The translations under genes and the position numbers were made by a program. DNA of 64,000 nt from Victivallis sp. Marseille-Q1083. Its GTDB lineage: Bacteria > Verrucomicrobiota > Lentisphaeria > Victivallales > Victivallaceae. Of the stretch, positions 1 to 64,000 are shown piece by piece (position 1 is the stretch's first letter; every line of letters starts with the position of its first letter). Below the pieces are notes generated by a model, which saw only the letters and a program-made list of their open reading frames with translations, was not told where the DNA came from and did not search any database. The stretch spans positions 434,001-498,000 of the forward strand of contig NZ_CAHJXL010000001.1 of NCBI RefSeq assembly GCF_903645315.1, in the 5' to 3' direction.

Positions 1-860
1 TGCAACGTCTGGATCGGGATGTCCTGACCGGTGTTGATCGTCGCATCCTGATTGCGCGACACGACGATATTCGGCGACGAAAGGATTTTGGCGTCCTGGG
101 CATTGAGCAGCCACTGGAACGACAGTTTGATGTTTTCCTTGCCGTTGACGTACGGATACCAGTCCATCATCGCCCCCTGGTTGGGCGCATTGGAGCCGAG
201 CACGCTGGTGGACGCTCCCAGCGACGAGTTCAAATCGGTCGGGCTGCCGGTGCCGGTCTCGCCTTCCTTGGCCTGGTTGAACATCACGCCGAGGTTGCGC
301 TGCATGCCGTCGTTGAACAGAATTTCGACGACCTTGGCTTCCACCAGCACCTGCGGCGCCGGAATATCCATCGCCAGCACCGCTTCCTTGATTTCGTTGA
401 TCCGGCTGCTTTTTTCCTTCAGCACCAGCATATTCTGGCTCGGATTGCTCTCGACGTAGCCGTTGTCGACCAGGCTCTCGACGCTCTTGGCCAACTCCGC
501 CGCATCGGTAAAGCGGCATTGATAGATCAACGTCGACGTCGCCTCCTGCAGATCGGTGCCGTCGGCATTGGGAATGACTTTGAGGTAAGGCTGAACATTT
601 TCACGCTGCTTCAAGATTTTTTTATCGAGGCTGGCCGGCGTCAACAGCGCCTCCAACTGCTCGTAAACCGACTGGACATTGCGCTGCCCCTGCTCGACAT
701 CCGCTTCGGTCCGGACGATCGTCTTGGATTCCGAAGTGGTGGCATCAAAGTCCGGAATCCCCTCCTCCGCTGCCCAGCAACACGCCGGCATCAAAAATGC
801 CGCCAACCAAACTTTCGACCGAAAAACCGCCCTGCTCGTCTTGTTACCCCGGGAACTCAT
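1..860 (-). CDS. Secretin-like outer-membrane protein (GspD/PilQ type), 5' part only
   Basis: The gene starts with ATG at 858-860 and runs off the left edge, so only the first ~286 residues are visible. Residues 1-30 look like a signal peptide ending CCWA-A. A mixed helical segment follows, then an N-type secretin repeat around residues 105-165 (ending SQNMLVLKEKSSRINEI). The start of the secretin core is marked by PAPQVLVEAKVVEI near residue 170, and SSPNIVVSRNQDATINTGQDIPIQT near the edge is the usual secretin strand motif. Secretins form the outer-membrane ring of type II secretion or type IV pilus systems. No inner-membrane or ATPase partner lies beside it here. It is divergent from tyrA across 225 bp. 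The C-terminal pore is outside the window. Confidence 0.85.
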   Translation of the reverse strand, partial: MSSRGNKTSRAVFRSKVWLAAFLMPACCWAAEEGIPDFDATTSESKTIVRTEADVEQGQRNVQSVYEQLEALLTPASLDKKILKQRENVQPYLKVIPNADGTDLQEATSTLIYQCRFTDAAELAKSVESLVDNGYVESNPSQNMLVLKEKSSRINEIKEAVLAMDIPAPQVLVEAKVVEILFNDGMQRNLGVMFNQAKEGETGTGSPTDLNSSLGASTSVLGSNAPNQGAMMDWYPYVNGKENIKLSFQWLLNAQDAKILSSPNIVVSRNQDATINTGQDIPIQTL

Positions 861-1085
861 GACCGATTGTCAACTCCGTGTTTCATAATGGATTAGCAAC
901 AACGTGAAAATACATATAAATTTGATAATAATACCGGAAAAACTTTTTTCAAACCGCTTTATCGTCTGCAATGATAAAAAACCGTTTTTTTTGACTACAA
1001 AATCTCCATTGCCGGATTATAGTATGGCATTGCAAAACTTTTTTAGACACCGGTATGATTCTCCAACCACGCAGAAAAAATTGGA

Positions 1086-1997
1086 ATGATGAACGATAAT
1101 CTACTCTCCGGACGGACCGTCGCCGTCATCGGACTCGGTTTGCTGGGCACTTCGCTGGCGATGGCGGCGCGGCAATTGCCGGTCCGGCTGACCGGCTGGA
1201 CCCGCCGGCGCGAAATCCGCGACTGGGCAGTCGCCGAAAACATCCTCGACGACGCGGCGGCCGAACCGGACGGCCTTCTCAGCCGGGCCGACCTGACCAT
1301 CCTCTGCCTGCCGGTCCCGGCAATCATCGAATTCGGCCGGGCCCATGCCGGCCATTTCCGGCCCGGCGCCGCCGTCACCGACATCGGCAGCGTCAAAGGC
1401 GTCATCGTCGCGGCGCTCGAACCGCTGCTGGCGGCGCACGGCAGCCGTTTTATCGGCAGCCATCCGATGGCCGGCACCGAAAAAAGCGGGCCGAGCGCCG
1501 CGTTTCCAACCTTGTACGCCCATGCCGAAGTGTTCGTCACCCCGACGGCGCAGAGCCATCCGGAAGCCTTGACCCTGGTCGAACAATTCTGGCAGGCGAT
1601 CGGCACGACGACGCACCGGATCGCACCGGAGGCGCACGACATTCTGGTGGCCCACACCAGCCACATCTCCCATCTGCTGGCGATGGCGCTCACCCATGCG
1701 GTGCTGGGCTGCCCGGACGCCGCGGAAAAGGAACAGCGATTTTCCGGCTGCGCGACCGGTTTCCGCGACACGTCGCGCATCGCCTCGTCGTCGCCGGCGA
1801 TGTGGCGGGAAATCATCGAAAACAATCGACCGGCAGTCCTCAATTCGATGGATTCGTTCGAACGCTACTGGCGGGAACTGCGCAAGATGATCGAACAAGG
1901 CGATTTCGACCGCTTCGAATCGGAGTTCGCCGAAAGCAAAACGATGCGGGACGCCTGGATCAAATACAAAAACGACAACTACAACTGCAACTGGTAA
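1086..1997 (+). CDS. tyrA: Prephenate/arogenate dehydrogenase
   Basis: 303 aa. The N-terminal Rossmann fold has GLGLLGTSLA at residues 16-25, and the body matches the TyrA family: SVKG, then SHPMAGTEKSG around residue 125, then the HISHLLAMAL helix of the dimerisation domain. It oxidatively decarboxylates prephenate (or arogenate) in tyrosine synthesis, with NAD(P)+ as hydride acceptor. Length is normal for a monofunctional enzyme; no chorismate mutase or ACT domain is fused. The second ATG at 1089 is an equally possible start. The stop (TAA, 1995-1997) overlaps the next gene's ATG, so the ABC ATPase behind it is probably co-translated even though the functions look unrelated. Confidence 0.9.
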   Translation: MMNDNLLSGRTVAVIGLGLLGTSLAMAARQLPVRLTGWTRRREIRDWAVAENILDDAAAEPDGLLSRADLTILCLPVPAIIEFGRAHAGHFRPGAAVTDIGSVKGVIVAALEPLLAAHGSRFIGSHPMAGTEKSGPSAAFPTLYAHAEVFVTPTAQSHPEALTLVEQFWQAIGTTTHRIAPEAHDILVAHTSHISHLLAMALTHAVLGCPDAAEKEQRFSGCATGFRDTSRIASSSPAMWREIIENNRPAVLNSMDSFERYWRELRKMIEQGDFDRFESEFAESKTMRDAWIKYKNDNYNCNW

Positions 1998-2794
1998 TGC
2001 TTATGTCAGACTCTCCGGTTATTCAAGTGAAAAATGCCACCGTCTACCTCGGCGGCAAGGTTATCCTAAAAGACATCAACTGGCAGCTGAAAGCCGGCGC
2101 CCATCATTTTATCCTCGGCGCCAACGGCGCCGGCAAGACGACGCTGGTCAAAATGCTGATGGGCTACGCCTGGCCGCTTTACGGCGCCCAAATCCAGGTG
2201 CTCGGCCATACCTACGGCCAGGTCAACCTGGCCGAACTGCGCAAGCAGATCGCCTGGGTCAGTCCGTTCATGCAGCAATGGACCAGCCCGGACTGGACGG
2301 CGCTGGAAATGGTCATCTCCGGGCTGGACGGGACGCTCGGCTTGTTCCGCAAATTCACCGACGAGGAAGAAGCCGCCGCGCTGCAGGTCCTGTCGCAACT
2401 CGACGCGGTCAAGCTGCGCGACCGCAAACTGCACAACCTGTCCAGCGGCGAACAGGTCAAAGTCCTGATCGCCCGTTCGCTGATGACCGCGCCCCGGCTG
2501 ATGATCCTCGACGAAGCAAGCGTCTATCTGGACATCACCAGCCGGGAATACCTGCTGAACAACATCGAAGCGATGGCCCGGACGATTCCCGGCCTGACCA
2601 TTCTTTTCATCACCCAGCGCATCGAGGATATCACGCCGGTGTTCACCCGCGGCATGATTCTCTCCCACGGCCAAATCGTCGCCGAGGGCGAACGGGACGA
2701 GGTGCTGACCGAAAAGAATCTGGCCGACGCCTTCAACCTCAATATCAAGCTGGTGCGCAACGCGGCCGGCCGTTTCTGGCCGATCATCGAATAA
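1997..2794 (+). CDS. ABC transporter-type ATPase, single nucleotide-binding domain (ModF/YlmA-like)
   Basis: 265 aa starting at the ATG that overlaps the tyrA stop; ATG at 2003 is an alternative. It has a complete ATPase domain: Walker A GANGAGKTT around residue 38, Q-loop near AWVSPFMQQW, signature LSSGEQVKV and Walker B LMILDEASVYLD. The switch region reads ITQRIEDI, so the usual switch histidine is replaced by glutamine. The C-terminus (GMILSHGQIVAEGERDEVLT) is typical of stand-alone ATP-binding subunits related to ModF. No permease or binding protein is adjacent, so substrate and partners are unknown. Confidence 0.8.
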   Translation: MLMSDSPVIQVKNATVYLGGKVILKDINWQLKAGAHHFILGANGAGKTTLVKMLMGYAWPLYGAQIQVLGHTYGQVNLAELRKQIAWVSPFMQQWTSPDWTALEMVISGLDGTLGLFRKFTDEEEAAALQVLSQLDAVKLRDRKLHNLSSGEQVKVLIARSLMTAPRLMILDEASVYLDITSREYLLNNIEAMARTIPGLTILFITQRIEDITPVFTRGMILSHGQIVAEGERDEVLTEKNLADAFNLNIKLVRNAAGRFWPIIE

Positions 2795-2852
2795 CTCGAC
2801 CGAGGCGGCGCCCGGTTCGTTCCCAGCCGAAACCATGTCAAGGAGTTGCAAA

Positions 2853-3104
2853 ATGCCGGAACCCGATGAAAATGAAATCAAACGTCTGTTGCTGGAAGTC
2901 GAAATGGCGGAAAAAGACCTGCCGAACGATTACCCGGATTGGGCGCGGGCGCGCCGCTGGCTGCTGTGCGGCGCACTGCCGATGATCGTCATCCTGCTCG
3001 GAATCGGCCTCGCCGGCCTGCTGGCCTGGAACTATCTGCTCTTCATCGGCGGAACGGCAATTCTGCTGTGCGGCGGCCTGGGCGCCTGCTATCCGCAGAA
3101 ATGA
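2853..3104 (+). CDS. Small two-TM membrane protein, unknown function
   Basis: 83 aa. The start is set by AGGAG at 2841-2845, eight bases before ATG 2853; an upstream ATG at 2835 lacks such a site. A charged N-terminal helix (EIKRLLLEVEMAEKDL) is followed by two closely spaced hydrophobic segments at about residues 43-61 and 63-79. Its stop overlaps the ATG of the helicase gene (ATGA at 3101-3104), so it is probably translationally coupled to that gene. I do not recognise the family. The topology suggests a helical hairpin in the inner membrane with the charged tail in the cytoplasm. Confidence 0.7.
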   Translation: MPEPDENEIKRLLLEVEMAEKDLPNDYPDWARARRWLLCGALPMIVILLGIGLAGLLAWNYLLFIGGTAILLCGGLGACYPQK

Positions 3105-4495
3105 CCGCCATGCCGGAATCCCCCCTCCTCGTCCGCTTCATCCAGGGCACCCTCGTCGTCGAAAACTGCGACTACGCCCGACTGCCGCTCGCCGTGCGGA
3201 TGCTGGTCAAGTTCGACGAACGCATCCAAGCCGGCCGGGCCCGCGCCTGCGATTACGCCGCGTTGATGCTGGCGCTGCGGGCCGCCGAACTGGCGGTCGA
3301 GGACCAGGCCGCCGAATTCGCGCCGCTGGCGCTGACGCTGCACGGCAGCTTTCAACCGCGGCCGCACCAGGCGACCGCATTCCAACGCTGGCGCGAAGCC
3401 GGTTACCGGGCGCTCGTCGCCCTGCCGACCGGCTCCGGCAAAACCTTTCTGGCGGTGCTGGCGATCCACCGTCTGCAGCGGCCGACGCTGGTGATGGTGC
3501 CGACCATCGACCTGGTTCAGCAATGGGCATCGACCCTGCAGCGCTTCTTTCAAATTCCGATCGGGCTGCTGGGCGGCGGCGCCCGCCAGATCGAGTCGAT
3601 CACCGTCAGCACCTATGATTCCGCCGTGCTGAACATGGAATTTCTCGGCAATCAATTCGCTTTCCTGGTATTCGACGAGTGTCATCACCTGCCGGGCGCC
3701 GTCAACCGGACCGCGGCGGCGATGTCGCTGGCCCCCTACCGGCTCGGGCTGACCGCCACGCCGGAGGTCGGCGCCGAGCAGGAGGCGGTGCTGCACGATC
3801 TGATCGGACCGCTCGCCTGCCAAATTCACATCGACGAACTGGAAGGCCAGGTGCTCGCCCCCTACCGGACCATCCCGGTCGAACTCTCGCTGGATGCCGA
3901 AGAAAAGGAGCAGTACGTCGCCAAGCGGGCCATTTACACCGATTTCCTCAAGCGTCATCAGATCAGCTTCCGTTCGCCGGACGACTGGCGGCGTTTTCTC
4001 GGCTTGTGCGCCCGGCTGCCGGACGGCAAAGCGGTATTCGACGCTTTTCTGGAACAGCGCCGCATCGCCCGCAGCGGCCGGGCCAAAATCCGGGCGGTCT
4101 GGGAACTGCTGCAGCAACATGCCGGCGAGCAGATCATCATCTTCACCGCCGACAATGCCACCGCCTATCAACTGGGCCGGGAATTTTTCCTGCCGGTGCT
4201 GACCCACCACACCAAACTGGTCGAACGCAAAGCGATGCTGGAAGCGTTCCGTTCCGGGCGCTGGCCGGTGCTGGTCACCAGCAAAGTGCTGAACGAAGGC
4301 GTCGACGTGCCGGAAGCCAACATCGCCATCATTCTTTCCGGTTCCGGCAGCATCCGGGAACACGTCCAGCGGCTCGGCCGGATCCTGCGGGCCGCCCCCG
4401 GCAAAGAGGCGATCCTTTACGAGCTCTTAAATGCCGACACGGCGGAAATTTACGTCAGCCGCCGCCGCCGCGAACACCGCGCCTACCGCCACTAA
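3101..4495 (+). CDS. XPB/Ssl2-type DEAD/DEAH-box helicase
   Basis: 464 aa from ATG 3101 (alternative ATG 3110). Superfamily-2 motifs are complete and in order: Q-like PRPHQATAF, motif I PTGSGKT, motif Ia MVPTIDLVQQW, motif II FDECHH, motif III LTATPE, motif V (TSKVLNEGVDVPEA) and motif VI QRLGRILR. The N-terminal ~85 residues form a small damage-recognition-like segment as in bacterial XPB homologues. It should unwind or translocate on duplex DNA using ATP; bacterial XPB-like helicases are linked to DNA repair, but no repair partner (such as a Bax1-like nuclease) is adjacent. The start overlaps the stop of the small membrane protein gene. Confidence 0.85.
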   Translation: MTAMPESPLLVRFIQGTLVVENCDYARLPLAVRMLVKFDERIQAGRARACDYAALMLALRAAELAVEDQAAEFAPLALTLHGSFQPRPHQATAFQRWREAGYRALVALPTGSGKTFLAVLAIHRLQRPTLVMVPTIDLVQQWASTLQRFFQIPIGLLGGGARQIESITVSTYDSAVLNMEFLGNQFAFLVFDECHHLPGAVNRTAAAMSLAPYRLGLTATPEVGAEQEAVLHDLIGPLACQIHIDELEGQVLAPYRTIPVELSLDAEEKEQYVAKRAIYTDFLKRHQISFRSPDDWRRFLGLCARLPDGKAVFDAFLEQRRIARSGRAKIRAVWELLQQHAGEQIIIFTADNATAYQLGREFFLPVLTHHTKLVERKAMLEAFRSGRWPVLVTSKVLNEGVDVPEANIAIILSGSGSIREHVQRLGRILRAAPGKEAILYELLNADTAEIYVSRRRREHRAYRH

Positions 4496-4524
4496 ATCGG
4501 CGGGAAGTCGACCGCCCGTATTGA

Positions 4525-5376
4525 TCACTCGATCTCCGGCGGCCAGGAAATCAGCCACAAATTCGGACGGCCGTCAGTGACGGCGGTAAAAAGCAACTGG
4601 CGGCCGTCCGGAGAAAAAGCCGGCGGATAACGGCCGTCGAGTTCCGCCGACAACTCGACGGCGACACCGTCTTCCAGCGTCAGGCAGAACAACTTCGCCC
4701 GCTCCGGCGCCTCTCCGGACGCATAGAGCAGTTGGCGGCCGTCCGGCGTGAATACCGGAGCGTAAACACCGACTTTGCCCGTCCCGCCGAATCCTTCCAG
4801 CAAATGCCGCAGCTTGCCGGTGGCAATCTCAATGACTTCCAAAACCGGACGCTCCGCTTCTCGCCGCTCGACGACCGCCAGACGGCCGTCCGGAGAAACC
4901 GCCAGCGTATGATCCGGCAATTCGAACGCCGGCTCGACGAAATCCCGTTGATTCAGGTCATATGCCTGGGTCACCGCTTCGGCGGCCCAGTAAATCAGCC
5001 CGCCCGGCAGAACCACCGCCGGCCCGTCCGGCGTGGCTTTGTCGGTAAAATCCCGGCTCTGCCGGTCGGACGGCCGGAAGTATTCCAATACCGGGAAATG
5101 CCCCGGCGCCAGAAAGAGAATCCATTCGCTGTCCGGCACCCGCTGCAGCTTATCCCCCCTGACGCCAACCGCAACCGTTTCCAGCGTTTCCAGATTGCCG
5201 AGCCGCAGTTCCTCTTCCCCGTTTGTCCCCCTGGCCACATAGACAATTTCTCCGCCGTCCGGCGCAAAAACGCCATTCCAGCCGCCATCCGGCGTCACGC
5301 ACCGCGGCAGTTCGGACCACGCCGCCATTCCCATCAGCAATCCACCAACCATTCCGTACCAGCCGGCCCGTTTCAT
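4525..5376 (-). CDS. Secreted TolB-like beta-propeller (PD40 repeat) protein
   Basis: 283 aa with AAAGGAG just before ATG 5374-5376. A signal peptide (MKRAGWYGMVGGLLMGMAAWS) is followed by PD40/WD40-like repeats recognisable by blocks such as VFAPDGGEIVYVA, AVSPDGRLAVVE, VFTPDGRQLLYAS and AFSPDGRQLLFTA. These are the repeats of TolB-type propellers, which bind periplasmic or surface partners. It is shorter than true TolB and no Tol/Pal genes are nearby, so it should not be called tolB. It is convergent with the helicase gene and divergent from mnmA. Confidence 0.75.
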   Translation of the reverse strand: MKRAGWYGMVGGLLMGMAAWSELPRCVTPDGGWNGVFAPDGGEIVYVARGTNGEEELRLGNLETLETVAVGVRGDKLQRVPDSEWILFLAPGHFPVLEYFRPSDRQSRDFTDKATPDGPAVVLPGGLIYWAAEAVTQAYDLNQRDFVEPAFELPDHTLAVSPDGRLAVVERREAERPVLEVIEIATGKLRHLLEGFGGTGKVGVYAPVFTPDGRQLLYASGEAPERAKLFCLTLEDGVAVELSAELDGRYPPAFSPDGRQLLFTAVTDGRPNLWLISWPPEIE

Positions 5377-5537
5377 CGTTGCTCCTTTCCCAGTCAGACA
5401 TCAGCAATCAACCCGTCATTATTTCCCGGTAATATGTCCGGCGTTTCGGGGGTTGTCAAATTTGAACTGCCGCCCAAACCGGAGTATTTTATTTAAGAAG
5501 AAAACAAACGATCAATGCCAAGGACCATCGCCTGCTT

Positions 5538-6623
5538 ATGACCACGCGTCCCAAACCCAAAATCATCGCCGCACTGTCCGGCGGCGTCGACTCTTCGGTC
5601 GCCGCGGCGCTCTACCAGCGCCGGGGCTACGAAGTCATCGGCGCCACCCTGCGGCTGAAACATCCCGATCCGGCATTTTCCGCCGCCCAGACCTGCGCTT
5701 CCCGCAGTGACCAGGAAGCAGTCGAGCAAGTGTGCGCCAAACTGGGCATCGAACACGTTTATCTCGATGAATACGCCGATTTCGCCGCCCGGGTCCTGCG
5801 CCCGGCCTATGACGAATACGCCGCCGGCCGCACCCCCAATCCCTGCTGCTGGTGCAATCCGCGCCTCAAATTCGGCAAACTGCTGGCGCTCGCCGAAACG
5901 CGCGGCGCCGCGGGCCTCATCACCGGTCATTACGCCCGGCTGGTGCGGACCGGCGACACCGTCCGGCTGCGGCGCGGCAGCGATCCGAACAAAGACCAGA
6001 CCTATTTTCTCTACCGGCTGAGCGCCGAACAGTTGAACCGGCTTCATTTTCCGATCGGCGAGCTCGACAAAGCGACGGTCCGCGCTGTCGCCCGGCAGTT
6101 CGACCTGAAAAATTCCGAGAAAAAAGACAGCCAGGACGCCTGTTTCAACGTGCCGGGCGAGTGTTTCGCCGAAACGCTGCGCCGCCTGTTCGGCGCCGAG
6201 CCCCGGCCAGGTCATTTCCTTTACCACGGCAAGGTCGTCGGCCGCCATGCCGGCATTCACCGGTACACAATCGGCCAGCGCAAAGGGCTTGGCGTCGCCC
6301 TCGGCATTCCGGCTTACGTCCGAAGCATCGATCCCCTGTCCGGCGATATTGAACTGACCACCGACGGCGACGAACTGCTGACCGGCCGTTTCGAAGTGCA
6401 TGACTGGCACCGGCAGTCCGCCCGGGAGGACTGGACCACCCCGCGGGAATGCCTCGTGCAGATCCGTTACCGCAGCCGGGCGGTTCCCGCCCGGCTGGAA
6501 CCGTTGACCGCCACCAGTTGCCAAGTCACGCTGCAAACGCCGCAACGGGCGGTGACGCCGGGCCAGGCCGCCGTTTTTTACGACGGGGAATTCCTGCTCG
6601 GCGGCGGCGTCATCGTTTTGTAA
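5538..6623 (+). CDS. mnmA: tRNA-specific 2-thiouridylase MnmA
   Basis: 361 aa. It has the PP-loop SGGVDSS at residues 14-20, the catalytic cysteine in RTPNPCCWC (C102) and the second redox cysteine in SQDACF (C201). GQRKGLGVA and the C-terminal beta-barrel (AVFYDGEFLLGGGVI) are family hallmarks. The enzyme activates U34 of tRNA(Lys/Glu/Gln) with ATP and transfers sulfur to give s2U34 in the cytoplasm. It starts 161 bp from the divergent TolB-like gene and is followed 15 bp later by rlmH, giving an RNA-modification pair. Confidence 0.95.
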   Translation: MTTRPKPKIIAALSGGVDSSVAAALYQRRGYEVIGATLRLKHPDPAFSAAQTCASRSDQEAVEQVCAKLGIEHVYLDEYADFAARVLRPAYDEYAAGRTPNPCCWCNPRLKFGKLLALAETRGAAGLITGHYARLVRTGDTVRLRRGSDPNKDQTYFLYRLSAEQLNRLHFPIGELDKATVRAVARQFDLKNSEKKDSQDACFNVPGECFAETLRRLFGAEPRPGHFLYHGKVVGRHAGIHRYTIGQRKGLGVALGIPAYVRSIDPLSGDIELTTDGDELLTGRFEVHDWHRQSAREDWTTPRECLVQIRYRSRAVPARLEPLTATSCQVTLQTPQRAVTPGQAAVFYDGEFLLGGGVIVL

Positions 6624-6638
6624 CGAAAGAACTTCACC

Positions 6639-7073
6639 ATGCTGTTCAAGCTCATTTCCATCGGCAGATTCAAGGATCGCCACCTGCAGGCCAAAGCGGA
6701 AGAATTCCTCAAATGGCTGTCGCCCTACGCCAAAGTCGAACTGCTCGAGCTGCGCGACTCGACCAAAGAAAAAGAGTCGCAGGCCATTCTGAAAGCGCTG
6801 GACAAAAGCAAAGAGTTCGTCATCGTCCTCAGCGAGGAAGGCCGGGAATGCACTTCGGTGGAATTTGCCGGCTTATTGAACCGGATCGACCGCAAAATCA
6901 CCTTCGTCATCGGCGGCCCTTACGGCATGACGCCGGAATTGAAAGCGCAGGCTGACCTGCTGCTTTCGCTGTCGAAGCTGACATTCACCCATGAGATGGC
7001 CAGACTGTTCCTGTTGGAGCAGCTCTACCGGGCAATTTCGATCACCAACGGCGGTAAATATCACAACATCTGA
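6639..7073 (+). CDS. rlmH: 23S rRNA (pseudouridine1915-N3)-methyltransferase RlmH
   Basis: 144 aa, the usual RlmH (SPOUT) length is about 155. The trefoil-knot signature is clear: VIVLSEEGRECTSVEFA, then FVIGGPYGMTPEL, then the C-terminal LSLSKLTFTHEMARLFLLEQLYRA and the final YHNI. It methylates pseudouridine 1915 in helix 69 of 23S rRNA on the assembled 70S ribosome using S-adenosylmethionine. It lies 15 bp after mnmA and is probably in the same transcript. Confidence 0.95.
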   Translation: MLFKLISIGRFKDRHLQAKAEEFLKWLSPYAKVELLELRDSTKEKESQAILKALDKSKEFVIVLSEEGRECTSVEFAGLLNRIDRKITFVIGGPYGMTPELKAQADLLLSLSKLTFTHEMARLFLLEQLYRAISITNGGKYHNI

Positions 7074-7410
7074 TCCGGTTTCGCCATTCCATCATCATTC
7101 ACGCCAGGAGCAGTTTTTTGGCCTCCCTTCCCGGGCCGCCGCTCCGCCGGTTCGGGCGTCGGCAGGCGCCGGAATACCGGCGGCGCATCAATTCGAAAAA
7201 ACACCACCCCGGATATGTGGCCGAACAACTCGGCTTCCTGCAAAAAAACCGGGACCGGTCCGGCGAACACCCTCATATTCACCATCCCGATCCCGGTAAC
7301 CGCCATGCCGATTTTTCACATTTACCCGATGGAACCCAAACAGAACTTTTTCATGGAATGCATGGCGGGCCAGGAGACACAATTACCCCGTCCTTTCCCT
7401 CTTTCTCACC
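7074..7410. other. Intergenic stretch without a supportable gene
   Basis: This 337-bp gap lies between the rlmH stop and the stop of the convergent chelatase-like gene. Short open frames exist on both strands, but none has a good ribosome-binding site, a recognisable motif or a sensible amino-acid composition. I see no strong terminator hairpin with a T-run and no RNA gene. It may be decayed coding sequence, since the GC-rich, frame-biased style resembles the neighbouring genes. Confidence 0.4.
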
Positions 7411-10400
7411 TCATTCATGCTCATCTCCCTTTCGTTTGCGCAACAGCGCAAACAAAGAAATCAGAATCGCCGCTCCGATAAAGCAGAAAACGACGCAATT
7501 GTCCTTCAGCAACCGCTCCACCGTCTCCACCGTCTCATGCTTCTGCTCTTTGAGCTTCAAGCCCCGCACTTCCTCCTGAGCCTCCGCCGCCGTACCCCGG
7601 TTGCGGATGGCATCAAGTGTGGAACGGTAATTCTCCAGCAGCGCCGGGTCAACAAGCTGCTGCTCGATCATTTCCCTGAGCTTGGCGTTGTCGCAGACGA
7701 ATCCACTGCAGCCGGCGCCGTGATCCCGGACCAGTTCGACATGCAGTTCGGCAATCTCCCGGATCGTCTCGGCATCGGCATTCCACAGGCCTTTGCGGAC
7801 CGTTTCGAGCATGACAGCCGTCATTTCCTGCAGCGCATAAGGATTTTTCGCCTCGAAATAGGCCCGCATATTCAACTGCAGCGCGTCGTCGATATAAACG
7901 TGCTTGTACTCTTCCCAGAGGTGATCCTTGATCATGTCCGGCTTCATCACCTCCCAGCCGTAGGTGTTGCGGAATGCCTCGGCAAAGCTGCCCGCCGCCG
8001 ACGGCCCTTCCTCCATCATCTCGATGATGAATTTCGGGTTGAGCAGCGTCGTCCGCGCTTCCGCCATCGCCGCCCGGCCGGCTTCCTGGATCACCGCCCG
8101 GCCCGGAGTCCGCAAATCGTTGAAATAGGCATCCGGTTCCCTGCCGGTGACATTTTTCACCGCCAGATTCATGCCGCCCATGAACTCATAAACATGGTCG
8201 AGCGACAGCGGACCGTAACTGTTGCTGGAACGCGGCTGGACCACCGTATCGGTATTGGTCAATTGCGCCGCAAACACCCCCGGCACCTGTTCGCCCCAAT
8301 GCCCGTCGGTATAAAGCGCCCCCATGTTGTTCAGATAACGGTCGGCAATCGCCGCGGAATCCTCCCAGCGGTCGCCGGCTTCGACCATCCCCATGACGCC
8401 GGTGCCGAAATTGCCGTCGACGCCGCCGAAGATCCGGGCGTCGGCCAGTTCCTTGGCCTGCTGCGGCGGCAATCCACCGGCCAGCATCGCTTTCAACGCC
8501 GCTTCCGAACCTTCGGAGACGTAATTGCCGTATTCGCCGGCCGGGTCGGCGGCCGCCAGCCGGACCGCCTTGTCGATCAACGACATCCGGCTCGACGCGG
8601 CGCTGCGGAACTGTCCAGAAGTCTGAACGACGACGTCGATCCGCGGCCGCTTCAGCTCTTCCAGCGGAATCAATCTGACATCCAGTACCCGGCCACGGGA
8701 ATCCCAGACCGGTTCGACGCCGAGCAGGAAGAAGATCTCCCCGATGTTGGTCCCGCTGCTGCGGATGAATTCTCCACCCCACAGCGTAAACGCCACCTTC
8801 TTCGGATATTCACCGGTCGCTTTCCGTTTTTCCGCCAGCAACGCTTCTCCAAGCAGCCTGCCGACCGCATAGCTTTCCCGGGTCGGGGTCCGCTCCGGAT
8901 CGACGCCGTACAGATTGCGGCCGGTCGGTACCGTCGACGGGTTGCCGACCGGATCGCCGCCGGGACTCGGCGCCAGATAACCGCCGTTGAAAGCATTCAC
9001 CAGCGCGGCCAATTCCGCCTCGGTCGATTGCAGCAGCGCCTGCCGCGCTTCGACGCCGGTCAAAACGGCCTGCCGGTAGGAATTCCCGGGAGTGTCCGGT
9101 AATTTCTTCTGCGACGCCGTCATCCCGGCGGCGACTGCCGCAGCCGGTTCCCGCAACGCCTGCTCCAGCGCTTCCCGGGCCGGCGTCAGATACTCCTTTT
9201 CATACCAGACCATATCGTCGCGCGCCTCTTTTGCCGCTTTGCCGGCCGCAACATCCGCTTGAAAACGGACATCGGCGACATGATCGACGCTCATCAGCAC
9301 GGCGGTTTCAGCCGCCTCGGCCCCGGAATAAGGCCGGCCGATGACATACAAGCCGCGGTTGACTTTGCTGTGCTCCAATTCATGCAGATAATTATGCAAC
9401 CGGCGTTCGTCTTCTCCGGTCAGCACCCCTTGTTTGAACTCCTCACTCAACGGCAATTCGTCATCGATCTTCTGTTCTTTCACCTTGGCGACAATCGAGT
9501 GAGCGTACTCCTCTTTCAGCAGCGGATTTTCCGCCATCTCCCGGTTGTGCAGCAACTCGTCGAGCGCGTGCAGTTCTCCATACAGCCCGGCGTTCATGAA
9601 CGGCGCCGTCAGGTGGCTGACCATCGTCGCATAGCTGCGGCGCTTGGCCACCAGCGCTTCACCGATGTTGTTGATAACATACAGATAATAGTGCGGCATC
9701 TCACCGATCAATACATCCGGCCAGTCATGACTGGAAAGCGCCACATTTTTCCACGGCGTGAATTCCAGGCTGCCGTGGGTGCCGAAGTGCAGCAACGCGT
9801 CCGCCTGGAAACCGTAGCGAATCCACAAATAGGTGGCCAGATAACTGTGCGGCGGCGGCGCTTTGACGCCATGCACCAGCTTTTCACTGTCATCGCCGGT
9901 GCCCGGCATCATCTGCGGCAGCAGAACGATATTGCCGAAGCGCACCACGCCGAGCGCCAGATAATTCTGATTGTCGCGCCGGAAATTGAAATAATTGCCG
10001 GGCGCCGGCCCGAATTTCTCCTCGACGGAACGATAGAGGTCTTCCGGTATCGCCTGTTTCACCCATTGCAGATAAGTTTCCGGCACAATTAATTCCAGTT
10101 CGGCCGACGCCAGGAATTTTTCCATCGCGCCTTCGGCATAAGTGCCGAAAATGGCGGCATTGTCCTGGATTTTCCGCAGCAAATCCGCCGCCTTCTCCGG
10201 CAGTTCGCCGGTCGTATAGCCGGCCGCCTGCAATTTCCGCAGCGTATTCAGCAACGAATCGCCGACTTCCAGGCCGCCGGCCTCCAGCGCATTCTGACCC
10301 GGCCCTTTGTAATAAACGATAGCGATTTTTTTATCGGCGTTGTCCTTGCGCTGCAAGGTCAGGGTCTTCCGAACCAGATCGGCAAACCGTTCCACCCGGT

Positions 10401-11412
10401 CCGGAATCAGCCGATACTCCTGCAGCCCCCGTTCATTGCGAAACAGCGCCGACAGCACGAACGGCACCGCCGCGCCGTCCAGCTCCGGCATGGTGATGCT
10501 CTGGCTCATCATCCCGCCGGTCATGCCGCGCTGGTCGGTCAGGTATTCCTCGTAAAGCTGATTGACCTTGATCGGGCAGAAAAGCGGGATATTGCGCTCC
10601 GCCAACAGTTTGACAACTTCATCCGGCGTCGAACCGGTCAGCCGGCCATGCGGAAAATAGATCACCAGGTCGGGTTCGACTTCGTTGATCTTCAGCGCCG
10701 CATTCCACATGCCGGGGGTCGCCACCACCGTGATATGCCGCTTTTCCAATGCTTCGATCAAACCGGACAATGCGCCGCCGTTGCCGGCAAACAACAGCAC
10801 TACCGGATTTTCCGCCGCATAGCCGGGCAGTTGCCGGTAATACTCCCGGAAGGAAGCCCAATCCTCAAAACCGTCCTCTTCGTCCCGATGGAAATAGGCA
10901 ACCCGCTTCGGCGGAATCGGCGGCAGCGGCGCAGCGGCAAACAACCGCTTGCCGTCCAGTTCATAACGCGTATAATCCAGCAGGCGTTGAAAGTTCTCCC
11001 GGTCGCCGCCGTCCAGATAAGCGGCAACCAGCGCCGACTGTTCCTCCGTCAGCGTATCGAGGCCGGTTTCCACCCGGGTCGAAGCGGTGACGTAAAGCGG
11101 TACCTTCGCGGCGGCAAGCTCTTTCAGCAACACTTCCTGCCGCGGGGTAAACTTCAATCCCATGCCGAAAAAATAGATCGCATCAAATTTTTTCAGCTCC
11201 GGCCCGCTGGTTTCCGTCCATTTCATCACCTCGGGACGGACGAAAAAGTCCGGCTCCCCTTCCAGCAGCGGCGCGATAACGTATTCCGGATAATTCACCA
11301 GCGCAATCCTGGTCGGGCTCATATAACGCCAGCCGATGCCGGCGGCCACTGCCGCCGCCAGCAGGAGAACAACGATCAGCCAAACCGATTTTGAAATTTT
11401 CTTCTTCGACAT
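7411..11412 (-). CDS. Membrane-anchored CobN/BchH-like chelatase, HmuS-like
   Basis: 1333 aa, CobN superfamily. Residues ~8-28 form an N-terminal membrane segment and ~1303-1325 a C-terminal one followed by RKRKGDE, so the large catalytic body is anchored at both ends. Family blocks include FGTHGSLEFTPWKN, LYVINNIGEALVAKRRSYA, AFTLWGGEFIRSSGTNIGEIFFLLGVEPVWD and VVQTSGQFRSAASSRMSLID. Soluble CobN inserts cobalt with CobS/CobT; neither gene is nearby. The anchored form beside ExbB-like and DUF2149 genes matches HmuS of Bacteroidota hmu loci, implicated in removing iron from haem anaerobically. Similar anchored CobN clusters in other anaerobes may act on other tetrapyrroles, so the direction and metal are inference. 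Last gene of the operon. Confidence 0.8.
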   Translation of the reverse strand: MSKKKISKSVWLIVVLLLAAAVAAGIGWRYMSPTRIALVNYPEYVIAPLLEGEPDFFVRPEVMKWTETSGPELKKFDAIYFFGMGLKFTPRQEVLLKELAAAKVPLYVTASTRVETGLDTLTEEQSALVAAYLDGGDRENFQRLLDYTRYELDGKRLFAAAPLPPIPPKRVAYFHRDEEDGFEDWASFREYYRQLPGYAAENPVVLLFAGNGGALSGLIEALEKRHITVVATPGMWNAALKINEVEPDLVIYFPHGRLTGSTPDEVVKLLAERNIPLFCPIKVNQLYEEYLTDQRGMTGGMMSQSITMPELDGAAVPFVLSALFRNERGLQEYRLIPDRVERFADLVRKTLTLQRKDNADKKIAIVYYKGPGQNALEAGGLEVGDSLLNTLRKLQAAGYTTGELPEKAADLLRKIQDNAAIFGTYAEGAMEKFLASAELELIVPETYLQWVKQAIPEDLYRSVEEKFGPAPGNYFNFRRDNQNYLALGVVRFGNIVLLPQMMPGTGDDSEKLVHGVKAPPPHSYLATYLWIRYGFQADALLHFGTHGSLEFTPWKNVALSSHDWPDVLIGEMPHYYLYVINNIGEALVAKRRSYATMVSHLTAPFMNAGLYGELHALDELLHNREMAENPLLKEEYAHSIVAKVKEQKIDDELPLSEEFKQGVLTGEDERRLHNYLHELEHSKVNRGLYVIGRPYSGAEAAETAVLMSVDHVADVRFQADVAAGKAAKEARDDMVWYEKEYLTPAREALEQALREPAAAVAAGMTASQKKLPDTPGNSYRQAVLTGVEARQALLQSTEAELAALVNAFNGGYLAPSPGGDPVGNPSTVPTGRNLYGVDPERTPTRESYAVGRLLGEALLAEKRKATGEYPKKVAFTLWGGEFIRSSGTNIGEIFFLLGVEPVWDSRGRVLDVRLIPLEELKRPRIDVVVQTSGQFRSAASSRMSLIDKAVRLAAADPAGEYGNYVSEGSEAALKAMLAGGLPPQQAKELADARIFGGVDGNFGTGVMGMVEAGDRWEDSAAIADRYLNNMGALYTDGHWGEQVPGVFAAQLTNTDTVVQPRSSNSYGPLSLDHVYEFMGGMNLAVKNVTGREPDAYFNDLRTPGRAVIQEAGRAAMAEARTTLLNPKFIIEMMEEGPSAAGSFAEAFRNTYGWEVMKPDMIKDHLWEEYKHVYIDDALQLNMRAYFEAKNPYALQEMTAVMLETVRKGLWNADAETIREIAELHVELVRDHGAGCSGFVCDNAKLREMIEQQLVDPALLENYRSTLDAIRNRGTAAEAQEEVRGLKLKEQKHETVETVERLLKDNCVVFCFIGAAILISLFALLRKRKGDEHE

Positions 11413-11429
11413 CTTCTTGATTTACCTGT

Positions 11430-11762
11430 TCAATTTTCCGGCACGTAAATGATCTCGCCGTTCTCCAGTTCGTAGGCGACGCCGACCTTCCGGCCCTTGC
11501 CGTTGCCCCGGGAAGCCTCCGACTGATAACGGGTGATCTTGTTGTCCTTCTTGACGATGATCTCCATATCCGGCTTGCCGGCATTCTTGACGTAAGTGAC
11601 GTCTTTGTCGGTCAGGAATTCGGTCAACTGCGTCCGCAGTACAAAAGCCACCATCAGCGCGACGGCGAAAACCATCGCCACGTCGAACAGATTGGCCAGC
11701 GAGGAAATCGGGTCGACGTCTTCGCCGTCATCCAACCAGTTGTAACGATTGCGCCGGTTCAT
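11430..11762 (-). CDS. DUF2149 membrane protein, HmuV-like
   Basis: 110 aa. The N-terminal NWLDDGEDVDPISSLANLFDVAMVFAVALMVAFVL is the DUF2149 pattern: a short acidic leader, then one transmembrane helix (residues ~27-45). The rest is a periplasmic domain ending in a GEIIYVPEN strand, resembling the ExbD/TolR plan of one helix plus a periplasmic domain. A strong GGGAGG lies upstream of ATG 11760-11762, inside the end of the channel gene, which it overlaps by 35 bp. With the ExbB-like protein it probably forms a proton-driven energising complex for the chelatase 17 bp downstream. Confidence 0.8.
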   Translation of the reverse strand: MNRRNRYNWLDDGEDVDPISSLANLFDVAMVFAVALMVAFVLRTQLTEFLTDKDVTYVKNAGKPDMEIIVKKDNKITRYQSEASRGNGKGRKVGVAYELENGEIIYVPEN

Positions 11763-12348
11763 GAGAAACCGCCTCCCTGAGTTTCAAATCCAGAATATAT
11801 TGCAAGTCGGCGATTTCCGCCGCGTACCAGTGCCGTTTCACCGAATAGATCAACAAACCGATCCCGGCGATGACGATCCCGACCACCGTCGTCGCGAAAG
11901 CGATCTGCATGTTATAGGCCATCGACGCAATGTCGCCGGAAGCCAGACCGGCCAGCGCCGGCCCCATCGGAATCAACGTCCCCATCAAGCCCAGCATCGG
12001 CCCGATTTTCATCATGAATTTAGCCTGTTCCAATTCCCGGGCGCAGACCCGGTTGAAATCGGCAATCCGCTTCTCGCAGTGAATGGCGTCCCAGTTCAAC
12101 GCCGCCAGTTCCCGGATCCGGCGGACAAATGTGCCGCTGCCGAGCGATTCCAGCGCGCCGGGCCCTTCCTCCTCCAGCCGCCGCATCACCGCCTGCTGCT
12201 TTTTCTGCTCCTTGACCTGTTCCCAAAGCCGGGAGCAGAAAGCGCCCAGCGAAAATAAGCCGATGACCACGCCGGCCAACAGCAGCACCACCACCGGCAA
12301 CATCAGACTCATCGAAATCCAATTCAAAATTTCATTCAAATACTGCAT
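11728..12348 (-). CDS. MotA/TolQ/ExbB-family proton channel, HmuU-like
   Basis: 206 aa from ATG 12346-12348, which follows GGAAG at a good distance; the upstream ATG at 12369 has no such site. Three hydrophobic segments (around residues 12-35, 108-135 and 150-170) and the conserved block FMMKIGPMLGLMGTLIPMGPALAGLASGD, followed by FATTVVGIVIAGIG, identify the TolQ/ExbB family. The protein should form the proton-conducting pentamer in the inner membrane. It overlaps its neighbours on both sides, so the four genes are probably one translationally coupled unit. No TonB-dependent receptor is present, so what the channel powers is unclear; coupling to the CobN-like protein is the simplest reading. 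Confidence 0.8.
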   Translation of the reverse strand: MQYLNEILNWISMSLMLPVVVLLLAGVVIGLFSLGAFCSRLWEQVKEQKKQQAVMRRLEEEGPGALESLGSGTFVRRIRELAALNWDAIHCEKRIADFNRVCARELEQAKFMMKIGPMLGLMGTLIPMGPALAGLASGDIASMAYNMQIAFATTVVGIVIAGIGLLIYSVKRHWYAAEIADLQYILDLKLREAVSHEPAQSLQLVG

Positions 12349-13045
12349 TTTTTCTTCCAAGCTCACCATTCAAACGTTTTTTACGAATCCACCGGCCGGC
12401 AACCGCGCCACAGCCGACTATCGCCGCTAAAGTCAAAGCGGCGCCGGCTTCCCGCCAGCCCAACGGCACAACAGGCACTTCCCGCGCCCAGGCCGCCCGG
12501 TGCGCCAGCGGCAGAAACACCGCCAGCAAACCGGCCAGATAGCCCAGCACCAAACCGCTCCTCACCCGCGCATCCCACCGCCGGCAGCAGCGGAAAAGAA
12601 TCCCGAATGCCAGCGTCGCCAGCCACAGCGCCCCGACCACCGTCCAGGCGGTCTTGCCGTAATCGAATTCCGGAAAGGCGTTCACCGCCAACGCCACCAG
12701 CCAAATCCCGCCCGGCACGATCAGCAGCGACGGCACCAGTACCGCATAATACCAGCGGCGGCTTTTTTCGCCCAGCTCGCGTTTCCGATACCAGACCAGG
12801 CCGAACGCCAGCGACAAGAGTTCCTGCGCCAACACCAGCACGCACCAATTGTTCAGCGTCGCTTCGTTTTCCCAGATCCGGCTGATCTGGGCCAGGCTGT
12901 ACGCGGTGGCGGTATCGCTGTTCAAGCCGACCGCCAGCAACAGACCGCTCCAGATCAGCGCCGCATAACGGAACCGGACCAGCGACAGTTTGACGATACT
13001 CAACAGCCAGGCGCTCAGCAGCAGCAAACCGATCAGCAATTTCAT
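12332..13045 (-). CDS. Multi-TM inner-membrane protein, HmuT-position
   Basis: 237 aa from ATG 13043-13045, preceded by GGGAGAG and overlapping the upstream stop by ATGA. About seven hydrophobic segments are visible (for example LLIGLLLLSAWLLSIVKL, YAALIWSGLLLAVGL, WCVLVLAQELLSLAFGLVW, VPSLLIVPGGIWLVALAV, AGLLAVFLPLA), ending in a basic tail. The position immediately before an ExbB-like and a DUF2149 gene is that of HmuT in hmu loci; sequence alone does not identify it. It overlaps the channel gene by 17 bp. Integral-membrane partner of the chelatase complex is the likely role. Confidence 0.65.
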   Translation of the reverse strand: MKLLIGLLLLSAWLLSIVKLSLVRFRYAALIWSGLLLAVGLNSDTATAYSLAQISRIWENEATLNNWCVLVLAQELLSLAFGLVWYRKRELGEKSRRWYYAVLVPSLLIVPGGIWLVALAVNAFPEFDYGKTAWTVVGALWLATLAFGILFRCCRRWDARVRSGLVLGYLAGLLAVFLPLAHRAAWAREVPVVPLGWREAGAALTLAAIVGCGAVAGRWIRKKRLNGELGRKNAVFE

Positions 13046-13488
13046 TTCATCTCTCCCGGCAGCACGTAAAAGCCGCAGAATTTCCAACCGTCCGGACTGC
13101 CGGCCTCCCGGCTGAACGTGAACTGATAACGGCCGCCGGCCGGATTGGCGAAACAGACCGTCACCAGCCCCGGCTGTTTTTCCAATTCGCCGCTTTCGAT
13201 GACCACCGGATTTTCCGGCAACTGCGCCTCACGCATTCCGTTGAAAAACAACCGCATCTCACCGTCGTTCGGCTTGCGGCACAACTGCAGAAAATCACGT
13301 TGTTTGTTTTTCTGCGCCAACCGCACCAGTTTGACGGCAAATTTGCCGGCGGCCTCGACCTCCGCATCGGAAACCGCCGTCTTCCGGGCCCCTTCCGGCA
13401 TATCGACCGCAGTCAAATGCCAGACCGTCAACCCGGCCGCCGCCAACAGCAGCACCGCCGCCAACAGCAGTTTTTTCTTCTCTTTCAT
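13042..13488 (-). CDS. Membrane-anchored periplasmic protein, unknown
   Basis: 148 aa from ATG 13486-13488 (GTG three bases upstream also possible), with AGAGG upstream. One N-terminal hydrophobic helix (LLLAAVLLLAAAGLTVWHL) is followed by a ~120-residue soluble domain. That domain is alpha-helical first (VEAAGKFAVKLVRLAQKNKQRDFLQLC) and then shows strands ending GWKFCGFYVLPGE, a layout like small NTF2-like or DUF4878-type domains; this is only a resemblance. Its stop overlaps the start of the multi-TM gene, so it belongs to the chelatase operon and could be a periplasmic accessory subunit. Confidence 0.6.
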   Translation of the reverse strand: MKEKKKLLLAAVLLLAAAGLTVWHLTAVDMPEGARKTAVSDAEVEAAGKFAVKLVRLAQKNKQRDFLQLCRKPNDGEMRLFFNGMREAQLPENPVVIESGELEKQPGLVTVCFANPAGGRYQFTFSREAGSPDGWKFCGFYVLPGEMK

Positions 13489-13509
13489 CACGGCAAACCT
13501 CTGACTTCC

Positions 13510-14250
13510 TCAACGGGATTTGTAGAAATCATCCTCACTGCCGCCCAGATGGCCGATGTTGTTCTTCAGCGACACTTCATCGGTATTCAACTCGCCGACC
13601 GGCTCCGAGGAGACATGGCCATCGCACCAGGCGATGTTCGCCCGTTCCAGGTGACGAAAATGAATCGTGCCGGTCGAATACAGCGTGCCGTCCGGCTTTT
13701 CCTTGCAATACATGAAAATCTGCAACTGCGGCGGATTGTAAACCCGCGATCCCATCGACGCCCGCGCGTTGTCGCCGAACGCCGCCACTTCAGACGGATT
13801 TTTCACACCGCTGGATTTCTGGCCCGGATTGCCGCGGTAAGCGCCCAGCCACTGGGCATTGTAGCCGTATCCGAAACCGTTCTCCGCCTCCTCCATCGTC
13901 CCGGCCAGCGTCACCTCCGGACAGACCAGCGCCCTGCTGCCCTCCCCGATGTACGGACCGAGCAAATCGTTGTCGGTCGCATCGTAAATTCCGCTTCCCA
14001 GACAATAGCCCGCCCAGGTCATCCCGGCGCCGCCCATGCTGTCCGCCGCAGTGTGGATGACGAAATAATCCTCGTTATCGCCGGCATAAAGGAGATTCGC
14101 CAACTGAACCTGCTTTAAATTGCTGACGCAGGAAATCCGTTTCGCCGCGCCTTTGGCCTTGCCCAGAGCCGGCAGCAGCATCGAAGCAAGAATCGCAATG
14201 ATCGCAATGACGACCAGCAATTCAATCAAAGTAAAATCTTTTGGTTTCAT
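13510..14250 (-). CDS. Prepilin-type protein with H-x9-DG-like C-terminal motif
   Basis: 246 aa. The leader MKPKD is followed by [20 protein letters not shown] and [20 protein letters not shown], a class III prepilin cleavage/methylation segment. The C-terminal [16 protein letters not shown] is the H-x9-DG-type motif common in Lentisphaerota and Planctomycetes pseudopilin-like proteins. It should be processed by a prepilin peptidase and held in the inner membrane or assembled in a pseudopilus. Its stop lies ~20 bp before the start of the anchored protein of the chelatase operon, so co-transcription is possible. The 258 bp upstream are AT-rich and probably hold its promoter. Confidence 0.85.
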
Positions 14251-14508
14251 TTCTTTCTCCTTGATAGGTTTTTAACTTCCTCATCCTCGTAAATTAGCCA
14301 CATCTAACAAACTGAACAAAAAAAAGAGAAACACCGGTTATTCCTCTGTGTACTGATTAATATAAAGACAAAATTTCAAAATACAACTCGAAAATTAGAG
14401 AAAGCTAATAAAAAAATCGTCATTCCTCATTTTCCCTTACGAAAAACAATGACTCCCAGCCTCCTCAAAGAAAACCGGCAGGACGGTCCGGTTATCGAAA
14501 AATAACCG

Positions 14509-15438
14509 CTACCTCCTTAATTTGGCTTTGAGTTTAAGACTTATCGCGACAACCGCCAAAGCAATGCCCAGACCGCATAATACCCAAGCGGCCGTGTCCA
14601 TGACCGCCAACGGCCCCATCCAGGCAGTCTGCCACCCTGTCCATGACGGTTTGGCAGCATTCGCCTGCGTTTTTTTATTTATTCGATGAACAAGATCCTT
14701 CAATTCCTCCCTGAGCAAAGGAACTTCCGAATAAAGATCTTCCGGAGTGGTAAATAACTCCGATGACAATTCGGCATTTTTCTCCAATTTTCCAATTTCA
14801 ATGGCCAACAACAGTTTACCGAAGCGGTTATAGTGCTTGCGTGCATAAATAATATTATCCTCCTTCCCGATCCAGAGCACCCGGGTCGAAGGACGCTGAT
14901 GATTAAAGGGGCTATTCTTGTTTTCAACTTGATCTATCGTCATTCGTGACATTCCCGCCACCAGAATCGGATCGTCCGGATCGCGAACCGTGACCTGATA
15001 GCATGAAATATCGCGATAGCGGCTTTCCTCAATCGTATATTTGCTGAACAACGTTTCAACTTCATTAAAATCCTCGAACAGCAACTCCAGTTTCGATAAA
15101 ATCAGCGCCTCCACCATTCTGGCGGAAACATTACCGATGGTACCGTACTGCCCTGTTTTATTCTGAAGATAAGTTTCCGCCCACTCGTAATTCTTATATA
15201 ACTCAACTTTTTTATAAACAAAGCCATCCTCATCAATCCAACGATAAAACCGGCCGGAAGTGATGGAATTGTCGTGGAGGTCAGGCCGATTGACCATGGC
15301 AATGTAAGTAAAATTTTTACTTGCCAAGGGAGCCTGAGTAATTAATTCTTTTCCTCGCTGGTACTCCGTCAGGGCAAGACAAGGGTAACAAAATAATAAT
15401 ATTGCCAGCATTTGAAATAATTTTAGCACGATTTTCAA
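14509..15438 (-). CDS. Family A1: secreted protein with C-terminal TM anchor (LolA-like fold suspected)
   Basis: 309 aa starting at TTG 15436-15438 with AAAGGA upstream. A signal peptide (LFQMLAILLFCYPCLA) is followed by a ~230-residue extracytoplasmic domain and a C-terminal helix (WVLCGLGIALAVVAISLKL) with basic tail KAKLRR. It is paralogous to the genes at 22605-23483 and 24473-25372. Shared blocks are Y-x4-[SP]-C-[YR]-x-V-T (here YRDISCYQVTV), a late strand with IYARKHYN, and xxELFTTPEDL before a proline-rich linker and the anchor. The Y..C.QV strand resembles LolA/lipoprotein-sorting-like domains, but I would not assign a function. Confidence 0.65.
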   Translation of the reverse strand: MKIVLKLFQMLAILLFCYPCLALTEYQRGKELITQAPLASKNFTYIAMVNRPDLHDNSITSGRFYRWIDEDGFVYKKVELYKNYEWAETYLQNKTGQYGTIGNVSARMVEALILSKLELLFEDFNEVETLFSKYTIEESRYRDISCYQVTVRDPDDPILVAGMSRMTIDQVENKNSPFNHQRPSTRVLWIGKEDNIIYARKHYNRFGKLLLAIEIGKLEKNAELSSELFTTPEDLYSEVPLLREELKDLVHRINKKTQANAAKPSWTGWQTAWMGPLAVMDTAAWVLCGLGIALAVVAISLKLKAKLRR

Positions 15439-15522
15439 AATTATTTCCTTTAATCATTTCGGATTTACATAACTCACATTCGAAAAAATACCTCCATAGG
15501 CCCCTAAATCAGAAGTCAGATA

Positions 15523-16017
15523 TCATTCACTATTATGCCGCCCACAATTAGTCAGTTGAGGCGGATGACGTTCTGTATGCGGAGCATATGTAGTACTGAT
15601 CAATTGAGGAGCACCTGCTTTCTCCGGCGTTTCAGTTAAAGGATTTATAACATACTCTTGACTATAGCGGGGAGTTGCCATTACAGCAATATTCGCGGCT
15701 CCTTTGTAATTACCATTTCCAGTTCCGTTATGAGGAGAAAAATTCAAAGGAGGAGCAGTAACGGTCAATGTATAGACGATAGTCCAGATTCCCCCATAAT
15801 CTGCCCACCCCAACTGTTGCCCCATATCTGCATTATTTGTACGGAATGGAAACGCTCTTGCTGCACTGTTTGCACCTTGTCCACAATACGTATAGACTGG
15901 AGTACAATCACGCTGAGTTGCAATATAAGGAGTGCCAGCATATTCGACGAAATACGCATTCAGATTCACAACAAGACAAAAAGTCAACATCACAAAAGCT
16001 GCAATTTTTATAGTCAT
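15523..16017 (-). CDS. Family B1: small secreted protein with PHNGTGNG and terminal CxxH
   Basis: 164 aa from ATG 16015-16017, preceded by AGGAAAA; two earlier starts (16068, 16047) give longer, less convincing leaders. The signal peptide ends LVVNLNA, and the mature protein begins YFVEYAG. Later landmarks are an early C-G pair (YTYCGQG), SPHNGTGNG around residue 95 and a C-terminal CGRHNSE. The same landmarks occur in the genes at 16524-17012 and 23525-23998. With two conserved cysteines it could form a disulfide, or the C-terminal CxxH could bind a metal. No known family recognised. It lies between family C1 and family A1 genes. Confidence 0.6.
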   Translation of the reverse strand: MTIKIAAFVMLTFCLVVNLNAYFVEYAGTPYIATQRDCTPVYTYCGQGANSAARAFPFRTNNADMGQQLGWADYGGIWTIVYTLTVTAPPLNFSPHNGTGNGNYKGAANIAVMATPRYSQEYVINPLTETPEKAGAPQLISTTYAPHTERHPPQLTNCGRHNSE

Positions 16018-16043
16018 AAGAATTATTTTCCTATTAATTAAAG

Positions 16044-16472
16044 TCATTTTTGAATCATGACATACCAATTAATTCCGCGAGCAACAACGATATCATCACC
16101 GCCCAAATATTCAATATCCTTCACCTCCTTTTGAACTCCAAACGTTAGTACATTGAAGGTATATTTTCCTTGCTCCGTATCAGAAATCTCTCGATCAATA
16201 CTAACTTGAACATCCCCCATTGCCAATATGAAAGGGAAATTGGCCATTTGAGTCAATGGACAACCGATACGGTCTGTATAATCTTCATTTTCAACATAAA
16301 CAACAACATTCGGAATACCATTATACGGACTTTCTCTATAAATATATAAATCTTCTTCAGGAGAATCACTTAGAGAATATGTAAAACAAAAATAAATAAA
16401 TACGCATAAGAAAGACAACGTAATAATTGCAACTGTAACAGTTAATAATATTTTTCTTTTCATCACCATCAT
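16044..16472 (-). CDS. Family C1: small membrane-anchored protein
   Basis: 142 aa. One N-terminal transmembrane helix (LLTVTVAIITLSFLCVFIYFCF) is followed by an acidic linker and a ~95-residue domain. The final strand, IVVARGINWYVMIQK, corresponds to VTVVRRADWFLHISLSK at the end of the paralogue at 22114-22563. Both have a [IV]P-[NQ]-[VI] strand after the linker and end within a few residues of the W[FY] motif. The start is ATG 16470-16472; ATG 16467 or 16461 would also fit. Located between family B2 and B1 genes on the same strand. Function unknown; probably a periplasm-facing anchored domain. Confidence 0.6.
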   Translation of the reverse strand: MMVMKRKILLTVTVAIITLSFLCVFIYFCFTYSLSDSPEEDLYIYRESPYNGIPNVVVYVENEDYTDRIGCPLTQMANFPFILAMGDVQVSIDREISDTEQGKYTFNVLTFGVQKEVKDIEYLGGDDIVVARGINWYVMIQK

Positions 16473-16523
16473 AACCCTTGCACTATATTAGCGATTCTTA
16501 AATATTTTTTTATTTTATATGAG

Positions 16524-17012
16524 TTACTCTGTATGATTAGTACAAGGGCTATAACTTGAAGGCAGAGGTTGAAAATGAATACTATAAATTGTCCTCACAA
16601 ATATTAATGGACCAAACTTCTCTACCATTCCAGTTGCCGGACTGATACGATATTCTTGTTTATACTCAGAAGTGCCCATAACCACATAAGCGGCTTTTGC
16701 ACTGTTATATCCATTCCCCGTTCCATTATGAGGACTAATCGTTAATCCAGGCGCGGTAATATTTGCGCTATAGGTTTTTGTCCAATTTGTTCCATTTTGG
16801 AAAAAACCCAATTGAGACCCGATATCTGAATCAATCGTATCAAATTGAAAATATCTTATTTCTGTCTGAGACTCCTGCCCACACAATGCCTTAACTGGTG
16901 AACATGTCTGAGTAGTAACAGTCTGAGGAATTCCTTGTTGTGATACAAAATAAGCTTTGGTATCCACCCCCAAGAACAGCAATATAAGTAATATATAATT
17001 CTTTATTTTCAT
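16524..17012 (-). CDS. Family B2: small secreted protein with PHNGTGNGY and terminal CxxH
   Basis: 162 aa from ATG 17010-17012, which stands eight bases after AAGGA; ATG 17018 is too close to that site. The signal peptide ends GVDTKA and the mature protein starts YFVSQQG, close to YFVEYAG in B1. It shares ALCGQES, a DIGSQLG segment, ISPHNGTGNGY and the terminal CTNHTE with its paralogues. It is followed directly by family C1 and B1. Upstream lies the first IS copy, which may have separated it from its original promoter. No known family. Confidence 0.6.
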   Translation of the reverse strand: MKIKNYILLILLFLGVDTKAYFVSQQGIPQTVTTQTCSPVKALCGQESQTEIRYFQFDTIDSDIGSQLGFFQNGTNWTKTYSANITAPGLTISPHNGTGNGYNSAKAAYVVMGTSEYKQEYRISPATGMVEKFGPLIFVRTIYSIHFQPLPSSYSPCTNHTE

Positions 17013-17126
17013 AAACATATTCCTTGCGATTTACAAATTTATCAACATATCAAACTAACACTTTATTTTGATTATATCCTCTTAAGCCATCTACTTATAT
17101 TTTTCTCCTGATTTCACTAGAACAAT

Positions 17127-18732
17127 GTGCATTCTGCGAAATACATTAAATTATTTATTTTTAACTATTTACAATGCATTGAAATTTGAAAAATCCTCCA
17201 ACTGAAATTATATTGTAATCTTCTAGCAATCAAAATCATAACTCCAGAAGGAGGAATAAAAACCAATGCAACTATCTTTATTCTGCGATTATCGCGGGTA
17301 CGCCAACTCCAAATACGAGAGCCTGTTTCTTGCGCTGGAAGAATCTCATACTAGTGTCGCTAAGAAGAAAGGTCCTGGTCGTATCGGCTATGGAGATTTG
17401 GCTTACCTCAAAGCATACGTTTACAAGCACGCGGAGGAAATCAAAAGCATTCCGGAGCTCTTGCGCAATCTGCAACGGAATCCGGTGATCTGCGAAATGA
17501 TCGGTTTCCAGTATGATTCGCTGCCGGACTCGTCCCGTTTTTATACATTCCTGAGCAAGACAAAAAACTCCGAAATCCAGGCGATTCATCATGCGGCGGT
17601 TCAGTCGCTGATCGGCGGCGGCGTGGTTTCGCTTGACGTCCTGATCGTCGATTCCAAACCGGTCATGGCCAATACCAAGCACAACAATCCCAAAAATCCG
17701 AGTCGCTCATTGGATAAAGAGGATAAAATCCCCCGCAATCCCAAAGCGACTCTCGGCTATTATTCTTACTTGAAACAGCCATTCGGCACGGGCAAGCAAT
17801 TCAGCTTTTTCTGGGGCTTCCGGACGCACGTATTGGTCTCCGAAGAAGGCGTTCCGCTGGTCGAAATCACCAAGCCGACCAACATCTCCGACGAACAGAT
17901 TGCGCACTCGCTCTTACGCAAACTCAAACGGGTCTACGGACAGAAGAAAGGCCGAGTTTTTATCGCCGATTCCGCCTATGACCACCGCCAATTCTACGAC
18001 TTTATCAAGGACGAAATCAAAGGCCAAGCATGCATCCCAATCAATCCGCGCAACCAGCAAGCGGCCAAACTTCTCGGCGAAAAAGGCTGTCCCATCTGTC
18101 CCGGCGGACTCGAAATGAAATATTCATGCATCACCAAGAGCGAAGGCCGCACCCGCAAGAAATTCCGCTGTCCGATCATCGCCGGAACGCGCCCGGAAAA
18201 AGCCGAATTACCTGGCCAATGCCCTTGCAATCATCAACGATTCTGTACCGGCAGCCGCTATGGCTGTACCGCTTACATCGACGTTACCGATGATGCACGC
18301 GCCCAGGTCCCGCGCCAAAGCGCATGGTACAAAGAGACTTATACCAAACGTACCGGCGTCGAACGCTATTTCTCGCGCCTCGGCTCGCGCGAGGTCGAAC
18401 AGACCACGCATTTCAATTACCGAGCCATCCGCAACCAGATGAGCATTGCACATCTGACGCTCGCGCTCACCGCCGTCGCCGCCGCATTCATTCTCGAACA
18501 GCCGGACAAAATCCGCTGTTACAAATCGTTTGCTGACGCCGCATAGCTTCGCGATAATCTCAAATTTTTCAATCAACCCCGGCGAATTCACATCCGCCTT
18601 AATTCTTCACGCCTTTTTTCAGCGATTTTTTACCCAATTCTGCACCAACTCGTACTGTTTGCTTGTTTTCAAAGCTTTTGCCGGTGGCTCAAACTGCTTC
18701 CTGTTCACTTTTCCTCTATTTCGCTGAATTCA
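17127..18732 (+). mobile_element. DDE-type insertion sequence, copy 1 (IS4/IS1182-like)
   Basis: A 1606-bp element nearly identical to 32718-34323, which defines its ends. The left end (TGCATTCTGCGAAATA at 17128) pairs with the right end as an imperfect inverted repeat; here the right end reads TATTTCGCTGAATTCA and is less well matched than in copy 2. The flanks (AACAAT on the left, TATTCTCATT on the right) show no target duplication, unlike copy 2. It sits between the family B2 gene and a hydrolase gene in the same AT-rich region. Confidence 0.85.
17266..18546 (+). CDS. DDE transposase of IS copy 1
   Basis: 426 aa with AAGGAGG upstream of ATG 17266. An N-terminal helical DNA-binding region (DUF772-like) is followed by a DDE core: first D in LDVLIVDSKPV, second D in VFIADSAYDHRQF, and E in KRTGVERYFSRLG. 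A zinc-ribbon-like insert (CPICPGG ... CPC) lies between the second D and E. It differs from copy 2 at three residues: T/P and T/N in the segment after PLVEI, and A/D in GTRPEK[A/D]ELPG. It appears intact. The mechanism should be cut-and-paste transposition; exact family (IS1182, IS4 or unclassified) is not certain. Confidence 0.85.
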   Translation: MQLSLFCDYRGYANSKYESLFLALEESHTSVAKKKGPGRIGYGDLAYLKAYVYKHAEEIKSIPELLRNLQRNPVICEMIGFQYDSLPDSSRFYTFLSKTKNSEIQAIHHAAVQSLIGGGVVSLDVLIVDSKPVMANTKHNNPKNPSRSLDKEDKIPRNPKATLGYYSYLKQPFGTGKQFSFFWGFRTHVLVSEEGVPLVEITKPTNISDEQIAHSLLRKLKRVYGQKKGRVFIADSAYDHRQFYDFIKDEIKGQACIPINPRNQQAAKLLGEKGCPICPGGLEMKYSCITKSEGRTRKKFRCPIIAGTRPEKAELPGQCPCNHQRFCTGSRYGCTAYIDVTDDARAQVPRQSAWYKETYTKRTGVERYFSRLGSREVEQTTHFNYRAIRNQMSIAHLTLALTAVAAAFILEQPDKIRCYKSFADAA

Positions 18733-18836
18733 TATTCTCATTCTGCAACCCGACAGTTATCGCAATATATCCACAAGACAAACGACACAAACTTTTTACA
18801 CCCCCAAATCACGGTTAAAACATCTCAGGAAAACTA

Positions 18837-20312
18837 TTACTTATCGGAACTGGTCTCCTCTCTAGCAACTTCAGCAATAAACGCATTCCAAATATCATCT
18901 CCATCGTATTTTTCATCCATGGCAAATACGGTTGAAGTTATCCCTTCCGGTAAATCCGGCCAATTATGCGAAAACATCATATGCAGCGGAATCAAATCGT
19001 TCTTCCAAGCCGCCGCCAGCGACAAGTGCGGAAACGGGCTGTCAAATTCGGCATCCAACGTGATAATCCGTTTGATGCGCTGATCTGGCTGGCGGAGCAC
19101 TGCTAAGGCAGCCAGTTGCCCTGCCATGCCACTCCCAGCCACATAAATCGGTAAAGCTGCCCATTCCGGTCGTTCCAATACTTGCTTTAACTGCAACTCC
19201 ATTTGTTCTGGATGCTCCAGATAATGTTCATCTACCGGCAAAGAAATTGGAATCGCCCCTGCTTCAGCCAGCCGAAGCAAGCCATCCATACGGGAGCCGA
19301 AGCCAATATGATCCATTCCACCGGCCAGAAGGATCACTCTATTGGCATCTGGCAATGGCGGATAGACCAGCAATTCATCCGAGACGCCTCCTTTCGGCTG
19401 CAGCCAACCATCGGTCACCGTCTGCGGTAAGGTCTGCCAAAGCATCAGAAATTCCGGCGAAGGAAACTCCACTCCCATCTCGCGGCTGCGCATCGCGTCG
19501 ATGATGAATTGTTGAATCAACAGATAGGCGATTTCACCCGGAGCATGATAATTCCGCAATTCCCGGAAATGCGGTGGTGTGATTCCATGCCACACCTCAC
19601 CACCGACCTCCCGCTGCCACCGGACAGCCTCCAGCGTAGGAATCATGCCCGGACACCCCCAAGTGTTCAACGCCAACAGTTTGGACCGGTTCGGTTTCGC
19701 CGGTTTCGCCAAATTAGTCGCGCCGCACCACGCTGCAGCAGCAATCCGCTCCGGCATCGCCGTCGCCATCTGGCCGGCCAGATTGCCGCCGGCAGATTCC
19801 CCGACGACAAAGAAAGGCCGTTTTTCAATTTCGAATTCAGTACAAAGATGATCCTGAACCGCACAAACGACTTCAAACCATTCTCCGCCCAGATAATTGC
19901 CATAGGAATGTCGAAAGCCCTGAGGATTAATCTTGACGAACATACTGAAAACCGTGCAGTTATTTTCAAACCAAAATGCCCCCAACCAACCACGATTGGC
20001 CAAAAAGGTACTACCATCCTCACCGTTAAACGGAGCATAGAACACCATATTGGAAGCAGCTGGAAGCGGTCTTCCCTCCCCGTCAACCGGAATCACATAA
20101 CTTACCTGAGTGGTCGGTGTTTCCGGGAATCCTATCCGTACCTGGAATTCACCGACCAAAAACGGCCGGCCGCTGATCAGCCGGACCTCCCGCTGTTCAC
20201 GACGAGCCCATTTCCACGGTTCGCTCCGCCAGCACCAAACCATTGCAATTCCAATCATTATTATGACCAGAACCACAACGAACGTCCAGCGCCTTCCTTC
20301 TTGTTTTCCCAT
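18837..20312 (-). CDS. Membrane-anchored two-domain alpha/beta hydrolase
   Basis: 491 aa. The N-terminal helix FVVVLVIIMIGIAMVWCW anchors the protein. The first hydrolase domain carries the nucleophile elbow VGESAGGNLAGQ (GxSxG-like) and an upstream VFYAPFNGEDG segment. The second half repeats a hydrolase-like fold (ILLAGGMDHIGFGSRMDGL ... IYVAGSGMAGQLAALAV ... ITLDAEFDSPFP) in which the elbow serine position is glycine, so this half is probably not catalytic. It is a clear paralogue of 34736-36265. Substrate unknown; esterase or peptidase activity is possible. It follows two prepilin-like genes on the same strand. Confidence 0.7.
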   Translation of the reverse strand: MGKQEGRRWTFVVVLVIIMIGIAMVWCWRSEPWKWARREQREVRLISGRPFLVGEFQVRIGFPETPTTQVSYVIPVDGEGRPLPAASNMVFYAPFNGEDGSTFLANRGWLGAFWFENNCTVFSMFVKINPQGFRHSYGNYLGGEWFEVVCAVQDHLCTEFEIEKRPFFVVGESAGGNLAGQMATAMPERIAAAAWCGATNLAKPAKPNRSKLLALNTWGCPGMIPTLEAVRWQREVGGEVWHGITPPHFRELRNYHAPGEIAYLLIQQFIIDAMRSREMGVEFPSPEFLMLWQTLPQTVTDGWLQPKGGVSDELLVYPPLPDANRVILLAGGMDHIGFGSRMDGLLRLAEAGAIPISLPVDEHYLEHPEQMELQLKQVLERPEWAALPIYVAGSGMAGQLAALAVLRQPDQRIKRIITLDAEFDSPFPHLSLAAAWKNDLIPLHMMFSHNWPDLPEGITSTVFAMDEKYDGDDIWNAFIAEVAREETSSDK

Positions 20313-20371
20313 TGATGATTATTCCCTACCATAATTAAGCAAAATGCTGCTAAACCGGAGCATATTCTGCT

Positions 20372-21118
20372 TCAATATAGATAAAGATTTCCCTTTTCAT
20401 CCAGCAACGGAGACCAGTAAACATCCATGCGCAGCAAATCCATCCCCTCAACCGATTCAGCATGCCCATCGAACATCGCAACGCCAGCCTGTCCGTCATG
20501 ACGGGCACTGATCGGATAACTGCCGTTATTGCGTACCTGTCCCGGAAATACGCCATGATCGCCGGCCAGGAAAAACGGACTGAACCAAGGCAACTTGGCC
20601 TTCAAACCGGTCTCGGCCGTCACTGAATCGCCGAGATAAACTAATTTGGCTGCGGTACCATACTTGAGGATCTCGGCAGCCTTGTGTGGCCTACTCCATG
20701 GATCCTTCTGCTCACAATAATTACCCAAGTTGCCAAAGGTCGTTTTGTTCATCCCATAACTACCGACCGGTTGCCATTCTGGAGCGGTTCCATTCAACAG
20801 CACATCGCGGCTACCGGTCGAATTAAGGGCAAGTGGACAGCAAAAAGTTTCCGGCGTTACACCGTAATTATCGATCAGTACTGCCCACCAGACCGGTTCC
20901 CGGTTACCGTCGCGCCAACCGGTAGGCGTTAAACACCAGTTGTTGTAATCGCCCTGATAAAGAGTTACGGCCTCAACCATCTTCTTCAAATAAGCCAGAC
21001 ACTGTGTTCCGCCGGCCGATTGCTGCGAACGCCCCATAATTCCCAACAACAATCCGGCCAGTACGGCCAGAATCGCAACCGCTAACAACAGTTCCACCAT
21101 CGTGAATGTTCTTTTCAT
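20372..21118 (-). CDS. Prepilin-type protein, tandem copy 2
   Basis: 248 aa from ATG 21116-21118, with GGGAAA upstream. MKRTFTMVELLLAVAILAVLAGLLLGI is a prepilin-type N-terminus. The body has WCLTPTGWR, a CCPLALN segment, [23 protein letters not shown], and the C-terminal H-x9-DG-like ARHDGQAGVAMFDGHAES. The same blocks occur in the gene directly upstream (21162-21929), so this is a tandem duplication; only 43 bp separate them. The hydrolase gene at 18837-20312 follows 59 bp later. Likely an inner-membrane pseudopilin-like or sensory protein of the DUF1559-like group; function unknown. Confidence 0.8.
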   Translation of the reverse strand: MKRTFTMVELLLAVAILAVLAGLLLGIMGRSQQSAGGTQCLAYLKKMVEAVTLYQGDYNNWCLTPTGWRDGNREPVWWAVLIDNYGVTPETFCCPLALNSTGSRDVLLNGTAPEWQPVGSYGMNKTTFGNLGNYCEQKDPWSRPHKAAEILKYGTAAKLVYLGDSVTAETGLKAKLPWFSPFFLAGDHGVFPGQVRNNGSYPISARHDGQAGVAMFDGHAESVEGMDLLRMDVYWSPLLDEKGNLYLY

Positions 21119-21161
21119 ATTTCCCACTCTTTCTCGTTCATTACAGTTACCGGATTACGAC

Positions 21162-21929
21162 TCAATGTTCTCCAATTTTCGTATACCAATAGAGCTGCCC
21201 ACGCTCATTCAGCAACGGCGACCAGTAAACTTCCGTTTTCAACAACTCCGGCAACTCAAGTGCCGCAGCATGTCCGTCCAGCATGGCGACATTGGCCTGC
21301 TGACCATGCCGTAAATAAACCGGATAACTGCCGTCCTCTTTCAAATGATCCGGAAACACGCCATCATCCGCTGACAGATAAATCGGATGAAACCACGGCA
21401 ACCCGGCCGCACGGCCCTCTTCATAGGTCACCGAATCGCCAAGATAGATCAAATTCGAACTGTTTCCCATGCCGTAGACCACACTGGCCTTGCTGGGCTT
21501 GTCCCACGGGTCGCGATTTTTCTCCATATAGCCACCCAAGTTGCCGAAGGTTGTCTTATTCATCCCATAACTGCCCTGCGCCAGCCAATCCGGCCCGACA
21601 CCGTGCAACAATGTTTCACGGTCATCCGCATCATTCAGCGCCAGCGGACAACAGAAAATTTCCGCCGAGCAACCGTAATCGTCAATTAACACTTCCCACC
21701 AATACGGTTCCCGTTTTTCCCATCGCCAACCGGTCGGCGTCAGGCACCAGTCATCATTATCACTCTGATAGAGAATGGCAACGGTGATCATCTGTTTTAA
21801 GTTATTAATGCAACGAACATTCTGGGCTGCCAACTTTGCCCGCCACAACGCCGGCAACAGCAATCCCGATAAAATTGCAATAATGGAAATGACTACGAGC
21901 AATTCCAGTAATGTGAACTTCTGTCTCAC
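21162..21929 (-). CDS. Prepilin-type protein, tandem copy 1
   Basis: 255 aa. I chose GTG 21927-21929 because GGGAGG stands just before it and it gives the short leader MRQK in front of [24 protein letters not shown]; the longer reading from 21956 has no such site. Shared with its tandem copy are [39 protein letters not shown] and the C-terminal [15 protein letters not shown]. Two cysteines (CCPLALN) are conserved in both. The pair seems to be transcribed together with the hydrolase gene downstream. Confidence 0.8.
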
Positions 21930-22113
21930 CTTCCCCTCCCAACTGTTTAATAACATAATATTAATCTCAAACTAATCAATAAGTAAATCATTATAAAATT
22001 TATGGAATTAAAAACAGTCTGTTACCCTAACAGAATCCACATCTATATAGTACTTTTTACTTTAATTAAAATAGTATCACATAATAACTCAATACAATTC
22101 ATTATTATATCAT

Positions 22114-22563
22114 TCATTTTGACAAACTGATATGCAAAAACCAGTCCGCCCGGCGAACCACGGTGACGGCCGCTTCGCCGGAATAAGGGAAATCGGTAAT
22201 TTGTTGAATGCCGTTGAAATCCTCGATCGTAAAAGAATAAAATGTGGTTTCTCCCTTCTGGCCGGTCGAATGAAACATGATGCGGCCGTCATCGTCACCA
22301 ATTGAGATATTTTCCATCGCTTTGCAGAATTCCACCGCACTTTCTTTCCCGGAATCGTGAATTATCAAAATTTGAGGGACTCCAGGGTCACTTTTTCCTA
22401 CAATTTTTTCCGCAAGATAATCATTTTTCTCTATTATGGACTCATCATGCCCTTCATCCACGCCGCGGGAAGAATGTTTTGACGGCCCCCAAAGTATCAC
22501 CAATAGAACAGTCAAAACAATCAGTGCAAAAACCGTAACTGAAATTTTTACCGGTACTTTCAT
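22114..22563 (-). CDS. Family C2: small membrane-anchored protein
   Basis: 149 aa with a strong AGGAG before ATG 22561-22563. One N-terminal helix (VKISVTVFALIVLTVLLVILW) is followed by a charged linker (RGVDEGHDESIIEKNDYLAEK) and a domain starting VPQILIIHDSG and ending VTVVRRADWFLHISLSK. It matches the gene at 16044-16472 in layout and in the final strand. It directly follows a family A2 gene (41-bp gap), as C1 sits among B and A genes, which suggests the families work together. Function unknown. Confidence 0.6.
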   Translation of the reverse strand: MKVPVKISVTVFALIVLTVLLVILWGPSKHSSRGVDEGHDESIIEKNDYLAEKIVGKSDPGVPQILIIHDSGKESAVEFCKAMENISIGDDDGRIMFHSTGQKGETTFYSFTIEDFNGIQQITDFPYSGEAAVTVVRRADWFLHISLSK

Positions 22564-22604
22564 CGCCGTCTCCTAAAAGAGCTTTATACTTTCTCCATCT
22601 GTTA

Positions 22605-23483
22605 TTATCGCTGTTTCCGATACTTCAAGAAAACAACACCGGCAGCCGCCACGACAGCCACACCGAAGGCAAACCACATGCCATAATTCAACAGCCAATT
22701 CATCCAATTCCGACCGGGCAATCCACCGGTTGAACGGGAACCGGAAGAAGCCGCGGCAGAATGTTGCTCGACCAACTCTTGAAAGTTGCGGAAAAACAAC
22801 ACATGGGCGGTAATCTTTTCCGGTGTTTCAAATAATTTGCTGTCCGGCTTTTCCCGGTTTTCAATCGAACCGATTTCCCGGTTGAAGATCAATTCGCCGC
22901 GGGAATTGTAGTGCTTCCGGGCATAAATCTGTTTGGAATCCCGGTCGATCAGAAAAGTTCTGGTATAGGCATAGCGCGAGAAAAAAGCGTCTTTGGGGTC
23001 ACTGAGCCGATTGGCCGGATAGCCGGTAACGGAAGAGAGAAAAATCGCCTCCGGCAACGTCATCGTCACTTCATAACATGGTTTCTGGCAATAATCAGCC
23101 TCCCGCACCGAAAAGGAACTTCCCTCAATTTCTTTGGCCGGCACTTCCAGATACAGGGAATCCCAATACCACAACGGCGAAGCCTCATCGATGCGGGCGA
23201 CAACCGCCGGGGTGATACCGTATTGGCCGGTATCATTCTGCAGATAAGTCTCGCCGGAGTCCAAATCCAATCGGCGGCATACGGAACCGTCGCGGTTGAC
23301 CAGATAAGCAAATTTCCCCTTTACTCTCCGGCCAGCCGGTTCCGAATATTCCACCCCCGCCGCATAGCTGATTTTTTTACCAAACTGCAGCGCCTCAATC
23401 AAAATTTCCTTCTCCGGCAGCTCATCGGCACAAGCTATCGCACAAAATAATAGACCAATCAAAAATACTACTATTTTTCTCAT
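22605..23483 (-). CDS. Family A2: secreted protein with C-terminal TM anchor
   Basis: 292 aa. The signal peptide is FLIGLLFCAIACA, and the C-terminal helix MWFAFGVAVVAAAGVVFL ends in KYRKQR. It shares with family A1 the blocks ETYLQNDTGQYG (A1: ETYLQNKTGQYG), YCQKPCYEVTM, QIYARKHYNSRGEL and SKLFETPEKI; these are long enough to prove common ancestry. The middle domain has the strand-rich, LolA-like look of A1. Followed by family C2 and preceded by family B3 on the same strand. Probably exposed outside the inner membrane and anchored by its tail. Confidence 0.65.
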   Translation of the reverse strand: MRKIVVFLIGLLFCAIACADELPEKEILIEALQFGKKISYAAGVEYSEPAGRRVKGKFAYLVNRDGSVCRRLDLDSGETYLQNDTGQYGITPAVVARIDEASPLWYWDSLYLEVPAKEIEGSSFSVREADYCQKPCYEVTMTLPEAIFLSSVTGYPANRLSDPKDAFFSRYAYTRTFLIDRDSKQIYARKHYNSRGELIFNREIGSIENREKPDSKLFETPEKITAHVLFFRNFQELVEQHSAAASSGSRSTGGLPGRNWMNWLLNYGMWFAFGVAVVAAAGVVFLKYRKQR

Positions 23484-23524
23484 TGTTATTCTCTATATAA
23501 AAATTATAACTATAGAGTGCTTAA

Positions 23525-23998
23525 TTATATCCCAGCATGAGAAGTACACGATTCCGAGTACCGAGGATGTGTATAATCTATATAATATTTACTATCAATC
23601 AAAGATTGGGAAACAATTGCTCCTGTTGTACTATCTTTGTCTCGACGATAAGTACACTTTCTCCTCAGATACAAATGCGCTTCTCGACGAGAATAGCCAT
23701 TTCCTGACCCATCATGTGGTGGTGAAGAGAACCCTAAAGTATCTAATAAAAATCTCTGCACATATCCTGTTGTACCAGATGGCAAACCTAAATCACTGGC
23801 TGCATCTGCATTTACACCTACTCGTAAATAAATAATGTCTGATATGGCCTCATCTCCACATCGAGCCGTTCGACTGTTACTGTCGCTTGCAATAGTATAG
23901 ATTTCTGTTTCTGTCACAGTAACAATGATTCCAAATGCAGACCACGAATAAAACATCATGCCAATAATACCAGCGACAACAAGAATTCTCGACATCAT
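23525..23998 (-). CDS. Family B3: small secreted protein with PHDGSGNGY and terminal CxxH
   Basis: 157 aa from ATG 23996-23998, with AAAGGAAAA upstream. Signal peptide: ILVVAGIIGMMFYSWSAFG. It is the most divergent B member. It keeps the early RCGDEA, the DLGLPSG segment, SPPHDGSGNGY and the terminal SCTSHAGI, where CTSH aligns with CTNH (B2) and CGRH (B1). An extra cysteine (RRKCTYRR) is present. It sits between family A3 (upstream) and A2 (downstream). A sigma-70-type promoter lies about 360 bp upstream of its start. Confidence 0.55.
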   Translation of the reverse strand: MMSRILVVAGIIGMMFYSWSAFGIIVTVTETEIYTIASDSNSRTARCGDEAISDIIYLRVGVNADAASDLGLPSGTTGYVQRFLLDTLGFSSPPHDGSGNGYSRREAHLYLRRKCTYRRDKDSTTGAIVSQSLIDSKYYIDYTHPRYSESCTSHAGI

Positions 23999-24043
23999 AT
24001 TTTCCTTTGCCTTTCTATTATTACCGAGAACTTTTAATACCAT

Positions 24044-24472
24044 GTATTCTTCTAGGGCTACAATGAACTTAAAATATCTTTAAAACGATCGCAAAATACA
24101 TGATATTTTGAGTTCAAATTTTTCAACGGTCAACATCCCACATTATTTGCGACTCTAAAGGTTTAATAATTTTTCAATTCTCTATTTAACTCATTTTTAC
24201 GTCTCCTAATTTCACGTGATATCAAAAATCATAAAACAACTTCTACACCTATTATAAACTACCCCCCTCCCTTCTAGTTAAAAAAATAAACCGTATATCC
24301 ATTCTCGCCATAAAATATTCAATAACCAATACCCCTATTAATTTTTTATAATTCAGTATAGCAAATTTTCACAAAAAAGTCAATACCCGATGATGATTTT
24401 TTACTAAAAACATCAGGACGGCATTCAAGCAAACCCTCTTTCGGCAATTCCAAAGTGACGACAAAAGCCGGT
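24044..24472. other. AT-rich intergenic region with a promoter
   Basis: This 429-bp stretch between the family A3 stop and the family B3 start has no supportable gene. It contains the strong minus-strand promoter at 24355-24383 and long A/T tracts. A lone CACGTGATATC (24213-24223) resembles the repeats in front of the LacI gene at 57.6 kb. The ~360 bp between promoter and B3 start could be an untranslated leader; I see no clear hairpin pattern that would identify a riboswitch. Confidence 0.45.
24355..24383 (-). promoter_or_regulatory. Sigma-70-type promoter (TTGACT-N17-TATACT)
   Basis: On the minus strand the -35 is TTGACT (24378-24383) and the -10 TATACT (24355-24360), with a 17-bp spacer ending TTTGC. 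The same hexamers, spacing and TTTGC occur upstream of the radical-SAM gene (28951-28979) and with TTTTGC upstream of the LacI gene (57627-57655). It would drive the family B3, A2 and C2 genes. Confidence 0.7.
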
Positions 24473-25372
24473 TTAGATTTTCGTTGCGGATTTCCGACGG
24501 TGATGCCGCCACCATCCCGCCGCCGCCAGGGCTAAAATCCCCACCGTCAGCAACCAGCCGGAAAGTGTTGTAATATCCCTCGGCCAGAGCGATGACAACC
24601 AGCCGCCGAGACGGGACAGCGGCGAAGGAGCCGGTTGTCCAAAGACGGCTTTCATCTCTTCCTCGGTCGAGAAAGTTGCCTGCCTGGCGTCCGGTGAAAT
24701 TTGAAACAACTCCGGATTCAAAGCGACATCCAGTTGCACCTTCGTAAGATTCAGGTCGTAAATTTCCATTCCTTTCCCATTGAAAATTCTGGTGGAATAG
24801 ATGAAATCATCCGCCTCTCCGATCAGGTAAACTTCGCGGAAGCCAACATTATTCAGCATGCGATCCCGATTTTCACGAACAAACTGAATCGAGTTGCCGG
24901 TCAATTTCACAATTGCATCATCGTCGGTTGAAAATTTAACCGTCACTTGGCGGCAGGGAATGCCATGATAATTACTTTCAGTCATCGACAATTTCGCCAT
25001 CGACAATTTTTCCGGCTCAATCACGCTCCCCGGTCCCCAGTCAAAATTGGCATATTCATCTTTGCCGGCCACGTCATCGATGATCAGGAACCATCCCGCT
25101 TCATTGAACAGCTTGCTCTCCATCAGGCGATTCGCCCGAAATAAGTCACGCCGTTTCAACACGGTATTGCCGTCCGGCGAACGCATCTGATAATGAATCA
25201 ACCGGCAATTGTCCGATTTCCTGACTTCTTCGGCCTGAAAAGTTCTTTGCCGACTGCTCTCCCTGGCCGTCAACAGCAAATCCCTGATCTCCTGCTGCGA
25301 AAAGCCCTGCACCACTCCGCAGCCCGCAATCAGCACAAAAAAGACAAACAACTTTTGGAGATAGACATTCAT
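24473..25372 (-). CDS. Family A3: secreted protein with C-terminal TM anchor
   Basis: 299 aa with a very strong GGAGGAGG before ATG 25370-25372. Signal peptide: KLFVFFVLIAGCGVVQG. The C-terminal helix LSGWLLTVGILALAAAGWW ends in RHHRRKSATKI. It is more distant from A1/A2 but keeps ESNYHGIPCRQVTVKF (the Y..C.QV strand), IYSTRIFNGKGMEIYD in place of IYARKHYN, and NPELFQISPDARQATF before the linker. It starts 63 bp after the cysteine-repeat peptide gene, so the two are probably co-transcribed. That makes it a candidate partner, for example in transport or display of the peptide; this is inference. Confidence 0.65.
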   Translation of the reverse strand: MNVYLQKLFVFFVLIAGCGVVQGFSQQEIRDLLLTARESSRQRTFQAEEVRKSDNCRLIHYQMRSPDGNTVLKRRDLFRANRLMESKLFNEAGWFLIIDDVAGKDEYANFDWGPGSVIEPEKLSMAKLSMTESNYHGIPCRQVTVKFSTDDDAIVKLTGNSIQFVRENRDRMLNNVGFREVYLIGEADDFIYSTRIFNGKGMEIYDLNLTKVQLDVALNPELFQISPDARQATFSTEEEMKAVFGQPAPSPLSRLGGWLSSLWPRDITTLSGWLLTVGILALAAAGWWRHHRRKSATKI

Positions 25373-25435
25373 ATTTTCCTCCTCCTTCGTAATCTTCTTT
25401 GATTTTTCAAACTTATTCGAGAATTCATTTGCAGT

Positions 25436-25663
25436 CTATTCATCCGCTTTTTGACAAGTATAGCAATTCTGACATGTATGGCAATTATTACATTTCTGAC
25501 AAGTATGACAAACTTGGCATGTATGACAAACCTCACAGTGAGTGGGATCATCACATTTAGAGCAATCACCTCTTCGTGGCACAATTTCACTGCTATTTTC
25601 CACCTTCTCCCCCTTACTGTTCCCCAGCAACCAAAAATGGCTCAAAACTCCCACACCAACCAA
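25436..25663 (-). CDS. Cysteine-every-third-residue peptide, candidate RiPP precursor or metal-binding tail
   Basis: 75 aa if started at TTG 25661-25663. From residue 34 to 70 every third residue is Cys (34, 37, then 43 to 70 without a break), with only position 40 (Pro) breaking the register: 12 Cys, units such as CEV, CHT, CQV, CHT, CQK, CNN, CHT, CQN, CYT. The tail is QKADE. The frame is open a further 19 codons upstream to a stop at 25721-25723; these add FFIIGA to the hydrophobic run ALVGVGVLSHFWLLG, giving a full transmembrane helix, but contain no ATG/GTG/TTG, so the true start is uncertain. The Cys part should face the periplasm or be cleaved. A radical-SAM/SPASM gene lies upstream on the same strand beyond an IS110 element. 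Metal or Fe-S binding is the main alternative. Confidence 0.6.
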   Translation of the reverse strand: MVGVGVLSHFWLLGNSKGEKVENSSEIVPRRGDCSKCDDPTHCEVCHTCQVCHTCQKCNNCHTCQNCYTCQKADE

Positions 25664-25730
25664 TGCTCCTATTATGAAAAAGTCAAGAGACTGACTCTTT
25701 CTTTGTTTGTATTTTTCCTGTTATTTGTTG

Positions 25731-25943
25731 TTATTTGCGAAACTCCGCCTCAAAGGGCAGAGGACTTCCATCTGTAAATATTTTTACAGTCTTCCAATTA
25801 AAGATTATCTTCTGGTTGCGGTTCGGGCAAAAATCGGACACTATTATTGACGACAACTCTTGAATGAATTCAAGGTTTCGCATTTTGCTGTTCCACTCTG
25901 AAATAGCACTCGCAAACTGTTTTACATGATCCCCTCGGATCAA
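25731..25943 (-). pseudogene. Possible gene remnant between IS110 and the Cys-repeat gene
   Basis: An open frame of 70 codons from TTG 25941-25943, open upstream to a stop at 25980-25982. It has an ordinary, non-repetitive amino-acid composition (for example KMRNLEFIQELSSIIVSDFCPNRNQKIIFNWKTVKIF) but no good ribosome-binding site or recognised domain. Its position right beside the IS110 element suggests it is the 3' end of a gene cut by the insertion. If so, it may be a third component that once lay between the radical-SAM gene and the peptide gene. It could also be noncoding. Confidence 0.25.
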
Positions 25944-26020
25944 GGAGCAAACGAACGACGTGCTAAAAAGAACCGAATTTCACAGTCACAGCAAACAGAA
26001 TCTCCGAAACTACTTAAATC

Positions 26021-27070
26021 TTATTCACTTGCGGATACCATGTAATCACGTTCCTGGAGCCACACGGCCCGAAGCGCATAGAGCAATTTCTTGCCGATGA
26101 TCGAAATAGCCCGTTGTGGACTGGCCCCCTTATGAAGCAAGGCTCCATATCTGGCCCGAATCTCCAGATTGTACGACACCGACCTCCACGCCGACTGGAT
26201 CAGGATGGCATGCAGTTGCTTTTTCTTGCGATTCCCGGCGGATTTGACGGCCTCGTGTTCGCCGCTGCCGACCAACCTCGGTGCGAATCCCACATACGAG
26301 CTCAGCGAATCCTTGTCTTCAAAGCGCAGCAAGTCCCACAATTCGGCCTGCAGCATCACCGCCGTATGAAACCCGACGCCAGGTATACTCTGTAGATGCT
26401 TCTGTACTTTGTCGCGCTTCAAACGCTTCAGACACCGCCGTTCATCGCGGATCACATGCAGTTTCTCTTCTCTGAGAAAACGCAGTTCCCGCAACATGCT
26501 CTGCAAGGCATAATCGTAACGCTTTGCCGCGTCCGCATACATCATTTTCAAAGAACTTCCAGACCAACTTCCAAACTTCAACCCCATGAAATTCAGGTGT
26601 CCTTTGATCCGGTTTTTGACCCTGGTTATATTGCCGGTCAGTTTCGTTTCACGTCTGACCAGGTTTCTCAATTCCAAATTATCTTCAGGCGGAATATAGA
26701 TCCCTTCCAATGTCCGGTTCTCCAGTTCCCGCGCCAATTTTCGGCTGTCCACCGCATCGTTCTTGCGGTCGCGCTCCTTGCCGCTGGTCGGCACGTCCGC
26801 CGGGTTGATTACGATATTCTCAATCCCGAGCTCACACAATCGCCGGTGCGCCCAGAATCCGCTGAATCCTGCCTCGTAAACGCTCCGGTACTCGGCGCCC
26901 GGATAGTTCATCTTCAGATACTTCGCCAACATCTCAGGGCTCGGATTCATGCTGAACTTGTCCAGTTCACGGTGGCAATGCCGCAAATTCACCACCCAAC
27001 TTTCCTTGTGCACATCAATTCCGACAAATATCACTTGACCTTCGAACGATACCGTGCTACATTTTCTCAT
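26021..27070 (-). CDS. IS110-family (DEDD) transposase
   Basis: 349 aa from ATG 27068-27070, which follows AAGGAG at nine bases; a longer frame from 27109 lacks this site. The RuvC-like N-terminal domain starts VIFVGIDVHKESWVVNL (first Asp) and continues with SVYEAGFSGFWAHRRL (Glu) and DRKNDAVDSRKLA (Asp pair), the DEDD set. The C-terminal transposase_20 domain has LQSIPGVGFHTAVMLQAEL and FAPRLVGSGEHEAVKSAGNRKKKQ with the conserved serine region. It looks intact. IS110 enzymes recombine DNA guided by an element-encoded RNA. Confidence 0.9.
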   Translation of the reverse strand: MRKCSTVSFEGQVIFVGIDVHKESWVVNLRHCHRELDKFSMNPSPEMLAKYLKMNYPGAEYRSVYEAGFSGFWAHRRLCELGIENIVINPADVPTSGKERDRKNDAVDSRKLARELENRTLEGIYIPPEDNLELRNLVRRETKLTGNITRVKNRIKGHLNFMGLKFGSWSGSSLKMMYADAAKRYDYALQSMLRELRFLREEKLHVIRDERRCLKRLKRDKVQKHLQSIPGVGFHTAVMLQAELWDLLRFEDKDSLSSYVGFAPRLVGSGEHEAVKSAGNRKKKQLHAILIQSAWRSVSYNLEIRARYGALLHKGASPQRAISIIGKKLLYALRAVWLQERDYMVSASE

Positions 27071-27353
27071 GGCTGATGTCTCCTTTTGTGATGTTTTAAC
27101 TGTCTGCATGACTCTGTCCGTCAGAGCCGATGTCTTATTTTACAGTATCACATCTTTGAGAATCAGCCTCTTTCATTTCATAACCGCTACCTCATTCCTT
27201 TTTACCATAGCAACTGTTTTACTAATAAAAGCACGACGGGATATTCCATTTTCTTTAATATCGTTCGTCGGTATTTTTTGATTGTTGTCTTGCATTTCTT
27301 TTTTCCTTTGTTTAGCCGTCAAAAAAGTACGGTCTCGAATTAGTATTTTTACA
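26021..27353 (-). mobile_element. IS110-family element, ends not resolved
   Basis: The transposase defines the element. IS110-family members lack long terminal inverted repeats and usually make no or very short target duplications, so the ends cannot be fixed from one copy. The 283 bp upstream of the transposase start contain no gene; this is where IS110-group elements carry their guide (bridge) RNA. Insertion falls between the radical-SAM gene and the Cys-repeat peptide gene. The right limit given is the last base before the radical-SAM stop and is an outer bound. Confidence 0.6.
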
Positions 27354-28808
27354 CTACGCTTGAGAGTCCGATTTCCAAGCCCAAAAATATACGCGATGTT
27401 CTATCGTATCTTTTTGACTATCACAATGACTACCGTTTTGATAGAAATCCCCATCCTTCATCATAATATCAGCCGGACAAGGCCCTTGACAAATCGCTGC
27501 AGCCCAACATTTCTCACAATTTTTGATAGCTTTCCGATACTTTTTCCAAAAATCTTTATATATATTTAGACTAGGCAAATCGTTAATATTCCCCAAACGC
27601 CAGTTTTTCATACCACAAAAATGATGACAAGGATACAGATCTCCCCGCGGAGAAATATACAAACATCCTTTTGCCGCTCCACATTTTACCGGGAAAATAC
27701 TGGGAACCAAATTATCTATCCCTCTATCAAAACGGTATGGATCATAAAACAACGCTTTTCCTGCCGCAATATCTTCCAGCATCGATGGGATCAACTCTTC
27801 ATTCTGAGTAGCAAAATCTCTATAATCTTCGTCGGTAAAATCACTCGGCGTGGGGTGAAAAATCGGATTAGAAGCTGGACCTAAGAAACAATCTGAAAAC
27901 CCGAACTCTTTGAAAAATACAATCAATTCTTTGATATTAGGGACCGGGTGTACCATTGTCGCTCGTGCAGTTGTATGCTCCTGATGTTGAATAATATGTT
28001 TTGCCCCCCTAGAAGCCATTGCATATGATCCACGCCCATCTTTGGTTAGACATTGGCCATCGTGAATGTGTTGTGGTCCATCAAAACTAACCAGTACTTT
28101 TACCTTATGCTCAGTCAAATACGTCGCAAATTCCTCATCGACCAATGTAACATTACTTGTCGTGCTGAATCGGACTGCTTTATCATACTCTTTCGCCAAC
28201 TGTTCGCTGTATTCAATCGCGGAACGTAGTACTGTTTTATTAAGAAATGGTTCTCCTCCAAAAAAACAAATTCTAACTTCATTTTCTGTATTTATCTGGA
28301 AGAGCCACTTGATCGCACGACAGGCGATCTCTTCAGTCATGAATCCTTCGAAAGGCATGTCTGCATCTCGGGACGTATTGCAATAGCAATAGGAACATGC
28401 TAAATTACAAGTATCTGTCAAACCTAATAGAAACTCCGAAGTACCTACGGAAAAATACCTATCTAATATTTTATCCAAACAATCATCTTGCAGAGAATAA
28501 TTTGTTTGTTCAAACAACCCATGTTCAGCTAGAAGGGCAATTTCAGCAGCCGCATTATAAATTTCGTCAACAGGAAATAAATTTTCCTTACTTAATTGTT
28601 CAACAGCGATATCCAGCGAAACAGAAGAAGAAAGAAGCAAAAGTTGATATGTTACTTCATCAATACGGTAAAAACGACAAGCTGTCGTATCGAAAACAAA
28701 ATATTGTTCCAAGACTTTGAACACATGGTAAGGTGGAGGGAAATTTTCTTGAGTAACAGACCCACAAATCGTTTTATATTTCTCAGGTATCCTCAATATG
28801 GCAGACAT
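27354..28808 (-). CDS. Radical-SAM/SPASM peptide-maturase-like enzyme with RRE/PqqD-like N-terminus
   Basis: 484 aa. Residues ~25-105 look like a PqqD/RRE-type winged-helix domain (YHVFKVLEQYFVFDTTACRFYRID, helices to LAEHGLFE), used to bind RiPP leader peptides. The radical-SAM domain has CNLACSYC (C134, C138, C141; CxxxCxxC) and GGEP at 184-187. A C-terminal SPASM region supplies further cysteines (376, 382, 394, 398, 431, 434, 440, 444, 462) for auxiliary Fe-S clusters. The layout is that of peptide-modifying enzymes making thioether or C-C crosslinks (sactipeptide, ranthipeptide or QhpD-like). The nearest candidate substrate is the Cys-repeat peptide ~1.7 kb downstream. A good promoter lies 140 bp upstream. 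Confidence 0.85.
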   Translation of the reverse strand: MSAILRIPEKYKTICGSVTQENFPPPYHVFKVLEQYFVFDTTACRFYRIDEVTYQLLLLSSSVSLDIAVEQLSKENLFPVDEIYNAAAEIALLAEHGLFEQTNYSLQDDCLDKILDRYFSVGTSEFLLGLTDTCNLACSYCYCNTSRDADMPFEGFMTEEIACRAIKWLFQINTENEVRICFFGGEPFLNKTVLRSAIEYSEQLAKEYDKAVRFSTTSNVTLVDEEFATYLTEHKVKVLVSFDGPQHIHDGQCLTKDGRGSYAMASRGAKHIIQHQEHTTARATMVHPVPNIKELIVFFKEFGFSDCFLGPASNPIFHPTPSDFTDEDYRDFATQNEELIPSMLEDIAAGKALFYDPYRFDRGIDNLVPSIFPVKCGAAKGCLYISPRGDLYPCHHFCGMKNWRLGNINDLPSLNIYKDFWKKYRKAIKNCEKCWAAAICQGPCPADIMMKDGDFYQNGSHCDSQKDTIEHRVYFWAWKSDSQA

Positions 28809-28950
28809 TATAACTTTTATCCCCTAAAAATATTTGAAAAGGATTTCCATTTTTCAAAAAAAATCACTCAGACAAGGATACTATCATGCATTCCAAGCCA
28901 TTATTCTCTATTTTCTAACAACTCCCATAAATTATTTATTTATAAATAAA

Positions 28951-28979
28951 AGTATAGCAAACTTATACCAAAAAGTCAA
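28951..28979 (-). promoter_or_regulatory. Sigma-70-type promoter of the radical-SAM gene
   Basis: Minus strand: -35 TTGACT (28974-28979), 17-bp spacer ending TTTGC, -10 TATACT (28951-28956). It lies about 140 bp upstream of the start codon, leaving room for a leader RNA. It is nearly the same as the promoter upstream of the family B3 gene. Confidence 0.75.
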
Positions 28980-29069
28980 TACTTCTGGTAATTTTTTTAA
29001 AAAAAATTAAAATATCAAAAAATTTCAGAGAATGGCAAAACTTCGCAGTCCATGCAATTTTTTGACCAT

Positions 29070-29102
29070 AAAAAAAAGGCCAACCGGCGAACCGTTGACC
29101 TT
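29070..29102 (-). terminator. Rho-independent terminator after the lipoprotein gene
   Basis: On the minus strand AAGGTCAACGG, loop TTCG, CCGGTTGGCCTT form a stem with one bulged base, followed by a run of T. It lies ~30 bp after the stop at 29131 and should end the secretin-secretin-lipoprotein transcript. Confidence 0.75.
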
Positions 29103-29130
29103 TGAATTACAGCGGCAAGACAGGCAGTTA

Positions 29131-29589
29131 TTACAGGAAGCCGAAGCTGAGCACTTCCACCTGGTTGTCGACCGTGCCGGCAACCAGACGGAACAGCAAA
29201 TCCTGCTCGATCTCCTGTTCCTGGGTGCCGACCCGTTCGAATGTCACCTGCCAGATCAAATTCTTGACCGTCGGTGTTTTCAGCGCGGTGAGGAACTTGA
29301 ATTCTTTAAGCTCGCCGAACTGCTTCGTAATCGTTTCACGGGAGGTGTCGAAATCCTTTTCGGTCATCTCGCCGGCCAATTCGCCGCGCAGGACCGAGGC
29401 AAACAACTTATAATTATTTTCCTGGATGGCTTTCAACAGTGTATCGCCCACTTTGATCTCCCTGGCGTCGGCCGGAATTGCCGCCGCCGCCGCTTCCGCC
29501 GGCTTTTCCGGTGCTTCACAGTCGATGGCGCGGCAGCCACAAAGGCCGCCGGCCGCCACCAATGCCGCAATCAAAATTCCGAATTTCAT
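29131..29589 (-). CDS. Lipoprotein in the secretin operon
   Basis: 152 aa from ATG 29587-29589, with GGGAGGA upstream; an upstream frame extension overlaps the secretin gene and is not needed. The lipobox LCGC (LVAAGGLCGC) marks lipidation at Cys19. After an Ala/Glu/Pro-rich linker comes a small alpha/beta domain: ADAREIKVGDTLLKAIQENNYKLFASVL, then strands VTFERVGTQ and EVLSFGFL, reminiscent of NTF2-like domains. It is the third gene after two secretin-like genes and could act as their pilotin or assembly lipoprotein; that role is inferred from position. Confidence 0.7.
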   Translation of the reverse strand: MKFGILIAALVAAGGLCGCRAIDCEAPEKPAEAAAAAIPADAREIKVGDTLLKAIQENNYKLFASVLRGELAGEMTEKDFDTSRETITKQFGELKEFKFLTALKTPTVKNLIWQVTFERVGTQEQEIEQDLLFRLVAGTVDNQVEVLSFGFL

Positions 29590-29609
29590 TTCAAACGATT
29601 CCTCCCTTA

Positions 29610-31271
29610 TCACGGTTTGGTAATGGACTTGCTCTTGGCCGGCTGCTCCGGCTTGTCCGGGACGGCATCCCATTCACACTCCCCGACCACCACCAATTCC
29701 GAATGCTTGATCGAAGTCGATTCGGTTGAAAAGAGATAACCGAGGTACGGAATGTCTTTCAGCCACGGCAAACCGCCGGACGATTTCACCGTCTCCTGTT
29801 TTTTCAGGCCGCCGATGACGAAACTGTTCTTACCGTGCGGCAGACTGACCGTCTGGGTGACGACGCTGTTGCTGGAAATGCGCGGTTTGCCATTCGATTC
29901 GAAGCCGATCAGGCTGGAATTGCTCAACGCGACGGTGAAATTGGTTTCGTCGAGGTTGACCGAAGCATTTTCAATTTTCAGCGAAAAACCGAAGCCGTCG
30001 AATTTTTCGACGATCTGCTGGTTGCCTTTGCCGACCGGGACGTCGTTCGGATTGATGTCCTTGCCGACCAGCGACGACAGGATCTCGTACGGCCCCACCC
30101 CCAGATCGGGATCGGTCCGGGCATCCGGCGCCGGCTGGGAAACATCCATATAGAACACCTGGGTTTTCCGTTCCAGCGCCGCCGGGGTGTTGTTGCGGAT
30201 GCACAATTCACCGGAGTAGGTCACCTTCGCGTTGCCTTTGCTGGTCAGGAAGTCGATATAACGGGTATTCCACTTCGGATTGAAGTTGTAGAAACTGGTC
30301 CGTTCCGAACCGGTCTGGCCCATCGCTCCGCCATAGACTGCCGACCAGTTGTCGCGGTAACGGCCGCCGACCGAAAAGAGATCGACCCCCTGGTTGTTCT
30401 TCCAGGCCTGGAAATCGAGGCCGATCTTGTCGTCGTTCTCGCTGTAAATTTCATAAACGGTAATTTTCAGCTTGACCTGCGGAATCGGCACGTCATATTC
30501 GGCGAGCATTTTGGCGATGTTGTACTGCGAATAATTCGTCACGTCGAACACCAGCCAGTTCAGCAGCGGATCATAGGCGACCAGGTCCTGGCCCTGCCAG
30601 ATCTCGGTGACGTCGGTGATGTTCATGCCGACGTTTTCAATCAGCGGCATCAAATTGCGCGCCGGCACAAACTTCGGAATGTAGAAAAATGTCTGCGTAC
30701 CGTAATTGGCGCCCATCTGCGGTTTGTCGAGAAATTCGACCAGCGAGTCGAAACCCATGCCGCCGTCGTGGTCCTTGAACCGGTACTCCTCCGCGCTGAT
30801 GATCAACAGTCCGGTACCGTCGACGTATTTCAAACATTCCACCGCCGTATTGCTGCCAAGCTGGAGTTCCGGATTATAGCCCGGCTGGGCGGTCGCCGGC
30901 GTCGTCAGTTCGGCGCTGCTGACCGTCGCGGTATACGGCATCGTCGCCGTATTGCCCGGATAAATCTGCTGCATGCTGGTGTTGCCGACCCGTTTGGCCT
31001 GCACCATCTGGCGCAGGTAATCGCGGAATTCGTAAGCATCGACATGCTTCAGCAGGTAGGTCTTGGTCACCACCCGCGGATCGTTGTTGTCGCGGATGAA
31101 ATGGACGACCCTGGTGTCCTCCTTGACCGGCACCAGCAACTGGGCTTCCACCCGGGTGCTGTCGTAACCGCCGGTGTTGTTGAAATTGGAATCCCGCGGC
31201 ACGCCGGGAATTTCGGCCGCCTGGCAGAGCGTCAGGCACGAAAACAGGGAAACGATAACTGGATATTTCAT
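29610..31271 (-). CDS. Secretin-like protein (GspD family), second of a tandem pair
   Basis: 553 aa with AAGGAG before ATG 31269-31271. Signal peptide: VIVSLFSCLTLCQA. N-type repeats are visible (KTYLLKHVDAYEFRDYLRQMV; TFFYIPKFVPARNLMPLIENVGM ... WLVFDVTNYSQYNIAKMLAEYDVPIPQVKLKITVYEI). The secretin core follows, with KVTYSGELCIRNNTPA, SVVTQTVSLPHGKNSFVIGGLKKQETVKSSGGLPWLKDIPYLGYLFS, which is the typical G-x-P-x-L-x-x-I-P-x-L-G-x-L-F end. The final ~35 residues (GECEWDAVPDKPEQ...) may be a pilotin-binding tail. It lies 12 bp after the preceding secretin-like gene. Confidence 0.85.
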   Translation of the reverse strand: MKYPVIVSLFSCLTLCQAAEIPGVPRDSNFNNTGGYDSTRVEAQLLVPVKEDTRVVHFIRDNNDPRVVTKTYLLKHVDAYEFRDYLRQMVQAKRVGNTSMQQIYPGNTATMPYTATVSSAELTTPATAQPGYNPELQLGSNTAVECLKYVDGTGLLIISAEEYRFKDHDGGMGFDSLVEFLDKPQMGANYGTQTFFYIPKFVPARNLMPLIENVGMNITDVTEIWQGQDLVAYDPLLNWLVFDVTNYSQYNIAKMLAEYDVPIPQVKLKITVYEIYSENDDKIGLDFQAWKNNQGVDLFSVGGRYRDNWSAVYGGAMGQTGSERTSFYNFNPKWNTRYIDFLTSKGNAKVTYSGELCIRNNTPAALERKTQVFYMDVSQPAPDARTDPDLGVGPYEILSSLVGKDINPNDVPVGKGNQQIVEKFDGFGFSLKIENASVNLDETNFTVALSNSSLIGFESNGKPRISSNSVVTQTVSLPHGKNSFVIGGLKKQETVKSSGGLPWLKDIPYLGYLFSTESTSIKHSELVVVGECEWDAVPDKPEQPAKSKSITKP

Positions 31272-31283
31272 GACTGCAACTCC

Positions 31284-32690
31284 TTATTTCAGCTTCTGCA
31301 AACGACCGATTTCCTCGCTCTGGATCCCGGTGTTGAGCATTTCCGCCGTGACGGTCAGATAAACGTGGGTTTTCTCTCTGCTGGTGGTCGTCGTGCTGAA
31401 CAGATATTTCAGAATCGGAATGTCGGAAAGGAACGGCACCCCGATGGTCTGCTCGGTTTCGTCCTCCTTGTCCCAGGCGGCCAGCACTTTTTCCTTATTC
31501 AGTTCAATATTGGAATTGCCCTGGATCTGGCTGGTCTCGATCAGTTCAGCGCCGTAATTGTTGCGCTCCACGACGTTGGCGGTCTGCACGTCGTAACCGA
31601 AATAAAGCGTGCCGGGGATGGCCGCGTACTGGCCCGGCCGGTAGTTGGGAATTTCAAAATCCAACTGCGGCCCGCTGTGCAGGCAGACGATCGGCTTGAT
31701 CACTTTCAGATAAATCTGGCTGAGGCCCTGCTGCTGGGAAATCGCACTGAGAACGACACTGGTCTGGTCGTTGTTGCTCTTGACGATATTCTGCAACTGC
31801 GGATTGAACAGCAGCTCATAGGTTTTGCTGTCGGAATTCGACACCGTCAAACTGGCGGTGTTCTTGATGTCCGCCTTGCCGTCCTGCTGCAGAATCCGGA
31901 TGAAGCTGGCGTCGAACTGCGGCGCAAAAAAGAAACCGCCGAGCGGTCCGGAGGCCGCCTGTATCGCCGCGGAACCGCCAGACGAAATGCTGAACACATC
32001 CCAGCCGACCTGAAAGAGATTCAGCCCCGGTCCATTTTTCCAGGCCAGATATTCGATCCCCATGTCCCGCAGCGTGCTTTCACGCACTTCGTAAACATTG
32101 AAGACCAGGTTGATCTGCGGCGCCGGCCGGTCCAGCCAGCCGAGGAACTGATACATGAACTCGGTATTCGTCGTGTTGTCCTTCCAGTAGATCTGGTTCG
32201 AATTCTGATCGTAACCGTAAACCGAACCGTAAGGACCTTCGTTGATGAAAGCGTTGACGATAATATTGATCAAATCCTGTCCGGAACGGTATTTCGGCCG
32301 GTAGACCGCCCGGGTGATGCCGGTGCCTTTGATGACGTCGCCGGGTACTTTGCCGTCGACTTCGATATTGCGGTCGACCTTGGCGATGAAATCATCGACA
32401 TACGGCATCATGCCGACCGGACAGGTGACGGTCAGAATCTGTTCGTTGTTGTTGCCGTATTCGATACAGTTGACCACCGAATTCATATTGTAGCGTTTGA
32501 CAATACTCATCACCCAGGGGGTGATATCGTTCGCCTGCACGTACTTGAGCACATAAATCTTGGAAACCATATAATCCTGCGCGTCGTCTTGAACAAAACG
32601 CAATTTCTGGGTTCCCGGCTCCTCGCCGTGCAGGACGAAGGCGGCCAGCAGCAAGGCGCACGCCTGTCCCATCCATGTTTTGATCCTCAT
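31284..32690 (-). CDS. Secretin-like protein, first of a tandem pair
   Basis: 468 aa from ATG 32688-32690, preceded by GGAGGAG; ATG 32702 is in frame but sits inside that site. Signal peptide: GQACALLLAAFVLHG. It is a paralogue of the next gene: KIYVLKYVQANDITPWVMSIVKRYN, LDRPAPQINLVFNVYEVRESTLRDMGIEYLAWKNGPGLNLFQVG (compare IGLDFQAWKNNQGVDLFSVGG) and the end IGVPFLSDIPILKYLFSTTTTSREKTHVYLTVTAEML. Two paralogous secretin-like proteins in one operon suggest a hetero-oligomeric ring or one structural and one accessory subunit. IS copy 2 is inserted only ~28 bp upstream of the start and must have displaced the native promoter. Confidence 0.85.
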   Translation of the reverse strand: MRIKTWMGQACALLLAAFVLHGEEPGTQKLRFVQDDAQDYMVSKIYVLKYVQANDITPWVMSIVKRYNMNSVVNCIEYGNNNEQILTVTCPVGMMPYVDDFIAKVDRNIEVDGKVPGDVIKGTGITRAVYRPKYRSGQDLINIIVNAFINEGPYGSVYGYDQNSNQIYWKDNTTNTEFMYQFLGWLDRPAPQINLVFNVYEVRESTLRDMGIEYLAWKNGPGLNLFQVGWDVFSISSGGSAAIQAASGPLGGFFFAPQFDASFIRILQQDGKADIKNTASLTVSNSDSKTYELLFNPQLQNIVKSNNDQTSVVLSAISQQQGLSQIYLKVIKPIVCLHSGPQLDFEIPNYRPGQYAAIPGTLYFGYDVQTANVVERNNYGAELIETSQIQGNSNIELNKEKVLAAWDKEDETEQTIGVPFLSDIPILKYLFSTTTTSREKTHVYLTVTAEMLNTGIQSEEIGRLQKLK

Positions 32691-32705
32691 AATCTCCTCC
32701 ATAAG

Positions 32706-32717
32706 TTGGTTCTACTA
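32706..32717. repeat. Left target-site duplication of IS copy 2
   Basis: TTGGTTCTACTA immediately left of the element; the same 12 bases follow its right end at 34324-34335. This fixes the element limits and shows a simple, fairly recent insertion. Confidence 0.85.
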
Positions 32718-34323
32718 GTGCATTCTGCGAAATACATTAAATTATTTATTTTTAACTATTTACAATGCATTGAAATTTGAAAAATCCTCCAACTGAAATT
32801 ATATTGTAATCTTCTAGCAATCAAAATCATAACTCCAGAAGGAGGAATAAAAACCAATGCAACTATCTTTATTCTGCGATTATCGCGGGTACGCCAACTC
32901 CAAATACGAGAGCCTGTTTCTTGCGCTGGAAGAATCTCATACTAGTGTCGCTAAGAAGAAAGGTCCTGGTCGTATCGGCTATGGAGATTTGGCTTACCTC
33001 AAAGCATACGTTTACAAGCACGCGGAGGAAATCAAAAGCATTCCGGAGCTCTTGCGCAATCTGCAACGGAATCCGGTGATCTGCGAAATGATCGGTTTCC
33101 AGTATGATTCGCTGCCGGACTCGTCCCGTTTTTATACATTCCTGAGCAAGACAAAAAACTCCGAAATCCAGGCGATTCATCATGCGGCGGTTCAGTCGCT
33201 GATCGGCGGCGGCGTGGTTTCGCTTGACGTCCTGATCGTCGATTCCAAACCGGTCATGGCCAATACCAAGCACAACAATCCCAAAAATCCGAGTCGCTCA
33301 TTGGATAAAGAGGATAAAATCCCCCGCAATCCCAAAGCGACTCTCGGCTATTATTCTTACTTGAAACAGCCATTCGGCACGGGCAAGCAATTCAGCTTTT
33401 TCTGGGGCTTCCGGACGCACGTATTGGTCTCCGAAGAAGGCGTTCCGCTGGTCGAAATCCCCAAGCCGAACAACATCTCCGACGAACAGATTGCGCACTC
33501 GCTCTTACGCAAACTCAAACGGGTCTACGGACAGAAGAAAGGCCGAGTTTTTATCGCCGATTCCGCCTATGACCACCGCCAATTCTACGACTTTATCAAG
33601 GACGAAATCAAAGGCCAAGCATGCATCCCAATCAATCCGCGCAACCAGCAAGCGGCCAAACTTCTCGGCGAAAAAGGCTGTCCCATCTGTCCCGGCGGAC
33701 TCGAAATGAAATATTCATGCATCACCAAGAGCGAAGGCCGCACCCGCAAGAAATTCCGCTGTCCGATCATCGCCGGAACGCGACCGGAAAAAGACGAATT
33801 ACCTGGCCAATGCCCTTGCAATCATCAACGATTCTGTACCGGCAGCCGCTATGGCTGTACCGCTTACATCGACGTTACCGATGATGCACGCGCCCAGGTC
33901 CCGCGCCAAAGCGCATGGTACAAAGAGACTTATACCAAACGTACCGGCGTCGAACGCTATTTCTCGCGCCTCGGCTCGCGCGAGGTCGAACAGACCACGC
34001 ATTTCAATTACCGAGCCATCCGCAACCAGATGAGCATTGCACATCTGACGCTCGCGCTCACCGCCGTCGCCGCCGCATTCATTCTCGAACAGCCGGACAA
34101 AATCCGCTGTTACAAATCGTTTGCTGACGCCGCATAGCTTCGCGATAATCTCAAATTTTTCAATCAACCCCGGCGAATTCACATCCGCCTTAATTCTTCA
34201 CGCCTTTTTTCAGCGATTTTTTACCCAATTCTGCACCAACTCGTACTGTTTGCTTGTTTTCAAAGCTTTTGCCGGTGGCTCAAACTGCTTCCTGTTCACT
34301 TTTCCTCTATTTCGCAGAACTCA
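32718..34323 (+). mobile_element. DDE-type insertion sequence, copy 2, with 12-bp target duplication
   Basis: 1606 bp. The terminal inverted repeats are TGCATTCTGCGAAATA (left) and TGAGTTCTGCGAAATA (right, read inward), 14 of 16 bases equal. Flanked by TTGGTTCTACTA on both sides. It is inserted in the upstream region of the secretin pair and transcribed away from it. The transposase reads plus while the secretin genes read minus, so any secretin transcription must come from the element's end or from a fortuitous promoter. Same orientation as copy 1, 14 kb away. Confidence 0.9.
32857..34137 (+). CDS. DDE transposase of IS copy 2
   Basis: 426 aa, the same protein as in copy 1 apart from three residues (here PLVEIPKPNNIS and GTRPEKDELPG). 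The DDE residues (LDVLIVDSK, FIADSAYD, GVERYFSR) and the cysteine-bearing insert are intact, so it is presumably active. AAGGAGG precedes ATG 32857. The near identity of the two copies implies recent movement or gene conversion. Confidence 0.85.
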   Translation: MQLSLFCDYRGYANSKYESLFLALEESHTSVAKKKGPGRIGYGDLAYLKAYVYKHAEEIKSIPELLRNLQRNPVICEMIGFQYDSLPDSSRFYTFLSKTKNSEIQAIHHAAVQSLIGGGVVSLDVLIVDSKPVMANTKHNNPKNPSRSLDKEDKIPRNPKATLGYYSYLKQPFGTGKQFSFFWGFRTHVLVSEEGVPLVEIPKPNNISDEQIAHSLLRKLKRVYGQKKGRVFIADSAYDHRQFYDFIKDEIKGQACIPINPRNQQAAKLLGEKGCPICPGGLEMKYSCITKSEGRTRKKFRCPIIAGTRPEKDELPGQCPCNHQRFCTGSRYGCTAYIDVTDDARAQVPRQSAWYKETYTKRTGVERYFSRLGSREVEQTTHFNYRAIRNQMSIAHLTLALTAVAAAFILEQPDKIRCYKSFADAA

Positions 34324-34335
34324 TTGGTTCTACTA
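34324..34335. repeat. Right target-site duplication of IS copy 2
   Basis: TTGGTTCTACTA, equal to 32706-32717. The unoccupied site would have joined the 34.3-34.7 kb region directly to the ribosome-binding site of the first secretin gene. Confidence 0.85.
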
Positions 34336-34735
34336 AATTGCCGGCCGCTTCACTCCGGACGGCAAAACTCCTCCGCTCCGCAAATTTCAGAAACCGTTTC
34401 CGGCTTTCGGCAACAATGCAGCCGCCCGGCCCGACGGACCGGAACAAAAATTATCATGGGACGATAAAACAGGAAGGGCAACCAAGCAAGTCTTCGGAAA
34501 TCGCCGCCGCAACGGCCCGCCGCGCCATTTCAGCATTTCCATCGCTTCGGCGGCAACGATGCCGCCAGGCCGCGAAAACGGCAGCCGACAATACGCCGAA
34601 CCTGGAAAATGCGGACACGCCAAAAGACATTTTGCCTCTCCTCTTCAGCAAAACATAATTACTCTCTTAAAACTAAAAATACCATGGGAAACCGGCGCTG
34701 TCAAGCCTTTCGCATTTTTTTCCCGCAGAAAAATT
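34336..34735. other. Gap upstream of the displaced secretin operon; no firm gene
   Basis: This 400-bp stretch was the 5' region of the secretin pair before IS copy 2 inserted, so it probably contains their promoter. On the minus strand an ATG at 34628-34630 follows GAGGAGAGG and opens 58 codons (MSFGVSAFSRFGVLSAAVF...). A second overlapping frame (34387-34623) reads GGIVAAEAMEMLKWRGG. Neither matches a family I can name with confidence, and both look like decayed or repeat-derived coding sequence. I leave them unannotated. Confidence 0.35.
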
Positions 34736-36265
34736 TCACTCCGCCACCGCCCGCCGGACCGCCTGCCGCCACAGTTGGCCGAAGCCGGCATTCTTTTCCG
34801 GTTCGAGATATTCCCAGGCCGTACAGGGATCCGGCTGCTCCGGCAAGGCAGAGGTCGAACACAACATCAGCAGCGGAATATCGCTTTGCGCCCGAAAGGC
34901 TTGAATGGACCATTGCGGAAAGGGCGATTCGTAGTCGGTATCCAGCAGAACAATCCGGCGGATCCGGTCGCTGCCGTTGTTCAAAGCGGCAATTGCCGTC
35001 CGCTGGCCGGTCAAATCCATGCCGATCACGATCAACGGCAAATCGCGCCATCGTTCCTCCTGCAAAATTTTTTCCAGCATTTCCGGCAAAAAATTCTCCG
35101 CCGTCAACTTCTCCTCGTCGGCCGCCACGACAACCGGCACAACCTTCCGGGCCGCCAGCTCCGCCAACCCGTCCATAAAAACGGCGGGATCCGGAAATTC
35201 GGCGGAAAATACCAGCAACGCCAGACGATCCGCCTCCGGCGAAGCCGGATAAGCCACCCAGCCGGCTTCCGGCGTTTTACCGCCGCACACCGCATCGGTC
35301 ACCTCCCGGGGCAACCCGTCCCATTGCGCCGCAAACTCTTCCGACGGCAACCAACAGGTTTGGCCGTCGATCTGGCGGCGTACCGGCCAATGCGCCACCG
35401 CCGGCAGCACCCCGCCGTTGGCGTCACGCAAGGCAACCACGCCGCGGATGAAAGAACAGATCAGCTCGTACGCCCGGCGACCGGTGGAGTGATGGCTGAT
35501 GACGCCCGGTCCCAGATCGGGCGGCGTCAGCGCCCGCAGCACCTGGCGGCCCTGCTGCCGAAGCGCCGTACCCATTGCATCGGAAGCCTCGCTCCCCGGA
35601 CAGCCCCAGGTGCTCAACGCCAACAGCGCGCCGCGGCCCGGTCCGGCCTCCAGCCGGTAACGGGTGCCGCCGCACCAGGCCGCCGCATCGACCCGATCCG
35701 GTTCGGTGACGGCCATCTGCTGCCCCAGGCTGCCGCCGGCGGATTCGCCGACCACCAGCAGCGGCCGTTTTTCCAGTCCGTACTTCCGCACCAGCTCATC
35801 CTGAATCCGCCAGATGACCTCGTACCAGCCGCACTCCGGATAAATATAATACCGCGTCACATCATCGGTCACTTTCAGATTCGTCCTGGCCAGCAGCGAG
35901 AAAACCGAATAGCCCTGTTCCAGCCAGAGATTTTCCAGCCATTTGGCATTTTCAAAAAACAGATGCCCCCAATCCCCGTTGAACGGCGCGTAAAAAATCA
36001 GATTCGATGCCGACGGCAGCGGTTTGCCCTCCCGATCGACCGGAATGACGTAACTGACCGTCGTGTCCCGGTTCAACGGCAGATTGACGCGCATCGTAAA
36101 ACTGCCGCGCTGTAAAAAAACGGTCTGTCCGTGATGTTCCTTCTCCAACACCATCTCCTGCCAGTCGAAGATCTGCCGGGCCTGCCACCACCACGCCGCA
36201 ATCCCGGCTGCCGCCAGCAGCAGAACCAGACCCGATCCCCAAATTTTCTTTGCCGACAAATTCAT
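34736..36265 (-). CDS. Membrane-anchored two-domain alpha/beta hydrolase (paralogue)
   Basis: 509 aa. N-terminal anchor: IWGSGLVLLLAAAGIAAWWW. It parallels 18837-20312 block for block: TTVSYVIPVDREGKPLPSASNLIFYAPFNGDWG, EKRPLLVVGESAGGSLGQQMAV (nucleophile Ser in GESAGG), LLALSTWGCPGSEAS. The second hydrolase-like half, DRLALLVFSAEF ... LPLIVIGMDLTGQRTAIAAL ... IVLLDTDYESPFP, has Asp where the nucleophile would be. ATG 36263-36265 overlaps the upstream stop (ATGA), so it is coupled to the 304-aa hydrolase. Likely acts outside the membrane on an unknown ester or glycan. Confidence 0.7.
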   Translation of the reverse strand: MNLSAKKIWGSGLVLLLAAAGIAAWWWQARQIFDWQEMVLEKEHHGQTVFLQRGSFTMRVNLPLNRDTTVSYVIPVDREGKPLPSASNLIFYAPFNGDWGHLFFENAKWLENLWLEQGYSVFSLLARTNLKVTDDVTRYYIYPECGWYEVIWRIQDELVRKYGLEKRPLLVVGESAGGSLGQQMAVTEPDRVDAAAWCGGTRYRLEAGPGRGALLALSTWGCPGSEASDAMGTALRQQGRQVLRALTPPDLGPGVISHHSTGRRAYELICSFIRGVVALRDANGGVLPAVAHWPVRRQIDGQTCWLPSEEFAAQWDGLPREVTDAVCGGKTPEAGWVAYPASPEADRLALLVFSAEFPDPAVFMDGLAELAARKVVPVVVAADEEKLTAENFLPEMLEKILQEERWRDLPLIVIGMDLTGQRTAIAALNNGSDRIRRIVLLDTDYESPFPQWSIQAFRAQSDIPLLMLCSTSALPEQPDPCTAWEYLEPEKNAGFGQLWRQAVRRAVAE

Positions 36266-37176
36266 AACCCCTCCCCGTCCTTTTCCCCGCCGGCCGGCTC
36301 GACCTGGCTGAGCCGCCGCCAGGGTTCCAGCAGCCGGCGGTCCGGCAGCCAGACCGCCGCCAAAGTTCCGGCCGGCACTTCACGTTGACGGGTTTCCAGG
36401 TCAATCCAGACGCCCTCGCCGGGACGCCCCTTCAAAATCCGGTCGAAATAATCGATCACGAAAGGAATGACGACATGATCGAGACAATGATCGCCATTTT
36501 CCAGGCCGACCCACAGCCACCGATAACCGCAGCGCCGCCCGTCGAGAAAATACTGCGAAGAAGCCTGGAAACGCGGATCGGCGTCACCGCAAATCACCAT
36601 GCCCGGCGGCAAATTACGGTCCGGCTGCGGTTCATCCCACCAGCCGGCGGAATAAGCCGCCCAGCCGGCGACCCGCTCCGGACACCATTGAGACAGCCGG
36701 GAACTAAAATGCGCGCCGCCGGAAAAACCGAAGATCACAATCGGCAGCGGCCCGTCACCCCACAAATCGGCAATCGCCTGCAGCAACACCGTGCCGGAAC
36801 CGTTGACGACATAGTAATATCCCTTGCCGTTCGACAAATCCTTTTCTTCCGAAGCGAAGGCGAGTTCGACCAGCGCCAGTTGATTGCGTTCGGCCCACTC
36901 CTGCCACTGCGGCAGCCGGATCAGCCCGCCGCTGGTATCGTTGTAGCCGCCCGCCACCACCAGCACACCGCGCGGCTTCGCCGTCCAGGAGATGTAATAA
37001 ATACCGGCTTCGGTCATCCCGGCAACCGGTTTCAATGACCGATAGCGCACCGCCGGCATCGTATGCAGGAGCCAGGCCAGCGCCAACGATACGCAGGCCA
37101 GCGCGGCCAGCAGCCAGTCGAGGTGCTGACGCAACCAATTCCGGATTTTTCGCCGTCTTTCCATCTTCCTGTCCAT
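36262..37176 (-). CDS. Membrane-anchored single-domain alpha/beta hydrolase
   Basis: 304 aa. A basic N-terminus (MDRKMERRRKIRNWLRQ) precedes the anchor WLLAALACVSLALAWLL. The hydrolase core has VLVVAGGYNDTSGG, the elbow VIFGFSGGAHFSSRL (GFSGG) and the late GLENGDHCLDHVVIPFVIDYF, where DH gives the likely catalytic His. It is compact compared with its two-domain neighbours and closer to PHB-depolymerase/esterase-like enzymes. It starts 6 bp after the ligase-like gene's stop and overlaps the next gene by four bases, forming one operon. Substrate unknown. Confidence 0.7.
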   Translation of the reverse strand: MDRKMERRRKIRNWLRQHLDWLLAALACVSLALAWLLHTMPAVRYRSLKPVAGMTEAGIYYISWTAKPRGVLVVAGGYNDTSGGLIRLPQWQEWAERNQLALVELAFASEEKDLSNGKGYYYVVNGSGTVLLQAIADLWGDGPLPIVIFGFSGGAHFSSRLSQWCPERVAGWAAYSAGWWDEPQPDRNLPPGMVICGDADPRFQASSQYFLDGRRCGYRWLWVGLENGDHCLDHVVIPFVIDYFDRILKGRPGEGVWIDLETRQREVPAGTLAAVWLPDRRLLEPWRRLSQVEPAGGEKDGEGL

Positions 37177-37182
37177 TCCGTT

Positions 37183-38670
37183 TTATTTTTCGGCCGTCAC
37201 CGCTGCCGCAAACCGTTCGATTTCCGCAATAAGTCCGGCTTCCGGCAGCCGTCGCCGCTCGACCGGCAAACCGCGTTGAAGCCGCGGAGCGGCCAGGATG
37301 TCGACCTCTTCCGGTACCGTTGCGGCGTCGTCGTCAGCCGCGTACAAAAGCAGCAGCCGGCCGGGACAGCGGTCGACGAATTCCAGCGCCGAAAGCCCTT
37401 CAAACGGCCAACTGGCCGGCGCATCCAGCACCACCACTCCGTTGATCTGCGGCGAACCGTTCTTCGCCGCCGCAATGATCGCCTGTTTGCCGGCCGCGCC
37501 CTGCCCGAACAACACCAGCGGCCAATCCGGATGCTCCGCCAACGCGCCGGCCAACACCTGTTCGGCATGCGCCAGCCCGCCGAAGCCGCCGTCGGTCTGC
37601 GCCACGGTGATCACTTCGTTCCGCGCCAGAAACGGCCGCACCGTCGACCAGATCACTTCACCGGATTCCGACGACAAACCATTTTCGAACAAATACACAA
37701 TCTGCCGGCCGTGGTGCTGCGGCGGAACCGCCCGCCAGACCCGGTAGGATTCCTCCTCGATTTGATTGACGGAGACAATGTCGAGCTCCGCCGGCAGAGT
37801 GCGATTCACCCGCCAGCCCCAGACCAGCAGCGCCAGACACACCAGCAACGCACCTCCCAGCGGAACGACCGCATCGAACCATTCGGCCGACCGCCGCCGG
37901 CGGATCATGAACAGAAGCCAGCCGGCCGACGGCACCAGCAGCGCAAGAGCGAACCAGAACAGCTCATCGTGTTCGTACATCGTGCTGAACGAAGCACTGA
38001 CGAAATAGGCAACCAGCGCGCCGAAAGCGCCGGCAAACAGCGCCGGCGCGCCGCCTTTCCGGCCATAGAAGCGAAGTCCGAGCCAGAACGGCAGCGCAAA
38101 GCAGGCCAGATAGAGGAACACCGCCCAGATGCCGTAATTGGCTCCCAGCGTCAAATAATCGTTGATCATCGTCCGGTAATGTTCATCGATCGACAACGGC
38201 AGATACCAGGCGCGATAGAGCTCGCCCGGCGCGTTGACGCCGGCCAGCCAGTGCCGTTCGATGATGCCGGCGGCGCCGCGCCAGAGCCGGAAGCGGTTGG
38301 CAATCGAACCGTCCGACACTTCCGCCATCGAACGCACCCGGTCGACGCCGTTCGACACCAACAGGACCATCGCAACCGCCGTCAAGCCGAAAACCACCGT
38401 CGCCCGCCGCCGCAACAACAGCCAGGCGGCAACGAAACCGGCCAGCAACGCGACGAAACCGCCGCGGGAATAAGTTTTGGCCAGCAGCAGCTCCAACCCC
38501 ACGATGAATACGGCCAGCAAGCCGGCCGGGATGAACTCGCGCCAATGCCGCCGCGGCAGCCAGAGAAAAATTCCGACCGCCAGCAGAATCGTCATCGCCA
38601 GAAAGGCGGCACAGACATTCGGCGAATAAAACCACAACTGCAGCCGTTCATTCCCCAAAAAATGATACAT
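37183..38670 (-). CDS. O-antigen-ligase-like (Wzy_C) protein fused to a degenerate hydrolase domain
   Basis: 495 aa from ATG 38668-38670. The N-terminal half has several TM helices and O-antigen ligase/polymerase landmarks: FYSPNVCAAFLA, LAKTYSRGGFVALLAGF (residues ~64-80), NRFRLWRGAAGIIERHWLAGVNAPGELY, and MINDYLTLGANYGIWAVFLYLA. The usual first five or so helices are absent. After ~290 residues a soluble domain follows, related to the second halves of the two-domain hydrolases here: WPLVLFGQGAAGKQAIIAA ... VVVLDAPASWPF. Its elbow reads GQGAA, without a serine, so it is probably non-catalytic. The frame is open upstream to 38783 without a start codon; see the 5' region entry. Confidence 0.7.
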   Translation of the reverse strand: MYHFLGNERLQLWFYSPNVCAAFLAMTILLAVGIFLWLPRRHWREFIPAGLLAVFIVGLELLLAKTYSRGGFVALLAGFVAAWLLLRRRATVVFGLTAVAMVLLVSNGVDRVRSMAEVSDGSIANRFRLWRGAAGIIERHWLAGVNAPGELYRAWYLPLSIDEHYRTMINDYLTLGANYGIWAVFLYLACFALPFWLGLRFYGRKGGAPALFAGAFGALVAYFVSASFSTMYEHDELFWFALALLVPSAGWLLFMIRRRRSAEWFDAVVPLGGALLVCLALLVWGWRVNRTLPAELDIVSVNQIEEESYRVWRAVPPQHHGRQIVYLFENGLSSESGEVIWSTVRPFLARNEVITVAQTDGGFGGLAHAEQVLAGALAEHPDWPLVLFGQGAAGKQAIIAAAKNGSPQINGVVVLDAPASWPFEGLSALEFVDRCPGRLLLLYAADDDAATVPEEVDILAAPRLQRGLPVERRRLPEAGLIAEIERFAAAVTAEK

Positions 38671-38840
38671 CGCAACGCCCCTGTCAATATGGCTGAAATG
38701 TTCCCCCGCGCGTTTCTCCGGCCAACCGCCATCGAACTGAATATAAAATTGCAGCGATCGATTTGCAAATCCATTTACGGCTGAAAAAAGTTTTCACGGC
38801 AAAAATAGCGATCAAAAAATTCGCTTTTCCAGTCTTTCAT
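38671..38840 (-). pseudogene. Displaced 5' end of the ligase-like gene (probable frameshift)
   Basis: An ATG at 38838-38840 directly follows the stop of the upstream gene (TGAATG) and opens MKDWKSEFFDRYFCRENFFQP, ending at TAA 38775-38777. The ligase frame is open from 38783 down (SAVNGFANRSLQF, then GGWPEKRAGEHFSHIDRGVA, then the annotated MYHFLG) but has no start codon. Adding one base in the T6 run (A6 on plus, 38784-38789) would join the two into one continuous ~550-aa protein. Options are a real mutation, slippage or phase variation, or a sequencing error. Confidence 0.55.
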
Positions 38841-40052
38841 TCACTCTTTCGGCGTTTCCACCGTCGCCAATATCCGCCGCAACTTTTTCCGGACCGGTTC
38901 CGGCACCGTTTCATCCGCCGCCAGACGCCCGCAATAACGCCGGACCAACTCATGCTGCGCCGCCTGCCGCCCCAGCGACCATTCCGCCGCCGAGGCGATC
39001 AGATAACGCACCAGTTTCCGCCGGTCCTCCGGGGTCGGCTGTTCCAGCGCGGCAAAGGCTTCCGGCGACATGCCGTCCTCCATCAAAGCCAGCGCGCCGG
39101 CAATTTTTTCAATCGGCCGGCATCGGCCGGTCACGGTGAACTCCGTCCAGAGAAAATCCAACTGCATCGGGGCAATCACCTGCGCCGTTTCGAAATACCC
39201 CGCCTCCCACCGGTCACCGTAAAACCGGGCAAAATCGCCGAGCGGCGCCAGGATTTCCGGTGGCGCTTCCAGCTGCAGCAGCAGCGCAGTCGTCACATCA
39301 CGCGCCGTCTGGCCGGATTCTTCCAGCACGGCGTCGACCAGCGCCGGCCACAATTGCGGGTTCAACTTGAACGCCTGATAAAACCAGCTCAACACGACAA
39401 TCTTCCGGTCATCCGGCGCCCCGGCGGTTGGAAACGTTCGCAGGAAATCGAAATAGAGCGAAATCAACGCACCCGGCTCCGGCATCAGGTAATAGAAACT
39501 CATCGCAAAGCGGTTATCCGGTGCGGCAGCCCCTTCCGGCTGCCGGCTGACCGGCGGCAAAGCCTCCACCGTCAGCGCGGCCGGCCGGCTCGTCCAGACT
39601 TCTGCCGGTTCCTCGTCCACTCCTTCCGGCGTCACCTCCCGGACCGTGGCCTGCAATGTGATCACCGTGCCCGGAGTGCTGCCAGCCGGTACCGTATAAA
39701 CCCCCAGCAATTGCAACGACCGGCAATCCGGGGCCGGTTGCAGCATCCCACCCCCGGCCGCCGCGCGGAATTCCGCCGCCGGCAACACCGCCGCGGCGCC
39801 GTCGGCAGCCAGCCGCTGCAACCGCCCCTCCCATCGGGCGGTCCCGGCGGGCGGCGCCTCTCCCTGCAGGGCGACATAGACATACACCAACTGGCCGGGC
39901 AACACTTTTTCCGCCGCCGGCAGCAACATCAAATCGGACGACACCTGGGCGATATCCACGCCGGCCGGGCCGGGCGACAGCCGCAATTCCGCCTCCAGCG
40001 CCCAGACGGCGATCCCGGACAACCACCAAACGGCAAACCACATCCTCCACAT
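38841..40052 (-). CDS. Secreted protein of unknown function, operon with the ligase-like gene
   Basis: 403 aa from ATG 40050-40052, preceded by AAGGAG; an ATG at 40076 is in frame but lacks a site. Signal peptide: MWFAVWWLSGIAVWA. The N-terminal ~180 residues are strand-rich and Ig-like in style (LVYVYVALQGEAPPAG, TVPAGSTPGTVITLQATVREVTPEGVDEEPAEVWTSRP, resembling domains that bound membrane proteins). The C-terminal half is helical (SFYYLMPEPGALISLYFDFLRTFPTAG ...). No known family recognised. Its stop touches the start of the short 5' ORF of the ligase-like gene, so it begins this four-gene operon. Confidence 0.6.
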   Translation of the reverse strand: MWRMWFAVWWLSGIAVWALEAELRLSPGPAGVDIAQVSSDLMLLPAAEKVLPGQLVYVYVALQGEAPPAGTARWEGRLQRLAADGAAAVLPAAEFRAAAGGGMLQPAPDCRSLQLLGVYTVPAGSTPGTVITLQATVREVTPEGVDEEPAEVWTSRPAALTVEALPPVSRQPEGAAAPDNRFAMSFYYLMPEPGALISLYFDFLRTFPTAGAPDDRKIVVLSWFYQAFKLNPQLWPALVDAVLEESGQTARDVTTALLLQLEAPPEILAPLGDFARFYGDRWEAGYFETAQVIAPMQLDFLWTEFTVTGRCRPIEKIAGALALMEDGMSPEAFAALEQPTPEDRRKLVRYLIASAAEWSLGRQAAQHELVRRYCGRLAADETVPEPVRKKLRRILATVETPKE

Positions 40053-40205
40053 CGGCACGACTCCTTTCCTGTGCATAATGTGGAATGAACCGGTTGAAAA
40101 ATCAATTCGGAATACAAAAAAAAGAGTTTTTTGCCACGGTTGCCGGTCGAAAAATCAATGTTTTGTGCCATATTATGCAGGTATTTGGATGGAAGGATTT
40201 TAAAA

Positions 40206-40937
40206 TTGGAATATGAACTGATCCGATCGACGCGGCGGACCATCGGTTTGTCGCTGAATCGGGATGGCCGGCTGACCGTCCGGGCGCCCCGGCAATTGAG
40301 CGAAGCGGCAATCGGCAAAATCATCGAACGGCACCGGCGCTGGATCGTCCGCAAACGCCAGGAGCTGGCCAATGCGGCGGAATGGCAGTCCCCTTTCCGG
40401 CCGGAGCCGGGCTGCCGGCTGCCGCTGCTGGATGAAAGGTTCGAAGTGCGCTTGTCCGGCACGGCCGCCGCCGCATACCGGGACAATGTTTTCCTCGTGC
40501 CGTTTTCCCGGCACGGCCGGCTGGCCGAAGAACTCGTCCGGTTCTACCGGCAAAAGGCGGCCGATTATCTGCCGGAACGCACCGCCATGCTGGCCGAACG
40601 GCACCGCGTCGGCTACGCCCGGGTCAGGATCAGCAACGCCCGGCGGCGCTGGGGTTCCTGCTCGTCAAACGGCAATATCAATTTATCCTGGCGGCTGATG
40701 CTCTGTCCGGCACGCATCGTCGACCATATTATCCTTCACGAGCTGGCGCACCGGACGGAAATGAACCATTCGGTCCGTTTCCGCCAACTGATCGCCCGAT
40801 ACGACCCGGATTATGCCGCGGCGCAGCACTGGCTGAAACAGTACGGCCCCGCTGTCGGCGACTGGCTGACCTCCACCGAAAGCCCCTCCGGCCACGCTGA
40901 AAATTATCATGAAAACACAGGAGATTTGAAACGATGA
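40206..40937 (+). CDS. YgjP-like (DUF45) zinc metallohydrolase
   Basis: 243 aa from TTG 40206, preceded by GGAAGGA; the frame is open further upstream with ATGs at 40131 and 40158, but these give a Cys-rich leader foreign to the family. The family pattern is complete: N-terminal strands (TIGLSLNRDGRLTVRAPRQLSEAAIGKII), then ARRRWGSCSSNGNINLSWRLMLCP, the zinc site HELAHRTEMNHS and the C-terminal YDPDYAAAQHWL. YgjP-type proteins are M48-like; their substrates are poorly known and are sometimes linked to restriction or defence loci, which are absent here. The stop overlaps the symporter start (ATGA). Confidence 0.85.
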   Translation: MEYELIRSTRRTIGLSLNRDGRLTVRAPRQLSEAAIGKIIERHRRWIVRKRQELANAAEWQSPFRPEPGCRLPLLDERFEVRLSGTAAAAYRDNVFLVPFSRHGRLAEELVRFYRQKAADYLPERTAMLAERHRVGYARVRISNARRRWGSCSSNGNINLSWRLMLCPARIVDHIILHELAHRTEMNHSVRFRQLIARYDPDYAAAQHWLKQYGPAVGDWLTSTESPSGHAENYHENTGDLKR

Positions 40938-42541
40938 ATGAGGCAAAAGGCAAACGCGATAACTGGAGCGGCAGTCTCGGGTTCATTCTGGCGGCGGCCG
41001 GTTCGGCGATCGGCCTCGGCAATGTCTGGAAATTTCCCTACATCACCGGCATGAACGGCGGCGGCGCCTTCGTGCTGGTCTATCTGGGCTGCGTGCTGCT
41101 GGTCGGCTTACCGATCATGCTCTGCGAATTCACGCTGGGCCGGCACACCCAGCAAAGCCCGGTCGGCGCCTTTCAGAAATTGTGCAACAAATCGGCCCGC
41201 AACGTTCCGTCGGCCCGGCTGATCGGCTTGCTGGTGATTTTCGCCGTCCTCGGCATGATCTGCTTCGGCAGTTACGGTTATGCCGCGCTGCTGGCAATTT
41301 TCGGCATTCTGATCTTCCGGTGCGGCTGGGTCAGCGTCGGCATCGTCAGCGTCTTTTCGGCGGCAACCATCCTCGGTTACTACGCGGTGGCCGGCGGCTG
41401 GACGATCACCTACATCTTCCGGGCGCTCGGCGGCGGGCTGAACTTCGTGGACAAAAGCGCGGCACAGGAATATTTCAAGAGCATCGCCGGCGATCCGTTG
41501 ATCTCCGTCTCCGCCCAAGTGGGGTTCATGCTGATTTGCGGCCTCGTCGTCTGGTTCGGCATCCGGCGCGGCATTGAGCGGGTCAGCAAAATATTGATGC
41601 CGATCCTGCTGTTCATGCTGTTCATCCTGATCATTCGCGGCTTGACCTCGCCGAATGCGATGGGCGGCGTCCAGTTCCTGCTGACGCCGGATTTCAGTAA
41701 ATTGTCCACCGAAGGAGCCCTGGTGGCGATGGGCCACGCTTTCTATACGCTGAGTCTCGGCATGGGCATTTCCATCACCTACGGCAGTTACCTGGACCGT
41801 CAGCGCAATATATTCCTCTCGTCGCTGGCGGTCATCGGATTGGATACGCTGATCGCCCTGATGGCCGGCCTGGCCATTTTTCCGGCGCTGTTCGCCATGA
41901 ACATGGATGCCCAGGAGGGCCCCGGCCTGGTCTTCCAAGTGATGCCGATGGTGTTCAACGCACTGCCCGACCAGATCGGCTGGCTGTGGTGTGCGATCTT
42001 TTTCCTGCTGCTGGCGATCGCGGCGGTCACCAGCGGCATCAGCCTGCTGGAAGTCTGCGTAACCTTCTGCATCGACCAATTTCGCTGGGAACGGCGGCTG
42101 GCGACCTTGTGCGCCACGCTGGTGATCAGCGCTTTTGGAATTTTTTGCGCGCTGAGCGTCCAGGACTGGAAATATATTCCGTGGCTGCAGCAGGCCTTGT
42201 TCACCGCTTTTGGTGAGGTGCGCGGGAACTTTTTCGATGTCGTCGATGTCTTCAACAGCAATTACCTGTTGCCGCTGGCCGGAATTTCCACGTCGATTTT
42301 CGTCGGCTGGATCTGGGGAACGCGGCGGGCGGTCAATGAAATAAGGCATGGAGCGAATAACTTCGCCGACATTCATATCATCACATTGCTGGCCGGCTTG
42401 AAAAACGATGGACGGCGGCCGGCAACCGAGGTGGTGTGGACTCTGGCGTCGCTGTGGGGGATTTTCATCCGCTTTATTACGCCGAGTGCCATCGTCATTA
42501 CCTTCCTGCACGCGATCGGCTGGCTAAAACTCGGAGCTTGA
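40934..42541 (+). CDS. Sodium:neurotransmitter-symporter-family (NSS/SNF) transporter
   Basis: 535 aa, with AGGAG ahead of ATG 40934. TM1 carries the Na+/substrate-site motif AAAGSAIGLGNVWKFPYITGMNGGGAF, and TM helices continue to about 12 (for example MLCEFTLGRHTQQSPVGAF, YAVAGGWTITYIFRAL, AFYTLSLGMGISITYGSYL in TM6-7). It should import amino acids or related amines with Na+ across the inner membrane. Substrate cannot be read from sequence. The 4-bp overlap with the metallohydrolase implies coupled expression. Confidence 0.9.
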   Translation: MNEAKGKRDNWSGSLGFILAAAGSAIGLGNVWKFPYITGMNGGGAFVLVYLGCVLLVGLPIMLCEFTLGRHTQQSPVGAFQKLCNKSARNVPSARLIGLLVIFAVLGMICFGSYGYAALLAIFGILIFRCGWVSVGIVSVFSAATILGYYAVAGGWTITYIFRALGGGLNFVDKSAAQEYFKSIAGDPLISVSAQVGFMLICGLVVWFGIRRGIERVSKILMPILLFMLFILIIRGLTSPNAMGGVQFLLTPDFSKLSTEGALVAMGHAFYTLSLGMGISITYGSYLDRQRNIFLSSLAVIGLDTLIALMAGLAIFPALFAMNMDAQEGPGLVFQVMPMVFNALPDQIGWLWCAIFFLLLAIAAVTSGISLLEVCVTFCIDQFRWERRLATLCATLVISAFGIFCALSVQDWKYIPWLQQALFTAFGEVRGNFFDVVDVFNSNYLLPLAGISTSIFVGWIWGTRRAVNEIRHGANNFADIHIITLLAGLKNDGRRPATEVVWTLASLWGIFIRFITPSAIVITFLHAIGWLKLGA

Positions 42542-42563
42542 AATTTGTAGGAAAGCAAAACAG

Positions 42564-43004
42564 ATGCGAAAAATTTTTCTGTCATTGGCCGGTGCCGCCG
42601 TCGCCGGCATGTTGCTGGGCGGTTGTCAAAGCGCCTCCGATTCGCAATCACCGCTGACCGGGACCGTCTGGATCCTGGAACAGGACTCCCTGCCGGGCCG
42701 TCAGGCCAACTGGGAAAAACCGCAGCAGCCGATCACGCTGGTCGTCGATGAAGCCGACCGGGTTTCCGGCTGCGCCGGCGTCAACCGCTATTTCGGCAGT
42801 GTCCGGTTTACCGGCGACAACCAGCTGCAATTCAGTCAGATGGGTTCGACGCGGATGGCCGGGCCGGGACTGCAATACGAGAGCGCCTATTTACAGGCTT
42901 TGCCGCAAGCCGACTCCTATCAGGTTTCCGGCGATCGGCTGACGCTGCAGGACGGCGGTCAAACGCTGCTGCAATTCACCCCCGGCAAAAAAGCGGTGGA
43001 ATGA
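42564..43004 (+). CDS. META-domain lipoprotein 1
   Basis: 146 aa, with AGGAAAG before ATG 42564. Lipobox LLGGC (Cys21). The META/HslJ-like domain begins LTGTVWILEQDSLPG and contains the hallmark VSGCAGVNRYFGSV, then MGSTRMAGPGLQYESAYLQAL and LTLQDGGQTLLQF. Proteins of this type are small outer-membrane or periplasmic lipoproteins, often stress related. A paralogue follows at once (43082-43585). It lies 22 bp after the symporter gene. Confidence 0.85.
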   Translation: MRKIFLSLAGAAVAGMLLGGCQSASDSQSPLTGTVWILEQDSLPGRQANWEKPQQPITLVVDEADRVSGCAGVNRYFGSVRFTGDNQLQFSQMGSTRMAGPGLQYESAYLQALPQADSYQVSGDRLTLQDGGQTLLQFTPGKKAVE

Positions 43005-43081
43005 ACGAAATGCAACCGGAAAACTGCGGACGGGCCGCGATTTTCCGCAATCAACTCAACGGATCGAGAGGAACTGAAATT

Positions 43082-43585
43082 ATGAAGAGAACGACTTTGC
43101 CGCTGTTCGTCGGCGCGTTGACGATCGGCACCCTGGGACTCGGCACTCTGGCCGGCTGCGGAGAAAGCAGCGAACCCAAGACGCCGCCTCAAGCCGAAGT
43201 GAAAGCCGACAGTCCGCTGATCGGCACGATGTGGGAACTGGAGCTGGATTCGCTGCAAAATGTTCCGGCCGACGCAGACAAACCCGGCCGCGACATCACG
43301 TTGCAGATCGATGCGGATCACCGGGTGGCGGGAAGTGGCGGCGTCAACCGCTACTTCGGCCCGGTAACTTTGGATGAAGCTGCCGAAACAATCAAATTCG
43401 GCAATCTGGCCAGCACGATGATGGCCGGGCCGGGCATGAATTATGAATCCACCTATCTGAAAGCGCTGGATACGGTCGACGGCTACCAGATCTCCGGAGA
43501 GGAACTGGTCCTGACCGCCGGCGGCAAACCGGTGCTGAAATTCGAAGCCGTCGAGGCCGAAAATGACGGCAATGCCGACCAGTGA
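43082..43585 (+). CDS. META-domain lipoprotein 2
   Basis: 167 aa from ATG 43082 (GAGAGGA upstream); an in-frame ATG at 43001 overlaps the previous stop and would add a non-signal leader. Lipobox LAGC (LGTLAGC). The META domain parallels the first copy: LIGTMWELELDSLQN, VAGSGGVNRYFGPV, LASTMMAGPGMNYESTYLKAL, LVLTAGGKPVLKF. The Cys of the GCAGVNRY motif is replaced (GSGGVNRY), and the linker after the lipobox is longer. A tandem duplication with divergence of the motif. Confidence 0.85.
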   Translation: MKRTTLPLFVGALTIGTLGLGTLAGCGESSEPKTPPQAEVKADSPLIGTMWELELDSLQNVPADADKPGRDITLQIDADHRVAGSGGVNRYFGPVTLDEAAETIKFGNLASTMMAGPGMNYESTYLKALDTVDGYQISGEELVLTAGGKPVLKFEAVEAENDGNADQ

Positions 43586-43663
43586 ACCGATGATTCCGGC
43601 GGTACAGCTTCCGGCTGTACCGCTTTTTCTTTGTCCGGATTCACAATGAAAGGAAATAAAATC

Positions 43664-44380
43664 ATGGATTGCAGCGGAAAAATTGCCGTCGTCACCGGCG
43701 GCGGCACCGGTTACGGCTACGGCATGGCGCAGGCCCTGAAAGCGCGCGGCGCCCGGGTCTGGATCACCGGCCGCCGCCGGGAAGTCCTGGAAAAAGCGGC
43801 AGCCGAATTGCAGGTCGATTACCTGCCGGCCGACGTCGGCAGCCCGGCCGATTGGGACCGGTTGTTCGCCGCCGTCGGACCGCGGCTGGACATCCTGGTC
43901 AACAACGCCGGCGGCGGCATCAAAATCGCCCCGCTGACCGAACAGGACGATGCGGAAATCCTCCAATCGCTCCACACCAACCTGCTGGGAGCGATTCTCG
44001 GCTGCAAGCGGGCCGCGCAACGAATGAAAACGGCCCGGTCCGGTCTGATCGTCAATGTTTCCAGCATCTGCGCCCATTACGGCTGGCCGAACTTCTCGGT
44101 CTACACCGCCGCCAAAGCCGGGCTGGACAAATTCAGCCGGACGTTGTACACCGAACTGCGCCCATACAATATCCGGGTGACGGTGGTGACGCCGTCCTGG
44201 GGCAGCACCGAATTCAGCCGGGCGGCCGGTTTGCCGGAAGCCGCGCCGGCCGCCGCCGCAAAAATGATGAGTCCGGCCGAAATGGGCCGCCTGATCGTCC
44301 GGCTCTGCGAATTTCCGGAACACCTGGTATTTCCGGAAGTCATGGTGCAGCCGCTGGAACAGGAGATTGTGCCATTTTAA
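43664..44380 (+). CDS. Short-chain dehydrogenase/reductase
   Basis: 238 aa from ATG 43664 (AAAGGA upstream). Classical SDR: TGGGTGYGYG cofactor loop, DILVNNAGGG, the catalytic serine in IVNVSSICAHYG, and YTAAKAG (Tyr-x3-Lys). The residue after beta-2 is TGRRR, favouring NADP(H). The C-terminus ends ...EVMVQPLEQEIVPF as in the 3-oxoacyl-ACP reductase/YdfG-like group. Substrate unknown. It follows the META lipoproteins by ~80 bp. Confidence 0.85.
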   Translation: MDCSGKIAVVTGGGTGYGYGMAQALKARGARVWITGRRREVLEKAAAELQVDYLPADVGSPADWDRLFAAVGPRLDILVNNAGGGIKIAPLTEQDDAEILQSLHTNLLGAILGCKRAAQRMKTARSGLIVNVSSICAHYGWPNFSVYTAAKAGLDKFSRTLYTELRPYNIRVTVVTPSWGSTEFSRAAGLPEAAPAAAAKMMSPAEMGRLIVRLCEFPEHLVFPEVMVQPLEQEIVPF

Positions 44381-44465
44381 AGTTCCGACCTTGACTTGAA
44401 CGGCAAACGGGTTATTTTAGGCGGAGCACAATGGCGACCGCTCAATGAAAAAGGAGTTGTAAATC

Positions 44466-44564
44466 ATGGCTAAAAACAAAGACGTCAAAAAAGAAACCAA
44501 AAAAGCGCCGCAAAAAACGCTCAAGGAAAAACGGGCTGAAAAGAAAGCCAAGCACAATTCCTGA
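44466..44564 (+). CDS. Small lysine-rich protein (32 aa)
   Basis: MAKNKDVKKETKKAPQKTL is followed by KEKRAEKKAKHNS. Eleven or more lysines in 32 residues, no hydrophobic part. An AAGGAG stands about ten bases before ATG 44466, and a strong terminator follows 20 bp after the stop, so it is very likely a real gene. A small basic, probably nucleic-acid- or ribosome-associated protein; similar short Lys-rich proteins are common in bacteria but without known function. Confidence 0.7.
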   Translation: MAKNKDVKKETKKAPQKTLKEKRAEKKAKHNS

Positions 44565-44584
44565 CCGTATCCTTCCGGTGTTCT

Positions 44585-44622
44585 CTCCCGGCCCGGGTAA
44601 ATTTCCAGGCCGGGAGTTTTTT
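44585..44622 (+). terminator. Rho-independent terminator
   Basis: CTCCCGGCC (44585-44593) and GGCCGGGAG (44608-44616) form a perfect 9-bp stem, followed by TTTTTT. It ends the SDR/Lys-rich transcript, and since the GH116 stop is only six bases further it may also serve as a bidirectional barrier. Confidence 0.9.
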
Positions 44623-44627
44623 CATTA

Positions 44628-47165
44628 TCACTCCCGGAAGTACAAAGTCTCCCCGGCCGTCAGTTCCAGCGGAACGTCCAGAAGGACGGCGCCACCGGCC
44701 GACCGGAACGGCAACGGCCGTTTGCCATGCTCCACCCGTTCCACTTTCAGCGGTATTTCGAATTGCCGAAGCGTCAATTTGCCGTAAAGCAGCGTCAACG
44801 CCGCCCGGCAATCCGCCAGTTCGAATTGCCCCCAGCCGCCGTCCAGCGCCCAGAAACAGCGGAATGTTTCACCGGGCTGCCGGCCGACCGGCTGAAAACC
44901 GATCCGGCCGACGGTCAAGTCGAACCGGAAACCGGCAAAGGCGTTCAACAGCGCATAACTGGCCATCGAGCGGGCATAGTTGCTGCCGCATTCGATCTCA
45001 TTCCAGGGATTGCGCCTGACGCCATCGTAACGGTCGCGGACCGCTTTGACCAGCTCCACCCCTTCGGCCGTCATGCCGCGGAGGATCATATGGCAGGCGG
45101 CCTGGTATTCGAACCCGTGCATCGTTTCGGTCGCATACGGAATCGGTATCGCCGGAACATCGCCGCGCGGCCAGCTGCAGATCACCGTGCCGGCCTCGTC
45201 GTTCAAGCCGTAAACCCGCCAGAAATTCGTATGGTTGCGCAGGCTTTGCTGAAAGTTGTAGCGGTAGATGGAACGCAATGCCGATTTCACCCGTTCCGGG
45301 TCGAATACGTCGTCCAGACCGAGCAGTTCGGCATGCCACTGGGCCAATATCTGATCGATGCCGCAGCCGTTGCCGATCTGATATTTGATCTGGCAGGCTT
45401 CGGCATTCCAGTAATACTCCTCCGCGTCCGGAAAGGCGGCCAGCAGTTCCCGGTCGCCGCAATCGATCTTCTGGACGTAATATTCGCCGTTGAAAAGCTC
45501 CGTTTCGACCTGCCGCCGGCCTTTCGCACGGATGCGCCGGTACTCCGCCGCCGTCTCCGGCTCGCCGAGCGCCTCGGCCATCTTCGCCGCGGCATCCAGC
45601 GCCGCCAGATAAAAACCGGTCAGCCAGGCGTTCGGCCCGAACAACTCGACATCCAGCGTATGATGCTGCCGGCCGGTCAGGACGCCGCTCCGCGCCGGGT
45701 CCCATAATTCACTGCTCTGCGGATTCCAGGCGTATTCCAGCGCCCGTTTGACCGACGGGAACCAGCGGCGCAGCCAATCGGTATCGCCGGAAATTTTCCA
45801 CTCCCGGTACATCTTGATTATACCGCCGAAGGTACCGTCCGCGCACGGACGGAAGGAAGACGGCTCCCGGCCGAGCGGCAACTGCAGCCGGAAGGCCAAA
45901 CCGTCGTCCGGCTGGAAATTGTAGGTGTAATCCAACTCCCGCATCGACCGTTCCAGTGCCGGAAACAAAAACGGCAGCGCATAAGCATAATTCCAGACGT
46001 GGGTACAACTGCCCTCGCAACTGCCGACCAACCCGGAACAGCCTTCGAATGCGTAAAATTCGCCATTTTCCAGCCGCAGGCAGGTCGGGGTTTTCAAAAT
46101 GGAAATGTTGGCGGAAACCGCTTCCAGCACCGGCGCCGGCAGGGTTGAAGCAAACAGCGCATCGTGAAACAGCGTCGTTTCCGCCAGCAGCCGGTCATAA
46201 TTCGCCAGAAAATAACCGGCCACCGCGGCGGCGCTGTCGAATTTCGTCGCGTACCAGTTGCGCCAGCCGGGATACTGGCCGGCGTTCGGCTGCCAGGAGT
46301 TCCGGACATTCGGATAGTACCAGCTCAGCACGAAACGGATCCTCCCCTTCGTTTTCGCCGGCAACGCCAGCCGGCCGGCAACCGTACCGGTGTCGCCCCA
46401 GTTTTCGGCGGACGGCTCCGGATAATCACGCGCCGGCAAAGGACCGGGCCGGGCAAAGTCATTCCAGAACATATTGATCTCATCCATCCAGGCGCCGCGA
46501 TACCAGTACCGCTGAATCGATCCGTCGCCGGCATCGGTCGCCACCGCCAGTTCGCCGTAAAGATCGCTGTCGGCCGGATGACGGCGCTGTTTCAGCACCA
46601 AACACCGGCCGGAAACCTCATGCCAACTGCAGTCGGCCGGATTGTGTACCGAAAGCGCCACGGTATAATCGATCGAACAGTCAGTCGGATTCTCGAATTC
46701 GACCTCAAAGGCGGCCGCCGGCAGCGACGAATCGAAATCGTTCGACGGAATGAACGGATTGAACGCCCTCAATTTGACCGCGCCCGGAAAGGCCGGCTCC
46801 TGAAACGTAATCGAAGCCAGCGGAAATTCGCCGTCGAAACAGGTATCGCGAAAATGCGGCATCCCCGGCAGCAATTGCCGGTTGGCGCCGAAACCGAAGC
46901 CGAAAAAGATGGAAGCCTCCGCCGGCTCCGGCATCCCGGTGTACGGCGGCGGCAGATCGCCGTTCAGCACCCGGGCGTCGATCAGCCGCCCGTCCGTTTC
47001 CGCCTTGACGGCAAAATGGCTGTAGCCGTTATGGCTCAATTTATTGGGATGATTGGCGATCTCCCAGTCGATCAGCCGCCCCGAACCGGACAGGCCGATG
47101 CTGCCGGCGCCGATGCCGCCGAGCGGAAAGGAAATCATGCTGCTCTGGTTGCTGGCATACTTCAT
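44628..47165 (-). CDS. GH116-family glycoside hydrolase (GBA2-like)
   Basis: 845 aa from ATG 47163-47165 (the frame runs on upstream without a good start). The N-terminal domain starts ISFPLGGIGAGSIGLSGSGRLIDWEIANHPNK, the GH116 N-terminal pattern. The C-terminal (alpha/alpha)6 domain has HVWNYAYALPFLFPALERSMRELDY, DGTFGGIIKMYREWKISGDTDWL, NPWNEIECGSNYARSMASYALLNAFAGF. No signal peptide, so it is probably cytoplasmic. GH116 enzymes are beta-glucosidases, beta-xylosidases or N-acetylglucosaminidases; the substrate is not readable. It is divergent from an AraC-type regulator (108 bp apart), which likely controls it. Confidence 0.85.
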   Translation of the reverse strand: MKYASNQSSMISFPLGGIGAGSIGLSGSGRLIDWEIANHPNKLSHNGYSHFAVKAETDGRLIDARVLNGDLPPPYTGMPEPAEASIFFGFGFGANRQLLPGMPHFRDTCFDGEFPLASITFQEPAFPGAVKLRAFNPFIPSNDFDSSLPAAAFEVEFENPTDCSIDYTVALSVHNPADCSWHEVSGRCLVLKQRRHPADSDLYGELAVATDAGDGSIQRYWYRGAWMDEINMFWNDFARPGPLPARDYPEPSAENWGDTGTVAGRLALPAKTKGRIRFVLSWYYPNVRNSWQPNAGQYPGWRNWYATKFDSAAAVAGYFLANYDRLLAETTLFHDALFASTLPAPVLEAVSANISILKTPTCLRLENGEFYAFEGCSGLVGSCEGSCTHVWNYAYALPFLFPALERSMRELDYTYNFQPDDGLAFRLQLPLGREPSSFRPCADGTFGGIIKMYREWKISGDTDWLRRWFPSVKRALEYAWNPQSSELWDPARSGVLTGRQHHTLDVELFGPNAWLTGFYLAALDAAAKMAEALGEPETAAEYRRIRAKGRRQVETELFNGEYYVQKIDCGDRELLAAFPDAEEYYWNAEACQIKYQIGNGCGIDQILAQWHAELLGLDDVFDPERVKSALRSIYRYNFQQSLRNHTNFWRVYGLNDEAGTVICSWPRGDVPAIPIPYATETMHGFEYQAACHMILRGMTAEGVELVKAVRDRYDGVRRNPWNEIECGSNYARSMASYALLNAFAGFRFDLTVGRIGFQPVGRQPGETFRCFWALDGGWGQFELADCRAALTLLYGKLTLRQFEIPLKVERVEHGKRPLPFRSAGGAVLLDVPLELTAGETLYFRE

Positions 47166-47273
47166 TTTGAACAAACCCTTTTCTGATGGTTGAAATTTCG
47201 GTTCCGATAGGATAGAGTACTGGCGTTCAAAGAGATTGTCAAATGCAATAACAGCGACAAAACATATACATTC

Positions 47274-48098
47274 ATGGGATTGCGCAAACACGACACCGCC
47301 ACGGCGCTGGCCAATCAACTGCATTGCCGCATCGTCGAATTCGGAGAGGCCGATTTCGTCTGGCACGGCCGCAACCGTCACAGTTTCAACCGGCTGTTCC
47401 TGGTCACCGCCGGAAGCGGCCGCCTGAACAATCACACCGCCGGGCAGGTTCTGGTCATGCGGAGCGGCCGAATGATCTTCATGCCGCCGGGACTCGACCT
47501 CGAATTCGATTTTCCGGCCGGATTCCGCTTTTATTCACTCCATTTCCAGTTGGAATTGCTGCCGGGCATCGACCTGTTTGCCCGGCAGCGGCACTGTCTC
47601 GAGCTGCCGCTGTCGGCCGGGCGGCGGCAGCGCTGCCAGAGCATCGCCGCCGGAAGCGGCTGGCCGCAACTGCTGGAATTGAAACTGCTCGTCTTCGAAC
47701 TGGCCGGCCAGCTCTGCCGTCGGTTGCCGCTCGACCTCGAAGGCGACCTGTCGATCCAGCGCACCTACGGCCCGCTGCTCGACTATCTGGCCCGCACGCT
47801 CTCCGCCCGCACCAGAATCGATGAGCTGGCCGCCGCCGCCGGCCGCAGCCGCGATCGGCTGAGCCGGGAATTCAGCCGTGATTTCCGCCTGCCGCTCAAG
47901 GAGTTTCTCGGCCGGGAACTCTGCCGGCGGGCGGAATTTGAACTGCTCTGCGGTTCCGGCAGCATCAAGGAACTGGCCGACCGGCTCGGCTTCAGCAGCG
48001 AATTCTATTTTTCCCGATTTTTCCGCCGTCGGACCGGTTTGTCGCCGCGCGAATTCCGCCGCCGCCACCGGCGCCCCATAACGTCCGGGCCGGTTTAG
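47274..48098 (+). CDS. AraC-family transcriptional regulator
   Basis: 274 aa. An N-terminal cupin-like sensor (FLVTAGSGRLNNHTAGQVLVMRSGRMIFMPPGLDLEFDF) is followed by two HTH motifs: IDELAAAAGRSRDRLSREFSRDF and IKELADRLGFSSEFYFSRFFRRRTGLSPREFRRRH, the latter being the AraC/XylS signature. Divergent from the GH116 gene over a 108-bp shared control region, so it probably senses the sugar made available to or by that enzyme. The 62-bp gap to the following convergent HAD gene has no strong terminator. Confidence 0.9.
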   Translation: MGLRKHDTATALANQLHCRIVEFGEADFVWHGRNRHSFNRLFLVTAGSGRLNNHTAGQVLVMRSGRMIFMPPGLDLEFDFPAGFRFYSLHFQLELLPGIDLFARQRHCLELPLSAGRRQRCQSIAAGSGWPQLLELKLLVFELAGQLCRRLPLDLEGDLSIQRTYGPLLDYLARTLSARTRIDELAAAAGRSRDRLSREFSRDFRLPLKEFLGRELCRRAEFELLCGSGSIKELADRLGFSSEFYFSRFFRRRTGLSPREFRRRHRRPITSGPV

Positions 48099-48160
48099 GC
48101 GCGCGTCGCCCCGCCGCCGGACTGGAACGCTTTGCGCCGTGCTTCCCGTTCCACCCGGGA

Positions 48161-48967
48161 TCAGTTTTGAAAACGATCGAATTGAAAGGTTGCTTCAAGC
48201 ACCCGCATAACGCCGTTTTCACTATTGGGCGGAGCTGAAAAATTGCATACGGCGGCAAGTCCGGGATGCGCGTTGGCCATCGCGTAGCTGTAATAGCTCT
48301 CCCGCATCATTTCCGTATCGTTCAGATAGTCCCCGAACGTCATGGTTTCCAGCGGCGTAATGTTGAGCCGCGCCTGGAGCCGCCGCAAAGCGGCACCTTT
48401 GTGAACGCCCCGGTTCATCAGGTCGAGCCAGTTCCGCCCGGAAAGCGCCATCTGGAAACCGGCACCGAAGGAGCGGCGCAGCGGCCAGAGGTTCTTCTCC
48501 GTACTCTCGGAATCGAACAGGGCAATTTTACAGATCCGGTCATTTTGCGCCGCGTCCAGAAGCGATTCCGTCCGGATGATCCGCTCGTAATAGTCGGCGG
48601 CGTGCGCTTCGCACTCCTCATTGCCGCCGGGCAGATAGGCGCAGTCCACTCCGCAGAGGACGGCGGCGGCGGTCGGAACAGTCCTGATCGCCGCGAGCGG
48701 CCGGGCCAGCCGGCCGAACGAAATCGCCTCGGAAAAGATGTTCCGGTCGCCGTCGAAGATGATTGCGCCATTTTCGCAGATGAAGAACAGCTTCTCCCGT
48801 ATTCCGTAAAAAAGTTTGCGGATATTGTAATACTGCCGTCCGCTGGCAATGGCGAAACGGACGCCGCGGTCATAAAGCATTTCCACCGCCCGGTTGAAGT
48901 GCGGCGGAATCTGCTTTTCCCGGTCGAGCAGCGTGCCGTCGAGGTCGGTTGCAACGAGCTTGATCAA
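48161..48967 (-). CDS. Cof-type HAD-superfamily phosphatase
   Basis: 268 aa from TTG 48965-48967. The start is chosen because GGAGGG lies upstream, the TTG overlaps the preceding stop (TTGA), and the protein then begins LIKLVATDLDGTLLD, the correct HAD motif I. Motif II is FAIASGRQ, and motif III/IV GDYLNDTEMM. The C2B-type cap (YERIIRTESLLDAA...) is that of Cof/YbiV sugar-phosphate phosphatases. Last gene of the ROK operon, so it probably dephosphorylates a sugar phosphate of the same pathway. Confidence 0.85.
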   Translation of the reverse strand: MIKLVATDLDGTLLDREKQIPPHFNRAVEMLYDRGVRFAIASGRQYYNIRKLFYGIREKLFFICENGAIIFDGDRNIFSEAISFGRLARPLAAIRTVPTAAAVLCGVDCAYLPGGNEECEAHAADYYERIIRTESLLDAAQNDRICKIALFDSESTEKNLWPLRRSFGAGFQMALSGRNWLDLMNRGVHKGAALRRLQARLNITPLETMTFGDYLNDTEMMRESYYSYAMANAHPGLAAVCNFSAPPNSENGVMRVLEATFQFDRFQN

Positions 48968-49632
48968 ACGCTTCCCTCCATCGGGAAACGATCCCGGGGA
49001 ATGGTCCGGTTGCCGGCCAGGATTTCCGGCTTGCAGTTCATGCTGTCCGCTTCCGTAATTTCCCGGATGACGCTGCAGGGGCACCCGGCGGCGAATGAAT
49101 TCGCCGGAATGTCTTTGGTGACGACGCTTCCGGCACCGATCACGCAGTTGTCGCCGATGGTCACCCCCGGGCAGACCACCACGTTCGCGCCGAACCAGCA
49201 GTCATTGCCGATCCTCACCGGCCGGGCGTAACAGAGATGTTTCGGCTTGCCGTCCTGATCAAGCATGACCCGGCGTTCGTCGGGAAGCATCGGATGAAGC
49301 GGCGTAACGATGGTCAGGTTCGGCCCGAAATTGTTATCGTCGCCGATGGTGACCGGCGCATCATCCTGGATGGTCAAATTGTAATTGAAGAAGTTGCGCT
49401 TGCCGATCCGGGTGTGTTTGCCGTAATGAAAAAATACCGGCCCCTGCATGAAGCTGCCTTCGCCGAATGCGGCCAGGAGCTGCCGCGTCAATTCGCAACG
49501 GAGCTCCACCTCGTCCTCCGCGGTCCGGCTGTACCGGGCGCTGAGTTTATGGGAGCGCAGTTTGATCGCCTTGAGTTCAGGGTCGGCGGGACAAAAGAGT
49601 TCGCCGCGAAAAATCTTTTCTTCTTCTTTCAT
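48964..49632 (-). CDS. Maltose/galactoside O-acetyltransferase-like enzyme (left-handed beta-helix)
   Basis: 222 aa from ATG 49630-49632, with AAGGA upstream (a TTG at 49668 overlaps the MFS stop but has no site). The hexapeptide-repeat region VRIGNDCWFGANVVVCPGVTIGDNCVIGAGSVVTKDIPANSFAAGCP and the preceding FFNYNLTIQDDAPVTIGDDNNFGPNLTIVTPLHP are those of NodL/LacA/Maa acetyltransferases, including the catalytic His in LHP. It transfers acetyl from acetyl-CoA to a sugar hydroxyl. Third gene of the operon; overlap with the HAD gene is four bases. Confidence 0.9.
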   Translation of the reverse strand: MKEEEKIFRGELFCPADPELKAIKLRSHKLSARYSRTAEDEVELRCELTRQLLAAFGEGSFMQGPVFFHYGKHTRIGKRNFFNYNLTIQDDAPVTIGDDNNFGPNLTIVTPLHPMLPDERRVMLDQDGKPKHLCYARPVRIGNDCWFGANVVVCPGVTIGDNCVIGAGSVVTKDIPANSFAAGCPCSVIREITEADSMNCKPEILAGNRTIPRDRFPMEGSV

Positions 49633-49664
49633 CGCTGTTTCCTTGATTGCTGCGGTTTCACTTT

Positions 49665-50852
49665 TCAAGCGGAAATTACGACTCGACCATGCCTATCGAC
49701 AATCCGGTTCATCCGTTCCAGCATTACCGCCATCAGCGCCAGGATGACCAGCAGATAACACGGATACCAGACGATGCCCGCATATTGGGCGATAATACCG
49801 AAAACCGGCGGCACCACCGTCGTTCCGACATAGGCGCTCGCCATCTGAATTCCGATGATCGCCTGGGAATTGCAGGCGCCGAAGTTGGCGGGGGTCTCAT
49901 GGATAATCGCCGGATAGACCGGAGCGCATCCCAGACCGACCAGCAACAGCCCGGCCAACGCGATTGCGGGAGCGGGAACCGGCAGAAGGATTGCCAGAAC
50001 GCCGAGCAGAATCAGGCTCAGCCCGGCCCGGATCATATTCCGGTCGCCCACCCGGTCGGACACGAAGCCGCTCAGGAAACGGCCGACGGTAATGCCGAGG
50101 TAATAGAACGCCGCCCACCGCGCCGCAATTTCCTCCGCCACTCCGCGATTCAAAACCAGATAGGTACTCGCCCACAACCCGGCGGATTGTTCCAGCGCAC
50201 AATAGCAGAAAAAGCCGATGAGAATTTCCCGGACGCCCGGTATGCGGAACGCGCCGCGGAGCCCCACCGGGACAGCGGCGTCCCTTTTTTCCTGAACGAG
50301 CTTTTTTTGCCTTGCCCAAAGCGGCAGACTGAGAAAGAGAAATGCCGTCAGGACAATCTGAATGATCGAAACCCAGCGGTATCCGGCCTGCCATCCGGCT
50401 CCGGACAGCAGACAGGAACTCATGATGAAGGGACTGAGCGTCACGCCGACGCCCCAGAAACAATGCAGCCAGTTCATGTGCCGCGAAGCATAATGCAACG
50501 CCACATAATTGTTGAGCGCGGCATCCACCCCGCCCGCGCCCAGGCCGTAGGGCACGGCCCACAAACACAGCATCCAGAATTTCCCGGAAACGGCGAATCC
50601 GAAGAGCGCGACGGCGGTCATCAGCACGCTGAACGCCGTCACCTTCCCCGCGCCGAAACGCCGGGTGGTGCAATCGGACAGCAAACTGGAAATAACAGTG
50701 CCACAGGAGATAATGAAAGTGATGATTCCGGCGAATGAAATCGGCACGTCCAGATCCCGGTACAGAACCGGCCAGGCCGAACCGAGCAACGAGTCGGGCA
50801 GTCCCAGACTGATGAAAGCCAGGTAGATGATCGCAAGCAGAAGAGAAGCCAT
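49665..50852 (-). CDS. MFS transporter (sugar type, FucP/NagP-like)
   Basis: 395 aa with 12 predicted helices, starting MASLLLAIIYLAFISLGLPDSLLGSAWPVLYRDL. Helices include FIISCGTVISSLLSDCTTRRFGAGKV (the loop 2-3 region) and FYYLGITVGRFLSGFVSDRVGDR (loop 8-9 counterpart). It starts immediately after the ROK gene stop (TGAATG). The similarity to the GlpT/FucP-like part of the superfamily and the operon with ROK, acetyltransferase and phosphatase point to uptake of a monosaccharide or small glycan. Substrate not determined. Confidence 0.85.
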   Translation of the reverse strand: MASLLLAIIYLAFISLGLPDSLLGSAWPVLYRDLDVPISFAGIITFIISCGTVISSLLSDCTTRRFGAGKVTAFSVLMTAVALFGFAVSGKFWMLCLWAVPYGLGAGGVDAALNNYVALHYASRHMNWLHCFWGVGVTLSPFIMSSCLLSGAGWQAGYRWVSIIQIVLTAFLFLSLPLWARQKKLVQEKRDAAVPVGLRGAFRIPGVREILIGFFCYCALEQSAGLWASTYLVLNRGVAEEIAARWAAFYYLGITVGRFLSGFVSDRVGDRNMIRAGLSLILLGVLAILLPVPAPAIALAGLLLVGLGCAPVYPAIIHETPANFGACNSQAIIGIQMASAYVGTTVVPPVFGIIAQYAGIVWYPCYLLVILALMAVMLERMNRIVDRHGRVVISA

Positions 50853-51860
50853 TCAAAACCCCCGTTGATAAAAACTGTTTCTGGCCAAATTGAGAAGCCC
50901 GGCAAAATTGTCCGGCAAATAGTCGGGAATGATGCGCAATTCGGGAAGGAAATCGGGATGCGCCATCTTCCGGATTTTTTCCCGGAGCAACTCTTCCGAA
51001 GCCGGCAAATCGGGACTGGCGACCACAATCAGTGCCGGATCGAGCAAAGCGGTGACGGCACGCAGGACGGCCGGCAGCATCTCCGCAAGGCCGTGCGGAG
51101 CATTCATCGTATTCCACTGCTCCTCCCTGGTCTGATCCTGAATGTAAAGGATTTCCCCGGCGAAGCCGCGGGTCCCGTGCAGCAGATGCCCTTCGGCAAT
51201 CAGTCCGCAGCCGGGAAGATTTTGCGGCGGAAAACCGATGTAAACCAAATCGCGGATATTCTCTTCCGGATGGCGGATCAGGTATCCCTCGGCAGCGAGA
51301 TTGATATCATTTTCGATCAGAACCGGTATCCGGGTGTGTTCCTCAATCAATTTTTTGAGATCGAAGCCGTTCAATTCCTCGATATCGCCCCAGCAGGAAG
51401 TTTTCCCGTCAAGGACCACGCCGGGATAGGAAACGGCAATGGCGCCGACATGCGAAAAATCTTTGGCCGCATCGACGATGAACTCCAATAAAATATCCGG
51501 AGCAAGCACCGCCAAAAGGCCGGATTCCCGCCGAGCCACGACCTTTCCTGCAGCATCGGCAACCAGAATTTCCAGTTGCTTCCCCGTCGGAACATTTTTG
51601 ATCCGGCACAGAAGCCAACTGACGAATCCGGCATTGTACCGGTAACGGCACGGCGGCCTGCCGCCCGCCGGCCGGCCCGGAGCGAGCGCTTCGACTTCAG
51701 CGGTCTGCAACATCTCCATGAGAATATTCCGGCAGGTAGCCGCACTCAAGCCGGTCGCCGCCGCCAGCGATTCCTTGGTGTGAACCGCGCCGGACAAAAG
51801 AAATTGCCGGATCAGGTTCGTATTGTTCCCGCGCACTTGGGAATTATTGATTTTTCGCAT
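50853..51860 (-). CDS. ROK-family (NagC/XylR-type) transcriptional regulator
   Basis: 335 aa from ATG 51858-51860; GTG 51867-51869 would add three residues. N-terminal winged helix: NTNLIRQFLLSGAVHTKESLAAATGLSAATCRNILMEML. The ROK domain has IAVSYPGVVLDGK, IPVLIENDINLAAEGY and LIAEGHLLHGTRGFAGEILYI. The zinc-binding CxCGxxGC consensus of sugar-kinase ROKs is absent, normal for some regulators. First gene of the operon, so probably autoregulated by the sugar the operon handles. Confidence 0.85.
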   Translation of the reverse strand: MRKINNSQVRGNNTNLIRQFLLSGAVHTKESLAAATGLSAATCRNILMEMLQTAEVEALAPGRPAGGRPPCRYRYNAGFVSWLLCRIKNVPTGKQLEILVADAAGKVVARRESGLLAVLAPDILLEFIVDAAKDFSHVGAIAVSYPGVVLDGKTSCWGDIEELNGFDLKKLIEEHTRIPVLIENDINLAAEGYLIRHPEENIRDLVYIGFPPQNLPGCGLIAEGHLLHGTRGFAGEILYIQDQTREEQWNTMNAPHGLAEMLPAVLRAVTALLDPALIVVASPDLPASEELLREKIRKMAHPDFLPELRIIPDYLPDNFAGLLNLARNSFYQRGF

Positions 51861-51875
51861 GCATACCACTTACAT

Positions 51876-51895
51876 TAAGTATTAAAGTAAGTATT
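51876..51895 (-). promoter_or_regulatory. Repeat in front of the ROK operon, candidate operator
   Basis: TAAGTATT occurs twice (51876-51883 and 51888-51895), 12 bp apart, just upstream of the ROK start. On the minus strand this reads AATACTTA-N4-AATACTTA, followed by an AT-rich start region. Spacing near one helical turn suits binding by a dimeric regulator. Evidence is limited to position and repetition. Confidence 0.4.
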
Positions 51896-51983
51896 ACTAT
51901 AATAGGCCGCAAGAAAGATTCAAACGACGGGGAAAGAATTTTTGCATTCGCAATTTCCAACGGTGCCCGGAAAATCCGAAAAC

Positions 51984-52011
51984 GGGAAACGCCGGTATTC
52001 CGGCGTTTCCC
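51984..52011 (-). terminator. Strong hairpin after the DUF4091-type gene
   Basis: GGGAAACGCCGG (51984-51995), loop TATT, CCGGCGTTTCCC (52000-52011): a perfect 12-bp stem. On the minus strand it is followed by GTTTTCGGATTTT. It lies ~90 bp after the stop at 52104 and upstream of the ROK operon, so it separates the two transcripts. A further GC-rich palindrome (CCGGCGG/CCGCCGG) lies between it and the gene. Confidence 0.75.
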
Positions 52012-52103
52012 GAACTTCAGCTTTGCCCCCTGGCGGGGAGCGCCCGGCGGCGTCCGCCCGCCGGGTTACGTCCGGGTACGGCCCGGAACATTTTTTTTTC
52101 GAT

Positions 52104-54458
52104 TCAGTTTTCTTCGAGGATTGCGGCGATCGCCCGGCGCACCTGCCGCACCTGCTGCGGATCGCGGGTGTACTCGGTGAACGAAGTCGTCACCTGCCGG
52201 CACAGTTCATCGGCTTCCGTCTTGCCGATTTTTTCCTGCAGCAAGGCCAGATAGTCGTAATCCTCCATACCGTCGCGGATATTTTCAAAAGCGATGCTGC
52301 CGATCGGACCGTCCTTGCCGTAGAGCAGAATTTTGCCGTCGCCATACAAGTCGTCGAAAATCTGTCCCGGCTTGCCGGTCCGTTTGCTCCACTTCTCATA
52401 AGGACCGTCCGCCGGATCGACCAGCTCCCTGGTTTCATCCAGGCAACCGCCCTGCCAATACTGATTCAACCCCCAATAGAGAAAGCCGTCCAGTTCCTGC
52501 TGATAGCTCTGCCAGCCGATCAGACGGCTTTCAATCAGCGGATATTCCAGCATGAAGTTGGCATACGGATAACCGGGCTGGAAGCTGATATAGCTCCATA
52601 CCTGCAATTCCGGCGCCTCCGCCCGCACCTTGCGCGCTTTTTCCAGATCGTAATAGTCGAACATCACGCACAGCCAGTCGATCTCTAAATCGCGCATCGC
52701 CTCCGGCGTAATGTCGACCGCCGTCGAGGTGGTCAAAGTCGGAATGCCCGGATACATTTTCTTCAAGCCGCCGAACGCTTCCCGGACGGTATCCTTGCGC
52801 TCGCCGAGAAATTCGTCGAACCCGTAAAAATAGGCCCGGTCGGCCAGCGGCGAATCGTAGACTTTATCCAAATGCGCTTTCCAGCCGGCTGCTTTGGCCA
52901 CCTCGGCCGCCGCATCATTGCCGCCCAGCGGCGGCGCCGCCGCGATCGTATTGATCCGTTCCTCCAGACCGCTCATCAGCCCCGGATCGACCGGCTCCCT
53001 GGCATAAAGCGAGAACGGCGAAATGCGGTGATCGGTGACGTATTCGATGTACTTCCGCTGGATTTCCGGGAAACGTTCCTCGCCGTAAACGCTTCTGATG
53101 TCGGCCCAGTCGATGTCGAACGACGTCTTCAGGGCCGGACGGTCCGGCAAAGTGAAATCCCAGACCCGCACCGTCAACGGAATTTCCACCGCCGCCGCGC
53201 CGGCCGGACGCAAAGTCACCGTCCCATGATAAAGGCCCGGCGCCGTCTCTTTCCCGGTCCGGACATTGAACCAGACGCCGAAGGTATTGTCATCCGGGAT
53301 CAGCAGTTTTTCAACCGGCAGCAAACCGTCCGGCCACCAGCCGGGCTCGCCATAAGAGCTGGCGACATGCGGCGTCAATTTATCCAGTTTCAAATAACCC
53401 ACCTGAAAAAACGACAACGCGTCGGCCGGCAATTCCGCCTTGCCGTCTTCCCGGCGCAACGGCGAAACTTCCACCGCCACCGGCCCGAGCTCGACTCCGG
53501 GCGCCCGCCGCAACGCCGCCTGGAAGCCCTCCGCCTCGTTGCGCGCCAATTCAACCGTCACGCCGTCGACAACGCCGTTGCCGCGGCCGGGCAGTTCCTG
53601 CGGCATGATCTTCTCCATCGAATCGGCCGTCCAGACCATATAGGGCCGGTAGCCGGCATCCTTCACCGCCGGGACCGTCACCGTCTGCCGAATCCGGCCG
53701 TCACCGTACTGCTCGCTGGCGGTGACTTCCACTGTCAACGGCCGGTCATTCGGCACGTCGAACAGTTGCTGGATACGCCGGCCGCGGCCGGAGGCCTCCG
53801 CCAGCGTCTTCGTCCCGTCCATGACGGCAACCCGGTAGTCGACCAGCCGGTTGGCGACCCCGTTGACCGTCACTCCGCGGTCCCCGAACACGCCGCCGTT
53901 GACCGCCAGCTGTTCCCCCGCAATCCCGCTGTCATCGACAAACGGCGTCAACGCCACATCATCGATGAAAATATCGCCGATGCCGCGGAACATGACTTTG
54001 ACCGCCACATCGGTCACCGGCGCCGCGCCGCGCGGCAGCACGAACTCTTTTTTCTCCCAATTCCGGCCGGCATTCAATTTGAACTCTTCGCGACCGATCG
54101 AACCGTCGGAACGGAAAACCGTCACCCACAGCTCGGGATAGCCCTCGTTGTTATTTTCCACCCTGGCGTAAAGCGAAATTTTCAACATCCCGGTCAACGG
54201 CGGATCGAAATGCAGCTTCTGAATCGCTTCGTTGGTATCCGACCAATCGGCAAACCGCTCCGTCCGCGCCATCTTCAGGCAGTTCCCGTCGCCGTTCACA
54301 CCGCCGGGAACAATCTCAAAACTCTTCAAGTCCGAACTCCAATCCTCCCGCCCGGCCTCGAAATTACCGTTGCGCATCAGATTGTCGTCCGCCGCCAAGC
54401 CGACCAGACTGCCGCCCATCAGCAAAACTCCCAATATGGTTCGATACAATTTCTTCAT
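52104..54458 (-). CDS. Secreted DUF4091-type glycosidase-like protein with N-terminal CBM-like domain
   Basis: 784 aa from ATG 54456-54458 with GAGG upstream. Signal peptide: TILGVLLMGGSLVGLA-A. Residues ~25-175 form a CBM4/9-like jelly roll (NLMRNGNFEAGREDWSSDL ... VMFRGIGDIFIDDVALTPF). A linker domain precedes the catalytic-like TIM barrel: YFYGFDEFLGERKDTV, WLCVMFDYYDLEKA, DGFLYWGLNQYW and DGMEDYDYLALL, the block order of DUF4091/GH123-related enzymes. The paired acids of the FYGFDEF strand are likely catalytic. Secreted; probably acts on N-acetylhexosamine-containing or host glycans, by family analogy. Last gene of the LacI operon. Confidence 0.8.
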   Translation of the reverse strand: MKKLYRTILGVLLMGGSLVGLAADDNLMRNGNFEAGREDWSSDLKSFEIVPGGVNGDGNCLKMARTERFADWSDTNEAIQKLHFDPPLTGMLKISLYARVENNNEGYPELWVTVFRSDGSIGREEFKLNAGRNWEKKEFVLPRGAAPVTDVAVKVMFRGIGDIFIDDVALTPFVDDSGIAGEQLAVNGGVFGDRGVTVNGVANRLVDYRVAVMDGTKTLAEASGRGRRIQQLFDVPNDRPLTVEVTASEQYGDGRIRQTVTVPAVKDAGYRPYMVWTADSMEKIMPQELPGRGNGVVDGVTVELARNEAEGFQAALRRAPGVELGPVAVEVSPLRREDGKAELPADALSFFQVGYLKLDKLTPHVASSYGEPGWWPDGLLPVEKLLIPDDNTFGVWFNVRTGKETAPGLYHGTVTLRPAGAAAVEIPLTVRVWDFTLPDRPALKTSFDIDWADIRSVYGEERFPEIQRKYIEYVTDHRISPFSLYAREPVDPGLMSGLEERINTIAAAPPLGGNDAAAEVAKAAGWKAHLDKVYDSPLADRAYFYGFDEFLGERKDTVREAFGGLKKMYPGIPTLTTSTAVDITPEAMRDLEIDWLCVMFDYYDLEKARKVRAEAPELQVWSYISFQPGYPYANFMLEYPLIESRLIGWQSYQQELDGFLYWGLNQYWQGGCLDETRELVDPADGPYEKWSKRTGKPGQIFDDLYGDGKILLYGKDGPIGSIAFENIRDGMEDYDYLALLQEKIGKTEADELCRQVTTSFTEYTRDPQQVRQVRRAIAAILEEN

Positions 54459-54486
54459 TGTCATTCCTCTTCGCGTCAGCTTGAAG

Positions 54487-55662
54487 TCAAGCTTGTTCTG
54501 TCTCCGGCAACGGCGGAACTTCCAGCGGACAACCGCCGCTGCGCAGCGATTCGGTGGCTTTACAGCCGACGGCAACCGCCATCCTGGCGCTCTCCATCGT
54601 CGCAGTCGGGGTACGGCATTCGCCGCGTACCAACTGTAAAAATTCTTCCATAATCGTCACATCGGCGCCGCCATGCGCACCGCCCGCCGGCGCCGGGTCG
54701 CCGCGAAAAACCTGATCGCCGATCATCCGGTAGTGGTCGTCGCAACGCCGGTTCCACAAAAAAATCGGATCGTCGGGACCGTCGCCGATGTTTTCCAGCC
54801 GTCCCTCGGTGCCGATCACCGTATAGTTGCGGCAGGCATCCGGCGTGAAGTGGCACTGCAGATAGGCCCCCATCACGCCGTCGCCGAGCTCCATCAGCAC
54901 CATATTCTGATCTTCGACATCGATATTGGCGCTGAAGCCGCCGACCGCGGTCGGCGGATAGCGGTGATCGTTCTGGTTCCAGCCTTTCTGCTGCGCGGGT
55001 TCCCCTTCCCGCCGGCGCGGCTGCCGGTCATAGACCGACAGGCTGCCGAACGCCGTCACCTTTCTGGCATAACGGCCGCTCAGCCAATGGATGACATCCA
55101 GATCGTGCGCCCCCTTCTGCAGCAGCAAACCGGTGGTGTTGCGCCGCTCGCTGTGCCAGTCGCAGAAATAGGCGTCGCCGCCATAGGAGATGAAATGGCG
55201 GCACCAGACGGCCTTCACTTCCCCGATTGCGCCGGCATCGATCAACTGTTTCATTTTCCGGAAGATATTCATATACCGCATATTGTGGCCGACGAACAGC
55301 GGCACGCCGAGCCGGCGCGCCGCAACCAGCAGCCGGTCGCAGCCGGCGACCGTGATCGCCATCGGTTTTTCCAGATACACCGGTTTGCGCGCTTCCAGCG
55401 CCGCCAGCGCCTGCTCCTCGTGACAATAATCCGGCGAACTGACGATAACGGCATCCACCTCCGGAAATTTCAACAATTCCCGATAATCGCGGGTCAGCCG
55501 CACCCCGGCGCCATACCACTCTTTGTTCTGCTCCAGGGCGCTGTCTTTGACATCGCAGCAAGCAACCACCTCAACCTGCAGCGCCGGATTGTCCTGCGCC
55601 CATTTGGCAATCACCCCGCGGCCGCCGGAGCCGATCACCCCCAACCTGATTTTCTGTGCCAT
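54487..55662 (-). CDS. Gfo/Idh/MocA-family oxidoreductase
   Basis: 391 aa from ATG 55660-55662, with GGGAA upstream. Rossmann motif GVIGSGGRG, then VVACCDVKDS, VSSPDYCHEEQALAALEARKPVYLEKPMAIT (the EKP lysine), and the C-terminal domain with YGGDAYFCDWHSERRNTTGLLLQKGAHDLDVIHWLSG. NAD(P)-dependent enzymes of this family act on sugars or inositols; the GAHDLDxIHW motif occurs in many Lentisphaerota/Planctomycetes paralogues. It follows the prepilin-like gene and precedes the glycosidase, so it probably processes the released sugar. Confidence 0.85.
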   Translation of the reverse strand: MAQKIRLGVIGSGGRGVIAKWAQDNPALQVEVVACCDVKDSALEQNKEWYGAGVRLTRDYRELLKFPEVDAVIVSSPDYCHEEQALAALEARKPVYLEKPMAITVAGCDRLLVAARRLGVPLFVGHNMRYMNIFRKMKQLIDAGAIGEVKAVWCRHFISYGGDAYFCDWHSERRNTTGLLLQKGAHDLDVIHWLSGRYARKVTAFGSLSVYDRQPRRREGEPAQQKGWNQNDHRYPPTAVGGFSANIDVEDQNMVLMELGDGVMGAYLQCHFTPDACRNYTVIGTEGRLENIGDGPDDPIFLWNRRCDDHYRMIGDQVFRGDPAPAGGAHGGADVTIMEEFLQLVRGECRTPTATMESARMAVAVGCKATESLRSGGCPLEVPPLPETEQA

Positions 55663-55766
55663 GAAAATTCCCGTCGTTTGACCATTTTCGCCGGCGGCCG
55701 GAAAAAACATACCGCATTTTTCCGGCCGCCGGCCGCTCTTCGTAAAGTATAACGCGTCGCTATACC

Positions 55767-56450
55767 TTATTCAAACCACCATTTTTCGTTTTCGTCGCCG
55801 CGGAAAATTTCCTCGTCGTTGTGCAACTGATCCCACTTGTAATATTTGGCGCTGCCGTCCAGATGCAGATAGTTGCCGCCGGTGTTGTGCCGTTTGGCGA
55901 AACCGGTCGCCGTCCCGTACCAGCTCGACCAATGGCTGTCCCACGGCATGAACGTCAGGGTTCCGGCATCATTGCCCAAATCATGCGAATCGCCGGCGCT
56001 GATCACCGTGGTGCTGGCGACATTTTCAATCGGCCGGCCGTCGGAATACTGCATGCTCAGCGCATAGGACAGATAACCGTTGTGCGCCGTCGCGCCGTTC
56101 CAGCTCATCGCCGGGCAGAGCAGATAGGCCGGCATGGTGTTGTCCCAGTAACGGATGTTGGCGGCGGCGTCGCTGTAACGCGGTCCGTCCATCGTATAAG
56201 GCGCGATGAAAGTCGGCCAGTAGACGCCGTCGGCATGGCCGTACAAGGTCGGCGCCATCCGGCTGTTGTTGTCGTTCCGGTACATGATCATTCCCAGCCC
56301 GATCGTCTTGACGTTGTTCAAGCATTTGATGCTCTGCGCCGACGCCTTCGCCTTGCCCAGAGCCGGCAGCAGCATGCTGGCAAGAATGGCGATGATCGCG
56401 ATAACGACCAGCAATTCAATCAATGTAAAATTTTTTACCTGTTTCTTCAT
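55767..56450 (-). CDS. Prepilin-type protein (pseudopilin-like), sugar operon
   Basis: 227 aa. MKKQVKN leads into [28 protein letters not shown], then SIKCLNNVKTIGLGMIMYRNDNN. The C-terminal LHLDGSAKYY and KRHNTGGNYLHLDGSA form the H-x9-DG-like end. It sits second in a LacI-glycosidase operon, a common arrangement for this protein type in Victivallis-like genomes. An assembled pseudopilus or a surface binding protein is possible. Confidence 0.85.
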   Translation of the reverse strand: MKKQVKNFTLIELLVVIAIIAILASMLLPALGKAKASAQSIKCLNNVKTIGLGMIMYRNDNNSRMAPTLYGHADGVYWPTFIAPYTMDGPRYSDAAANIRYWDNTMPAYLLCPAMSWNGATAHNGYLSYALSMQYSDGRPIENVASTTVISAGDSHDLGNDAGTLTFMPWDSHWSSWYGTATGFAKRHNTGGNYLHLDGSAKYYKWDQLHNDEEIFRGDENEKWWFE

Positions 56451-56514
56451 CTTCCCGATCCTTTCATAATATGGTTTTTGGGTCTACGTTTTTGATTCCC
56501 GCCATCGTCTCCGG

Positions 56515-57537
56515 TCAGGCCGATTCCCTTTTGACGATTTGAGGAATAATTTGAATCGTATCCGCATCGCGCCAGTCGCGCATGCCGGTATAATACTCCA
56601 TGATCATTCTGGCCGTCTCATCGAACGACTGGTCGAAGGTCGTCAACTTCGGCGACAGACTGCGGCCGAAATCGAGATTGTCGAAGCCGATCAGCGCCAC
56701 CTCCTCCGGAATCCGGCAGCCGTGATCCCGCAGGACGCTCATCATCTGCAAGGCCCAGTAATCGTTGCTGCAGACGATGCCGTCGCATTGCTGCCGGTTC
56801 ACCAGTTCCTCCAGCGCCATTGCCGCCAGCTCTTCCTGCATCAGAGTTCCGCCGTGGACATTCAACTGCCGTTCCAGCGGAATTTCATCGAGCAGATCGC
56901 CGGCAGCCGGACGGGCGGCGGCAACACTCTGCGCCACTTCCCGCTCCAGCAAAATGCCGATGCGACGCCGCTGCCGTTCCGTCAAATAGCGGATCGCTTC
57001 CGTCACCGCACTGCGCCGGTTCAACGCAACATAGACAAACGGCGCCCCGGCAATCCGGGAAGACGGCATGTAAATGACGATATTCTTGAACTCCGCCTGA
57101 TTGCGGGCGACGAGATTCAACTGTTCGCCGGGCAGATAGCAGAACAGGTGCCGGACGCCGGACGCCTGCAAATCCCACAGCCGCGGTTCGAAGTTATCCC
57201 CTTCCATCACCCTGCTCAACAACACCTTGAAGCCGTACAGCGAAGCATACTTCTCCAATCCCAGCAGCAGTTCCATGAATGACTGGGTAAGGCTCAGCGC
57301 TTCCGTGCCCGAATACATCAGTATGGCGATCGTCTTGCTGTCGATCCCCTTGAGCTGGCGGGCCGCCTGATTCGGCCGGAAATTCAACTGGCGGGCCAGC
57401 CGGCGAACCAGGTCGGCCGTCTCACTGCTGACCCGAATCCGGTCGCCGCCGGTCTCCAGCAATACTTTGCTGACCGTCGTCCGCGATACATTCGCCAGTT
57501 TCGCGATATCCATCAAACTGCATGTCTGTCGGGGCAT
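56515..57537 (-). CDS. LacI-family transcriptional regulator
   Basis: 340 aa from ATG 57535-57537 with AGGAG upstream. The HTH is LMDIAKLANVSRTTVSKVLLETGGDRIRVSSETADLVRRLARQLNFRPNQAARQLKG, followed by a periplasmic-binding-protein-like effector domain (IAILMYSGTEALSL..., CDGIVCSNDYWALQMMSVLRDHG, ALIGFDNLDFGRSLSPKLTTFDQ). First gene of a four-gene operon with a good promoter and CACGTG repeats at the start, so it probably represses the operon until a sugar binds. Confidence 0.9.
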   Translation of the reverse strand: MPRQTCSLMDIAKLANVSRTTVSKVLLETGGDRIRVSSETADLVRRLARQLNFRPNQAARQLKGIDSKTIAILMYSGTEALSLTQSFMELLLGLEKYASLYGFKVLLSRVMEGDNFEPRLWDLQASGVRHLFCYLPGEQLNLVARNQAEFKNIVIYMPSSRIAGAPFVYVALNRRSAVTEAIRYLTERQRRRIGILLEREVAQSVAAARPAAGDLLDEIPLERQLNVHGGTLMQEELAAMALEELVNRQQCDGIVCSNDYWALQMMSVLRDHGCRIPEEVALIGFDNLDFGRSLSPKLTTFDQSFDETARMIMEYYTGMRDWRDADTIQIIPQIVKRESA

Positions 57538-57556
57538 TGTTCCATTCTCCTGATTG

Positions 57557-57618
57557 CACGTGTCATCGCCGTACAGAATCACTCGAAAACCGTTCTCTTT
57601 TTAATTTCACGTGTTATC
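57557..57618 (-). promoter_or_regulatory. Two CACGTGTYATC operator-like repeats
   Basis: CACGTGTCATC at 57557-57567 and CACGTGTTATC at 57608-57618, same orientation, 51 bp apart (about five helical turns). The distal one lies just downstream of the -10 box, overlapping the predicted transcription start; the proximal one lies close to the ribosome-binding site. CACGTG is palindromic. The positions suit a LacI repressor that can loop DNA. Confidence 0.6.
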
Positions 57619-57626
57619 ATAATTGT

Positions 57627-57655
57627 AGTATAGCAAAAAAAAGATCAAAAGTCAA
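57627..57655 (-). promoter_or_regulatory. Sigma-70-type promoter of the LacI operon
   Basis: Minus strand: -35 TTGACT (57650-57655), 17-bp spacer ending TTTTGC, -10 TATACT (57627-57632). The same core is seen at 24355-24383 and 28951-28979. Confidence 0.75.
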
Positions 57656-57704
57656 TATCATTTCATGAAATTTCGCAAAAAAAATCCGCGTCCGGCTGGA
57701 AAAT

Positions 57705-57733
57705 GAGAAAAGCGCCGGTCAAACCGGCGCTTT
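57705..57733 (-). terminator. Rho-independent terminator after purC
   Basis: AAAGCGCCGGT (57709-57719), short loop, ACCGGCGCTTT (57723-57733): an 11-bp stem. On the minus strand it runs into TTTTCTCATTTT. It lies ~30 bp after the purC stop and should end the rplU-purC transcript. Confidence 0.85.
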
Positions 57734-57763
57734 CAGCTCAATCGGCAACAGGCTTTCTCCGCT

Positions 57764-58666
57764 TCAAATATCCAGCTTGCGGCCGGACAATGCTTCGTAG
57801 GCTTCGCGGTATTTCGCCGCCGTCCTGGCAACCACCTCGGCCGGCAACTCCGGGCCGGGAGCCGTTTTATTCCAGTCGAGCGTCTCCAGATAGTCGCGGA
57901 CAAACTGTTTGTCCAAGCTGACCGGGCTGGTGCCGATCCGATACTGGTCGGCCGGCCAGAATCGGCTGGAATCCGGCGTCAGCACCTCGTCGGCCAGGAT
58001 GATTCCGCCGTCCAGCACGCCGAACTCGAACTTGGTATCGGCGACGATGATGCCGCGCTTCTCCGCATAATCCCGGGCGGTCTTGTACACTTTGAGCGAC
58101 AGGTCCCGCAATTCCGCCGCCGGCTCCCGGCCGATCAGCTCCGCCACCCGGTCGAAAGAAATCGCCTCGTCGTGGGCACCGATTTCCGCCTTGGTCGACG
58201 GGGTGAACAGCGGTTCGTCGAGCTTTTCCGCCTGCCGGTAGCCGTCGCGCAGCCGGATGCCGGAAACCGTACCGTTCTTCTGGTAATCCTTCCAGCCGCT
58301 GCCGACCAGATAACCGCGAACGATGCACTCCACCGGCAGGATTTTCACTTTGCGGACGATCATCGAGCGCCCCTGCAAATCCCCGGCGTAGGCAGCCAGT
58401 TCGGAGCGAGTCGTGACATCGTCGGTGATCAGATGGTTGGGAACGTCTTTCAACAGCTCCAGCCAGAACTTGGAAAGCTGCGTCAGTACCTTGCCCTTGT
58501 TCGGAATCCCGTTGGGCAGAACGACGTCAAAGGCGCTGAGCCGATCGGTGGCGATAAACAGCAAACTGTCGCCCAAATCATAAATATCACGCACTTTGCC
58601 GCGGTTGATCAACGGCAGCGACGGGATGTTGCATTCCAGCAGCGCGCCATTTTCATCGTACAACAT
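57764..58666 (-). CDS. purC: Phosphoribosylaminoimidazole-succinocarboxamide synthase
   Basis: 300 aa, the longer (yeast-like) PurC type rather than the ~237-aa E. coli type. Hallmarks: [60 protein letters not shown], and [31 protein letters not shown]. It joins CAIR and aspartate with ATP to give SAICAR in purine synthesis. It lies 33 bp after rplU and ends before a terminator; the pairing with a ribosomal gene is unusual but there is no sign of a break. Confidence 0.95.
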
Positions 58667-58699
58667 GACAGACGTTCCTCTCGTATGATAAAGAAAAAA

Positions 58700-59014
58700 T
58701 TACGCGTTGATCGCCACAATCCGGACGCGGGTAAGCTCCTGCCGGTGACCGCGGGTCTTGCGATAGCCCTTGCGGCGTTTCATTTTGAACGCGACGACTT
58801 TTTTGCCGCGGAACTGGTCGACGATTTCCGCTTCGACCTGGGCGCCGCTCACCGTCGGGGTGCCGACGTTCAGCGCACCGTTTTCCTCGCCGACGGCCAA
58901 TACCTCGGCGAAAGTCACTTTGCTGCCGGCTTCGCCGGTCAAACGTTCAATATCCAAACAGTCTTCGGCTTTCACTTTGTACTGTTTGCCGCCAGTCTTG
59001 ATGATTGCGTACAT
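58700..59014 (-). CDS. rplU: 50S ribosomal protein L21
   Basis: 104 aa from ATG 59012-59014 with GGAG upstream. MYAIIKTGGKQYKVKAED and the C-terminal KRRKGYRKTRGHRQELTRVRI are the L21 signatures. It binds 23S rRNA domain II. In most bacteria rpmA (L27) follows rplU; here purC follows instead and no L27 gene is seen in the window. The upstream ~115 bp hold its promoter and leader. Confidence 0.95.
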   Translation of the reverse strand: MYAIIKTGGKQYKVKAEDCLDIERLTGEAGSKVTFAEVLAVGEENGALNVGTPTVSGAQVEAEIVDQFRGKKVVAFKMKRRKGYRKTRGHRQELTRVRIVAINA

Positions 59015-59140
59015 GGTTGTCTCCTTCACAGATTATGTGTAAAATTCCGATATTGGCACAATGTTGAATTTATAATTTACAGCGAATCGACCGTTATGCA
59101 AATCCGCATCCGCGCCGGAAGGCGGTTTTTTACGAAAAAA

Positions 59141-59896
59141 TTACGATTCCGCAACCCGGTCAGAACGACCGAGTTCCGGCAAACCCGGGCGGAGCGCCTC
59201 CTCCACTTCCCGGCTCGAAAGTTCCCGCCAGCATCCGGCCGGCAGCCCTCCCAGCGTCAGATGTCCGACACTCAACCGGGTCAGCCGGACGACTTTGCCG
59301 CCGGCGGCGGCAATCAGCCGGCGGATTTCCCGCTTGCGACCTTCGTTCAGCACCACCCGATAAACCGCCGGACCGACCGGTTCGAGGGAATGCGGCTGCA
59401 AAAATTCGCCGGCATCGACGATGCCGCCCCGCAACCGCCGCAGCGCCCGGTCCGGCAGCGGGCGGCCGGTGGCGACCTCATACACTTTCAGAATTTCAAA
59501 CTTCGGATGAGCAACCCGGTAAATGAAGTCTCCGTCATCGGAAAACAGCAGCAGTCCGTCGCTCTCCTTGTCCAGCCGGCCGGCCGACACCAGCCGCACC
59601 CCCGGCAGCGCGATCAAATCCAGCGCCTTGCGCGCAGCGTGAATGTCCTCATTGGTGCAGACATAACCGCGCGGCTTGTTGAGCATGACGTAATGCCGGC
59701 GCCCCAGCGGCGCCACCACCCGGCCGTCCAGCCTGACTTCCGCCGCCGGCGGCACCGGATCGGCCGGATTGTCGACCGTTACGCCGTTGACCGCCACCCG
59801 GCCGGCCCGGACCAGTTCCGCCGCCCGCCGCCGCGAAGCGGCGCCGTTGACGCTCAAAAACTTGGCCAGATAAATTTTTTCGCCGGAATCGCTCAT
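59141..59896 (-). CDS. RsuA/RluB-family pseudouridine synthase
   Basis: 251 aa from ATG 59894-59896. An N-terminal S4 domain (LAKFLSVNGAASRRRAAELVRAGRVAVNGVTVDNP) is followed by the synthase core with the catalytic Asp in SAGRLDKESDGLLLFSDDG, then LNEGRKREIRRL and VVRLTRLSVGHLTLGGLPAGCWREL. The core matches RluB/RsuA/RluE enzymes, which isomerise uridines in rRNA. RluB (23S U2605) is the likeliest specific assignment from the basic S4 and the RLSVGHL/LPxGxWR pattern, but this is not certain. Divergent from rsmI over ~90 bp. Confidence 0.85.
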   Translation of the reverse strand: MSDSGEKIYLAKFLSVNGAASRRRAAELVRAGRVAVNGVTVDNPADPVPPAAEVRLDGRVVAPLGRRHYVMLNKPRGYVCTNEDIHAARKALDLIALPGVRLVSAGRLDKESDGLLLFSDDGDFIYRVAHPKFEILKVYEVATGRPLPDRALRRLRGGIVDAGEFLQPHSLEPVGPAVYRVVLNEGRKREIRRLIAAAGGKVVRLTRLSVGHLTLGGLPAGCWRELSSREVEEALRPGLPELGRSDRVAES

Positions 59897-59988
59897 TGAA
59901 TTGTTGTTTTTTCGGTGATCAAAGGTTATTATATTACGAAATTGAATAATATAAGCCAAACCGTTCGGTTTTACAATCCGGGATCGAC

Positions 59989-60726
59989 ATGAACAAACAC
60001 GATGACGGCCGGCTATTTCTGGTCAGCACGCCGATCGGCAATCTCGAAGACATCACGCTGCGCGCTCTGAACGTGCTGCGCGAAGCGGACCTGATTGCCG
60101 CCGAAGACACCAGACATACGCGCCGGCTTCTGACGCATTTCGACATCCACAGCCGCCTGACCAGCTTTCACGCGTTCAATGAACACGGCAAATGCGACGC
60201 CCTGCTGGATGAAGTCGCGGCCGGCGCCAGGGTGGCGCTGGTTTCCGACGCCGGGACGCCGGGAATCGCCGATCCCGGCTTTCTGCTGGTGCGCGAGGCG
60301 CGAAAACGGAATGTGCCGGTGACGGTAGTGCCGGGGGTTTCGGCCTTGACCTTCGCCGCCGTCGCCTCCGGCTTGCCGATCGACCGGCTGGCGTTTTACG
60401 GTTTTCCGCCGGTCAAATCCGGACGGAGAAGAAAATTTTTCGAGCGGGTGGCCGCCGAAGACAAAACGGTGTTTCTCTATGAATCTCCGTTTCGCATTTC
60501 AAGCGCCCTGGCGGAAATCGTCGCCTGCGGCGGCGAGCGGCGGCTGATCGCCCTGGTCAGGGAAGCGACCAAATTGCACGAGGAGGTCATTTACGGTCCG
60601 GCCGGAGAGATCCAGGCCCGGACGGCGGAACGCAACTGGAAAGGCGAATTCGTCATCGGCGTCGCCGCAATCGACGCCGGCGACGAAGATTCGGTGGAAT
60701 ACTTGGGAGAAACAGATGGCAAATGA
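59989..60726 (+). CDS. rsmI: 16S rRNA (cytidine1402-2'-O)-methyltransferase RsmI
   Basis: 245 aa, tetrapyrrole-methylase fold: LFLVSTPIGNLEDITLRALNVLREADLIAAEDTRHTRRLLTHFDI, then VALVSDAGTPGIADPGFLLVREA, VPGVSALTFAAVASGLP and VFLYESPFRISSALAEI. It makes the 2'-O-methyl part of m4Cm1402 in the 30S decoding centre. It is slightly short of the ~285-aa E. coli enzyme because the C-terminal extension is missing. The stop lies 11 bp inside the following gene, so the two are translationally coupled. Confidence 0.95.
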   Translation: MNKHDDGRLFLVSTPIGNLEDITLRALNVLREADLIAAEDTRHTRRLLTHFDIHSRLTSFHAFNEHGKCDALLDEVAAGARVALVSDAGTPGIADPGFLLVREARKRNVPVTVVPGVSALTFAAVASGLPIDRLAFYGFPPVKSGRRRKFFERVAAEDKTVFLYESPFRISSALAEIVACGGERRLIALVREATKLHEEVIYGPAGEIQARTAERNWKGEFVIGVAAIDAGDEDSVEYLGETDGK

Positions 60727-63007
60727 CAGTTACCGGGACGCAGTGACAAGGCCGGACGACCGGGAAATCGACGGCGAACTGACTTATTTGAACCGTTGGC
60801 AGCAGCACACGCTGGAACTGCCGTCGGAACAGCAGTGGATCAAATTCGTCGCCCAGGAGAGCGGCTATTACCGCTTTGAATTCGAAAGCGACAAGCAGGC
60901 GCTGGATTGCGCGATTTACAACAACCGTATTCCGATCGCCAACGTGAGCGGCAGCCGCGGCGCCCAGGATGTCTTTTTGGCCGCCGGCTCGGTCTATTAC
61001 CTGCAATTTTCCACTTCCGCCGCCGGCAGCGTGGATTATCTGGTCAAGGTCAACGTCAAACCGGACGCCTGGGACCCGGACGATGATTACCGCGCCGATG
61101 CGGTCCGGATCCAAGTCGGCCGGAACTACGAACATACGCTGGGCATCGGCGACAACAATGACTGGATGACTTTTACCGTCGCCGAGAGCGGCAATTACCT
61201 GCTGCAGACCGAAGGCGGCAATGTCGTGGTCATCCTGTATGAGGACGATAAGCAGATCGCGTTCACCATGGGCCCGAACGCGTCGCTCACCTTCGATGCC
61301 GTCCAGGGGGCCGCTTATTACCTGCAAATCTCCTCCGGAGCCAGCTACACGGCCTCTTACCGGCTGCAACTGGCCGACAACCCGGCGGTGAAGAGCTGGG
61401 AAAATTTACATCAATACAATTTTTACGGCGGCGGGACCGCAGCCGGGACCTCGGTGCATCTGGCCGTCAACAACGATTCGACAGAGAAACGGGTCAATTA
61501 TTTCTACGGCGGCGGCTTCGGCATCGGCGCCGATGTCAACGGCTATGTCGATGTGACCATCGCCGGCGGCAGTTACTGGAAATTCTACGGCGGCGGCGCC
61601 GACAGCGACGTCACCGGCTCCATCCGGCTGCAACTGCAGTCCGGCGAGATTACCAACGTACTGTATGGCGGCGGCATCGGCAATGTCGGCGGCAGCATCG
61701 ATTTGACCATCGAAGCGGCGGTGACGTTTGTCTCCAGCCATCTCTACGGCGGCACGCTGAACGGTTACACAAAAGACCTCAACAGTGCCAAAGGCGGTGA
61801 TCCGGTCGTCAACGGATCCGGTTCCGTCTACCGCGTCGCCGGTGATATTACGATGAATTTGAACGGCATCTCACTGTCGGGGCTGGTGCACGGCGGCAAT
61901 TACAACCTGGCGACCGACCCGGCGGCCGGTCACTCGGAAATCGGCGGCCGGGTCACCCTCAACCTCAACGGCGTCACCCACCACGGCCCCAACAATACCA
62001 ACGCCTGGCTGTTCGGCGGCAGTTATGCCAACCAGGCCGGCGCCAGCGATCTCATCCGCGGCGGAGTTGTGCTCAACATCGCCAAAAGCAAACTTGATTA
62101 CGTGCTGGCCGGCGGCCGCAGCGGTTACGGCGGCAAAACTGAAATCCAATCGGTGGACATCACCGTCAGCGGCAGCCGGATCGCCAGGAATCTCTACGGC
62201 GGCGGGTTCAGCAACAACGGTCAGGCCGACGTGCTCGGCAACGTTCACATCACCATCGATTCCAGCGCCAGCAGCAATTCGCTGCTGGGGTCGATCTTCC
62301 TGGCCGGTTACGCGGTCGGCGCCGGCAATACCGCCAACGTTTACGGCGACGCCACTCTGACTTTGATCAACAGCACCATTTTCAACGGCTATATCTATGG
62401 CGGCGGTCATGAAATTTCCGGCGGCCAAGCCCAGGTCAGCGGGGCGACCACGCTGGAAATGGCCAATTACCGGGGAACATTCAACGGCGTGATCATCGAT
62501 TTCGACCGTCTGGTCCTCCGCGGCAACAGCCGGGTGGAGTTCGGCAAGGAACAGGCCGGCAATGGTTTTTCGGCATACTGCTTCGATCTTTCCGACCGCC
62601 AGATTTCCCAGAGTACCTGGGCAATGCTGACCCAGACCAACGGCATCGATTTTTCGCTGGCCGCCGCCGATACGCAGCGGAGCATCACCATCTCTTCCGC
62701 TGCGCTCGACGGCCGGAGCGCCGGCAGTTATTTCCTGGTGGATTCCGAATATTCACTGTTGAAAAAACTGACCGGCCAGACTTTCGAACTGAATTTTGAA
62801 GACGCGCTGGCTTCGCTGAAAGTCGACGGCGATGCCGTGGAGCTGGGCGGTTATCAGTGGGAACTGAAACTGGCCGACGGCGACTTGACGCTGTATTGGC
62901 GGAACTTCGCCGCGGCTCCGCTGGAAACGGCAGCCAATCTGGCGCCGTCGGAAGCCGACCTGATCGGCTGGAGCGAGTCGCGCAACCATCAAGGTTTTCT
63001 GGCCTGA
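60716..63007 (+). CDS. YGGG-repeat protein with two PPC-like domains
   Basis: 763 aa from ATG 60716 with GGGAG upstream. No signal peptide or TM helix is seen. Two N-terminal PPC-like (pre-peptidase C-terminal) domains are visible: QQWIKFVAQESGYYRFEF ... GSVYYLQF and NDWMTFTVAESGNYLLQT ... AAYYLQISSG. From about residue 240 to 590 come irregular repeats built on FYGGG, YGGG or YGGGF with VxxxV or hxVxIxxS strands (VNYFYGGGFGIG, WKFYGGGADSDV, NVLYGGGIGN, NLYGGGFSNN, GYIYGGGHEIS), the look of a right-handed beta-helix. The last ~130 residues form a separate domain. Probably secreted by a leaderless route or a surface adhesin; it is coupled to rsmI, which is odd. Confidence 0.65.
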   Translation: MANDSYRDAVTRPDDREIDGELTYLNRWQQHTLELPSEQQWIKFVAQESGYYRFEFESDKQALDCAIYNNRIPIANVSGSRGAQDVFLAAGSVYYLQFSTSAAGSVDYLVKVNVKPDAWDPDDDYRADAVRIQVGRNYEHTLGIGDNNDWMTFTVAESGNYLLQTEGGNVVVILYEDDKQIAFTMGPNASLTFDAVQGAAYYLQISSGASYTASYRLQLADNPAVKSWENLHQYNFYGGGTAAGTSVHLAVNNDSTEKRVNYFYGGGFGIGADVNGYVDVTIAGGSYWKFYGGGADSDVTGSIRLQLQSGEITNVLYGGGIGNVGGSIDLTIEAAVTFVSSHLYGGTLNGYTKDLNSAKGGDPVVNGSGSVYRVAGDITMNLNGISLSGLVHGGNYNLATDPAAGHSEIGGRVTLNLNGVTHHGPNNTNAWLFGGSYANQAGASDLIRGGVVLNIAKSKLDYVLAGGRSGYGGKTEIQSVDITVSGSRIARNLYGGGFSNNGQADVLGNVHITIDSSASSNSLLGSIFLAGYAVGAGNTANVYGDATLTLINSTIFNGYIYGGGHEISGGQAQVSGATTLEMANYRGTFNGVIIDFDRLVLRGNSRVEFGKEQAGNGFSAYCFDLSDRQISQSTWAMLTQTNGIDFSLAAADTQRSITISSAALDGRSAGSYFLVDSEYSLLKKLTGQTFELNFEDALASLKVDGDAVELGGYQWELKLADGDLTLYWRNFAAAPLETAANLAPSEADLIGWSESRNHQGFLA

Positions 63008-63028
63008 ACCAAATAAGGAACCAATCAG

Positions 63029-63232
63029 ATGAAAAAAACCCTCTTCCCGTACGAAAAACCGCAATTGACCAGTTTCTCGCTGTCCGCCACCGTCCGGGGC
63101 AACGATGTACCGCCGGAGCCGGGCGAAGGCGGCGGCGGCAGCGGCGTGGAGCCCAACAGCATCGGCAAAATCTGGCTGCTTGACGAGAACGGCAATCCGG
63201 TCGACGAATTCGGCAACCCGATCCGTTATTGA
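63029..63232 (+). CDS. Small peptide with YEKPQL leader-like motif (67 aa)
   Basis: MKKTLFPYEKPQLTSFSLSA is followed by TVRGNDVPPEPGEGGGG and then SIGKIWLLDENGNPVDEFGNPIRY. AAGGAA stands before ATG 63029. The [FY]xYxKPxLxxFxL beginning resembles leaders of small peptides found beside radical-SAM or other peptide-tailoring genes in Bacteroidota and Lentisphaerota, ending around a G-N/D boundary. No tailoring gene is adjacent; only the YGGG protein 21 bp upstream and trmO, whose stop it overlaps from the opposite strand by seven bases. It may be a plain exported or partner peptide. Confidence 0.55.
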   Translation: MKKTLFPYEKPQLTSFSLSATVRGNDVPPEPGEGGGGSGVEPNSIGKIWLLDENGNPVDEFGNPIRY

Positions 63233-64000
63233 ACAAATTCAGCGTCCGGCCCGGCTATTCCGGCCGGACGGATGCCGAAAACCCGCCGGAACGCCCGGTG
63301 CAGCGCTTTGTCGCAATAGCGGTCATCGGCAGCCGGTTCCAACTCTTCGGCGGTATAATTGGAAGTGACCTGCAGCACTTCGATCCGTTGCGCTTCCTCG
63401 TCCAGAGCGAAGCGGATCCGCCAGGTCCGGCAGCCGATCTCCCACTGTCCCGCCGGCAAATGTTCGCACGACAACCGTTTTCGCCGCCGGTCCAGCGGCG
63501 AAAAGGCAAGCTGGACCCGGCAGAAGTTCGCCAGATCCGGTCCGCCGTGCTCCAACAGCCAGTCGGCGGTGCTCCGGAATCCGGCGGTCAATATCACGTC
63601 GTAACGCCGCCGGTCCGCCTCTTCCAGCCAGCCGCAGGCGGCCCCGGCAAAGGCATCGACGGCCGGAATATATGGCTTGATATCCAGAACCGGCGTCCCG
63701 TCCAGCAAATCGAAATTGCGGATGAACAACCGCCGGCCCTCCACTTTTTCCAACTCGACGGCGCTGATGCCGATCGGATTCGGCCGGTAAGGCGCCCGGG
63801 TGGCGAACACGCCGACTTTACGGCCCGGCGGCGCCACCGGCGGCTTGACCTTCGGCCTCCAGTTGCCGTTCAAATGAAACACATAGATCAGCCAGATCCG
63901 TTCAAAGCCGGCCAGATCGGCCAATGCCGCCTCGTAATTGCAATGCTCGTCCAATTCGACCCAGCCGCTTCCGGCGGCGAAAACGGCCTGACGCGGCGCT
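63226..64000 (-). CDS. trmO: tRNA (N6-threonylcarbamoyladenosine37-N6)-methyltransferase TrmO, 5' end outside window
   Basis: The frame is open to the window edge (ending upstream in APRQAVFAAGSGWVEL), so the first ~20-25 residues of the domain are missing; a TTG at 63954 is not the true start. TsaA/TrmO signatures: FERIWLIYVFHLN, FATRAPYRPNPIGISAVELEKVEG, and DLLDGTPVLDIKPYIPAVDAF. The C-terminal part has AEELEPAADDRYCDKALHRAFRRVF. It methylates t6A37 in some threonine tRNAs using S-adenosylmethionine, improving decoding. Confidence 0.85.
   Translation of the reverse strand, partial: APRQAVFAAGSGWVELDEHCNYEAALADLAGFERIWLIYVFHLNGNWRPKVKPPVAPPGRKVGVFATRAPYRPNPIGISAVELEKVEGRRLFIRNFDLLDGTPVLDIKPYIPAVDAFAGAACGWLEEADRRRYDVILTAGFRSTADWLLEHGGPDLANFCRVQLAFSPLDRRRKRLSCEHLPAGQWEIGCRTWRIRFALDEEAQRIEVLQVTSNYTAEELEPAADDRYCDKALHRAFRRVFGIRPAGIAGPDAEFVQ

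Follow-up and report, generated by a model that had tools for sequence, protein, structure and literature searches.

Introduction

The PapB/freyrasin ranthipeptide maturases (NF047865) are radical-SAM/SPASM enzymes whose substrates carry Cys upstream and Asp downstream, and PapB links C-Xn-D for n=0-6, while the reversed order gave no product that was seen in the experiments covered by the excerpt of PMC9413430. QhpD, the enzyme of the quinohemoprotein amine dehydrogenase system, modifies the small Cys-rich protein QhpC, which is exported after crosslinking (PMC7876137, excerpt), and forms the links C7-E16, C27-D33, and C41-D49 (PMC8172795, excerpt). In the SCIFF system, the maturase CteB (TIGR03974; PDB 5wgg) acts beside a short Cys-rich precursor, and the excerpt of PMC8172795 places SCIFF precursors in Clostridia. 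In the CXXX-repeat system (TIGR04115), a radical-SAM/SPASM enzyme is accompanied by a peptide whose Cys recur at short, even intervals. The bufferins, like further MNIO-modified RiPPs with signal peptides, also have Cys-rich precursors with an export signal, and their modification is required before export (PMC12452194, excerpt).

The locus described here lies in a 64,000-nucleotide stretch of DNA from Victivallis sp. Marseille-Q1083 (the window). It shares with PapB/freyrasin the enzyme architecture and the order of Cys and Asp, and with QhpD a small Cys-rich partner; the QhpD links span X8, X5, and X7, resembling the spacing in the precursors of one family of relatives (f39). Unlike the PapB/freyrasin substrates, the precursors here have Tat-like signals, and the f39 spacing is X4-X8. 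QhpC, by contrast, leaves through an ABC exporter after cytoplasmic cleavage of its leader, not through Tat, and no genes for a dehydrogenase were noticed in the system described here. The peptide of the window differs from the CXXX-repeat peptides in having a period of three, not four, and a Tat-like signal, and the bufferins stand apart by their enzyme class (MNIO), Sec signals, and thiooxazole chemistry (PMC12452194, excerpt).

Results

The window encodes a radical-SAM/SPASM enzyme

The original prediction of a 484-aa enzyme with a CxxxCxxC motif and a nine-Cys SPASM region was borne out. Both Pfam domains scored above their gathering cut-offs (PF04055 Radical_SAM, 43.5 bits against 29.5; PF13186 SPASM, 27.5 bits against 21.5), which places the protein among the radical-SAM/SPASM enzymes. 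When it was aligned with seven relatives, C134, C138, and C141 were invariant in 8/8 members, as were seven of the nine Cys in the C-terminal region. The nearest NCBIfam models were those of the PapB, nif11, SCIFF, and QhpD maturases, all of which scored below cut-off, and no curated cut-off was reached among the best 25 of 71 NCBIfam families. The best-scoring model, PapB NF047865, gave 233.2 bits against a cut-off of 340; SCIFF TIGR03974 gave 185.2 against 425, and QhpD TIGR03906 169 against 453. These families are much nearer than the CXXX-repeat maturases, with which a comparison had been drawn: TIGR04115 gave 68 bits against 350, and identity with a CXXX-repeat maturase was rejected. The profile match to CteB (5wgg) covered nearly the whole length of the maturase and began at CteB residue 5; the full-length NCBIfam models matched from residue 26-28, and a PqqD-like RRE is a candidate for the N-terminus.

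The maturase clade formed one side of a supported branch (100/98 for nine rows). The window's genome holds a second maturase copy (L012), which is truncated and lies beside transposase genes; no precursor was seen in the 19 kb taken around it.

An IS110-family element splits the precursor gene

Between the maturase gene and the Cys peptide ORF lies an IS110-family element, missed in the original prediction, which splits the peptide gene in two (Table 1). Its transposase scored 157.3 bits with NF033542 (cut-off 140) and exceeded the cut-offs of both Pfam domains, which assigns it to IS110. The element had eleven further matches in the window's genome, six of them full-length, and the flanks of the window copy were compared with the other copies to place its ends.

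The 75-aa ORF (25436..25663, minus strand), which had been taken for a complete short gene, is only the 3' half of one, and its TTG "start" falls within a hydrophobic stretch. Compared by eye, the signal end of this half (GVGVLSHFWLLG) is like that of an intact precursor (GLGVFSHFTLLG). Because the hydrophobic part of a Tat signal runs into the start of the downstream half, what had looked like an N-terminal transmembrane helix is a leftover of that export signal, a twin-arginine signal that has its SRRAF motif in the 5' half. A free-standing, membrane-anchored Cxx peptide was accordingly rejected, the ORF being half a gene. NCBIfam and Pfam scans of the two halves returned no Tat-signal model. 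With the leader and the Cys core parted by the element, this strain probably has a broken system, and hence one that is off.

Table 1. Features of the locus and its surroundings (positions in the window)
Feature	Position	Strand	Basis
Radical-SAM/SPASM peptide maturase, 484 aa	27354..28808	-	Intact ORF; Pfam Radical_SAM and SPASM; NCBIfam scores; alignment; tree; CteB match
5' half of precursor gene: leader with twin-arginine SRRAF, cut after codon 25	27221..27295	-	Position directly after maturase; motif as in relatives' precursors
IS110-family element inside precursor gene	25667..27219, ends uncertain by about 2 bases	-	Transposase above cut-offs; ends compared with other copies
IS110 transposase	26021..27109	-	NCBIfam and Pfam
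3' half of precursor gene: remaining hydrophobic stretch of signal, spacer, 12-Cys core	25436..25666	-	ORF; signal likeness by eye
A3: secreted protein, 299 aa, C-terminal hydrophobic helix, directly downstream of precursor	24473..25372	-	ORF
Outlying genes: pseudopilin-like (two), alpha/beta-hydrolase (18837-20312)	18837..21956	-	Membership in system only inferred
Outlying genes: hydrolase-like (two), Wzy_C (O-antigen-ligase-like)	34736..38670	-	Part in system inferred

Maturase and precursor genes are direct neighbours in most relatives

The maturase family is rare: it was found in 2/137 genomes of the window's order, the window's own included, and in 13/345 genomes of one other class. A Cys-rich precursor was the immediate neighbour of the enzyme gene in 16/18 family genomes examined (the 13 maturase-bearing genomes of family f39 together with G119, G004, and G286), which supports the predicted pairing of a radical-SAM/SPASM maturase with a Cys-rich secreted precursor. 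In G429, whose maturase frame holds two TAG stops, a single gene lies between the two; the remaining genome is that of the window, where the insertion sits within the precursor. Within one class, a clear match to the 90-aa precursor (that of L034, for example) was found in 10 genomes, and the enzyme was present in every one of them.

A scan of genome contigs with the window enzyme alone found nothing. A scan with an alignment gave one close relative, L047 (41%, Kiritimatiellae MAG; precursor of 370 aa), among the best 80 of 538 matches; L046 and L047 show the same sequence on equally long contigs and were therefore counted as one genome (G519). At seven loci of weaker radical-SAM relatives (L003, L004, L006-L010), mostly taken with 1.5 kb of flank, no convincing Tat-Cys precursor was seen, the frames looking like enzyme pieces or arbitrary.

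Cys and Asp residues are spaced regularly in the precursors

C-X4-8-D held for 46/48 Cys across 12 small precursors, and those of family f39 mostly had X4-X8 between Cys and Asp, not X3. In three long precursors, D-x-C held for 83/89 Cys (29/31, 28/29, and 26/29). D-x-x-C was present at 10/10 Cys in another count; for each of these four counts the printed p was 0.000 in 2000 shuffles. The fixed D-x-C spacing could have a role in recognition or metal binding instead of crosslinking. Cys-X3-Asp, the motif of PapB/freyrasin precursors, occurs at two places for the 4 core Cys of the L011 precursor, and at two places, near both ends of the core, for the 12 Cys of the window. An acidic residue lies within X0-X8 downstream of 5/12 core Cys of the window, so that Cys-Asp links cannot explain the Cxx core.

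With most of its Cys lacking an acidic partner, and with three CxxCH motifs in it and one CIACH motif in the L011 peptide, the core might instead bind metal or haem, like a metallothionein or as a c-type haem site at CxxCH, while the maturase acts little or not at all; copper-holding exported Cys-rich peptides are known among the MNIO-modified bufferins (PMC12452194, excerpt). We consider this unlikely, since the other precursors read show Cys-Asp spacing instead and the maturase directly adjoins the precursor in the 16 genomes named above.

Twin-arginine motifs precede the hydrophobic stretch of most precursors

The Tat route carries folded cargo, and we know of no Tat signal in SCIFF precursors. 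Here, a twin-arginine motif (RRxF) stands before the hydrophobic stretch in 15/19 precursors, and two others have RK; in the window the two parts of the signal are divided between the halves of the gene. The L029 precursor has RG in place of RR, though its genome has TatC, and the L011 precursor has a hydrophobic signal with neither RR nor RK. TatC scored above cut-off in 8/9 system genomes tested, including that of the window (165.8 bits; cut-off 132.7); all seven tested genomes with an RR or RK precursor had it. G004, the only tested system genome without TatC, also stands alone in having a precursor that lacks RR, RK, and RG alike; G021, of the same genus, gave no TatC match either, and the base rate of TatC was 75/100. 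Five precursors compared with NCBIfam and four with Pfam gave no Tat-signal model, the only row returned being below cut-off.

A scan for RRxF, a hydrophobic stretch, and at least 4 Cys at 79 distant-maturase loci (L048-L126) gave one match, of low complexity. A looser scan of L047-L126 gave 29 frames, among which only that of L076 was taken for a real Tat-like Cys-rich protein: a methylamine-dehydrogenase small subunit with RRSLL and 14 Cys, about 3 kb from a true QhpD (560.3 bits with TIGR03906). Tat-like signals near such enzymes are therefore not wholly limited to this clade. One could picture a ranthipeptide-like system whose peptide is Sec-exported or membrane-anchored and whose RR motif is incidental, a reading to which the L011 and L029 precursors lend themselves and which has a parallel in the Sec signals described for the other signal-peptide-bearing group of RiPPs (PMC12452194, excerpt). 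It appears doubtful, however, given how often RRxF or RK is rightly placed in the precursors against 1/79 background loci, and given that the sole tested system genome without TatC is the one whose precursor lost the motif.

Among the precursors read, a Cxx core was seen only in the window

All 12 Cys of the 75-aa ORF share one register of three, as had been predicted, with spacings 3,6,3,3,3,3,3,3,3,3,3. The period is not strict: the series has a gap of one place, which leaves an uninterrupted Cxx run of 10; the longest run in 60 simulated windows of equal dinucleotide content was 4. Long Cxx runs were present at three other places among the fetched loci, L045 (which overlaps L142 and L146), L128, and L129; in our reading these are HPE, GPT, and LSD repeats seen from the antisense strand, and so mere shadows. 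A search with the Cxx ORF in 148 genomes (the window's own and relatives) gave the window's gene and two matches, at L128 and L129, which likewise appear to be shadows, of collagen-like and LSD repeats. The Cxx register is not supported as a hallmark of the system: among the precursors read it occurs in the window's peptide alone, the relatives showing C-X4-8-D, D-x-C, or D-x-x-C.

The window core was taken as real because its Cys and the Tat signal are read in one and the same frame. That it is a functionless shadow or degraded repeat beside an unrelated maturase, as the interruption of the gene and the shadow-like runs and search matches elsewhere might suggest, is very improbable, since the core shares its reading frame with a Tat-signal end resembling those of the intact L046/L047 precursors and the ORF occupies the precursor position of the relatives in an open frame with no stops.

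Genes around the pair

A3 follows the peptide gene directly, as stated in the original prediction, and is a candidate for the role in export or display suggested there. It had no Pfam or NCBIfam match, and no solved relative of its family was found; a LolA-like identity was considered and is unsupported (best solved-structure match, E 0.34). The L011 gene in its place shows weak similarity, with 19% identity across 118 aa (E 3e-5, one comparison). Further out, L011 has counterparts of the alpha/beta-hydrolase (25% identity, E 2e-21) and of the Wzy_C gene (32% identity, E 5e-59), and the gene at 36262-37176 has one in L029 (40% identity, E 5e-65).

Discussion

The reading we favour, with moderate confidence, is that the window locus is what remains of a system of two genes, one for a cytoplasmic radical-SAM/SPASM maturase and the other for a Cys-rich precursor bearing a twin-arginine signal, in which the relatives would carry out thioether crosslinking and then Tat export. 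The relatives suggest that such peptides are looped by the enzyme while still inside the cell. In intact relatives, the N-terminal domain of the maturase would bind the leader of the precursor, and the enzyme would then form thioether links of the PapB/QhpD type between the sulphur of a Cys and a side-chain carbon of an Asp close by. Modification would precede export, so that a crosslinked, compact peptide leaves by Tat, and the exported peptide may act in the periplasm or on the cell surface. Any modification of the Cxx core may have involved Asp or other residues, or have been partial.

More tentatively, at somewhat less than even chances, these peptides may represent a Verrucomicrobiota-type envelope family in which radical-SAM crosslinks are made in the cytoplasm, the folded product is exported by Tat, and thioethers replace disulphides, the Cxx core being a branch with a different acceptor chemistry. 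No description of radical-SAM crosslinking combined with Tat export was found in the open-licence literature searched. Because Tat takes folded cargo, a Tat signal would be a simple answer to how a signal-bearing modified peptide avoids premature export. That question is discussed as unsettled for the bufferins, which use Sec (PMC12452194, excerpt). The small intact gene pairs of the relatives make the proposal directly testable. If it is true, thioether links would be redox-proof crosslinks for the secreted proteins of anaerobes.

Structure of the interrupted precursor gene

The cysteine-rich peptide was originally described as a short gene of its own with an N-terminal transmembrane helix. 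We found instead that an IS110-family element splits the precursor gene, and that the upstream half carries the motif of a twin-arginine (Tat) signal. A DNA search of the window's own genome returned eleven further matches to the IS110-family stretch, six of them full-length, and comparison of the ends among these copies placed the element at ~25,667-27,219. The copies are near-identical, so the insertion looks recent. The frame 5' of the element encodes MQDNNQKIPTNDIKENGISRRAFIS, and the frame 3' of it continues (A)LVGVGVLSHFWLLGNSKGEKVEN, followed by the Cys core. Taken together, the two halves look like a precursor gene with a Tat signal that the insertion has interrupted. An element length of 1,554 bases would put both halves in the same register; the element's ends (~2 bases uncertain) permit this length without fixing it. 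At 25654-25670, the end of the element places AGGAG near TTG and GTG codons of the Cys peptide frame, and the cell might therefore still produce a truncated peptide that lacks the Tat motif.

Features of the maturase locus, in window positions
Feature	Position	Strand	Remark
Maturase (484 aa, radical-SAM/SPASM)	28808-27354	minus	
Short frame	ATG at 27295	minus	3' of maturase gene
IS110-family transposase	27109-26021	minus	above NCBIfam and Pfam cut-offs
Cys peptide frame	25663-25436	minus	3' of IS110-family transposase
A3 (secreted, 299 aa)	25372-24473	minus	3' of Cys peptide frame

The strict period of three claimed for the cysteines holds in that all 12 lie in one register, but the unbroken Cxx run (Cys every third residue) is 10, compared with a longest run of 4 in 60 simulated windows. 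A tandem repeat (18 bases, 2.3 copies) lies in part of the run, which has therefore partly expanded by duplication. Cxx runs elsewhere can be shadows of other repeats, but those frames have no Tat signal at their start.

Distribution of the maturase and pairing with the precursor

The maturase family is rare outside the window's genome. It was found in 2 of 137 genomes of the window's order (the window's own among them), 4/387 across the phylum, 3/145 in the family of genome G119, 13/114 in f39, the family of genome G351, and 13/345 in the class to which f39 belongs, in samples that overlap, include the query's own genome, and differ in queries and thresholds. In the tree, a supported branch sets the family apart (100/98 for nine rows; 95/92 once L145, a long row, is added). 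PapB, QhpD, nif11, SCIFF and related models matched all eight members scanned; for the window enzyme, every listed score was below cut-off. The solved structure nearest by sequence is CteB (5wgg).

The second maturase copy in the window's genome (locus L012, 8668-9654) is ~42% identical, truncated and surrounded by transposase genes, and the maturase frame of G429 contains two TAG stops. Locus L011, from genome G004, shows an apparent frameshift at a T run near 10597-10870, in the N-terminal part of the maturase, which may be an assembly error. On the contig of locus L047 there is also an incomplete second copy of the maturase, 91% identical over its end.

The proposed pairing of maturase and Cys-rich precursor was supported by a survey of 18 genomes (the window's, G004, G119, G286, G429 and 13 from f39), which together hold 19 precursors: the two genes adjoin in 16 genomes, one gene lies between them in G429, and the window's precursor holds the element. 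Searching the f39 class with a 90-aa precursor gave matches in 11/345 genomes, ten of them clear, and all ten contain the maturase; they are close kin and therefore not ten independent events. The eleventh match, in G131, was taken as chance (E 9e-5, with a stop). G519, G538 and G572 have the maturase, and their precursors are too divergent for this query. One genome carries two precursors (L047 5880-9660 and L143) with near-identical leaders and different cores.

Tat motifs of the precursors

An RRxF motif precedes a hydrophobic stretch in 15 of the 19 precursors: ten from f39 (MTTRRKF...), two from G519, and those of G286, G429 and the window. The exceptions are L044 and L045 (RK), L029 (RG) and L011 (none of RR, RK, RG). 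Among 79 loci around distant maturases, a comparable scan turned up a single frame, of low complexity. A looser scan showed, in L076, a methylamine-dehydrogenase small subunit (2562-3107; 185.6 bits against a cut-off of 196.85) whose signal reads RRSLL; a QhpD-type enzyme (6001-7029; 560 bits, over cut-off) lies ~3 kb away.

TatC scored over cut-off in eight of nine system genomes tested, compared with a base rate of 75/100 genomes with a match (68 over cut-off). It was absent from G004, whose precursor lacks the motif, and among the 100 genomes no match was found in G021, of the same genus. The joint absence of TatC and motif in this single lineage hints at Tat export and does not prove it. 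L029 has the RG precursor although TatC is present, which counts against a strict RR-TatC rule.

Predicted crosslinks

QhpD crosslinks Cys7-Glu16, Cys27-Asp33 and Cys41-Asp49 (X8, X5, X7; PMC8172795) before export of its target protein (PMC7876137), and PapB accepts C-Xn-D with n 0-6, a reversed D-X3-C peptide giving no product (PMC9413430). In the 12 small f39 precursors, the next Asp lies at X4-X8 for 46/48 Cys, and ten share the spacing 6, 7, 8, 7. In the long precursors, Asp stands exactly two before Cys (29/31 in L029, 28/29 in L046, 26/29 in L047) and is also enriched at the eighth position after it (13, 14 and 13, vs ~5 in shuffles). The L032 precursor has Asp three before Cys at 10/10 and no excess at eight after. 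Based on this spacing and the QhpD and PapB chemistry, a crosslink of Cys to the following Asp would be likeliest. An acidic residue lies within X0-X8 downstream of all four core Cys in L011 and of 5/12 in the window core (two at X3), so the Cxx core would need a different acceptor, partial modification or a different role.

Neighboring genes

In L029, the gene 5' of the maturase encodes a secreted protein that matches RHS weakly (below cut-off), and similar genes were seen by eye in this position in L030 and other loci. Wzy_C genes (above cut-off) occur near the maturase in L029, L011 and the window; three of the window's genes, Wzy_C and two hydrolase-like ones, have relatives in L029 or L011 (Wzy_C 32%, E 5e-59; hydrolase-like 40%, E 5e-65, and 25%, E 2e-21). 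A3 is weakly similar to the L011 gene in the corresponding place. The Wzy_C, hydrolase-like, RHS-like and A3 genes may take part in the system.

Two A3-like genes (14509-15438 and 22605-23483; 19-22% identical to A3) each lie 3' of small secreted proteins with a PHNGTGNG-like motif (15523-16068, 16524-17018, 23525-24043), and partnership with such proteins may be a general feature of A3 in the window. Two consecutive secretin-domain genes (29610-32702, minus strand; above Pfam cut-off) lie just 5' of the maturase, and pseudopilin-like genes (20372-21956) downstream. On the plus strand, 17266-18546 and 32857-34137 hold near-identical copies of a 426-aa gene, the second of which is scored as a DDE transposase.

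No family matched the precursors scanned (five against NCBIfam, four against Pfam), and searches of open-licence papers gave no description of such a group. The group to which the window locus belongs, radical-SAM maturases with Tat-signal Cys-rich precursors, is rare and apparently undescribed; the window's own copy is broken.
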